The notes beneath the pieces are model-generated. The model saw nothing but the letters and a program-made list of their open reading frames with translations. It had not been told where the DNA came from and did no database searches. Shown here one piece after another: positions 1-28,544 of a stretch of DNA of 28,544 nucleotides. Each line of letters starts with the position of its first letter. The stretch's first letter is position 1. The DNA is from a virus. The stretch is from IMG/VR virus record IMGVR_UViG_3300050121_000084, positions 1-28,544 of that record; one strand, written 5' to 3'. The position numbers and the translations under genes are program-made.

Positions 1-2
1 TC

Positions 3-323
3 CGATCTATACTCAACGCTTGCGGCTATCAATGGAAGGCCCCGGCGTGGGAAGCCTACCAGAAGGCGAAGGCCACGGCGTGGGAAGCCTACCAGAAGGC
101 GACGGCCACGGCTGAGGAAGCCTACCAGAAGGCGAAGGCCCCGGCGTGGGAAGCCTACCAGAAGGCGAAGGCCACGGCGTGGGAAGCCTACCAGAAGGCG
201 AAGGCCCCGGCGTGGGAAGCCTACCAGAAGGCGAAGGCCACGGCGTGGGAAGCCTACCAGAAGGCGAAGGCCACGATCATCCGCGAGATCATCCCGTATC
301 CGTTCGAGAAAGAAGGCAAGTAG
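3..323 (+). CDS. C-terminal part of a repeat-containing phage protein (5' end outside window)
   Basis: This frame is open from the left edge to TAG 321-323, so about 106 residues are visible and the start is outside the window. Most of it is seven 11-residue units of the form EAYQKAKA(P/T)AW. A short unique tail ending in PYPFEKEGK follows. The units are rich in Ala, Lys and Glu with regularly spaced aromatics, which suggests long helices. Similar APAWEAYEKA-type repeats occur in uncharacterised phage proteins, so I give no function. The stop overlaps the GTG start of the next gene by one base, which suggests coupled translation. Other frames through the repeat are also open, but only because the repeat length is a multiple of three. 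Confidence 0.75.
   Translation, partial: RSILNACGYQWKAPAWEAYQKAKATAWEAYQKATATAEEAYQKAKAPAWEAYQKAKATAWEAYQKAKAPAWEAYQKAKATAWEAYQKAKATIIREIIPYPFEKEGK
51..281 (+). repeat. 33-bp tandem repeat, seven copies
   Basis: Seven copies start at 51, 84, 117, 150, 183, 216 and 249. Each is 33 bp and encodes 11 residues. Copies largely alternate between CCC and CAC just after the central GGC, giving Pro or Thr. The third copy has further changes (GCTGAG in place of GCGTGG at its start). Near-identity at the DNA level points to recent expansion or slippage within the coding frame. Confidence 0.95.
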
Positions 324-1504
324 TGGACAACCAGAATGCACTGCAAGTTCAGGACACTGACAAACTGGCCGAGTACCAAGAGCAAAGCATCTCCATGGTG
401 CAGCAGCGGGAAAAGGCCAAGATCGAATCCCGCTACATCATGGCGCTGCGTCAACCGCGGGACCTGGAAGTGGTTCGCCAGAAGATGCTGCGTGAATGCA
501 GTCGTCCTTCTTTCTGCGCTCCTGATATGAGCAAGAATGGCTCCAGCGTGGCAATCTACCGCGTGCCGCGCGGTGGAAGCAAGATCGAAGGCGTGACGAT
601 CCGGTTTGCCGAGATGGCCAAGCGCTGCTACGGTCACATCTTTGTGGAGGTAACTCCACTCGGGGAGGATGAGACACAGCAGATTTATCAGGTCGAAGCC
701 ACCGACTATCAGAACAACGACGGCGGCAGCGAGATTGTGATTGTCCCGAAGCGCATTGAACGGAGTTACGCGAAAGACTCCGATGTGGTGTTGGGGCGGC
801 GCGAGAACAGCCAAGGCAAAACCACATTCACTATCGTCCCGACCGACGACGACCTTCAAGTGAAGCGAAATGCGCTCAACTCGAAGGCCCGGCGCAACGT
901 CATCATGCAATGTATCGACGGGTGGCTGGTGGAAGAATGCAAGGCGAAGATTCGCGAGACGGCGGCTGACAAAGACAGACAGGACCCTGGAGCAGCAAAG
1001 ACGCAGATCTTCGATGCGTTCGCTTCCATCGGCGTCACAGCAGCACAACTCAACGAGTACATCGGGCACGCAGGAGATTTGAGCCCTGCCGAGCTTGACG
1101 AGATGCGCAGCTTCTTCGGAGGAATCCAGCAGGGTTACACGACATGGGCCGAGATCGCGGCGAGCAAGGGTGAAGGCAAGGACGATAGCTCAGCCGAGCG
1201 CATCGAAGCGCTTGTGAAGGAACTGGAATACACTCCAGCCCAAGCCAGGACCAAGAAGGCGAAATATGCCGGCCGTCCCAAGGAACTTATCGAGTGGCTT
1301 GAGGGTGAAGTTGCCAAGAAGCGCAACGACGGCAGCAAGCGTGAAGATCCTCCGAAGAAGGAAGATCCCAAGCCGGAGCAGAAGACCACTCACCGCGAGT
1401 CGGCCGAACCGGAGCCACATCAGGACGCAAAGCAGTCGAGTCCTGCTGGGCAAGAGAAGCCGAAGAGTACGCCTCCGCCGGCTGGTGACTTTAGCAACTG
1501 GTAA
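323..1504 (+). CDS. Phage protein, suspected single-strand annealing (RecT/Sak-like) role
   Basis: I place the start at GTG 323 (393 residues). AGAAGG lies upstream at 311-316 and the codon overlaps the previous stop; the open frame further upstream is only repeat DNA read out of frame. The core has the pattern of a widespread uncharacterised phage family: a stretch like [17 protein letters not shown], then [18 protein letters not shown], then a helical segment ending in GYTTWAEIA. The C-terminal ~110 residues are Lys/Glu/Pro-rich and probably disordered, ending DFSNW. The family has no function I can state firmly. The adjacent Cas4/AddB-like nuclease and SbcC-like ATPase make a recombination role, such as annealing single-stranded DNA, the most likely. 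This is inference from context. Confidence 0.72.
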
Positions 1505-1671
1505 TCAAGTTTCGGCCATCCCCAATGGGTAAGCTGGCCGGAAGGTGCGCGAATCAGATGGATCGACCTGATCGCTTAATCGTGAATCCCGAGCATCTTC
1601 GCTGGCGATGCCGAGCGACAAGGGTCTACCTGATTCGCGCGCCACAACTTCAGGACACAGAAAGGAACGTC

Positions 1672-1875
1672 ATGCAAGGCACTGTCATCTGGTTCAACAA
1701 TCAAAAGGGCTATGGATTCATCGCCCGCGAGGACGGAGAGAAAGACATCTTCGTCCACTACTCAGCCATCCAACATGAAGGCTACAAAAAGCTCACAGAA
1801 GGCCAGCGCGTGACCTTTGAAGTCGAGCAGGGGCCGAACGGCTTGCAAGCGGCTAACGTCACAGTGGAGGGATAG
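1672..1875 (+). CDS. Cold-shock domain protein (CspA family)
   Basis: This 67-residue protein covers exactly one cold-shock domain. It opens with [17 protein letters not shown], which contains the RNP1-type motif KGYGFI, and continues with the RNP2-type motif DIFVHYSAI, then [21 protein letters not shown]. The family binds single-stranded RNA or DNA through aromatic residues on an OB fold. ATG 1672 is chosen because it begins the domain and has AGGAA just upstream (1663-1667); the upstream in-frame extension has no family match. It sits between two recombination-type genes and ends one base before the next start. It may act as a nucleic-acid chaperone for phage mRNA or single-stranded DNA, which is inference. 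Confidence 0.93.
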
Positions 1876-1876
1876 C

Positions 1877-3187
1877 ATGAACGTCCCTGCGCTGCGTCAA
1901 AGCATTTATGAATCGATGGGGTGCGAGTCAGGTTATCGGCTCGTACACATCGACGGCGTGCGGTTCCCTGACACTGAGCCAGGGGACCGTGGGACGGACG
2001 TCCACGCAATTCACGCGGCCTACGCTGAGCATTGCGCAAGGAAGCGTGTTCCCGCTGACTTTGTGTATCTTGACTCACTTTGCAAAGCGGCCGGAGAAGA
2101 AGTGGCGCAGATCATGGAAACCAGTCGCGACAGCCTAAGCATTGACTGGGCCAACTTCTTCGGCGCCGAGATCAGTTTTGGACTAGATGAAGACTTTCAC
2201 CCAACCTTCAGCTATGACCACGACGGCGCGAGGGTGTTCATGAATCCAGTTTGGGGGGAGACCTCCAAAAGGGAACTCAAAGACGCTTGCTATTGCGGAA
2301 TCATGGATTTGGTCTACATCCTTCCCGGCGGCAAGGTAGCGCAGATCGTCGATCTAAAATCTCATCCTCGCCCGTTTCCTGCCGACACCACCCAAGGGAA
2401 GATGTACTGCCTTGCGCTCATGATGCACATGCCGGAATTGCAGGAAGTAGAGTTCTCTCTGCGCTTCGTCCGTTATGCAAACGCGGTGACCACGAAGAAG
2501 TATTTCCGCTCTGACGTTCCTGACCTCATGGACAACATGCGCAGAGCGCGTGCGCGCCAGGTTGCCATCCATGAGAAAGTGGCCAATCAAGAGCCGCTAC
2601 GGGCGCACGGCGGCGCTCACTGTACTTATTGCCCTTGCACCTTGAACCCGGTAGCCTATCCGTGCCCCATCATGAAGCTGAATCCGAATCTCAACATGAG
2701 GCCGGAAGAGCGGCTGAACTGGAAGCTGGTTTACGGAGCAATGGCAGCGGTGAATGACAAGGTTCTGCATCAGTTGGTGGATGGATCAGGACTCGAAATC
2801 TACTCCCAGGATGCCAACGGTAAGGTCTACAAGTACGGCGCGAAGCCATCCGAAGAAACCATTGCCCCGCTTTTCGTTCAGGACGGTAAAGGCGGATTCT
2901 CGATGCCCATCCTCGACGCTTTGATGGACTGGGCCAACGCAAACCCCAAGGATCTCATCCCACGCAAGGGAAGCCAGCCGTGGTTCTGCAACTTGCGCAT
3001 TGGTTGGTCGCAACTCAAGAGCTATCTCAAGGCCAACAAGCGCGAGATCATCCACAACAGGATCAAAGACCTCGTAACCGTCAAGACAACCGTAGAGTAC
3101 GGCATTACGCGGGAACCAGAAGTCGATGACGGAGTGGAAGAGAAGAAACCTTGGGACGCTTCGGGTCCTGATGATCTGGAGTTCTAA
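1877..3187 (+). CDS. Cas4/AddB-like PD-(D/E)XK nuclease with probable Fe-S cluster
   Basis: The protein has 436 residues, starting at ATG 1877 behind GGAGGG (1866-1871). Nuclease signs in order: an RGTDVHAIH motif near residues 38-46, GIMDLV with Asp144, VDLKS with Asp159 and Lys161, and a Q-containing helix (TTQGKMY) near 171-177. Cys16 near the N-terminus and a C-terminal group Cys249, Cys252 (or 254) and Cys263 match the split four-cysteine layout that holds a 4Fe-4S cluster in Cas4 and AddB. Members degrade or resect DNA ends. Beyond residue ~270 is a long C-terminal region I do not recognise. Next to a suspected annealing protein, it probably supplies the exonuclease half of a phage recombination pair. 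Confidence 0.85.
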   Translation: MNVPALRQSIYESMGCESGYRLVHIDGVRFPDTEPGDRGTDVHAIHAAYAEHCARKRVPADFVYLDSLCKAAGEEVAQIMETSRDSLSIDWANFFGAEISFGLDEDFHPTFSYDHDGARVFMNPVWGETSKRELKDACYCGIMDLVYILPGGKVAQIVDLKSHPRPFPADTTQGKMYCLALMMHMPELQEVEFSLRFVRYANAVTTKKYFRSDVPDLMDNMRRARARQVAIHEKVANQEPLRAHGGAHCTYCPCTLNPVAYPCPIMKLNPNLNMRPEERLNWKLVYGAMAAVNDKVLHQLVDGSGLEIYSQDANGKVYKYGAKPSEETIAPLFVQDGKGGFSMPILDALMDWANANPKDLIPRKGSQPWFCNLRIGWSQLKSYLKANKREIIHNRIKDLVTVKTTVEYGITREPEVDDGVEEKKPWDASGPDDLEF

Positions 3188-3226
3188 CAGTTCGCGCGGA
3201 CGTGGCGTGGGTTGGCAGGCTGGCCC

Positions 3227-3277
3227 GCTATACCGTACAGCCATTGCTCGGCTGATAACTGAGCGTCACAGTATAGC
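3227..3277 (+). promoter_or_regulatory. Nested inverted repeats in the leader of the SbcC-like gene
   Basis: The 125-base gap 3188-3312 is one of the few real intergenic spaces in the early region. It holds a perfect 7-bp inverted repeat, GCTATAC (3227-3233) and GTATAGC (3271-3277). These enclose a second hairpin, GCTCGG (3246-3251) with CTGAGC (3259-3264), which includes one G-U pair. It could be an operator, a weak terminator after the nuclease gene, or a leader structure. There is no T-tract after it. The next gene has only a weak Shine-Dalgarno (AAAGTGAG, 3299-3306). Confidence 0.4.
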
Positions 3278-3312
3278 CCGCGCGATTTACCTTTTCAGAA
3301 AGTGAGTAAGCC

Positions 3313-5235
3313 ATGAAACTCAGCACCATCCATCTTGAAGACTTCGGCCCATACGTGGACCAAACCATCAACTTCGACCAGCCACTCAACGTCATCCGCG
3401 GCGATCTTGCACAGGGCAAGACGAAGCTCTCGCAGGCCATCCAACTCAGCTTTGCCAGCATCTGCGCAGGCATCGACGGCAAAGGCTCCGGCTTCCGTGA
3501 CAAGATCCGTCTCGGGGAAGACAAGGCCATCATTACCGCTGGTCTGGAAACGGCGCAGGGATCCATCCAAATCAGGACCACCTACGGACCCGGCAAGAGG
3601 GGACGCGACTCTGTTGTGGTTGCAGGAGAGGGCAGCAGCGCGGTGAATCTTGCAGCGGGCTTCGAGCAGTATCTTCAGCGCAGTGAAGAGCGCTTCTCTT
3701 GTGTCCTTGACTCGGAATACTTCACACGTCCCGGCACAGACCAGCGCGCCATCCTCGCATCGCTGGTACTTCCCACGCATCACGACTTCGACGCAAAGAT
3801 GGTCGCATTGGTCGAGAAGCATCTCGGCAAGGTCATCGACTGGAATGCGAGTCCTGTTGCCGTCATTGACAAGGTGTTTGGCGACAAGAGCAGCGGCGTC
3901 TACAACGCCAGGACGCAAGCCAAAGCGGCGCTGGGGGCCATCTACATTCCGCAGAAACCTCTACAGCCTCAGTATCCTGCCGAGTTGGTCCAGCAGAAGC
4001 TACTGGCCTTGCGTGAGAAAGCCTCGCAGGAAGCGAAAAAGGTCAAGCGCTCTGGCACGGCGCAGACTGGTCGGCTAGAACGGGAACTTGAGCAGGTAGC
4101 GGAAAAACTCACTGCGGCATTCTCTGAGCGCACGGCGGCGATTGCCAAGCGTGGCGAGATTGAAGCCGAGATGGTAGACGGCGCGGCGCTTGCCAACCTC
4201 AAGCAGATTGCCGGCCAGCGCTCAGCCTTTGCCACGCTCCAGACGGCTATCGATGCCTTTGCTGCCGAGATTCAGGACATGAAGGACGCCCAGGAGATTT
4301 ACGAAGGACTCCGGGACGATTGCCTCTGCCCAACATGCAAGCAAGTTATCAAGCCCGAGTTCATCGCCGCCAAGATTGCCGAGCACAAAGGGCATGAACT
4401 GGAGTTGACAGAGAGCCGTGCGCAACTCATCCAGCAGCAGAAAGCGCTTGGCGACATCAAGGCGGCCGAGGATGCCATCCAGAAGCAGGAGAAGGCCGTT
4501 GCGGCAAAGCTGGAGCAGGTCAAGAAGGTAACGGAAACCACCGAACGCATCGCCACACTCGAAAAGCAAAGCGGGGACGCCAAGGCCGCATTGGACACCG
4601 CCAAGGCTGCCGAGTCCGAGCCGGTCGATACGACTGCGATCGATGCGGTCAACACCGAAATCAGCGAGTGGGAAGCGCGGTTGGCGCCGGCAGTGCAGTA
4701 CGAGTCAACAATGAAGCAGATCGAGACCAATTCGCAGCGCTGGCAGGACCAAAAGAATGCCGTCGATGAACTGGAAACACTCTGCGAACACTTCGGCCCC
4801 AAAGGCATCAAGGCCACTCTTCTGCAGAAGCACATCGGCGGGTTCAATGAGTCTGTGAATCGTGTCCTGAACTGGTGGGGATACTCGGCAACGCTTTCCT
4901 TTGAGCCCTACAGTTTCGATGTGGTGACGCCAGAGACTACACCGAAGACGCTGCCGGTCAAGGAGCTCAGCGGGTCCGAGTTGTTCCGGTTCCTGGTGGC
5001 TCTCCAGTGCGCAATCGCCGTCTACTCGAAGATCAAGATGGTCCTGATTGACAAGGCCGACATCCTGATTGACGCGCACCGCGGCAAGCTCTTCGCCGGC
5101 GTCAAGCACCTGCTCGATACCGGGCTGCTGGAGAAGGCTTTCATTTTTGTCGCTGACAAGCGGCGTGAGGCTCCGAAGCAAGAGGGGGTCGGGTTCTACC
5201 TGGTGGAGAAAGGGAAGGTTGAGAGACTGTCATGA
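3313..5235 (+). CDS. SbcC/Rad50/SMC-like ATPase with zinc hook
   Basis: The 640 residues follow the SMC/Rad50 layout. An N-terminal ATPase half begins MKLSTIHLEDFGPY with Walker A GDLAQGKTK (residues 30-38). Long charged coiled coils follow, with a CLCPTC zinc-hook motif at 337-342 near their midpoint. The C-terminal half has an ABC-type signature ELSGSELFRF (from about 551) and a Walker B-like MVLIDKAD near 576-583. Such proteins clamp or process DNA ends, usually with an SbcD/Mre11 nuclease. No Mre11-type gene is visible here. The residue after the Walker B aspartate is Lys581, where the catalytic Glu is expected, so ATP hydrolysis may be weak or differ in mechanism. The stop overlaps the next start (ATGA). 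Confidence 0.88.
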   Translation: MKLSTIHLEDFGPYVDQTINFDQPLNVIRGDLAQGKTKLSQAIQLSFASICAGIDGKGSGFRDKIRLGEDKAIITAGLETAQGSIQIRTTYGPGKRGRDSVVVAGEGSSAVNLAAGFEQYLQRSEERFSCVLDSEYFTRPGTDQRAILASLVLPTHHDFDAKMVALVEKHLGKVIDWNASPVAVIDKVFGDKSSGVYNARTQAKAALGAIYIPQKPLQPQYPAELVQQKLLALREKASQEAKKVKRSGTAQTGRLERELEQVAEKLTAAFSERTAAIAKRGEIEAEMVDGAALANLKQIAGQRSAFATLQTAIDAFAAEIQDMKDAQEIYEGLRDDCLCPTCKQVIKPEFIAAKIAEHKGHELELTESRAQLIQQQKALGDIKAAEDAIQKQEKAVAAKLEQVKKVTETTERIATLEKQSGDAKAALDTAKAAESEPVDTTAIDAVNTEISEWEARLAPAVQYESTMKQIETNSQRWQDQKNAVDELETLCEHFGPKGIKATLLQKHIGGFNESVNRVLNWWGYSATLSFEPYSFDVVTPETTPKTLPVKELSGSELFRFLVALQCAIAVYSKIKMVLIDKADILIDAHRGKLFAGVKHLLDTGLLEKAFIFVADKRREAPKQEGVGFYLVEKGKVERLS

Positions 5236-5972
5236 AAGAGCATCCTTTATTGCTTTCCGCTCCTATGGTGTTGGCCGCTATTGCTGGACGCAAGCACGTA
5301 ACCCGGCGCATCCTGTCGAAGCGCAATACGCTGATTGACGGAAAACTGTGGTCACAGTCGAAGTGCAGCCCATACGAGCGCGGTCGGCATACGCAATGGG
5401 AAGACCTGGACTTCACCAACTGCAAGATTCACCCTGACGGTCTGCACGTGGCTTGCAAGCAAGTTTATGCGGCGCATCACCATATCTTGACGCCGATCTA
5501 CCAGCCCGGCGATGCAGTTTGGTTCAAGGAGACATTCTGCGAGCCGATCAACCACGGTGATCTTCGGAACGAATCTATTCGGGCGAAAGTCAACGGGGTA
5601 GAGTACGCGGCGGATATGGGAATTGAAAGGTTCCCATTAGGTGGTAACTTCACACCGCAACTGCGTGATTTCTGTTGGCGCTCTTCGATGTTCATGCCGC
5701 GATGGGCGTCGCGTCTTGTGCGTCCTGTCACTGGAGCGCATATTGAGCGGGCGCAAGACATTACCGAAGATCAGGCGCAGAGAGAAGGAGTTGCATGGTT
5801 TTCAACAGAAGGAACTTCGGCAGAGAAGACTTTCGTCGCCACTAAGTTCCCGGACGGATACCGCACCAACTTCATGCTTCTTTGGGATTTTCTTCGCCCC
5901 AAGGCTGGACAGCACTGGGACGACAACCCTCTCGTGGTTGCAATCGAGTTCGGCGACGAGGTGCGGAATTGA
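5232..5972 (+). CDS. ASCH-domain-like phage protein
   Basis: The 246-residue protein has the usual marks of a common phage family related to ASCH/PUA-fold proteins: an opening like LLLSAPMVLAAIAGRKHVTRR, a central YQPGDAVWFKETF, then MFMPRWASRLVRPVTG, an EDITEDQAQREGV-like segment (here QDITEDQAQREG), and a closing WDDNPLVVAIEF. ASCH folds are thought to bind RNA or modified nucleotides, but the role of this family is not established. ATG 5232 overlaps the previous stop by four bases. The 3' end overlaps the TTG start of the HNH gene. Confidence 0.82.
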   Translation: MKEHPLLLSAPMVLAAIAGRKHVTRRILSKRNTLIDGKLWSQSKCSPYERGRHTQWEDLDFTNCKIHPDGLHVACKQVYAAHHHILTPIYQPGDAVWFKETFCEPINHGDLRNESIRAKVNGVEYAADMGIERFPLGGNFTPQLRDFCWRSSMFMPRWASRLVRPVTGAHIERAQDITEDQAQREGVAWFSTEGTSAEKTFVATKFPDGYRTNFMLLWDFLRPKAGQHWDDNPLVVAIEFGDEVRN

Positions 5973-6499
5973 TCGACCTGAAGCAGTACCAGAAGCGTGT
6001 AGCGCAGCTCTACAACGATGAGCGTAAGTGGTGGCGTGGGGTGCTCGAAAAACAAGCCACCAAGGCGGGATTCGTTCTTGACGTTGCCTTGGACGAAATC
6101 CTGCCCTACACGCAAGCGCAGTTCGGTAAGTGGCTCTGGACACAGATTCAACTTGGGGTTATCCTTTGCCCCTACTGCGGCGCTCCGATTGACATCCTGA
6201 GCATGGAGTTAGATCACAAGACTCCAAAGCGCAGGCATGGGGGTCCTGAACTGGCCAACAAGCACTGCATCTGCAAAAAGTGCAATGGCAGCAAAGGCGA
6301 CTTTACCCACGAGGAGTATGTGGAGATCGTCAAGTTCATGCAAGGCCCTGGTGCCCCGTTCCGGCAGCGATTGGAAGGCGTGATGAGGAACGGCGGCATC
6401 GGGAACATGATGAGAAACTTCCCGCGCAAGGATGCGAAGGGCGTCAAGAAACCTGCGAAGCAAGAGGCTATCTACTTCGCCGAACTTCCAGAATTCTAA
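5969..6499 (+). CDS. HNH endonuclease
   Basis: The predicted protein has 176 residues from TTG 5969. TTGA overlaps the previous stop and GAGGTG lies upstream at 5958-5963; no ATG fits. A helical N-terminal half leads to CPYC (residues 67-70), then ELDHKTPKRRHGG (from about 80) and KHCICKKCNGSKGD. This is the classic HNH layout, with two CxxC pairs binding zinc around the beta-beta-alpha metal fold and the DH pair in the active site. HNH proteins nick or cut DNA. In phage early regions they may be homing enzymes, recombination nucleases or packaging aids. It is in tight linkage with the ASCH gene, with no sign of a mobile insertion, so a resident function is more likely. Confidence 0.87.
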   Translation: MIDLKQYQKRVAQLYNDERKWWRGVLEKQATKAGFVLDVALDEILPYTQAQFGKWLWTQIQLGVILCPYCGAPIDILSMELDHKTPKRRHGGPELANKHCICKKCNGSKGDFTHEEYVEIVKFMQGPGAPFRQRLEGVMRNGGIGNMMRNFPRKDAKGVKKPAKQEAIYFAELPEF

Positions 6500-6519
6500 C
6501 CAACCGAAAGAGGTGATTC

Positions 6520-7197
6520 ATGGCAGCAAAAGTGCAACCGACGAAACTGACGACGTTCTTTGAGGGGCATCGTCGCAAATGCTTCCTCATCCAGTGGATT
6601 CAGCATTGCAATCGTGCCGGGATCTCAACGATTAAGCTCGACATGCGACTCCCGTTGCTCAACCAGTCTCTCATCGGCATGAACGACGAGATTGGCGAAC
6701 CGTTCGGCCTCATGGCGAAGAACGACAGCAAGACGGAGCGTTCGGCGATCAATGTCGAGATCGAAGGCATGACGCTGGACATCTTCTCAACAGACACCAG
6801 CAAAGACCACTGGGTATCGACAACCGGCGCCAAGCTCATGAAGCTTTATCTGTCCACGGTGGGCGAAGGCGAGAAGAAGGAAGTCAACCTGCACATGGCG
6901 ATCTATGTCCCGTTCACCAAAGAGATGATGGAATGGGCAGCGATCCACTTGCACAAAGACTTCTACATCGAGACGGTCTACTCCAACTCGGAATCGAAGC
7001 TGGCATTCGCAACGGCCGATGAGACGGAACTGGTGGACGACGATACGGAAGAGGACGAGGGTCCTGAAGAGGGTGAGGATGAACCGGAGCTTGACCCGGA
7101 TGCCCAGGACGACATTCCATTCGATACGGCGCCACCCGCAGGGAAATCAGGAACCCGAGAACTGAAAGCCTACCACCTGAACCACAACACGGATTGA
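6520..7197 (+). CDS. Unknown phage protein with SSB-like acidic tail
   Basis: This 225-residue protein starts at ATG 6520 with a good Shine-Dalgarno (AAAGAGGTG, 6507-6515). Residues 1-165 look like a compact mixed alpha/beta domain I do not recognise. After about residue 168 the chain becomes very acidic and contains DDIPF at about 197-201. That motif is the hallmark of the C-terminal tip of bacterial single-stranded DNA-binding proteins. Here it is followed by 24 more residues rather than being terminal. An SSB-like role or interaction with SSB partners would fit the nearby recombination and replication genes, but no OB-fold signature is obvious by eye. Function remains unassigned. Confidence 0.8.
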   Translation: MAAKVQPTKLTTFFEGHRRKCFLIQWIQHCNRAGISTIKLDMRLPLLNQSLIGMNDEIGEPFGLMAKNDSKTERSAINVEIEGMTLDIFSTDTSKDHWVSTTGAKLMKLYLSTVGEGEKKEVNLHMAIYVPFTKEMMEWAAIHLHKDFYIETVYSNSESKLAFATADETELVDDDTEEDEGPEEGEDEPELDPDAQDDIPFDTAPPAGKSGTRELKAYHLNHNTD

Positions 7198-7207
7198 AGG
7201 GAAAGAC

Positions 7208-7774
7208 ATGTCGAACGCAGTTCGGTTATACAAGCCCGATGGCACCAGCGCTGGAGTTTTCATGTGCTCTGTTTGTCGCACGGTACACGCGACGGAGGAT
7301 CAGGCCAACTGGTGCCACGGTGAGCGTCTATGCGCTTGCGGGAAGAAGATTCAGCAGGGGTATTTCCAGCGCGAGTGCGAGGAGTGCCAGTGGAAGAAGG
7401 AATGGCGCGAAAAAGAAGCGGTGAAGGATGCCGAACGCTTCGAGAAAGCAACTAAGATCAAGGCTTCCGATTACGCCGGTGAGCATGTCTTCTGCGGCGA
7501 TCAGTATTACGATTCCGTCGAGGATGCTGTTGACCAGTTTCTTGAAGGCCAGGAACCGGAGTATGTGTGGGCGTGTCAGGATTCGCACCTACCACAAGTT
7601 GACCTCGCGGATGTGACATGCAACCTTTTGGACAACATGTGGGACGATGCCGACATTTCGGACCTGAACGGCATCGAAGAACTCGAAGCGGCGCTGAAAG
7701 CCTTCAATGAAGCCAACGAATCAGTCCAGATGTGGGATGTGGACTACTCGACGGCTATTATGGTTCAGGACTAA
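7208..7774 (+). CDS. Unknown Cys-rich, probable zinc-binding phage protein
   Basis: The 188-residue product starts at ATG 7208 behind GAAGGGAAAG. The N-terminal 60 residues carry Cys20, Cys23, Cys36-His37, Cys42, Cys44, Cys57 and Cys60. These could form one or two zinc ribbons or knuckles. The rest is acidic and helical, with many Asp/Glu and Trp residues and the sequence YYDSVEDAVDQFLEG. I cannot name a family. It is the last gene before the 182-base leader region, so it may end the first early transcript. A CAGGAC hexamer overlaps the penultimate codons and the stop. Confidence 0.8.
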   Translation: MSNAVRLYKPDGTSAGVFMCSVCRTVHATEDQANWCHGERLCACGKKIQQGYFQRECEECQWKKEWREKEAVKDAERFEKATKIKASDYAGEHVFCGDQYYDSVEDAVDQFLEGQEPEYVWACQDSHLPQVDLADVTCNLLDNMWDDADISDLNGIEELEAALKAFNEANESVQMWDVDYSTAIMVQD

Positions 7775-7794
7775 AACGAACCAAGACAGTCACC

Positions 7795-7853
7795 TTGACA
7801 GAGTTCAATCTGATTTTTCTTGACTCCCGAACTGGCGCGAATTACCTTTAATA
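7795..7853 (+). promoter_or_regulatory. Possible promoter for the replication operon
   Basis: The gap 7775-7956 holds a perfect TTGACA (7795-7800) and a TTGACT (7820-7825). Seventeen bases after the second is TACCTT (7843-7848), a poor -10. A better TTTAAT (7847-7852) is 21 bases away, which is too far for a standard promoter. A start point here would give a leader of roughly 100 bases containing the hairpins below. This is weak evidence from consensus matching only. Confidence 0.25.
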
Positions 7854-7881
7854 AGTCCCGCGCGCCAGCAACGGACCTCAC

Positions 7882-7950
7882 CCAGAGGGTTGCTCCTCTG
7901 GTCAGGGGGCGGTAGTCCTTCACTGCCGCCCCCGACCCCTTGAAGGAGGG
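7882..7950 (+). promoter_or_regulatory. Two-hairpin leader with loop complementary to the Shine-Dalgarno
   Basis: Hairpin 1 pairs CCAGAGG (7882-7888) with CCTCTGG (7895-7901) over a 6-base loop. Hairpin 2 pairs GGGGGCGGTAG (7905-7915) with CTGCCGCCCCC (7923-7933): 11 bp including one G-U. Its 7-base loop UCCUUCA (7916-7922) is perfectly complementary to UGAAGGA (7941-7947). That segment is part of the strong Shine-Dalgarno AAGGAGGG ahead of ATG 7957. An H-type pseudoknot hiding the ribosome site is therefore possible, although steric limits probably prevent all seven pairs from forming at once. No T-tract follows, so a simple terminator is unlikely. Confidence 0.5.
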
Positions 7951-7956
7951 AACTGA

Positions 7957-8178
7957 ATGCCATTTCCGCCCTACGTCGATTGGATCAGTGTCAAAGAAAG
8001 AATGCCCAGCGATTCGCGGGCTGTTCTCGTGTACTGCCGTGACCGAAAGAACACCTTTACTGCAAACTGGATGGAGCACTCCTATTGGGTCTATTTTGGA
8101 GGACTTTGCTTGCAAAAGATGGAGGAAGAAGTGCATTACTGGATGCCACTTCCGCCGAGTCCTACGGAGGCGCAATGA
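7957..8178 (+). CDS. DUF551 domain protein
   Basis: This small protein (73 residues) matches DUF551: an opening WISVKERMPSDSRAVLVYC, a middle segment with aromatic residues, and the closing HYWMPLPPSP. DUF551 proteins are common in phages and prophages and have no settled function. ATG 7957 has an excellent Shine-Dalgarno (AAGGAGGG, 7943-7950), which may be masked by the upstream leader hairpin. The stop overlaps the next start (ATGA at 8175-8178). As the first gene of the replication operon, its translation could set the level of those downstream through coupling. Confidence 0.85.
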   Translation: MPFPPYVDWISVKERMPSDSRAVLVYCRDRKNTFTANWMEHSYWVYFGGLCLQKMEEEVHYWMPLPPSPTEAQ

Positions 8179-8654
8179 CAGACTCCGAGCAAGAGAGAGC
8201 GTGCTACCTCGCTTACCCTCGCCATGTTGCCCCCGCCGCTGCTATCAAGGCCATTCGCAAGGCAGTTGACCGGCTCCGCAGAGGGTGCGATGAGTATGTC
8301 GCCATGGACTCCGAGACGGCCAGGCGGTTCCTCTGGAAGAAAGCAACCGAGTACGCTCGCTCGCCAGCAGGACAAAAGCCGCCAGGACCCGAAGACTACC
8401 GCCCTCACCCCGCAACATGGTTCAACCAAGAACGGTACTTTGATGATCATGCCGAGTGGCAGAAACCGAACGGAGCAAGCAATGGAAAGCAGACTGGTAC
8501 GAAAGCAGACCGGACAGTTGATGCAGTCAGAGCCGCTGTCTCCCAAGCAGCAGATCATAGTCGCGCTCGGGACACTCGCACTGATGAGGGGCGGCGAGTA
8601 CAGCCAAGCGACGCTGACAGCCTTTTCGGAAGGACTATCGAAGGAACCGTTTGA
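8175..8654 (+). CDS. Phage replication-associated protein with PHPATWFNQ motif
   Basis: The 159-residue protein starts at ATG 8175, overlapping the preceding stop. Residues 10-95 match a segment common at the C-terminus of phage replisome proteins: AYPRHVAPAAAIKAIRKAV followed by YRPHPATWFNQERYFDD. Here the segment stands alone without the usual N-terminal DNA-binding winged helix. The last ~57 residues are hydrophilic and low in complexity and overlap the next gene for 173 bases. Position upstream of a DnaB-like helicase supports a replication role, possibly as part of a helicase loader or origin complex. Function is inferred from context. Confidence 0.7.
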   Translation: MTDSEQERACYLAYPRHVAPAAAIKAIRKAVDRLRRGCDEYVAMDSETARRFLWKKATEYARSPAGQKPPGPEDYRPHPATWFNQERYFDDHAEWQKPNGASNGKQTGTKADRTVDAVRAAVSQAADHSRARDTRTDEGRRVQPSDADSLFGRTIEGTV

Positions 8655-9003
8655 GGATGTGATTCGAGTCCTGAAGACGATCGCAGAGAGCCCGCGGCGT
8701 GAGCGGGAAACCGCGTGTCCTGACTTCGGTACGCTTCTGGTGGCCATCCGGTCCATTCGGCACCCGCAAAGGCATCTGAGGGGCATTGTGGTGAAGTTGG
8801 CGCGCATCTTCGGCGTGACGGTGGACGAGGAGCTGCTCGGACTGTACGAGGAGCGCGCCGGTCACCGCACAGATCAGGACATGGACACGGCTTATCGAGT
8901 CCTGAGCCAAAATGAAACGCTGAAGAAAATGCCCACGCCGGCGCAACTCTTGGCAGCGTGCGGTATTCCGAAAGTCTACCGGGATGGGACGAGGCCGGAA
9001 TGA
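8482..9003 (+). CDS. Unknown helical protein, possible replisome or helicase-loading factor
   Basis: I choose ATG 8482 (173 residues) because GGAG lies at 8472-8475. ATG 8521 (MQSEPLSPKQQ) is an alternative. Either way the gene begins inside the previous one in another frame. The protein is mostly helical: SEGLSKEPFEDVIRVLKTIAE is followed by CPDFGTLLVAIRSI, and a second helical repeat ends KKMPTPAQLLAACGIP. The two halves resemble each other in layout, an amphipathic helix followed by a Pro-containing 'fPt-ll' turn. This is typical of small phage proteins located before DnaB helicases. No catalytic motif is visible. The stop overlaps the methyltransferase start (ATGA). Confidence 0.7.
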   Translation: MESRLVRKQTGQLMQSEPLSPKQQIIVALGTLALMRGGEYSQATLTAFSEGLSKEPFEDVIRVLKTIAESPRRERETACPDFGTLLVAIRSIRHPQRHLRGIVVKLARIFGVTVDEELLGLYEERAGHRTDQDMDTAYRVLSQNETLKKMPTPAQLLAACGIPKVYRDGTRPE

Positions 9004-9644
9004 CGCCATACTACGAGCACGCTGGAATCACCATCTACCACGGCGATTGCCTGGAGATTCTTCCCTCACTGCCGAAGTGCGACCTGCTGCTGACCGATCC
9101 GCCGTATGGGATTAACCGCGATGGTAAGCCGCCCTCGACTTCAAGCCACGGCGGGCATAAGGGCTATGAATTTGCTGGATGGGATAGCCAAACTCCAGAC
9201 AAGGACATGTTTTCTTTGCTTTACGAATCAGCGAAGGATTGGATGATTTGGGGAGCTAACTACTTTTCTCCTTTTATTATTCCCGGTCCAGGATGGGCGC
9301 TTTGGGATAAAGGGCAGCGCATCGACCAAGCAGACAGGGAACTGGCAGCAAGCTCACGGCGCGGGCCTTTGCGCGTGTTCACACTCAACAGAGTGGCACT
9401 CATGGGCGATGGGGCTTGCCATCCTACTCAGAAGCCCCTCGCGCTGATGAAGTGGTGTCTTTCCCTGTTCCCCGACGCCAAGACGGTCGTGGACCCATTC
9501 TGCGGCTCAGGAACCACGCTTGTAGCTGCAAAGGCGATGGGGCTGACAGCAATCGGGATTGAACTGCACGAGCCTTACTGTGAGATCGTCGCCAAGCGCC
9601 TGAGCCAAGAAGTCTTTGACTTCGGAGGCCAGAATGACCGCTGA
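9000..9644 (+). CDS. DNA methyltransferase, beta-type, DPPY motif
   Basis: This 214-residue N6-adenine or N4-cytosine methyltransferase has its catalytic motif IV, LTDPPYG, at residues 31-37. The S-adenosylmethionine-binding motif I, VDPFCGSGTTLVA, is near the C-terminus, and HPTQKPLALM lies before it. That order is the beta class. The middle region that should recognise the target is short. DPPY alone does not separate m6A from m4C, although m6A is more usual. No partner restriction gene is visible, so it is an orphan enzyme that could protect phage DNA. It starts on the stop of the previous gene and its end overlaps the helicase start by 11 bases. Confidence 0.92.
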   Translation: MTPYYEHAGITIYHGDCLEILPSLPKCDLLLTDPPYGINRDGKPPSTSSHGGHKGYEFAGWDSQTPDKDMFSLLYESAKDWMIWGANYFSPFIIPGPGWALWDKGQRIDQADRELAASSRRGPLRVFTLNRVALMGDGACHPTQKPLALMKWCLSLFPDAKTVVDPFCGSGTTLVAAKAMGLTAIGIELHEPYCEIVAKRLSQEVFDFGGQNDR

Positions 9645-10986
9645 CCTCACACTCGACGCAGGACTGCCAGCTTCTATCGATGCCGAGCGCACGCTCCTAG
9701 GTGCTGTCCTTTTGGATAACCAGGCATGGGAGGAGATTCGCGCCGGCCTGAAGTCGGAAGATTTCTTTCTTGATTCCCATAGGCGCATCGCCAAAGCCAT
9801 CGGCGGCCTCATCAAGAACGGCCATGCCGTTGACATTGTGACGCTGGCAAACGAACTGACCGCACGGAAAGAGATTGAAGCCGTCGGAGGGGTGGCCTAC
9901 TTGGCATCCCTCACAGAAGGCCTTCCGCGGCGGCCAGTCATCGACGAGTACGTGGCTATCGTGAAGGACCGTAGTGTCCTGCGGCAGTTGATGGCCACAT
10001 GCACGGAAGCTATCTCCCGCGCACAGGACCAGTCTGAGACAGGACTCGAATTGACTGCCGGCCTGATGGGTCAGTTAGAGAATCTGACTACTCCAAGCCA
10101 AAGCGCCAACAAAGCCCAAGTCCAGAACTTCATTGTTGAATCCCTGGCAGAGATCAACCGGGAGTACGCCGAGAAGCTGAGCCCGTGCATCCCGACCGGT
10201 AACGCATGGCTGGACTCGAAGATGGGTGGTGGATTCCGGCATGGTCATATCACGATCATCGCGGCGCGGCCTAAGGTTGGCAAGACATCCGCAGGCGTTT
10301 CCTCGATGGCCTATAACCTGAAACAGGGTCGCAAAGTGGTGATGTTCTCGCTGGAAATGGAGAAGTCGGAGATCCTGAAGAACTTGGTTCCTTACGTGGT
10401 GGACCTGCCGAACATCGTGGTCGCCCGTCCATGGCTCCAGACTCCAGAGCAGAACCGGCTGGTCAATGAGGCCATGAACACCATCGTAGAGTGGCCTCTG
10501 AGCGTCTATGACGGCGACATGGACTGTGATGAGGTCTGCTGGACCATCGACCGCGAGACGCGCAAGGGAGACGAGGTTCTGTTCGTTCTGGACCACTTTG
10601 GCTTGATGACCGGAGCCGAGAAGGATATTCGCAAGCGGTACGTCGAGAACTCTGACCGCCTCCGCAGGAAGATGAAACACAAGAGGGCTGCATTGCTGTC
10701 CCTCTTTCAGTTGAATGAGGTCCCGCGGGAGTACGCAGACAAGCGGCCGCAACCTGGGGACATTGGCGAAAGCAAGAAGCCGTTGCAGGATTGCTTTGCG
10801 ATGATCCTGTTGCATCGGTATCAGGACAAAGAGACAATGCGCATGACAAAGAAGGCGAACATCAATCTTGCACTCATCCGTGGAGGTGGAGCGCCGGGGA
10901 ATGTAGACGGAGAGTTCAATGCGCGTCGGCTTTCATTTGAGGCAGACGCGGAAATTGACTACGAAGGGCAGGACTACTATGCGTGA
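9634..10986 (+). CDS. Replicative DNA helicase, DnaB-like
   Basis: The protein has 450 residues, starting at ATG 9634 behind GGAGG (9624-9628); an in-frame TTG 18 bases earlier lacks this spacing. An N-terminal DnaB domain opens with SIDAERTLLGAVLLDN (residues 14-29) and includes YLASLTEGLP. The RecA-like C-terminal domain has Walker A ARPKVGKTS (211-219), the family motif FSLEME (238-243) and Walker B LFVLDHFG (Asp320). DnaB hexamers unwind DNA at the phage fork and recruit primase. No separate primase or DnaC loader is recognisable nearby, so host factors or the two preceding small proteins may load it. The stop lies inside the next gene. Confidence 0.93.
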   Translation: MTADLTLDAGLPASIDAERTLLGAVLLDNQAWEEIRAGLKSEDFFLDSHRRIAKAIGGLIKNGHAVDIVTLANELTARKEIEAVGGVAYLASLTEGLPRRPVIDEYVAIVKDRSVLRQLMATCTEAISRAQDQSETGLELTAGLMGQLENLTTPSQSANKAQVQNFIVESLAEINREYAEKLSPCIPTGNAWLDSKMGGGFRHGHITIIAARPKVGKTSAGVSSMAYNLKQGRKVVMFSLEMEKSEILKNLVPYVVDLPNIVVARPWLQTPEQNRLVNEAMNTIVEWPLSVYDGDMDCDEVCWTIDRETRKGDEVLFVLDHFGLMTGAEKDIRKRYVENSDRLRRKMKHKRAALLSLFQLNEVPREYADKRPQPGDIGESKKPLQDCFAMILLHRYQDKETMRMTKKANINLALIRGGGAPGNVDGEFNARRLSFEADAEIDYEGQDYYA

Positions 10987-11122
10987 GCGTCCTGATGTTG
11001 ATTTGAACCTCATCCAGCGGCAACTTGCGGGCATAACCGAATTCCTCAAGAAGAACGTATGGAAAGGGAAAGATGCCGATCAAAAGAAAACCGAAGACGC
11101 CGGGGAGCGGAAGGCCATCTGA
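10979..11122 (+). CDS. Small unknown phage protein (47 residues)
   Basis: ATG 10979 overlaps the helicase stop by eight bases, and the frame runs to TGA 11120-11122. The product is charged and probably helical, with QRQLAGITEFLKKNVWKG in the middle. The upstream AAGGGCAGGA (10964-10973) gives a modest Shine-Dalgarno. The tight overlap on both sides supports a real gene in the operon. I recognise no family. Confidence 0.6.
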   Translation: MRERPDVDLNLIQRQLAGITEFLKKNVWKGKDADQKKTEDAGERKAI

Positions 11123-11273
11123 TGCTGTGATGGATGCGTATGCTCAACGGTACGAACTATCAGTTAAGCAAAAGACGCTCCTCACCCGCTGCATAGTTCA
11201 AGTTTCACTCTGCCAGAGCGATGAAGCGCGCAGATTGCTGTTAGGTGTAAGCCAGAAAGAAGTGGCGGCATGA
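11073..11273 (+). CDS. Small unknown phage protein (66 residues)
   Basis: ATG 11073 lies 50 bases inside the previous gene and follows GGAAAGGGAAAG (11059-11070), a usable Shine-Dalgarno. The product begins with a Lys/Arg/Pro-rich stretch (PIKRKPKTPGSGRPS) and ends with helices containing VKQKTLLTRCIVQ and EARRLLLGVSQKEV. A helix-turn-helix is conceivable, but I see no clear match. The stop overlaps the next start by four bases (ATGA), as elsewhere in this operon. Confidence 0.6.
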   Translation: MPIKRKPKTPGSGRPSDAVMDAYAQRYELSVKQKTLLTRCIVQVSLCQSDEARRLLLGVSQKEVAA

Positions 11274-11644
11274 TTCATCGCAGGACTCCACTGAAACGCT
11301 ACACGCCAGTACGCAAGAAACGGCCAGGAGTGCGCAAGGGGCAACCTACCAATGCGGAAAAGGAAACCGAACGCAACCGGGTTTATGAACGATGCGGCGG
11401 CCAGTGCGAATTGCGAGACGAAGATGGAAAGCCGTTGCATCCGAAGCATATCTTCGGGGTCCTGCCAAGCAAGGGAAGCATCTTTGAGCGCTGGCACCTT
11501 GTACACCTCCACGGGAAACGCCGATTCGGTTGGACGGAAGCAGCCGGCAACACGTTACTGGGGGGCTGCTATTGGTGCCATATCGTAGCAATGCACGAAC
11601 TCGGTCTTAAACCACACATCGAAAGGAAAGATCATGAACTATGA
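11270..11644 (+). CDS. HNH-like zinc nuclease-type protein
   Basis: The 124 residues start with the basic leader MIHRRTPLKRYTPVRKKR, common in phage HNH and NinG-like recombination proteins. Next come RCGGQCELRD (Cys42, Cys46), WHLVHLHGKRRFGW (His77, His80, His82), and GGCYWCHIVAMH (Cys100, Cys103, His104, His109). That spacing suggests a zinc-bound HNH fold, though the catalytic residues are not certain by eye. The encoded activity may be a DNA-nicking enzyme helping recombination or replication restart. ATG 11270 overlaps the preceding stop and the end overlaps the helicase start by 11 bases. Confidence 0.75.
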   Translation: MIHRRTPLKRYTPVRKKRPGVRKGQPTNAEKETERNRVYERCGGQCELRDEDGKPLHPKHIFGVLPSKGSIFERWHLVHLHGKRRFGWTEAAGNTLLGGCYWCHIVAMHELGLKPHIERKDHEL

Positions 11645-13022
11645 AGAGTTTCTGGAGTCCAAGGAGCAATACGGGGGAGATGCTGGATTCAAAGCTATCT
11701 CTATTCCTGATATGCTGTTCGACTTCCAAGGCGATACGGTTGAGCGGTCCCTGCGGAGAGGGCGCTCATCTATCTTCTTCGATTGCGGACTTGGCAAGAC
11801 TCCGATGGAGTTGACCTGGGCTGACAACGTGGTCCGCCACACAAACAAGAAAGTTCTGTACATCACTCCGCTAGGCGTGGCCAAGCAAACCATTCGAGAG
11901 TCTGAGAAGTTCGGCATCGAAGCGCACCGTTCAAATGATGGGCAGCTTGTCTCTGGAATCAACGTAACCAACTACGAGAAACTCCACCGTTTCAATCCGA
12001 ACGACTTCGCCGGGGCGGTGTGTGATGAGTCGTCATTCATCAAGGCAATGAACGGCAAGCGGCGCGCACAGGTGACTGAGTTTCTGCGCACGCTACCTTT
12101 CCGCCTGCTGGCCACGGCAACGGCCGCCCCTAACGATTACATCGAGCTTGGCACATCCTCCGAAGCCTTGGGTGTGATGGGCCAGATTGACATGCTCAAT
12201 CGCTTCTTTAAGAATGATCAGAACACCAGCGACACCCGCATGATGATTCGGCGCGCGCCAAACCAAGGCGGTCCAGTTAGCGCAGGATGGCGATTCAAGG
12301 GCCATGCGGAAGAACCGTTCTGGCGTTGGGTTTGCTCTTGGGCACGCGCGGCCCGCAGGCCGTCCGATGTTGGCCCATACTCCGATGCGCGCTTTGTCTT
12401 GCCACGCCTGATTGAGCGTGAGCACATCGTAGAAACGCGCACGCTGCCCGATGGGATGCTCTTTCCGCTGGCGGCAACCAACATGCAAGAGGAGCGCGAA
12501 GAACGCCGCCGCACCGTGCAGGAACGCTGCGAGATGGCCGCATCTTTGGTTGCTAGTACAGGCAAGCCATTCGTGATTTGGTGCCAGTTGAATCCTGAAG
12601 GCGACTCACTTGAGCGCATGATTCCTGATGCCGTTCAGGTTTCAGGTTCAGACAGCGACGAAGAGAAGGAAGAGAAGTACGAAGCCTTCGCAAGCGGTCA
12701 GGCTCGCGGCATCATCACCAAGCAGGTCATCGGCGGATGGGGACTAAACTGGCAGCATTGCGCCCACGTAGTAGAGTTTGCGACGCACAGTTTTGAGCAG
12801 CACTATCAGGGCGTTCGCCGCTGCTGGAGATTTGGACAAACGCATGATGTAATCAACGACCTGATAGCAACCGAAGGCCAACGAGGAATCAAAGAGAACT
12901 TGCGGCGCAAGCAGGTTGCCGCTGACAAGATGTTTGACGAACTGGTACGCCACATGAACGAGTCAGTCCGCATCGAAGGCGGATACAAATTTGAGAAAGA
13001 GGTAACAACGCCATGCTGGTAA
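11634..13022 (+). CDS. SNF2/DEAD-type helicase-like ATPase
   Basis: This compact superfamily 2 ATPase has 462 residues from ATG 11634, with GAAAGGAAAG as Shine-Dalgarno. Motif I is CGLGKTPME (residues 51-59), motif II is CDESSFIK (130-137), and motif III-like LLATATAAPND is at 158-168. The C-terminal RecA-like lobe has VIGGWGLNWQHC and the motif VI-like SFEQHYQGVRRCWRFGQT, whose arginines contact ATP. The DESS version of DEAx and the RFGQ ending are typical of SNF2-like phage proteins. Such enzymes translocate on double-stranded DNA. It overlaps the following methyltransferase by 10 bases, so the two are probably made together and act together on phage or host DNA. Confidence 0.9.
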   Translation: MNYEEFLESKEQYGGDAGFKAISIPDMLFDFQGDTVERSLRRGRSSIFFDCGLGKTPMELTWADNVVRHTNKKVLYITPLGVAKQTIRESEKFGIEAHRSNDGQLVSGINVTNYEKLHRFNPNDFAGAVCDESSFIKAMNGKRRAQVTEFLRTLPFRLLATATAAPNDYIELGTSSEALGVMGQIDMLNRFFKNDQNTSDTRMMIRRAPNQGGPVSAGWRFKGHAEEPFWRWVCSWARAARRPSDVGPYSDARFVLPRLIEREHIVETRTLPDGMLFPLAATNMQEEREERRRTVQERCEMAASLVASTGKPFVIWCQLNPEGDSLERMIPDAVQVSGSDSDEEKEEKYEAFASGQARGIITKQVIGGWGLNWQHCAHVVEFATHSFEQHYQGVRRCWRFGQTHDVINDLIATEGQRGIKENLRRKQVAADKMFDELVRHMNESVRIEGGYKFEKEVTTPCW

Positions 13023-14089
13023 TCGATCAGAAAATCACAGACAAATACGCGATTTACAACGGCGATTCAGTAGACATGCTCACCGCTTTGAAAGATGAGT
13101 CTATCCATTTTTCCGTCTACTCGCCGCCCTTTGCAACAGAGAACGGAGGGGCACTTTACCATTACAGTTCCTCTGACCGCGACCTTTCCAACTCTCGGAC
13201 CTATGAGGAGTTTTTCTCTCACTACGAGTTCATCGTACGAGAGATTCACCGGGCCACGTTGCCAGGGCGCATGACCGCCGTGCATTGCATGGATGTGCCA
13301 AACAGCAACAGCGGAAACGGAGACTCCTACACCGACTTCCCCGGCGACATTATCCGGTTGCATGAGCGGTGCGGATGGAGAATGGCTTCCCCTCGCATCT
13401 CGATTTGGAAGGAGCCGCTTGCCGTCCGCAACAGGACCATGACGAAGGCGTTGGCCCATAAGTCGATTGTGGAAGACTCCTGCAATTGTGCTGTAGCTGG
13501 GGCCGACTATCTCCTGATCTTTCGGCGCTCGGGAAAGAACGAAATCCCTGTCACTCACCGTCACGGCCTCATCAACTACGCCGGTACACGCAAGGTTCCG
13601 AAAGAACTTCTCAAGTACAAGGGGTGGACTGGAAACCAGATTGAGAATCGGTATTCGCAATGGATATGGAGACAGTACGCTTCGAGTGTATGGGACGACA
13701 TTCGCGGCAACATGGGTGACCGCAAAGAGAAAGGCGTATTGCCCTACCGCGAGGCCCGCGAAGAGGAAGACGAGAAACACTTGCATCCCCTTCAATTGGA
13801 CGTCATTACGCGCGCCGTGGAGCTTTGGTCGAACCCTAGCGAAACGGTTCTCACGCCGTTCATGGGAGTTGGTAGCGAAGTTTGCGCCTCACTCATGAGT
13901 GGTCGCCGGGCGATTGGTTGCGAACTCAAGCCGAGCTACTACCGTCAGGCCGTGCGCAACGTGGACGAGGTCGAAAAGAACGGTTGGCACGACGACAGCG
14001 GCCAGGAGATGCTTTCATTCCGCGAAGAGTTCTATGCCCCAATAGGAGAAGATCAGGACTCGGAAGAACCCACCGAAATGAACTTCTAA
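13013..14089 (+). CDS. DNA methyltransferase, beta-type, SPPF motif (probable m4C)
   Basis: The protein has 358 residues. Motif IV is YSPPFATE (SPPF at 37-40) near the N-terminus, and the cofactor motif I, VLTPFMGVGSEV, is near the C-terminus, followed by AIGCELKPSYY. This is the beta order. A Ser-Pro-Pro catalytic motif is more usual in N4-cytosine enzymes. The central ~180 residues are large enough to include a target-recognition region. Overlap with the SNF2-like gene suggests a coupled pair, an arrangement seen in several phage genomes. The last residues (GEDQDSEEPTEMNF) are acidic. It ends seven bases before a hairpin that probably terminates the operon. Confidence 0.92.
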   Translation: MLVIDQKITDKYAIYNGDSVDMLTALKDESIHFSVYSPPFATENGGALYHYSSSDRDLSNSRTYEEFFSHYEFIVREIHRATLPGRMTAVHCMDVPNSNSGNGDSYTDFPGDIIRLHERCGWRMASPRISIWKEPLAVRNRTMTKALAHKSIVEDSCNCAVAGADYLLIFRRSGKNEIPVTHRHGLINYAGTRKVPKELLKYKGWTGNQIENRYSQWIWRQYASSVWDDIRGNMGDRKEKGVLPYREAREEEDEKHLHPLQLDVITRAVELWSNPSETVLTPFMGVGSEVCASLMSGRRAIGCELKPSYYRQAVRNVDEVEKNGWHDDSGQEMLSFREEFYAPIGEDQDSEEPTEMNF

Positions 14090-14095
14090 CCCAAC

Positions 14096-14128
14096 ACCCC
14101 GCAGGACTCAATCGAGCTTCTGCGGGGT
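14096..14128. terminator. Probable bidirectional terminator between converging genes
   Basis: A perfect 9-bp stem, ACCCCGCAG (14096-14104) and CTGCGGGGT (14120-14128), encloses a 15-base loop. It stands where the plus-strand early operon and the minus-strand SNO gene meet, and overlaps the last codons of the SNO gene. The T-tracts on both sides are poor, so efficiency is uncertain. A CAGGAC hexamer spans the left arm and loop. Confidence 0.6.
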
Positions 14129-17100
14129 TACGTCATGCTCCCAATCAAACTTCGCCGGCATCAAGATCCCCTGCTCCGTCCCGCCCTCATGCTTTGTGAA
14201 CGTGATGATTCTCCCCTTGCTGCCAGGCTTCAACTGCCCGTAGGCTCCCAGCAGATTGCCGACGATGATCTTGGCGCGCTGCCGAGTGTCGCTTAGATAG
14301 TCCTGAAATAGATCAGCAATATCTGCATTGCGTCCAAGGTTCGACAGCGTAATCTTCTTGATCTGCGAGCCAGGTACGCGTACCTCGCGCAAAGGGCCAT
14401 TGACCGCAATGTAGAACTTCAGCGAACTGGGAGCGTAGGGGTTTCCGCTCACTTTCTTGCGACCGCGAATGTCGTAGATGATGCCGTTGTAAGTGTCGCC
14501 ATTGATCTCGATTCTGAGTCCTGTTCCCATTCGGAAGTCGTTCAGGATTGTCCGCGACCATTCCCTGATTTTCTGCGCCCGTTCGATGATGTGCGGCGCT
14601 TCCACGCCCTCAATGTACGGCTTGAACAAGCCCTCAAGGTGTGCGCTCAAGGCCCGCGCGTGGTACGTGTCCCGCTGCCATGGCTCGTACTTCATGAGAT
14701 CAGGACCATAAGTCTGGGCAATCAGTTCCTCGACCTCTGCCGGGGTGTACGACTTGCCTTGACGCTTGATTGAGTAGGTCCCGAAGATAGCATCTTCCCC
14801 GAACGGCGATGAAGGGTCCGAGCCAACGTAGATGACGTGCGATGTCTTCTGCTCTGCGTCAAAGTCGTAGGTCTTGGGTTCAAGGTCGTTCTGCCCGGTT
14901 TCGTCGAGGTAGGCGATGTAGTCCGTGTAGCTTTCGGTGATTGTCTCCATGAACTCGCGCTGCTCTTTTACGGGAAGCAATGCTGAGCGTCCCGTTGCGG
15001 TGCGCGCCAGGTCCTCCTCTGGGGTCCCGCCCTCCTCTTCCGACTTGTCCATCGTCAGGCCCATGAGCCGGGCTATCTGCTCATTCTCGTGCAGCCATTC
15101 CGCCACGATCTTGTCGCCGTACTTGTTCATCATGTCTGGCGCCTCAATCGACATTGCTGACCGGGTGTTGCTCGACGTGTTGGCGTTCAGGCTCTTCAGC
15201 TTCTTGGCGAGGCTGATGGCTGGTCGAATCTCTGCGGGGATAGCCAGGGAGAGCATGGTGTACCGCGGCAGGACCATCTGACCGGTCCTGTTCGACCTTC
15301 CCAAAATCTGCATGAACACATTCACATCGCCGGCCGGTTGGGCAACGATCATGTGCCGCTGATGCTGATCCTTGAACTTCTCAGAAGCGTGAAGACTTAT
15401 CCCCGTGGATCCAGCCTGGTTCAGGACCAGACAATCGACGCCTCCATTGTTGAACAGACTGCCCGTCTGTACGCGGTCCTTGCGCTCGATGGACGGGACT
15501 GAAGACAGGACCGGGACGGGACCCGCGTAGTTGATTCGGTAGGAGCGACCGGTAATCTCTGCCACGGTAAAGCCAGCTTGCGTGATGCGAGTCCTGATCC
15601 AGTCGATAGGCGACACGGGCAACGTCACGGCGAGGTTATCAAGCAGCCTCTCGGCCTCCCGGTACTTGGCTTCCGTCTCGACGTAGAGCAGGTGGCGCGG
15701 GAACTCTTGACGGTCATTGCCCATTGAGGTCTTGATGGTGTAGTGGAGGGTCCTGTCGAGCGCGCGTCTGAGGATAGTGGACCATGAGAGCTTATCAAGC
15801 ACTTCGCCCTCACTCAGGTTCTCCGCGCTCACATAGCTGTCGAGGAACGCCCCCATGGTGCTCTCAAGGGCCACAATCGGCTTCTCTCCGCGGCCGAGCG
15901 CTTCGATGGCGCAATCCGCCGCCGCGTCCGACTTCAAGGCCAGGAGGAACTGCTTCACGATGTTGTGGACGATGGCGCTGAACTTGTGGTGGTAGATTTT
16001 GATGCGCCTCTTCTTGTACTGAAGGCGCAGAGTCTCGAAATCGTTCTGATGATAGTCCTGATCCGCTTTGAAGATGGCGCGCAGGACTTCCGTCACATCG
16101 TCGCAAATCTGCTCTTGATAAAGCTGATTCCGGTCGTCAATGAAGTTCAGGATGCTGATGCCTTCAAAGGACCGCTCACGGCGCACGAGCTGGCCGGTCT
16201 GGGCGAGTTGATGGCTCACGACAGTCTGTAGTGGTGGACCACCGGCCCGGATGGCGTCAGAGACGCGCTGGTTGTCGGGAATGGCAATCGAGATGTCTGT
16301 CTTGGTGGCGTAGAGCGTCATGTTGTCCGGCCGCTTCGCCCACGTTGCCGACAGGAACATCACGCCGTGCGCCGCGGGGAGAACCTCTTGGAAGAACGCT
16401 CCCGTGTTCGACTCATCGCCCCCGGCGTTGTGGGACTCGTCCAAGATGAAGACGGCTTTCGGCGCCAACCGTCTCAGGGCTTCCTGCTGGATGTTGATCG
16501 TGTTGATCTGCGAATAGGTCAGGTAGACGGCGTTCCGCGCGCGGGGAAGTTCGCCAGTCTCGGCAATCCTTGTCAGGACCCCCTTCATGCTGCTCTTGTT
16601 GGCGAATATCTTGCGTCCTGTTGCCTGCTCAGTTATCGACGCCCCCGCATTGAAGAGCAGCGGCCAGACGTTCGGCCCGAAGCCGATGTCGTCAAGGTCC
16701 CGCTGGAAGTCGGTGAAGAGGGTATCCGAGTACGTGACGAAGATTGGCAACAGGCCATGGAGGATGGTCCACCGGCAGACGGCCGCCGCGACTCTACCCT
16801 TTCCAACTCCGGTTTGATCCGCGCACACCAGCGCCTTTTGCTTCCTGATCTGCCAGATGGCCAGGGCAATCGAATCAACCTGGAGGCCCATGAAGTAGCT
16901 CTGCATCTCCTTGACCGAGGGGTACTCCAGTTCGCGGGCCACGAACTCATCCAAGTCGCCAACCTCAGCACGGACGCGCTCCATCGCCTCCCGCATCGGC
17001 TCTTTCATCGACCGCGGACACATCACCGCTTCATCCTGGAGGCTGGAAAGAGAGGTGTAGACCTCTTGATAAGCGTTCAGGGACTCAACAGGACGCTGAA

Positions 17101-17179
17101 TCCGGGTCCTGCGGTTGAGTAGAAGGAGGCGAGTTGATAAGTCGATCATTTTTGCATTATAAACCATATTTTGCTTCAC
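14108..17179 (-). CDS. Strawberry-notch (SNO)-type superfamily 2 helicase
   Basis: The protein has 1,023 residues from GTG 17179, or 1,013 from ATG 17149; neither has a clear Shine-Dalgarno. The first RecA lobe has LVCADQTGVGKGRVAA (Walker A, about 118-132), a FVTYSDTLFTDFQRDLDDIG segment, FILDESHNAGG (DESH 247-250) and MFLSATW (274-280). The second lobe has NQAGSTGISLHA and MQILGRSNRTGQ (motif VI). These are family marks of bacterial and phage Strawberry-notch helicases. The remaining ~350 residues form an uncharacterised C-terminal region. In phages such proteins often associate with DNA methylation and anti-restriction (the DarB type). It is separated from the late operon by a terminator, so it is likely a single-gene transcript. 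Confidence 0.88.
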   Translation of the reverse strand: MKQNMVYNAKMIDLSTRLLLLNRRTRIQRPVESLNAYQEVYTSLSSLQDEAVMCPRSMKEPMREAMERVRAEVGDLDEFVARELEYPSVKEMQSYFMGLQVDSIALAIWQIRKQKALVCADQTGVGKGRVAAAVCRWTILHGLLPIFVTYSDTLFTDFQRDLDDIGFGPNVWPLLFNAGASITEQATGRKIFANKSSMKGVLTRIAETGELPRARNAVYLTYSQINTINIQQEALRRLAPKAVFILDESHNAGGDESNTGAFFQEVLPAAHGVMFLSATWAKRPDNMTLYATKTDISIAIPDNQRVSDAIRAGGPPLQTVVSHQLAQTGQLVRRERSFEGISILNFIDDRNQLYQEQICDDVTEVLRAIFKADQDYHQNDFETLRLQYKKRRIKIYHHKFSAIVHNIVKQFLLALKSDAAADCAIEALGRGEKPIVALESTMGAFLDSYVSAENLSEGEVLDKLSWSTILRRALDRTLHYTIKTSMGNDRQEFPRHLLYVETEAKYREAERLLDNLAVTLPVSPIDWIRTRITQAGFTVAEITGRSYRINYAGPVPVLSSVPSIERKDRVQTGSLFNNGGVDCLVLNQAGSTGISLHASEKFKDQHQRHMIVAQPAGDVNVFMQILGRSNRTGQMVLPRYTMLSLAIPAEIRPAISLAKKLKSLNANTSSNTRSAMSIEAPDMMNKYGDKIVAEWLHENEQIARLMGLTMDKSEEEGGTPEEDLARTATGRSALLPVKEQREFMETITESYTDYIAYLDETGQNDLEPKTYDFDAEQKTSHVIYVGSDPSSPFGEDAIFGTYSIKRQGKSYTPAEVEELIAQTYGPDLMKYEPWQRDTYHARALSAHLEGLFKPYIEGVEAPHIIERAQKIREWSRTILNDFRMGTGLRIEINGDTYNGIIYDIRGRKKVSGNPYAPSSLKFYIAVNGPLREVRVPGSQIKKITLSNLGRNADIADLFQDYLSDTRQRAKIIVGNLLGAYGQLKPGSKGRIITFTKHEGGTEQGILMPAKFDWEHDVTPQKLD

Positions 17180-17198
17180 TTTTGACTATTTATCAAAA
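17156..17198 (-). promoter_or_regulatory. Possible SNO-gene promoter and operator dyad
   Basis: On the minus strand a perfect TATAAT is at 17161-17156. No good -35 is found 16-18 bases upstream. If it is a true -10, transcription would start at about 17149, exactly at the second possible start codon, giving a leaderless message. Upstream lies a perfect inverted repeat TTTTGA (17180-17185) / TCAAAA (17193-17198) around 7 bases of ctattta. It overlaps the T-tract of the late terminator and could bind a regulator. Confidence 0.35.
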
Positions 17199-17222
17199 AG
17201 AAAAGGCCACCCGAAGGTGACC
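17195..17222 (-). terminator. Rho-independent terminator of the late operon
   Basis: Read on the minus strand, GGUCACC pairs with GGUGGCC (17222-17216 with 17211-17205, one U-G pair) around a UUCG tetraloop closed by C-G. This is an especially stable hairpin. The tract UUUUCUUUUU (17204-17195) follows at once. It lies about 50 bases after the last late gene. Confidence 0.92.
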
Positions 17223-17274
17223 CTCTCTTTGCTCTGACTACTACCGCAATCCTCCTACATGTTGAATTTGACTC

Positions 17275-17973
17275 CTACCAAAGACCGAGTGCCTTGTTTC
17301 CTGCCTTGACGCCGAATTCTGCGAAAGGCCCAACTTTTTTCCACCAAGGGACCGGGGCGAAGTATCGCTGAGTCAGATCGTCGCTCACCCGCTGCATGTC
17401 TCCTGTGATTGCGTACGCGTGCCCGGTAATGCCCGCGGCATGGTCCAGAATCTCGCCTATCGCTTTGCGCTTGAGTAGAGCGTCCAGATCATCGCCAGCG
17501 TTCGTATACGACGCAAGGAGCGGTTGCGCGGCGGCGATGGTACGTTTCCCTTCGCCAAGCGTGTCGGTCGCAGCATCTAGCGTCCCTGTGGCGGCGTGCG
17601 CGGTTCCTGCGAGTGAATCTGCTGTACTAGAGAGATGTACCGCCGCTGTGCCGAACTGATCCATTGCCGCGGTGACGTGCGGGGCCGTGTTGCGCTCTAT
17701 CAACTGAGTGCGCACGATAGCATCTCCTGCGTCAATTGCCGTCTTGTTGATTTGCGCCAGAGTACCGCACGCATCTGGACCTGATGGCCCTTTGCATGGG
17801 CGGTTGAGATGGTCAAGCGTTGGCTTCAGGTCAGGAGCAGCGTTGCCCCAGTGGTCCACGGCTACAACGATATGGTGCCAAGCTCCCCAGCAGCCCCACA
17901 CGGCCAGACCCAGCACGATCAGATGCGGAAGGCTTGCGCCGATCATCCAACGGATCAGGACACGATTATTCAT
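17275..17973 (-). CDS. Membrane-anchored protein, unknown function
   Basis: The 232-residue protein starts at ATG 17973 behind AGGTGAG. Residues about 8-32 form a hydrophobic segment (IRWMIGASLPHLIVLGLAVW) that is a signal anchor. The rest is Ala/Thr/Asp-rich and looks helical, with repeated heptad-like stretches (SSTADSLAGTAHAATGTLDAATDTLGEG) and two cysteines at about 60 and 69. The C-terminus has PVPWWKKVGPFAEFGVK. Being last in the lysis end of the late operon, it could help lysis (spanin-like) or sit in the host envelope, but no spanin signature is clear. No family is recognised. Confidence 0.75.
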   Translation of the reverse strand: MNNRVLIRWMIGASLPHLIVLGLAVWGCWGAWHHIVVAVDHWGNAAPDLKPTLDHLNRPCKGPSGPDACGTLAQINKTAIDAGDAIVRTQLIERNTAPHVTAAMDQFGTAAVHLSSTADSLAGTAHAATGTLDAATDTLGEGKRTIAAAQPLLASYTNAGDDLDALLKRKAIGEILDHAAGITGHAYAITGDMQRVSDDLTQRYFAPVPWWKKVGPFAEFGVKAGNKALGLW

Positions 17974-17991
17974 GCTCTCACCTGAAAAGAT

Positions 17992-18015
17992 GGCCGGCCC
18001 TTTGCCAGACCGGCC
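17992..18015 (-). other. GC-rich hairpin between late genes
   Basis: GGCCGG (17992-17997) pairs with CCGGCC (18010-18015) across 12 bases, in the 69-base gap between two late genes. Minus-strand ATCTTTTC follows. It could be a weak attenuator or an mRNA-processing/stability element; the T-tract is too short to call it a terminator. Confidence 0.4.
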
Positions 18016-18042
18016 CCGTTATGAAGTGGTGCAGTGAACTTG

Positions 18043-18501
18043 TTAAGCCGTAGGCGTTGCTGTCGAAGCCGCCAGAACCGCCTTGGCGATCAACTGTGCA
18101 ACCGTGCCGATAGCGTTGATGATCAGCTTGACCTTGGCAATCGTGGCGGGGTTCGTGACGTGACCCGCCGTCTCCAAAGCCGCAAGGTTGGTCTGCACAG
18201 CGGCGAAGATCGAAGCTGCGGTGGGGCTCGGGCCAAAGTCGTACACCAAAGCCGAAGCACGGTTGAGGTCGGTTACCGCCTCCTCCACGATGGCATCGAT
18301 TGGGCCAGCCAGCGTGCCAGCTCCGGCCAGCGGAAGAACGATGGCAAGACCATCCTCCGCATAGTTCACTGTGGTGTCGATGACCTGAATCAGAGTGGGT
18401 TCGTTCTTGTAGAACGATGCATACTCCTTGGTCAGGAAACTGACGAAGGTCTTCGCTCCGCCTTCAATGTCGCTGATGACTGCCTTGATTGAAAATCCCA
18501 T
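18043..18501 (-). CDS. Unknown late protein, probable helical
   Basis: The start is ATG 18501 with a strong Shine-Dalgarno (AAGGAGG on the minus strand), giving 152 residues. The chain has an N-terminal MGFSIKAVISDIEGGAKTFVSFL, a hydrophobic Gly/Ala-rich middle segment (GLAIVLPLAGAGTLAGPIDAIV) and an Ala-rich helical C-terminal half. The hydrophobic stretch could insert in a membrane but is broken by Gly and Pro. The position next to a holin-like gene suggests a lysis or virion-associated role. I do not recognise a family. Confidence 0.75.
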   Translation of the reverse strand: MGFSIKAVISDIEGGAKTFVSFLTKEYASFYKNEPTLIQVIDTTVNYAEDGLAIVLPLAGAGTLAGPIDAIVEEAVTDLNRASALVYDFGPSPTAASIFAAVQTNLAALETAGHVTNPATIAKVKLIINAIGTVAQLIAKAVLAASTATPTA

Positions 18502-18520
18502 GTCTTGCGCCTCCTTGGCG

Positions 18521-18766
18521 CTACTTGTTTGCGTCACCGGGAAAGGTGGCGCCAGGGTTGTTGATTGTGGCGTTGGGTCCTGTTGAGTTGCTGGTTGCAC
18601 TTGCGTGACCGGCAAAGGCTCCGAGGGCGCCGCTGACAAGGTTGGAGGCAATGGCAAGCACTGCGAGGACGATGTTTGCCGGAGATGGAGCAAAGAGGCA
18701 AGCCAGTGCAAGAATAACCCCCAGTACGGCGAGAACTGTAGCCCAAAACGGCTCGGGAATCTTCAT
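18521..18766 (-). CDS. Small two-TM protein, holin candidate
   Basis: The 81-residue product starts at ATG 18766 (GGGAAGGGAA upstream). It has two closely spaced transmembrane segments, about residues 8-26 (WATVLAVLGVILALACLF) and 29-51 (ANIVLAVLAIASNLVSGALGAF). A polar Asn/Thr/Gly-rich C-terminal tail follows. Size, topology and closeness to the endolysin fit a class II holin, which makes the inner-membrane hole for the endolysin. Holins share little sequence, so the call rests on these features. Its start overlaps the stop of the small zinc protein upstream (ATGA). Confidence 0.7.
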   Translation of the reverse strand: MKIPEPFWATVLAVLGVILALACLFAPSPANIVLAVLAIASNLVSGALGAFAGHASATSNSTGPNATINNPGATFPGDANK

Positions 18767-18903
18767 AGGGTTCCCTTCCCGCTGCAAACGCAGCATTTTA
18801 GATGCTCCTGAATTCCTTCGCGATGGCCGACTTCAATCCAACCTTTGCCGTCGCAAAGAGAGCAGAGGCGCTTCCAAAACAGGTTTTTGATAAACCAAAT
18901 CAT
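18763..18903 (-). CDS. 46-residue zinc-knuckle protein with two CxxCxGxG motifs
   Basis: This short gene fills what would otherwise be a gap between the endolysin and holin-like genes. ATG 18903 begins seven bases after the endolysin stop, and the stop overlaps the holin-like start by four bases. The product begins MIWFIKNLFW, a short hydrophobic/aromatic stretch. It then has CSLCDGKGW and CCVCSGKGTL, two DnaJ-type CxxCxGxG zinc-binding motifs about 20 residues apart. Such pairs bind one zinc ion between them. There is no strong Shine-Dalgarno, so it may be translated by coupling. Function unknown. Confidence 0.7.
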   Translation of the reverse strand: MIWFIKNLFWKRLCSLCDGKGWIEVGHREGIQEHLKCCVCSGKGTL

Positions 18904-18910
18904 ATTGAAA

Positions 18911-19423
18911 TCAGGATACACCAGATACGGATTGCTTCACGGCAGAATCGTATGCCTTTTGCAGATCAGCGCAGTATTTGATAACGCCAGTTGGCGGATT
19001 GACTGTCTTGTGTCCCAAGTTCCAGATTTGACCGATCTCCAGCAGGTTCTTGGGCTCGAAGTGCGCTACGTAGGAATTGAAGTGACTGACGCATCCGCGG
19101 GCACAGTCGTCGAGGTTGATCTCTAGTTCTGCCGGCGAGAACCCTGGGTAGTTGATAAGCATGAGTTGCCATGGGCCAAAACTGGAGGCCCCGAGACGAC
19201 CGTACTGGGCCACGAGCGCGCGCTGCGCAGGACTCGAAGCCCATACCGAACCGCCTACGTCGTACGCAGGTTCATGCCGCGGCCCGCAGTCGTTGCCAGT
19301 GCTGCTTTCGTTAGAAGCCAGGGCAGCCATGATACGTTCACCGTCGAGTCCTGTCGGGGCCTTCAAGACCGGGCCATACTTTGCGCAGGCTGCTAGGACT
19401 TCAATCTTTGGAAAGCTGTTCAT
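18911..19423 (-). CDS. Endolysin, lytic transglycosylase-like
   Basis: Starting at ATG 19423 (GAGGG upstream; an earlier in-frame ATG at 19441 lacks one) the protein has 170 residues. The segment MAALASNESSTG provides a Glu39-Ser-Ser motif typical of lysozyme-fold transglycosylases. SSFGPWQLM (80-88) follows, matching the conserved Gly-x-x-Gln-hydrophobic region. Near the C-terminus, IGQIWNLGH and YCADLQKAYD complete the fold signature. It would cleave peptidoglycan once released through a holin. There is no signal peptide, which agrees with holin-dependent export. Gene neighbours encode membrane proteins, as expected in a lysis cassette. Confidence 0.78.
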   Translation of the reverse strand: MNSFPKIEVLAACAKYGPVLKAPTGLDGERIMAALASNESSTGNDCGPRHEPAYDVGGSVWASSPAQRALVAQYGRLGASSFGPWQLMLINYPGFSPAELEINLDDCARGCVSHFNSYVAHFEPKNLLEIGQIWNLGHKTVNPPTGVIKYCADLQKAYDSAVKQSVSGVS

Positions 19424-19430
19424 GTTGCCC

Positions 19431-19493
19431 TCACAAGTCATTGGGTTGCGGAAGATCGCGAGGCCATTCCGGATTGGGACTCGGTGTATCCAT
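19431..19493 (-). CDS. Possible 20-residue peptide
   Basis: ATG 19493 begins a short Pro-rich frame (MDTPSPNPEWPRDLPQPNDL) that stops eight bases before the endolysin start. Its termination could feed ribosomes to the endolysin start. The Shine-Dalgarno is weak (ACGGGTACGCC). It may be chance, so this is a low-confidence call. Confidence 0.25.
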   Translation of the reverse strand: MDTPSPNPEWPRDLPQPNDL

Positions 19494-19505
19494 GGCGTAC
19501 CCGTT

Positions 19506-19847
19506 TTAGTGCGCTCTGAAGATCAAATTTGTGACCCACCCCAAGAACGCGCCCATGATGCCAAAGGCGGCCGCGTAGCCGGTCATGAGGATCTTCCATT
19601 TCTCTTGGGCGGTCAAGCGGTCCTTGATGCTCTCGATGACTTTCGGAAGGCCATCTGTGCGCTCTACAACTAGCGTTAGAGCGGTTTTCAGTTCTGCTAG
19701 CGCCGCGCCATGCTCTTCGAGCAGTTTGGTCTGCGAGTTCTCTCGCTCTTTGGCGAAGGCATCCCGCTCTTTTGTAAGGCGCTCAATGTCCTTTTGGAGG
19801 GCATTCACCCCGGCGAATTGGCTTACGTTCGTTCTGCGCTCAACCAT
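19506..19847 (-). CDS. Coiled-coil protein with C-terminal TM, XhlA-like
   Basis: ATG 19847 is the first ATG in frame (113 residues). An upstream in-frame TTG at 19871 is less likely. Residues 15-83 form a charged coiled coil (KDIERLTKERDAFAKERENS onward). A single C-terminal TM runs from about 85 to 110 (KILMTGYAAAFGIMGAFLGWV). The topology resembles haemolysin XhlA-type proteins, which sit in phage lysis cassettes and assist the holin, and also some phage inner-membrane spanin-like proteins. Only the topology supports this; specific motifs are absent. Confidence 0.7.
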   Translation of the reverse strand: MVERRTNVSQFAGVNALQKDIERLTKERDAFAKERENSQTKLLEEHGAALAELKTALTLVVERTDGLPKVIESIKDRLTAQEKWKILMTGYAAAFGIMGAFLGWVTNLIFRAH

Positions 19848-19874
19848 CTTTGTCCCGCTCCATAACTCCAATTT

Positions 19875-20993
19875 TTAGTAGCCGATTACGCGCCAGGCAC
19901 ACTGGCCCTGCTGAATAGTGTTGCCGTTGCCGTCGTACCAAACGGTAATACCCGATGTCGTGATTCCACCAGAAGCTTTATCGACTGAGCAGGTGAATGG
20001 GTGAGTCCCGCTACATGTTCCCGATGATCCCGTGCAGTATTCAGATGTGAAGCTAGGGACAACGTAGTTGACGCTGGTGAAAGAGATAGGGAAGGTGATC
20101 GAGATGTCAGTCGCCACAGTTCCGCCGAAAACATTGGATGTTCCCCATTGCTCAATAGTTCCGTCGGCAAAGATGCGGTAGCAAGCGTAGGTGGAGTTGG
20201 CAATGCTGCTGGTACATGTTCGGGAAGTGACCGCGCTAGATACCGATGTAACGCGGCCCTGGGCATCAGTGGTAATAGATGAGGGGTTGGTCACCGTGCC
20301 GGCCGTGCCAGTGTTCGGAAGTCCAACGTTAGTCTTTCCAGTCCCGTTGCTGCCTACCACCGTTCCGTCGAAGTTTAAGATTGGCTGCTGGGCGAGCGCC
20401 GATCCGTTCTCCTGCACTGTTTGGTAGTAGAGCGTGGCAGCAGCAGGAAGCGCATTGCACAGAGCGTTTCCGTTGGATGCGATACCGTAGGCGAAGTATG
20501 ATGCTGGGTTGCATGCTGTCGGAGTGGATGCAAGGGCATTCGCCGTACTTGAGTTGCCGGTCAGTGGGCCGATGAAGCCGGATGTGTCAGTGAGCGCGCC
20601 GGTCATTGTTCCGCCGGCCGCCCAGTTGTCAACCAAGGTCACATCAGGAACGAAATACTGGCCATACGAGGAGTTGATCAGAAGCCCGTAATGCCCTACT
20701 GCCGCGCAGAAGAAGTAGTTGCCGCCGGCATCGGTCGTGAACGGGTTTGTGGGGGTTGCCGTGCCGAGGGCTGTCGAGGTGTAGATGCCGACTTTGTTCG
20801 CCACGCAATTGGCCGCTGTCGAGCCTGGCGTGCAGAGCGCAACGGTGGCGTAGGGAATCGGAGCAATGACGCCGTTTGAGATGGTCTGCGCGACGTTTGA
20901 TAAACAGACCCCGATGGGAGCCTGGGCGATGGCAAAGGCTGCGCAAAGCCAGAGAGCGGCGAGGGCGATGATGCGCTTTACTGATCGATTCAC
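19875..20993 (-). CDS. Tail-fibre-like protein with N-terminal signal peptide
   Basis: GTG 20993 overlaps the preceding stop (GTGA) and has GGAGG upstream on the minus strand; the product has 372 residues. Residues 1-24 form a Sec-type signal peptide (RSVKRII then ALAALWLCAAFAIAQA). Next is an Ig-like/carboxypeptidase-regulatory-like domain ending PFTTDAGGNYFFCAA. A Gly/Ser/Asn-rich middle includes TDAQGRVTSVSS. The C-terminal ~120 residues, with IEQWGTSN, ISITFPISF and CAWRVIGY, match the common phage tail-fibre C-terminal (gp53-like) domain that contacts the host surface. A signal peptide is unusual for a cytoplasmically assembled fibre. It could be an exported phage protein or a hydrophobic virion anchor. 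Confidence 0.75.
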   Translation of the reverse strand: MNRSVKRIIALAALWLCAAFAIAQAPIGVCLSNVAQTISNGVIAPIPYATVALCTPGSTAANCVANKVGIYTSTALGTATPTNPFTTDAGGNYFFCAAVGHYGLLINSSYGQYFVPDVTLVDNWAAGGTMTGALTDTSGFIGPLTGNSSTANALASTPTACNPASYFAYGIASNGNALCNALPAAATLYYQTVQENGSALAQQPILNFDGTVVGSNGTGKTNVGLPNTGTAGTVTNPSSITTDAQGRVTSVSSAVTSRTCTSSIANSTYACYRIFADGTIEQWGTSNVFGGTVATDISITFPISFTSVNYVVPSFTSEYCTGSSGTCSGTHPFTCSVDKASGGITTSGITVWYDGNGNTIQQGQCAWRVIGY

Positions 20994-21274
20994 AGGGCCT
21001 CCGGAGACTTCACCAACTGCGGGCCAGCAACTACTGCCTCTTGCGGTTTCGAGTCCTGATTTACCGTCTGTTGCTCGATACGCCCAACGATCTGCGTCGA
21101 GATGATCTTCCGGCACTCCGGGTTACCGCAGAAGATGATGGCGCCAATCATGCCGCCAGGAAAGATCTGGTTCATGATCGAGAGCCGGGCCGGATCGTCG
21201 CTGCAATACGGGCAGGCCGGCAACATAACAGGGGTCACAATAGCGGTTTCGTTCGGTTCAATCTTCGTTTCCAT
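20990..21274 (-). CDS. Small zinc-ribbon protein
   Basis: The 94-residue protein starts at ATG 21274 with GGAGGG upstream (an in-frame TTG 15 bases earlier overlaps that site). Cys21 and Cys24 (ACPYC) and Cys49 and Cys54 (FCGNPEC) form a likely zinc ribbon. The last ~30 residues are Gln/Pro/Val-rich and flexible. A general nucleic-acid or protein-binding role is possible, but no family is recognised. The stop overlaps the next gene's GTG start, so the two are coupled. Confidence 0.75.
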   Translation of the reverse strand: METKIEPNETAIVTPVMLPACPYCSDDPARLSIMNQIFPGGMIGAIIFCGNPECRKIISTQIVGRIEQQTVNQDSKPQEAVVAGPQLVKSPEAL

Positions 21275-21296
21275 CAGTGTTCCCTCCAAAGTGAAA

Positions 21297-21337
21297 GACT
21301 CGCCACTGAGCCTCTTATCAAGGTCCTGTGGCGAGTC
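21297..21337 (-). other. Perfect 10-bp hairpin upstream of the zinc-ribbon gene
   Basis: GACTCGCCAC (21297-21306) pairs with GTGGCGAGTC (21328-21337) over 21 bases in the 102-base gap after tail protein I. On the minus strand TTTCACTTT follows the stem, and the Shine-Dalgarno of the next gene begins shortly after. It may be an attenuator or an mRNA-processing site. The loop contains one GTCCTG hexamer. Confidence 0.5.
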
Positions 21338-21376
21338 AGACTGGTTCTGTACCCGTCAAAGCGATTGTACCGCACC

Positions 21377-22510
21377 TTAGTAGCGATAGAATGCCAGATG
21401 CGTGGCCGTGGGCGGCGGGGCGATGGTGTAGGTGATCGTTGCGCCGCTCAGTGTGAAGTCAACGCCCCCCGGATTCAGTACTTGCCATCCTCGGTACAGC
21501 CTGAGACTGTCAGCAGGACTCGGAGCTTGTGGAAGAGTGAAAACTTTATTGGTCCCGTTCAATGTCCCGGTCGGGGTGATCCAATCCGCAAAGTTCGGTG
21601 CCGCTCCAGTTCCCGCATAGGTTCCCCACGCGAGGAATGATGCGCTGCCAATCGGCCCAGTTGGGATGATCGTGTTTCCGTTGAGAATGTAATCTTTGCT
21701 GCCCTCCGCAAATACCAAATCAAGCAAACATCGTGCGGGCTTGAAGAAGTTGATAATTGTGGCCATGTATCCGAGTTGATCTGGAGACGCACCAAAGCTC
21801 TGGAACATCCCATTGCGGTAGAGTTCAATGGAAATAGGAGCGTCTGGCAGTACCAGATTCGATCCCGAGACGGTGGGTACAACGGCATCGAAGTAGAGCG
21901 GCGTCCCGTCCGTGGCCTTGCGCATCAGGACGCACAACGAAGAATTCAACGCGGGATCGAAGGACATCGTGAGTCCCGTCCCGGATGATGTGTAGTCAAC
22001 TCCTGGGCGCTGCAAGAGCCCGTTGTAGAAGACGCGGAGAGAGCTTCCCACTGGAATTGAGGGGAGACTGAATACGCGGTTGCTTCCGTCGATTACTCCG
22101 ATAGGTGATTGTCCCGATCCGCTCACTCCCACACGGAAGACTGCCCACCCTTGGTTGGATGGATAAGCAGATCCTCCCCAAGACGCCTGTCCCTCATAGC
22201 AGGTCGCAGTGAAGCCGCACAGGCCAAGAGCTTGGACGATAGCTCCCGGCGTGCCCATGATCTTGTGGAGCGGAAGAGCGTTTTGAATGATGGTCTGGGA
22301 TGTTACGCCCAACGCCTGCATCGGGACACTGGGAATCATCATGTCGAGTTCCCATATCAAGTAGGGCAAGATGGACGCCGGGAGGTTGTTTCCTAGAGTC
22401 CTGATAAGCAAAGGCGTGAGGTCAAGGGACTCAAGGCGCGCAGAGAGTTGCATGTGGGCCTGAGTCCGAAGGTCGTTGATCGATGATGCGGGCCTGAGAT
22501 TGTTTGCCAT
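21377..22510 (-). CDS. Tail protein I (gpI-like) with extra beta domains
   Basis: The N-terminal ~120 residues fit the P2 gpI/baseplate family: LPASILPYLIWELDM (44-58), then ALPLHKIMGTPGAIVQALGL and a Trp-rich segment. gpI sits in the baseplate wedge of contractile tails. The remaining ~250 residues hold at least two beta-sandwich-like repeats of the pattern 'dGsNrvFsLP..slrvfyNG..Pg.DYt', at about 140-190 and 310-377. Fusion of such repeats to gpI makes the protein (377 residues) longer than a typical ~200-residue gpI. The Shine-Dalgarno AAAGGAG (minus strand, 22529-22523) sits in the loop of a 5-bp hairpin (AGGCC/GGCCT), 12 bases from ATG. Confidence 0.8.
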   Translation of the reverse strand: MANNLRPASSINDLRTQAHMQLSARLESLDLTPLLIRTLGNNLPASILPYLIWELDMMIPSVPMQALGVTSQTIIQNALPLHKIMGTPGAIVQALGLCGFTATCYEGQASWGGSAYPSNQGWAVFRVGVSGSGQSPIGVIDGSNRVFSLPSIPVGSSLRVFYNGLLQRPGVDYTSSGTGLTMSFDPALNSSLCVLMRKATDGTPLYFDAVVPTVSGSNLVLPDAPISIELYRNGMFQSFGASPDQLGYMATIINFFKPARCLLDLVFAEGSKDYILNGNTIIPTGPIGSASFLAWGTYAGTGAAPNFADWITPTGTLNGTNKVFTLPQAPSPADSLRLYRGWQVLNPGGVDFTLSGATITYTIAPPPTATHLAFYRY

Positions 22511-22581
22511 GTTGCTCAGGCCCTCCTTTGGCCTATCTATCTATCGTAGATGCCGGACATTTCATCCTTTCGTTCTCTTGC

Positions 22582-25008
22582 CTAAGGACCCTTTTTGACA
22601 ACGACCGAACCCGATCCAGTTATCGTGATTTTACCCGTAGTGTTTATTGTGATAGTAAAAGAACCGGAAGAGGTATTGATGGTGTACAACGCTGATGCCA
22701 CAGCACTATTGTTGTAGCCGGACTTCACTGCCAGCGCCTTGACGGTCGTGGTCGTCACAATCGAGAACGGCGCAGCATAGAGCGTCGAAGAGGTCGTGGG
22801 ATTGGTGCCATTTGTAGTGTAGTAAATCGCCGCGCCGCTGGTGCTGCTGGCGAGGGCTACTGACTGAGCTACGGTGTACGTACCTGCCACGGGACTGAAC
22901 GTGGGAGTTGCGGCGGTTGGAGGCGTGGTGGTGATGGTGTACGCGGCGGAGCCAACTGTCGAGTTGGTGTATCCGGACTCGGTGGCGATCGCATAGAGCG
23001 TTTGCGTTGATGCCACGGTCACCGCGCCCGTCACCTGAGTCGCGCCGGTGCAGGAGGACGGGGTACAACCAGTGAACGTGCCGGTGGTGTTGTACCAGAT
23101 GGTTGCTCCGCTGGTTGCGCTGCTGATGGTCACCGATTGTGCGGAAGTGTAGGTTGCGGTGCCCGGGGAGAATGTCGGAGTCGAGGCTGTTGGTGTTCCT
23201 CCTGCGTAGCAGGACGCCGCATTGAATGTATAAGGTGACCCGGCGCCTCCATCAGTTCCGCCCATTGCTGCGAAGCAGGCTTGTGCTGGATTACTGGCGG
23301 TTAATGCTGCGTGGCCGCCCGGCCCGCTGCCGCCCGTCACATCAGGACCAATGGCAGGGTACGGAAGCGATCCCCACCAGGAAGGTTTAGCCGTTAAATA
23401 GAAGGATGGGGGCAGTGTGTGAGTGACGCCTGTGGCCCAGGTAATCGCTCCGGTAATGTTGCTGTAGTTTCCATGGAGTAGGTCAGTAGCAGAAGTCCCG
23501 GCCAGGTGACAAGGTGGGGTTCCTCCGCTACAGCCTGTTCCGGTTCCGTCATCGTTCGCCTCGCCATAGCCAAAGGACCAGTTGTAGACATCAGCATCGT
23601 AACTGCGCGCTGCGGGATATTCTACCGAGTCCACTTTAGTCATCGATGCGGTGCCGTAGGCCAGCATAGACTCAGCCTGTGTGCTGCCAACCACATTGCC
23701 CACAAAGTTGTCTAACGTAGAAAGATAGGAAACATCCATAGCTCGCGCAGCTTGGAAGGCGTAGGTTCCAGTACAACTCACCGTACCTCGGCCAGTATAG
23801 GGTGTGCAAACCTGATTTGTTCCAACCACCCAGTTGCGCAAAACTGTAATCTGGCTAGAGGTTCCCCAGACGGAATCCGGCTCAATCGTCGTAACGACAT
23901 TGCCCTCCAGCAGATTGAACTGTGGATGGGCTCCGTGGGAATCGATTCCGCCAATAACAAAGTTATTCGAATTCTGATCGAGTTCACCCTCTGTGTAGTT
24001 GTAGGAGGCCACGTTTCCAGCAGCGCCCCACTCGAACATAATTGATACGTGGCAACGCTCCAGAATGTTGTTCTCCACCAGCGTGGCGCTGGTTTTCGAG
24101 GCAATCCGAATAGATTGGTCATTAGATCCAGAAGTGTGTATGAAAGCATTGGAGAAGTAGCTATCACGAATTTCGTCGCGGTAGCCCCAGTACACGCTCA
24201 CCTGATCTCCATCGGTGTAGTTCGACTCTACGCCTTTGACCCAACAATAGGCGCATGTAGTCAGTCCGTAGTTTGCCGCATAACCGGTGTTGTTGGCGTG
24301 TACCTGAAGGTTTTCGACTCCGGCATAACTGGCCGACATAGTGAATGGAACGGCGATAGGCGTGTTGGTGTAGGCACTGTAGAGTCCTGGAGAGATGGTA
24401 ACGGTGGTTCCACTGACTCCGGTCACCTGGACGATCTGCCCACGTGCTAGGTGACTGTCGCCTGTCCATCCATCGCACCAAGTACATAGACCCTCACTGC
24501 CAGTGGATGAAACAAAACTGGAGTTGTTGGTTTCAGCAATGGCCAGATAGCTGTTAGTTGTGACACCGGATGCGCTGGCGAGCACAATGCTGGTGGACCC
24601 GGCTGTTGCGCCGCTCGTGATGTTGGTCGGATTGTAGGAAACCGCCCCTGAGCCAAGGGCGACCACATAGCCGCCCCCAGTTCCAGTTGCGTTCAGAATC
24701 GTTTGATTCGCTCCCGCACCGCGCAAGGTCACATTCGAGGGAACATTGATCGTTCCCGCAATTGTGTAGGTGCCTGCTGCCAAGGAAACTGTCTGCCCGC
24801 TCGCGCAAGAGGCCAGCGCGGAGTTGATCGCCGAAACAGTTGCGGTAGATGTGAGACTCGAGCAATTTGTGGTGCGGGCGGGAATGCCGCCCACGCCCGA
24901 GTTCGACCAGTTGATTGCCTGGCCGGAATTGAGAATCGGTGACCACAACTGAGCGTAGCCCACGCACGGAAGAATCACGAACAATAACGCTATCAAAATC
25001 CGTTTCAT
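22582..25008 (-). CDS. Beta-helix (pectate-lyase-like) protein with signal peptide and two chitobiase-C repeats
   Basis: This 808-residue protein starts at ATG 25008 (AAGGTG upstream; an in-frame GTG nine bases earlier is possible). Residues 1-20 form a clear signal peptide (MKRILIALLFVILPCVGYAQ). An N-terminal pectate-lyase-3-type segment (ALASCASGQTVSLAAGTYTI, NVTLRGAGANQTIL) leads into a parallel beta-helix to about residue 560. Two CHB_HEX_C-type repeats follow, each running from 'TPTFSP..GTYT.AQSV' to 'SGY.NS.V.SALYTI'. Such folds degrade or bind polysaccharide. In the late tail block it may be a tailspike depolymerase. The secretion signal and repeats resemble host exported proteins, so acquisition from a bacterium is possible. 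Confidence 0.82.
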   Translation of the reverse strand: MKRILIALLFVILPCVGYAQLWSPILNSGQAINWSNSGVGGIPARTTNCSSLTSTATVSAINSALASCASGQTVSLAAGTYTIAGTINVPSNVTLRGAGANQTILNATGTGGGYVVALGSGAVSYNPTNITSGATAGSTSIVLASASGVTTNSYLAIAETNNSSFVSSTGSEGLCTWCDGWTGDSHLARGQIVQVTGVSGTTVTISPGLYSAYTNTPIAVPFTMSASYAGVENLQVHANNTGYAANYGLTTCAYCWVKGVESNYTDGDQVSVYWGYRDEIRDSYFSNAFIHTSGSNDQSIRIASKTSATLVENNILERCHVSIMFEWGAAGNVASYNYTEGELDQNSNNFVIGGIDSHGAHPQFNLLEGNVVTTIEPDSVWGTSSQITVLRNWVVGTNQVCTPYTGRGTVSCTGTYAFQAARAMDVSYLSTLDNFVGNVVGSTQAESMLAYGTASMTKVDSVEYPAARSYDADVYNWSFGYGEANDDGTGTGCSGGTPPCHLAGTSATDLLHGNYSNITGAITWATGVTHTLPPSFYLTAKPSWWGSLPYPAIGPDVTGGSGPGGHAALTASNPAQACFAAMGGTDGGAGSPYTFNAASCYAGGTPTASTPTFSPGTATYTSAQSVTISSATSGATIWYNTTGTFTGCTPSSCTGATQVTGAVTVASTQTLYAIATESGYTNSTVGSAAYTITTTPPTAATPTFSPVAGTYTVAQSVALASSTSGAAIYYTTNGTNPTTSSTLYAAPFSIVTTTTVKALAVKSGYNNSAVASALYTINTSSGSFTITINTTGKITITGSGSVVVKKGP

Positions 25009-25087
25009 ACTTTTCACCTTGCGTCACTCCGTGCATGTGGCACCGTTCTCTTATGTACAGGCACCGCAGTGCCATCAGCTTGAGTGC

Positions 25088-25162
25088 CTACGGGATCACG
25101 ATATTGCCGAAGTCGTAGCTCCCATCCGAGTTGCTCTGCATAGTTGTGATTCTGTCTGCCAT
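25088..25162 (-). CDS. 24-residue peptide between tailspike genes
   Basis: ATG 25162 lies seven bases after the tailspike stop, and an AGGAG Shine-Dalgarno is formed by the stop region itself (minus strand TAGGAG). The product is MADRITTMQSNSDGSYDFGN then IVIP. Good ribosome-binding signal and spacing support translation, but no similarity is recognised. The remaining 70 bases before the next gene (25018-25087) contain only a weak 5-bp hairpin (25060-25073). Confidence 0.5.
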   Translation of the reverse strand: MADRITTMQSNSDGSYDFGNIVIP

Positions 25163-25169
25163 GGCTCTC

Positions 25170-28100
25170 CTACTGCTGTTTCGCGCTTAAATAGATCAGC
25201 CTTATCCCCGAGCCTTGTGCACCACCCAACAGGCCCGCGTTAGTGAACGTCGTCAACCCCGTACAGGTCGCCACTTGTCCGGCCGTTGGGATGCTGGTGT
25301 AGCCATAGCCGGTATTAGTCCAAGTGACGCTCCCGGTAGGTATATTGCCGCTGACAGTGATGGTTCCGGCCCCACCCGTACCCGCTCCGTTGAACCCATT
25401 GACTATCTGCGTCCCATTCGTGCAGGACGTACCGCCGCTGCTATAGGTGAGAGCCAGCGTGCCGCCAAGACCTGTTGAGGAGAAGTACACGCCCTTGGCG
25501 CTGCTTGTCCCAAGAGCCAGAGTGTTCGTGCTGTTGGTTGAGGTGTAAAGGATGGCGGAGAGAATCTGTCCTCCGCCCTGTGTTGCCCCGGTGCCTACGT
25601 TAATCACATCCATTGAAGAGTAAAGCACTCCAGAACGGGGGCTTGAAATCGTCCACATTTCATCACCTTGCAAACCTACAGCACTCGCCAACAGGTTGAT
25701 GGCGCTGCCCTGGTAGGCCACAACATTCCCATTCCATGTGAGGTAGGGCATCCTGAGAGTGGGCGCTGTTGTGGGCGTAAAGTAGGCGTACTTCGCCAGG
25801 ACGTTGTACTGCGCCCCGGCAGTGAGCCCAGGTATGGACAAACTGCTGTTGAAATACCAAGGCGAGGCCGCGATAGCGTCTACAGAATTATTACAGACCA
25901 TCGCCACTGAACCGCCGCTGCCATAGATCGTACCTGTGGCTGTTGCGGAGGTTGCCGTGAATGCGGTGTCGGATGTGACGGCGGTTATCACATAATCTGC
26001 CACATTAAAGTTCCCTGTCCCTCCAGTTGTGCCATATACCTGAATCGTCTGCCCGAAAAGATAGCCGTATGCCTTTACCCCGGTTGCCACTGTGAAGGTG
26101 AATGTCGGTCCTGCACTGTAGGTAATGTTTGAGATCGCCAGCGGCACGATGTTTAGGTCACTGCCGTGAGCGCATACAATGTCGCTGGCCGGGCTAACGG
26201 AAATGTTCTGCACTACGGTTGGCAGATTCGTCCATGCTCCCGTTCCGCCGTCAACATAGTTACTCGCTCCCGGAGTCCCTGTCCCCATTGTTGTGAGTGG
26301 GATCGTGTAAGGGCCAATAAATCTTGCAGGATCGGTCCCATTCTGTTGAGTAACTATGCTCGCGGCGGTCTTCACGTACTTGGTGTCGTTAGGAGATACC
26401 TGTGCCCAGGTGGCATAAAAAGCAGCGGTAGTGGAGTAAATGGAGCCGCCCGCTAACTCGATAACTGCGGAGGCTTCCGGGGCCGAATTCTTCGTCCAAC
26501 CGTAGTTGTTCATCCTAGTTGCAGTGATACACCCAACCTGAAAAGCGCCCGTGCTGTTGCTGAGTTCGTAAACCGTTGAGCTAGGGCAGATAGCTGGTTT
26601 AAGCCAGACAGATGCAACGCCGGTTGCGCTGTTAGGGAGCGTAGTCGCCGCCTGTGCAAACTTTGCAAGATATCCGCTTGAGTTTGCGCCTAGTGTGAGC
26701 GTGCAGATGGACGCCGCTCCTGCGCTCCCATCCGGTAGCGTCACAGATGTTGGTGAGGCGCAGGACGCTGAGCTACCAGACCCAGTTACGGTTGTCGCCC
26801 ACACGGACTGCGAGAAGTCCTCAGAGTATTTAAGATAGTTGGCATACTCCTGTCCGCCACCGGCTTGCGAAAGCGGGGTTTGGTCGGAGTAACTTCCAGT
26901 ACCGCCCCATAAAGTACCGTTGCTTTGAAGAGAATTCCTTCCACCAAACGCTGTCTGCGGGCCATCTAAGCGAACCAAGAAAGCGTTGTTGAGGATCGCA
27001 GCGGTTGGAACACCGCTCACGACTTGCGGAATCCAACGGTTAGGCCCAAGTGTCACGTTGTACACGCCAGCGTCCATTTGAATGCACGGCAGAGCAAATC
27101 CCCCGCCTGTTGCTCCGGACTCGTCCACACAACCAATGTTATTGGCCAATGTCACATCGTTTAGCGGGTTAGATATGTCAGTTGCATCTAGCCATATAGA
27201 AGCAGGACCGAGCGGAGTTACTTCATGATTAAGGCCGACTTCGTTGGCGGTAACGGTCATTCTACTTCCACCACGTAAGTGGATAGGCGTCCCTACCGCA
27301 ATTACGTTATTATGATCAATCTTCTGCGCGACCGCCCCACTGATGGAGTCGATGTTTATTCCGTCTCCAAAACTATTGGAGATGAAGTTATCTTTGACCG
27401 TGCTTGTGTCGGCGTTTTTGTACAGATACACGCCGCTGTCAATCTGGCTGTTGCTGATGATGATCCCAGGGGTGCAGCCGTTTGCATTGACCGGATGGCT
27501 ATTATCCTGATAAATAGAGTACCCCACTCTAACCGGCCAAAGGGTTAAGTTATCGAAAATGATATTGCTGATCTGGCCACCACTAGAGCAGTCAAGATTG
27601 ATTAGACTACCCCCCACATCCGATTGAGTGTTTGGCGCTGAGACTGGCATAATGGTTCCGTTTTCCCATTTCACCCCTTTCCAGTTTGCGCCGCTTGCTG
27701 GCTGGAAGTGGATTGCCGCCATACCAGCCGAAGCTGTTCCTGTATCCGCTCCCCCCGCGAAACTGTACGGAGCAAACTGCGCTTCGATTTCAAATTGTGA
27801 ACCGCTCAGCCCCGCGCTCAAAACAGTAAAAGACGTGTTATTTAAGAGCAGACAGTTGCTTGCGAAGGTGCTGCCAAACTGCCCCGTCCATCCGGCAACG
27901 AAGCTGTTGGTTCCGGTGACGGTTATAACCCCGCTCGAAATAGCAGAGCAGTTCGTCACTGTAGCTGAGAGCGGCGCTGGAAGCTGAAAGTTAAGTTCAC
28001 CATGCCCTCCGAGGGATACTGGCGTGGTGATAAGCAACGCCTCTGTTGATGTGCTGGACGGAGGAAGGATATTGCAAACGGTGCCTTCTGGGATTCGCAG

Positions 28101-28544
28101 AGTCCCAACTCCGCCGGGCGCATTGACTGCGATGTAGTTGATCGCCGCTTGTACAGCCGTATAGTCCATGCTGTCGTTTCCGTTGGTGCAGGAAACCGAC
28201 TGAATGAATGGTGCTACCGCAGTGCTAGCCGCGACGGTGCCAGTAGAACCGTCGAGGGTGATTGAGTGAGTACCGGCACCGACCACGAGGTCGCCTGAGA
28301 AGTTTCCGTTCGTGCCGTTGACTACGTTTGGAGTTGTGCCGCCCAGAACAGGAGGAGTCGCGAAATTCCCCGAAGAGTTTGCCAAAACGAACGCATCCGT
28401 AGCTACTTTGGTAGTGCTGTCCCCGGTGGTTTGGGTTGTAGCGGTGATTCCATTTGGAAGAGAACTAGTTGGTTGGACTGTAGTTCCATTTGCGGCATAA
28501 TACGGGACTTGTCCCGCAGTACCAGAGCCAACAGTCCCCGAACC
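25170..28544 (-). CDS. Beta-helix tailspike/tail fibre (5' end outside window)
   Basis: The frame stays open to the right edge, so the start is missing; about 1,124 residues are visible. A TTG at 28385 is inside the frame and is not the real start. The first part has the phage-fibre motifs GQVPYYAANG and TTGDSTTKVATDAFV. Next is YTAVQAAINYIAVNAPGGVGTLRIPEGTV, a pectate-lyase-3-type entrance, and a parallel beta-helix (IIISNSQIDSG, VKDNFISNSFGDGINI). A jelly-roll domain opens with NYLKYSEDFSQSVWATT and closes near WAQVSPNDTKYVKT, typical of carbohydrate-binding fibre domains. The rest is Gly/Thr-rich repeats. It likely adheres to or degrades host polysaccharide. Confidence 0.85.
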   Translation of the reverse strand, partial: GSGTVGSGTAGQVPYYAANGTTVQPTSSLPNGITATTQTTGDSTTKVATDAFVLANSSGNFATPPVLGGTTPNVVNGTNGNFSGDLVVGAGTHSITLDGSTGTVAASTAVAPFIQSVSCTNGNDSMDYTAVQAAINYIAVNAPGGVGTLRIPEGTVCNILPPSSTSTEALLITTPVSLGGHGELNFQLPAPLSATVTNCSAISSGVITVTGTNSFVAGWTGQFGSTFASNCLLLNNTSFTVLSAGLSGSQFEIEAQFAPYSFAGGADTGTASAGMAAIHFQPASGANWKGVKWENGTIMPVSAPNTQSDVGGSLINLDCSSGGQISNIIFDNLTLWPVRVGYSIYQDNSHPVNANGCTPGIIISNSQIDSGVYLYKNADTSTVKDNFISNSFGDGINIDSISGAVAQKIDHNNVIAVGTPIHLRGGSRMTVTANEVGLNHEVTPLGPASIWLDATDISNPLNDVTLANNIGCVDESGATGGGFALPCIQMDAGVYNVTLGPNRWIPQVVSGVPTAAILNNAFLVRLDGPQTAFGGRNSLQSNGTLWGGTGSYSDQTPLSQAGGGQEYANYLKYSEDFSQSVWATTVTGSGSSASCASPTSVTLPDGSAGAASICTLTLGANSSGYLAKFAQAATTLPNSATGVASVWLKPAICPSSTVYELSNSTGAFQVGCITATRMNNYGWTKNSAPEASAVIELAGGSIYSTTAAFYATWAQVSPNDTKYVKTAASIVTQQNGTDPARFIGPYTIPLTTMGTGTPGASNYVDGGTGAWTNLPTVVQNISVSPASDIVCAHGSDLNIVPLAISNITYSAGPTFTFTVATGVKAYGYLFGQTIQVYGTTGGTGNFNVADYVITAVTSDTAFTATSATATGTIYGSGGSVAMVCNNSVDAIAASPWYFNSSLSIPGLTAGAQYNVLAKYAYFTPTTAPTLRMPYLTWNGNVVAYQGSAINLLASAVGLQGDEMWTISSPRSGVLYSSMDVINVGTGATQGGGQILSAILYTSTNSTNTLALGTSSAKGVYFSSTGLGGTLALTYSSGGTSCTNGTQIVNGFNGAGTGGAGTITVSGNIPTGSVTWTNTGYGYTSIPTAGQVATCTGLTTFTNAGLLGGAQGSGIRLIYLSAKQQ

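Follow-up and report, generated by a model that had tools for sequence, protein, structure and literature searches.

The window, by which we mean the whole stretch of 28,544 nt that was analysed (positions 1 to 28,544 of the IMG/VR virus record IMGVR_UViG_3300050121_000084), carries a replication operon that begins with a small DUF551 gene and a gene for a replication-initiation-like (rep-like) protein. In front of the first gene lies a conserved unit (about 7795-7956), which is larger than the hairpins that it contains, includes a promoter-like block and excludes the first gene. The features of this locus, together with the R2 element of a more distant clade, are collected in Table 1.

Table 1. 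Coordinates of the leader features, the adjoining genes and the R2 element.
Feature	Position	Strand	Remarks
TTGACA, promoter-like -35 hexamer	7795..7800	+	Invariant in window-clade leaders; no canonical -10 at 16-18 nt
TTGACT-17-TACCTT, putative promoter	7820..7848 (7820-7825, 7843-7848)	+	Hexamers and spacer length invariant; spacer letters vary
Possible short 5' stem, GUCC/GGAC	7855..7876 (7855-7858/7873-7876)	+	In the MFE fold; bases invariant
Hairpin 1, CCAGAGGG-UUGC-UCCUCUGG	7882..7901 (7882-7889/7894-7901)	+	8 pairs including one G-U; 4 of 8 pairs changed on both sides and still paired; 3 sequence versions, 100% of cells paired
Hairpin 2, GGGGGCGGUAG-UCCUUCA-CUGCCGCCCCC	7905..7933 (7905-7915/7923-7933)	+	11 bp and 7-nt loop; -23 to -24.5 kcal/mol
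Loop of hairpin 2, UCCUUCA	7916..7922	+	Complement of 7941-7947; invariant in all leaders
Hairpin 3, CCCUU-GAAG-GAGGG, SD-masking	7937..7950 (7937-7941/7946-7950)	+	-5.8 kcal/mol; competes with loop-SD pairing; invariant in all leaders
Loop partner, UGAAGGA	7941..7947	+	Overlaps the SD
Shine-Dalgarno (SD), AAGGAGG	7943..7949	+	
First gene, DUF551 (73 aa)	7957..8178	+	Pfam PF04448, E 2e-11; other genes in relatives
Replication-initiation-like gene (159 aa)	8175..8654	+	PHROG 270, E 3e-10; start overlaps first-gene stop (ATGA)
R2 element (third clade)	L068:5783-5907; L070:5768-5901; L071:5016-5147; L074:5821-5953; L075:5812-5942		

Hairpins 1 and 2 stand in tandem early in the transcript, separated by 3 nt. 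Read in reverse, the hairpin 2 loop is exactly complementary to its partner, which overlaps the strongest SD of the window. The positions that a sequence-only reading of this DNA had given for both hairpins, the loop and its complement were all confirmed. On the + strand of the window, TCCTTCA occurs a single time, as the loop, and AAGGAGG occurs twice, the leader SD among them; GAAGGAGGG is found once in the window. Hairpin 3, which was absent from the earlier reading, hides the SD without a pseudoknot. It is part of the MFE fold, with the SD bases GGAGGG paired at P > 0.9, and the whole leader is more stable than its own shuffles (z = -3.0). Standard folding favours hairpin 3, and the pseudoknot energies are rough estimates.

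Upstream of the hairpins, two promoter-like sequences are present. The hexamer TTGACA also precedes the rep gene in the distant clade in identical form. TTGACT-17-TACCTT was missed by a strict consensus promoter scan, and no sigma-70-like promoter was found on either strand of 7600-8200 with a consensus that may not be that of the host; judged by its conservation, TTGACT-17-TACCTT may nevertheless be the promoter, in which case the RNA would begin close to 7855 and the leader would measure some 100 nt. A dyad in this region (CTGGCGCG..CGCGCCAG, 7832-7868) was rejected as an operator or hairpin, its arms being broken in the related leaders L008 and L014. A leader peptide in 7850-7957 was rejected as well: the one long frame lacks an SD, and a TAG codon breaks it in L014 and L020.

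The loop-SD complementarity in the window is beyond chance. Hairpins of at least 8 bp were considered, and a loop was counted when it had a 7-nt Watson-Crick match no more than 25 nt downstream. One of the about 60 such hairpins on the + strand had a match, namely hairpin 2 of the leader, compared with about 0.11-0.15 such loop matches in each shuffled window. Of 400 dinucleotide-shuffled windows, one contained a match that involved both an SD and a start codon, and permutation of the loop letters gave an equally good match in 0.7% of cases.

The predicted pseudoknot would be of the H-type, with a stem 1 of 11 bp, a stem 2 of 5-7 bp, a loop 3 of 7 nt and a linker of 7 nt. When stem 2 has 6-7 bp, loop 1 must cross the deep groove over about 10-12 Å, which is impossible with 0 nt; with 5-6 pairs in stem 2, loop 1 gains 1-2 nt and spanning is feasible. 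The shallow-side crossing of 11 bp, about 40-42 Å, is feasible but tight with 7 nt (7-8 nt here), and the reported minimum in the IBV pseudoknot is 8 nt across 11 bp (PMC7618472). On these model distances, loops of H-type lengths could feasibly, if tightly, span both stems, only with 5-6 pairs in stem 2. The earlier description of the pairing as sterically strained is therefore right for the full 7-bp pairing but not for 5-6 pairs, where loop 1 has 1-2 nt and the 7-nt loop is close to the 8 nt of IBV.

Related leaders were sought in IMG/VR with five queries: hairpin 2, the upstream block, the loop plus SD, a hairpin pattern that left the loop free, and the rep-like protein. The complete leader was present in 18 contigs, and one further copy was truncated. 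The rep-like proteins of these relatives are 77-94% identical to that of the window, and the leader is nearly unchanged. Loop, partner and SD are invariant across the 18 contigs, and the loop-free pattern brought up no homologue in which the loop differed, so the complementarity pointed out in the sequence-only reading is kept in every related leader found. Between hairpin 2 and the SD, 6 of 49 columns vary and all 14 loop and partner columns are invariant, which has a chance of 0.12 and, taken alone, is not significant. As all seven stem-2 pairs are invariant, the loop-SD pairing cannot covary in the window clade, and the covariation for which homologous leaders were to be inspected was seen in hairpin 1, as compensatory changes. 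Hairpin 1 exists in three versions (CCAGAGGG..UCCUCUGG, CUCUGGG..CCCAGAG and CUCUGGGG..CCCCAGAG), and the four pairs changed on both sides indicate that it is selected as a structure, with few independent events. The variation of hairpin 2 is confined to its 3' arm, where C was changed to U twice with the pairs kept as G-U, and a G to U change in L009 and L012 breaks a U-G pair (one of three variable pairs lost).

One full copy of the leader was found in 12 of the 13 records searched, with second weak matches of 19 nt in G012 and G013, and a covariance model of the leader gave one match per genome. In agreement with the earlier statement that no known riboswitch class is recognised, no Rfam family matched the leader at the gathering score or at a relaxed E-value, all hits being chance matches far below gathering. 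Six pattern matches (L045, L049, L052, L097, L098 and L099) were rejected as chance matches and not relatives, and a loose leader pattern on genome contigs gave 21 matches, about the chance expectation, 0 of them with an SD partner. At the DNA level, comparison of the window region with named phages and plasmids, and of 7208-12000 with named phages, found no match other than a stretch of 106 nt (about 9006-9111) in the DNA methylase gene, which is 78.5% identical to Microcystis phages.

The first gene behind the leader is not constant. The window has DUF551 in this position, most relatives have a Cys-rich protein of 69 aa, L008, L009 and L012 have an AAA+ ATPase, and L013 has an unrelated protein of 125 aa. 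The replacement begins immediately behind the start codon, the distance from SD to start is unchanged, and the stop of the first gene and the start of the rep-like gene overlap or abut in the relatives (TAGTGA, TAGATGA or ATGA). Since the leader persists in front of different first genes, it is the leader and the operon that are under selection, not any one gene, and the leader belongs to the operon, not to DUF551. Autoregulation by the DUF551 product, one form of the autoregulated leader suggested earlier, is thus unlikely; a product from further down the operon might act in this way. The coupling to downstream genes that the same reading proposed is plausible in view of the overlapping or abutting genes. 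The gene upstream of the leader (7208-7774 in the window) varies too, and in L011, L018 and L009 a 225-aa gene is followed directly by the leader. The leader thus forms an island of conservation, flanked on both sides by genes that can be exchanged. In the gene maps of far rep relatives (Rhizobium, Brevibacterium, Pontimonas, Gordonia and Arthrobacter phages), no leader-sized gap was found before rep.

The search with the rep-like protein led to two named relatives, Tunturi_1 and Tunturi_2, which are Tunturiibacter phages whose host of isolation belongs to the Acidobacteriota (PMC11924767). Their leader sits between ssb and the first replication gene, which encodes an HNH-type endonuclease in Tunturi_1 and is the rep-like gene itself in Tunturi_2. 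The two leaders are 100% identical over 165 nt and count as one case, examined after the hypothesis was formed. The model of the window leader, R1, had no match in Tunturi or in the distant clade, and homology is unrecognisable in sequence. The Tunturi leader consists, in order, of an upstream hairpin, GGGUCGGAGG-GACUUGAAGA-CCUCCGACUC, GCCUUUA, CUUCAAG and the SD AAAGG. Its loop CUUGAAG is the exact complement of CUUCAAG beside the SD, with a stem of 10-11 bp and a linker of 6-7 nt, and the competing SD hairpin is GCCUUU-ACUUCAAG-AAAGGU (-4.2 kcal/mol). In the Tunturi locus of 10 kb, a 7-nt loop match was seen in 1 of 15 hairpins, that of the leader, against an expectation of 0.03; 0.9% of the loop permutations match equally well. 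The loop-SD design recurs at the same operon position, and in a closely similar geometry, in this unrelated sequence.

Two further features of the Tunturi locus were observed. A perfect palindrome, TTAGAACGTTCTAA (L110:4269-4282, also in L111), lies at the upstream end of the leader and looks like an operator for a LexA-type protein or a repressor. The rep-like ORF of Tunturi_2 (MSEQEMDLLIYQQYPRKVG..., L111:4869-5264), directly behind the leader, is unannotated in PP885685.1, where an annotated helicase loader at 5158 begins inside this ORF in a different frame.

A third clade (L068, L070, L071, L074 and L075, rep identity 49-67%) has neither the window leader nor the Tunturi leader, and its leaders were likewise examined after the hypothesis existed. 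Before its rep gene lies a structured element of about 130 nt, R2, which is present in one copy per genome and absent in the window clade. The element has 41 consensus pairs, 12 of them with compensatory changes, and no Rfam match; neither it nor a prophage relative was found in 396 genomes of the phylum Acidobacteriota. The R2 hairpin loop UUGGCGGU (UUGGCGG) complements CCGCCAA in the 3' tail of the element itself. In L068, L070 and L071 it also complements ACCGCCA immediately in front of the rep SD; this SD-side match includes a G-U pair in L075 and is missing in L074. As a cis control, the match between the R2 loop and the rep SD is suggestive only, and cis action is not assured because a TTGACA promoter-like hexamer lies between the element and the gene. 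The motif UUGGCG is named as the loop motif of the ColIb-P9 Inc RNA target in a title cited in PMC10724649. Between the R2 element and the rep promoter, L068 and L070 (5907-5940 in each) also carry a hairpin TTTTCAG..CTGAAAA, the loop of which contains ACCGCCA(A), another sequence complementary to the R2 loop.

Judging from these sequences, the leader probably does control the replication genes. A conserved promoter-plus-5'UTR unit would head the replication operon of the phage group, and in its RNA hairpin 1 would play a supporting part next to the strong hairpin 2, with a very strong SD lying within the weak hairpin 3. The loop of hairpin 2 complements the loop of hairpin 3 together with SD bases, and the RNA could thereby switch between hairpin 3 and the H-type pseudoknot. 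The competition between the two would set the ease of ribosome loading on the first gene, and the overlapping start and stop codons would relay the control to the rep-like gene. We give about even chances to this reading, in which a leader with two states gates the operon, and we infer for it the formation of the pseudoknot, the translational control and a trigger.

The pseudoknot may either lock the SD or, through the opening of hairpin 3, release it. With all seven pairs formed in the window, AAGGA, or 5 of the 7 SD bases, would be covered, which suggests repression; with five pairs (CUUCA/UGAAG), GAGGG would stay accessible. In the Tunturi leader, the modelled pairing leaves AAAGG free and suggests activation, which would be the more natural reading there. 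The earlier proposal of a pseudoknot that hides the SD is favoured by a complementarity that exceeds chance, is kept and recurs in Tunturi_1 and Tunturi_2, but the simpler hairpin 3 also masks the SD and is preferred by folding. For three unrelated sequences at one operon position, the simplest common logic would be that a hairpin masking the SD competes with a pseudoknot formed by loop and SD. It can be entertained, tentatively, that a recurring SD-capturing loop design, in at least three unrelated sequences, gates the replication operons of a phage group probably of Acidobacteriota, that it is convergent with or descended from the copy-number control of IncIalpha and IncL/M plasmids by antisense RNA and pseudoknot, and that the first gene is freely exchanged.

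Other explanations must be weighed against the two-state leader. Hairpin 3 alone might tune the SD, with hairpins 1 and 2 stabilising or spacing the mRNA, the loop being no more than similar to an anti-SD sequence and no pseudoknot being formed. Such plain masking would account for the presence of hairpin 3 in the MFE fold, the strong pairing of the SD (P > 0.9), the invariance of hairpin 3 in all leaders and the SD hairpin of the Tunturi leader, and phages are known to use it (T4 e, soc, 49 and I-TevI, and Aeh1 mobE; PMC3014915). It does not account, however, for a separate strong hairpin whose loop exactly complements the loop region of the SD hairpin, at an identical distance, in two sequences unrelated to each other, and we regard it as possible but doubtful. 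The hairpins might also act on RNA polymerase, by antitermination or pausing of the put type, or protect the 5' end from decay, in which case the SD match would be secondary. Two strong hairpins so close together and so early in the transcript, a hairpin 1 that is kept in shape and not in sequence, as in a stabiliser, and a leader that is independent of the first gene would all suit such an element. It is unlikely, however, in that hairpin 2 and its loop are conserved in sequence too, the element extends into the SD, no terminator-like site was found on the + strand near the leader, and no put-type RNA was matched in Rfam.

An antisense or trans-acting RNA, or a phage RNA-binding protein, could use the hairpin 2 loop as its recognition site, as the invariant loop and upper stem and the structured RNA of the third clade, with the UUGGCG motif known from the title cited in PMC10724649, would allow; no consensus antisense promoter was found, the + strand has no loop complement other than the SD partner, and this explanation appears quite unlikely. 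The leader could be a PeSL-like junction for the exchange of first genes, under otherwise ordinary regulation. In both clades the exchange of the first gene sets in directly behind the start codon, and the upstream gene varies, but the leader occurs once per genome whereas PeSLs are dispersed, the compensatory change in hairpin 1 shows selection on structure, and the loop-SD complementarity would be left unexplained; a recombination cassette is very unlikely as the explanation and is not exclusive of the two-state leader. The likeness to preQ1 or SAM-II riboswitches, raised in the sequence-only reading, is an analogy of the general layout, a hairpin loop that pairs with the SD, and nothing indicates a metabolite. 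Rfam gave no match at either threshold, no conserved binding core lies outside the hairpins and the SD, and the downstream genes are not metabolic, so a classical metabolite riboswitch of the preQ1-II or SAM-II style can hardly be at work here.

Several known systems share parts of this design. The PeSL cassettes of T4-like phages and the SAS/ESAS sequences of cluster K mycobacteriophages are, like the leader, conserved promoter/stem-loop or SD-associated units amid changing neighbours; they are repeated across the genome (SAS/ESAS, PMC3203893; PeSL, PMC4503421), whereas the leader is single-copy. In T4 e, soc, 49 and I-TevI and in Aeh1 mobE, a local helix hides the SD as hairpin 3 would, and in T4 this masking separates early from late transcripts (PMC3014915). 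Unlike the leader described here, SD hairpins of the T4 e type have no second hairpin whose loop complements the SD hairpin. The gene 32 leader of T4, T2 and RB69 resembles the present one in that an H-type pseudoknot, predicted here, precedes a replication-associated gene. In gene 32, some 67 nt separate the pseudoknot from the start codon downstream of it, and binding of the gene's own product is nucleated there (PMC3014915), whereas here the second stem would fall on the SD, and the exchanged first gene argues against autoregulation by a product. Leader and gene do not stay together as in the gene 32 type, four types of first gene being found behind the leader.

By analogy, the best reading is that the leader may work like the rep leaders of IncIalpha and IncL/M plasmids. 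In ColIb-P9 and the IncL/M plasmids, a pseudoknot is required for rep translation and is blocked by an antisense RNA (PMC8383071, PMC8125031). As in IncIalpha (ColIb-P9 repZ) and IncL/M (pMU604 repA), a hairpin loop in a rep leader would pair beside the SD, and a competing structure can hide the SD; a loop complementary to bases at or near the SD was found in the window, in Tunturi and in the third clade, where the likeness extends to a UUGGCG motif in the loop and a CGCC(A) close to the SD. The leader differs from the plasmid systems in that no leader peptide conserved in the window clade and no antisense promoter were found, the linker is very short (7 nt) and the first gene is usually not the initiator. 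If the reading is true, a leader that controls the replication operon regardless of the identity of the first gene would be a different kind of use. Its recurrence in unrelated sequences makes it directly testable by swaps of loop and partner; Tunturi_1, Tunturi_2 and their host are cultured. It would also offer a clean comparison of replication control in phages and in plasmids.

Follow-up and report, generated by a model that had tools for sequence, protein, structure and literature searches.

Two exchange slots for DNA-modification genes and a separate, constant strawberry-notch helicase in a viral genome fragment

The window analysed here, a whole linear viral record of 28,544 bp that is probably a genome fragment, carries DNA methyltransferase genes in two fixed positions of its replication gene block (slots A and B); sister contigs exchange the contents of both slots, while the gene of a strawberry-notch helicase (SNO) stays in place. 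We regard it as likely that the two slots are exchangeable stations for self-modification against host restriction, with SNO as a separate, constant component.

Up to position 14,089 the genes lie on the plus strand and include, by Pfam and PHROG, a PD-(D/E)XK exonuclease-like gene, an SbcC-like gene, DnaB, the methyltransferase MT1, the ATPase SNF2, and the methyltransferase MT2; beyond it follows a minus-strand block with a Tail_P2_I protein and tail-fibre-like proteins, which is closed by SNO (Table 1). MT1 probably starts at the ATG at 9000, overlapping the stop of the preceding gene, and SNF2 and MT2 overlap by 10 bp (13013-13022). DnaB and a small HNH-like gene without a Pfam match sit between MT1 and SNF2. 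SNO is convergent with MT2, at a distance of 18 bp; it starts either at GTG 17179 or at ATG 17149, and several sister matches open at its residue 12. Upstream of SNO, between it and the tail genes, stands a strong hairpin with a T-rich run behind it; this hairpin is missing from the output of a simple terminator scan, a sigma-70 scan yields hits no more numerous than in shuffles, and megablast of the window against phages returns no match.

Table 1. Coordinates of the features discussed in the text.
Feature	Position	Strand	Evidence
PD-(D/E)XK exonuclease-like gene	1817-3187		
SbcC-like gene	3313-5235		
Conserved gene o8224, no PHROG match; its stop codon is the left edge of slot A	8224-9003	+	blastn
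MT1, a small DNA methyltransferase of the beta class with DPPY and FCGSGTT motifs, in slot A	9000-9644	+	PF01555
DnaB-like replicative helicase, right border of slot A	9616-10986	+	PF03796/PF00772
HNH-like small protein upstream of slot B	11270-11644	+	weak phrog_740 HNH match (E 0.076); Cys/His pattern common to sister homologues
Slot B exchange block, bounded by the initial codons of SNF2 and the final codons of MT2	11609-14091	.	blastn against sisters that have a different occupant
SNF2-type ATPase, upstream member of the slot B dyad	11634-13022	+	phrog_62 (E 1e-41), phrog_16
MT2, DNA methyltransferase of the beta class with SPPF motif, downstream member of the slot B dyad	13013-14089	+	PF01555; adjacency to SNF2
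SNO, stand-alone strawberry-notch/SNF2-clade helicase, 1023 aa	14108-17179	-	PF13871, PF13872
Terminator-like hairpin, its 3' side rich in U, in the interval from gene 17275-17973 to SNO	17190-17232	-	-22.2 kcal/mol, z -5.4

The identities that a sequence-only reading had given to the four proteins are borne out. MT1 and MT2 match PF01555 with 75.6 and 66.3 bits (cut-off 26.7), and their catalytic motifs read DPPY and SPPF; SPPF enzymes would methylate cytosine at N4 and DPPY enzymes adenine at N6. SNF2 (462 aa) is weak in Pfam, where its sole domain, Helicase_C, reaches 20.7 bits and stays below the cut-off of 23.5, and no nuclease domain is found; it matches PHROG helicases, and none of its Walker A, DE, and motif VI residues varies across 25 homologues. 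In PHROG 16, SNF2 aligns to positions 266-612 and MT2 to positions 819-914, as expected from a family in which the two are fused. SNO scores above the cut-off with both PF13871 (78.4 bits, cut-off 30.5; the match reaches only position 184 of the 271 of the profile) and PF13872 (50.7 bits, cut-off 27), and Pfam finds no methyltransferase domain in it, only SNO/helicase domains. In phmmer searches of the PDB, SNF2 has no match and SNO just chance hits to ribosomal S6.

The same reading had placed these four genes in one group. Their coordinates hold, but the group also encloses DnaB and the HNH-like gene, SNO runs in the opposite direction to the rest, and the conserved co-occurrence proposed as a check is not what the sisters show: slots A and B vary among them and SNO stays. 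Since the slots are exchanged while SNO remains, and since SNO is convergent at the end of the tail genes, the four genes do not form one set; a four-gene operon was rejected for the convergence of SNO.

Slot contents in sister phages and in F1 mycobacteriophages

The survey of slots covers 38 contigs including the window, with 6 unscored for slot B and 12 for slot A; seven further contigs were left out because they end before either slot (L087, L097, L099, L104, L106, L107, L118), and L270 was excluded as rearranged (partial SNO, transposase-like gene). The counts below are of contigs and not of independent events, as L122 and L123 are near-identical and L093 and L116 come from one sample.

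For slot B, a blastn comparison of the window with sisters that have another occupant gives 70-90% similarity up to 11,351-11,589, followed by a 45-55 bp block of 94-100% at 11,609-11,663 (not reported for L094 and L083). Similarity is lost at 11,589-11,663, save for two short patches of 76-80% in some fusion carriers, and it returns at 14,047-14,091 (14,115 in L095, which has an insert) to continue through SNO at 87-92.5%. The block absent from these sisters is thus SNF2+MT2, from the first to the last codons. In its place are found a fused SNF2-methyltransferase of 753-777 aa (FUS777), a fusion of 909 aa (FUS909), a Dam-type enzyme of 343 aa without helicase (DAM343; PF02086), or GroEL/GroES as named by PHROG. 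Among the 32 contigs scored, the window included, 17 hold SNF2+MT2 (one seen as MT2 alone), 7 FUS777, 2 FUS909, 3 the Dam type, and 3 GroEL. The occupants without helicase in L094/L114, L124, and L126 show that a helicase is not generally needed in this slot. L129 and L130, two of the contigs with GroEL, are less closely related sisters (about 70% identity in o8224) and show no SNO in the covered part; the third, L240, retains a solo SNO that is 68% identical.

At slot A, the similarity to sisters stops at 9003-9005, the stop of the upstream gene, in the ten loci that reach this edge (blastn). MT1 is found in the window only; of the other contigs among the 25 scored (L006, with an MT1-like fragment of uncertain position, is not counted), 17 carry an m5C-type or methyltransferase-like occupant, 2 carry Mom, and 5 are empty. 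Among the m5C enzymes (PF00145), type a is present in 5 contigs, in one of which, L094, it is a remnant disrupted by an HNH/AP2-like ORF; type b is present in 2, a short type c in 1, and a weak type d in 1. Of the 25 contigs, 8 of the 25 have split ORFs with methyltransferase matches in PHROG and none in Pfam, which may be inactive. The Mom assignment is based on PF25680 (98-99 bits, cut-off 27.1; E 8e-28 and 3e-28) and is backed by PHROG and by PDB entry 8bv8 (E 5.5e-8). The two slots reassort: m5C type a and the split type each occur both with SNF2+MT2 and with FUS777, and an empty slot A occurs with SNF2+MT2, FUS777, DAM343, and GroEL. DnaB between them is itself divergent among sisters (51-68% aa), indicating that exchange extends to it. 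As for short exact repeats flanking the slots, only 10-mers are present in the window and none in eight other loci.

F1 mycobacteriophages offer a parallel. In 11 of them (ten plus Bubbles123, hand-picked from 40 listed of 369 records), DNA up to the end of an HNH region is 88-94% identical to Bubbles123, and at one equivalent spot 9 of the 11 have a methyltransferase, coupled to SNF2 in 6. Next to the HNH region lies a split SNF2+methyltransferase in Bubbles123, Spikelee, Emma, and Whouxphf; at this spot Zerg and Eradicator have a fused 839-aa protein, 52-53% identical to FUS909, Ibhubesi an MT1-like enzyme (37% to MT1), DLane and SimranZ1 another PF01555 enzyme, and Fruitloop and Drago a 225-aa protein without Pfam match. 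The HNH proteins of the window group and of the F1 group are not alignable, and the F1 slot is an independent parallel to the slots of the window. Bubbles123 also has an m5C enzyme slightly further along, and in Ibhubesi and SimranZ1 a 32-bp near-copy of the HNH 3' end follows the methyltransferase.

The swapping of accessory genes at conserved edges is in itself ordinary phage mosaicism, and the question is whether the slots are anything more. They could take any cargo, with methyltransferases frequent simply as common phage genes that spread with homing-type nucleases of the HNH/AP2 kind, and indeed they are not exclusive to modification: slot A is empty in 5 of 25 contigs, slot B holds GroES/GroEL in 3 of 32, and 2 of the 11 F1 phages, Fruitloop and Drago, have the non-methyltransferase protein. 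HNH-like genes also adjoin the slots; L005 and L095 have AP2-HNH genes in the interval from MT2 to SNO, and the slot A remnant of L094 contains one such gene. Against this, modification-type genes fill slot A in 20 of 25 contigs and slot B in 29 of 32 (one a remnant), and these genes represent several folds and chemistries that are unrelated to one another, Mom among them; this speaks for selection acting on the function and not on a single mobile gene. SNF2 and MT2 are, moreover, under strong purifying selection (below). Mosaicism of arbitrary cargo is an unlikely account, though the likeliest of the rivals to the reading of the slots as self-modification stations.

The SNF2-MT2 pair

In IMG/VR, MT2 lies directly downstream of SNF2 in 77 of 80 SNF2 loci, the other three contigs ending too early, and SNF2 lies upstream of MT2 in 79 of 80 MT2 loci (once at 404 bp), the remaining one being cut by the contig end; the lists of loci were limited to the best 80 of 96 and the best 80 of 397. 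Bacterial-genome loci contain both genes in 26 of 27 cases, with L159 as the exception, so that 4 of the 5 exceptions to adjacency are explained by contig ends. The gaps between the genes are mostly -6 to +6 bp, and across 131 pairs the distances of one protein follow those of the other (Mantel r 0.71, 0 of 999 permutations). Comparison with the four or five nearest sisters gives SNF2 a dN/dS of 0.024-0.049 and MT2 one of 0.057-0.089, as estimated from 24 chosen loci, some of them on the same contig; both genes are under strong purifying selection. By adjacency and co-variation, SNF2 and MT2 are a near-obligate pair, a genuine helicase-methyltransferase unit, and the only part of the four-gene grouping that exceeds chance.

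The pair also exists as a single chain. In loci of the FUS type, SNF2 and methyltransferase are fused in 66 of the 72 examined (of 79), and the SNF2 of the window is 37-44% identical, at the same length, to fused or F1 relatives. The predicted fold of a 777-aa fusion relative (pLDDT 78.9, pTM 0.64) matches INO80/ISW1-type motors over residues 40-449 (Z 32-33, rmsd 2.7-3.1, 371-384 aligned; INO80 and related motors at Z 33.2, rmsd 2.7, 371 aligned) and the Thermus methyltransferase 2zie over residues 472-747 (Z 26.4, rmsd 2.2, 222 aligned); residues 451-460 have a pLDDT under 50, so the placement of the motor relative to the methyltransferase is not fixed by the model. SNF2 has relatives in 307 phage records, including those of Mycobacterium (146), Flavobacterium (85), Arthrobacter (27), and Pseudomonas (22), a few of which were inspected for adjacency to a methyltransferase. 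Flavobacterium phage hattifnatt9-1 has a gene annotated as an endonuclease that separates the SNF2 relative from the methyltransferase.

A helicase next to a methyltransferase is reminiscent of DISARM, and the pair could be a compact module for superinfection exclusion or defence of a DISARM- or BREX-like kind, in which MT2 would label the phage's own DNA and the motor would attack DNA without the label. The DrmD model does touch the C-terminal part of SNF2 (E 1e-5 to 9e-5), and SNO has its best structural match in ZorD of the Zorya defence system, on a par with eukaryotic SNF2 motors. However, SNF2 has no nuclease domain, three contigs have helicase-free methyltransferases in slot B, and five bacterial-genome loci with the pair look phage-like, with phage-like neighbours and further methyltransferases. 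We hold a defence module of this kind to be improbable. The sequence-only reading had drawn the parallel to DISARM itself, and this is not supported: DISARM was rejected, since DrmD (NF038318) scores 20.8 bits against a cut-off of 950 and does so over the C-terminal helicase part only. Pfam and PHROG scans of 20 proteins of the window, a fragment, find no DrmA, DrmB, or DrmC (PADLOC was applied to four proteins). The statement of the sequence-only reading that no restriction nuclease is visible is right in that none is fused to the pair, but the fragment does have the PD-(D/E)XK exonuclease-like and SbcC-like genes.

The SNO helicase and the CAGGAC hexamer

Within the lineage, SNO belongs to the best-conserved genes, at a median of 96.2% aa (n=15; median dN/dS 0.056), a value also found for the SbcC-like gene (96.2%, n=7), with lower values for the upstream neighbour of slot A (86%), the P2I protein (89%), and the tail fibre (69%). 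SNO is thus a core, constant gene that ends the tail block, outside the exchangeable module. More distant relatives (36-58% identical) are embedded in giant ORFs. Among the contigs, 29 different ones have an ORF longer than 2,500 aa that includes an SNO Walker A; each of these giant ORFs has exactly one (N/D/S)PP(Y/F/W) motif, which is always NPPF and lies 326-510 residues upstream (29 of 29); Pfam names the NPPF region an Eco57I methyltransferase in L246 and gives it no name in L243. By motif and order, these polypeptides of NPPF methyltransferase and SNO are DarB-type dyads, and the earlier choice of DarB as a comparison for SNO was apt. The SNO of the window has lost, or never had, the methyltransferase part, and would have descended from, or been the source of, the helicase half of DarB-like proteins. 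In a tblastn search of phage records, SNO is found in Bacteroides and Acinetobacter phages only.

The AlphaFold2 model of SNO predicts a confident motor (pLDDT 82.9, pTM 0.76). Its best structural matches, obtained with the whole-protein model and covering mainly residues 64-745, tie between ZorD and SWI2/SNF2 motors (Z about 17-18 over some 390-470 residues, rmsd 3.6 to almost 20), with ZorD at the top (Z 18.4, rmsd 3.6, 434 aligned). The C-terminal third, previously described as an unexplained region, aligns in 30 sequences and is predicted to be folded (block pLDDT 71-91, residues 721-1020).

The window is enriched in the hexamer CAGGAC (71 against 17), in all frames and on both strands, and a link to the methyltransferases had been suggested. 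The enrichment is real; the link is refuted. Every sister of at least 6 kb in the comparison shows an enrichment of 3.9-5.9x whatever its slots contain. L129 (4.9x) and L130 (4.5x) are enriched as well, although GroEL takes the place of the dyad in both and their covered parts have no SNO, L130 also lacking a slot A enzyme. L014-L016 have an SNF2+MT2 that is 85-90% identical, yet CAGGAC stands at 0.4-0.6x; L239, with a solo SNO (71%), is at 1.3x and forms a counter-example to a link with SNO. Three Acidobacteriota MAG genomes, not known to be hosts, have 0.46-0.83 CAGGAC per kb against 2.5 in the window, a comparison that says little and whose control is void, as the hexamer reads the same backwards. 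The enrichment thus belongs to the phage lineage as such and depends on none of the four genes.

Self-modification and its relation to known systems

The phage would modify its own DNA with the enzymes held in the two slots. Sisters would swap slot contents by recombination in the conserved edges, each swap bringing another methylation specificity or chemistry (m5C, N-methyl, Mom), and the changed mark would most likely shield progeny and incoming DNA from a host restriction that varies locally. SNF2 would serve MT2 specifically, as a motor on dsDNA that is powered by ATP and probably carries the methyltransferase along the duplex. The analysis shows the slots, their swaps, the linkage of SNF2 to MT2, the purifying selection, and how SNO is related to the giant proteins; enzymatic activity, the anti-restriction purpose, the motor function, and the timing of expression are what we infer; of the modification/anti-restriction set proposed from sequence, the role is retained as the best reading and SNF2+MT2 as a real unit, but not one set of four genes. 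That the enzymes instead serve replication or gene regulation, marking origins, strands, or packaging sites, is very improbable: the genes do adjoin DnaB and exonuclease genes in a conserved operon position, but such a mark should keep its chemistry and specificity, and sisters differ in chemistry and enzyme family, with 5 of 25 lacking any slot A enzyme.

If the slots work as self-modification stations, near-identical phages that differ in their modification enzyme constitute a natural experiment, which would show which mark defeats which restriction system and whether a methyltransferase needs its SNF2 motor; the F1 parallel makes the slot model testable in an ordinary laboratory strain. The giant fusions and the solo SNO in turn raise the question of whether DarB-type helicases can act without a methyltransferase of their own. 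It is conceivable, but doubtful, that the solo SNO is a motor of the DarB type that has parted from its methyltransferase and, perhaps delivered with the virion, serves the enzymes of slots A and B in trans; the phage could then change its protective mark by swapping the catalytic cassette alone.

Both the dyads and the swapping of methyltransferases among phages have been described before. In the part of their study that bears on this, Iyer et al. (2017, PMC5512222) describe SNF2-clade ATPases coupled to DNA methyltransferases by fusion or neighbourhood in phages, also outside polyvalent proteins, propose translocation-coupled methylation for anti-restriction, and treat DarB as an anti-restriction virion protein. 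The FUS777 model, the motifs, and the adjacency of SNF2 and MT2 agree with this methylase-helicase dyad; the polyvalent methyltransferases in that account are mostly of the gamma class with NPP(Y/F), the polyvalent form also having LPD36, whereas MT2 is a PF01555 enzyme with SPPF, encoded by a separate gene and exchanged as a cassette. Giant DarB-like proteins share with the SNO of the window the helicase part, which in the giant proteins is placed behind an NPPF methyltransferase motif; the helicase of DarB, a protein packaged in the virion that protects in cis and is compared here by its description, is fused to a methyltransferase, whereas SNO stands alone. Type III R-M systems (Mod/Res) and DISARM likewise combine a beta-class methyltransferase with an SF2 motor, but in the window the helicase gene comes first and the motor is without the nuclease domain of a Type III Res (Pfam).

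Methyltransferase exchange has been reported between prophages of the Bacteroides fragilis group (Tisza et al., 2023, PMC10333322), in an article whose relevant sections describe no fixed paired slots, SNF2 dyads, or Mom alternatives. Orphan methylases of actinophages are patchy within phage clusters and frequently transferred horizontally (Gosselin et al., 2023, PMC9957025); as far as the pertinent text of that work goes, they form one family with inteins, and no helicase partner is reported. In the portions of the open-access literature covered, no description of fixed exchange slots or of an alternation between Mom and methyltransferases was recognised. A further likeness is that of Cheoctovirus (subcluster F1), whose slot past the HNH region holds, as in the window and its sisters, a split SNF2+methyltransferase, a fusion, an MT1-like enzyme, or another methyltransferase. 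What differs here from these systems is the two-slot layout across chemistries, together with an SNO helicase that is without a methyltransferase part.

Exchange around DnaB and the two slots

The replicative helicase DnaB has also been exchanged, because its alleles are only 51-68% identical among sister phages that are close elsewhere. In two sister phages, the position before DnaB (slot A) holds a Mom hypermodification gene. Chaperonin genes lie at the position of the SNF2 ATPase and methyltransferase MT2 (slot B) in three sisters further removed from the window, one of which (L130) carries GroES as well. In the F1 mycobacteriophages Ibhubesi and SimranZ1, the methyltransferase gene is followed by a 32-bp near-copy of the HNH 3' end, which is possibly a trace of insertion.

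Features in the window and in related loci
Feature	Location	Remarks
DnaB	window 9616-10986
Mom gene	L125 10777-11334; L126 8594-9151	slot A
HNH/AP2-like ORF	L094 11818-12120	joined to start of slot A m5C gene
GroEL	L129 16462-18192; L240	phage-encoded, slot B position
GroEL + GroES	L130 12292-14466	phage-encoded, slot B position
AP2/HNH homing-type ORF	L005 3859-4521; L095 8438-9100	inserted between MT2 and SNO (strawberry-notch helicase)
32-bp HNH near-copy	L363 about 5656-5687; L368 about 4827-4858	behind methyltransferase gene
811-aa protein	window 22582-25017	pectate-lyase-like + CHB_HEX_C_1/Fn3-associated repeats
CAGGAC signal	whole window; L129, L130, L240, L243	both strands; word counts
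TTGATAA cluster	mostly window 15636-21756	minus-strand late block; word count

Enriched words and the late block

The enrichment of CAGGAC (71 observed in the window against 17 expected, in all frames) is a DNA signal that spans the phage lineage; word counts show it to be absent from L239, with its solo strawberry-notch helicase, and from the rearranged L270. ATCAGGAC (17 against 0.9) and CAGGACTC (17 against 1.1) belong to the same signal. TTGATAA occurs 13 times in the window against 1.9 expected. The 811-aa protein is probably a tail spike.
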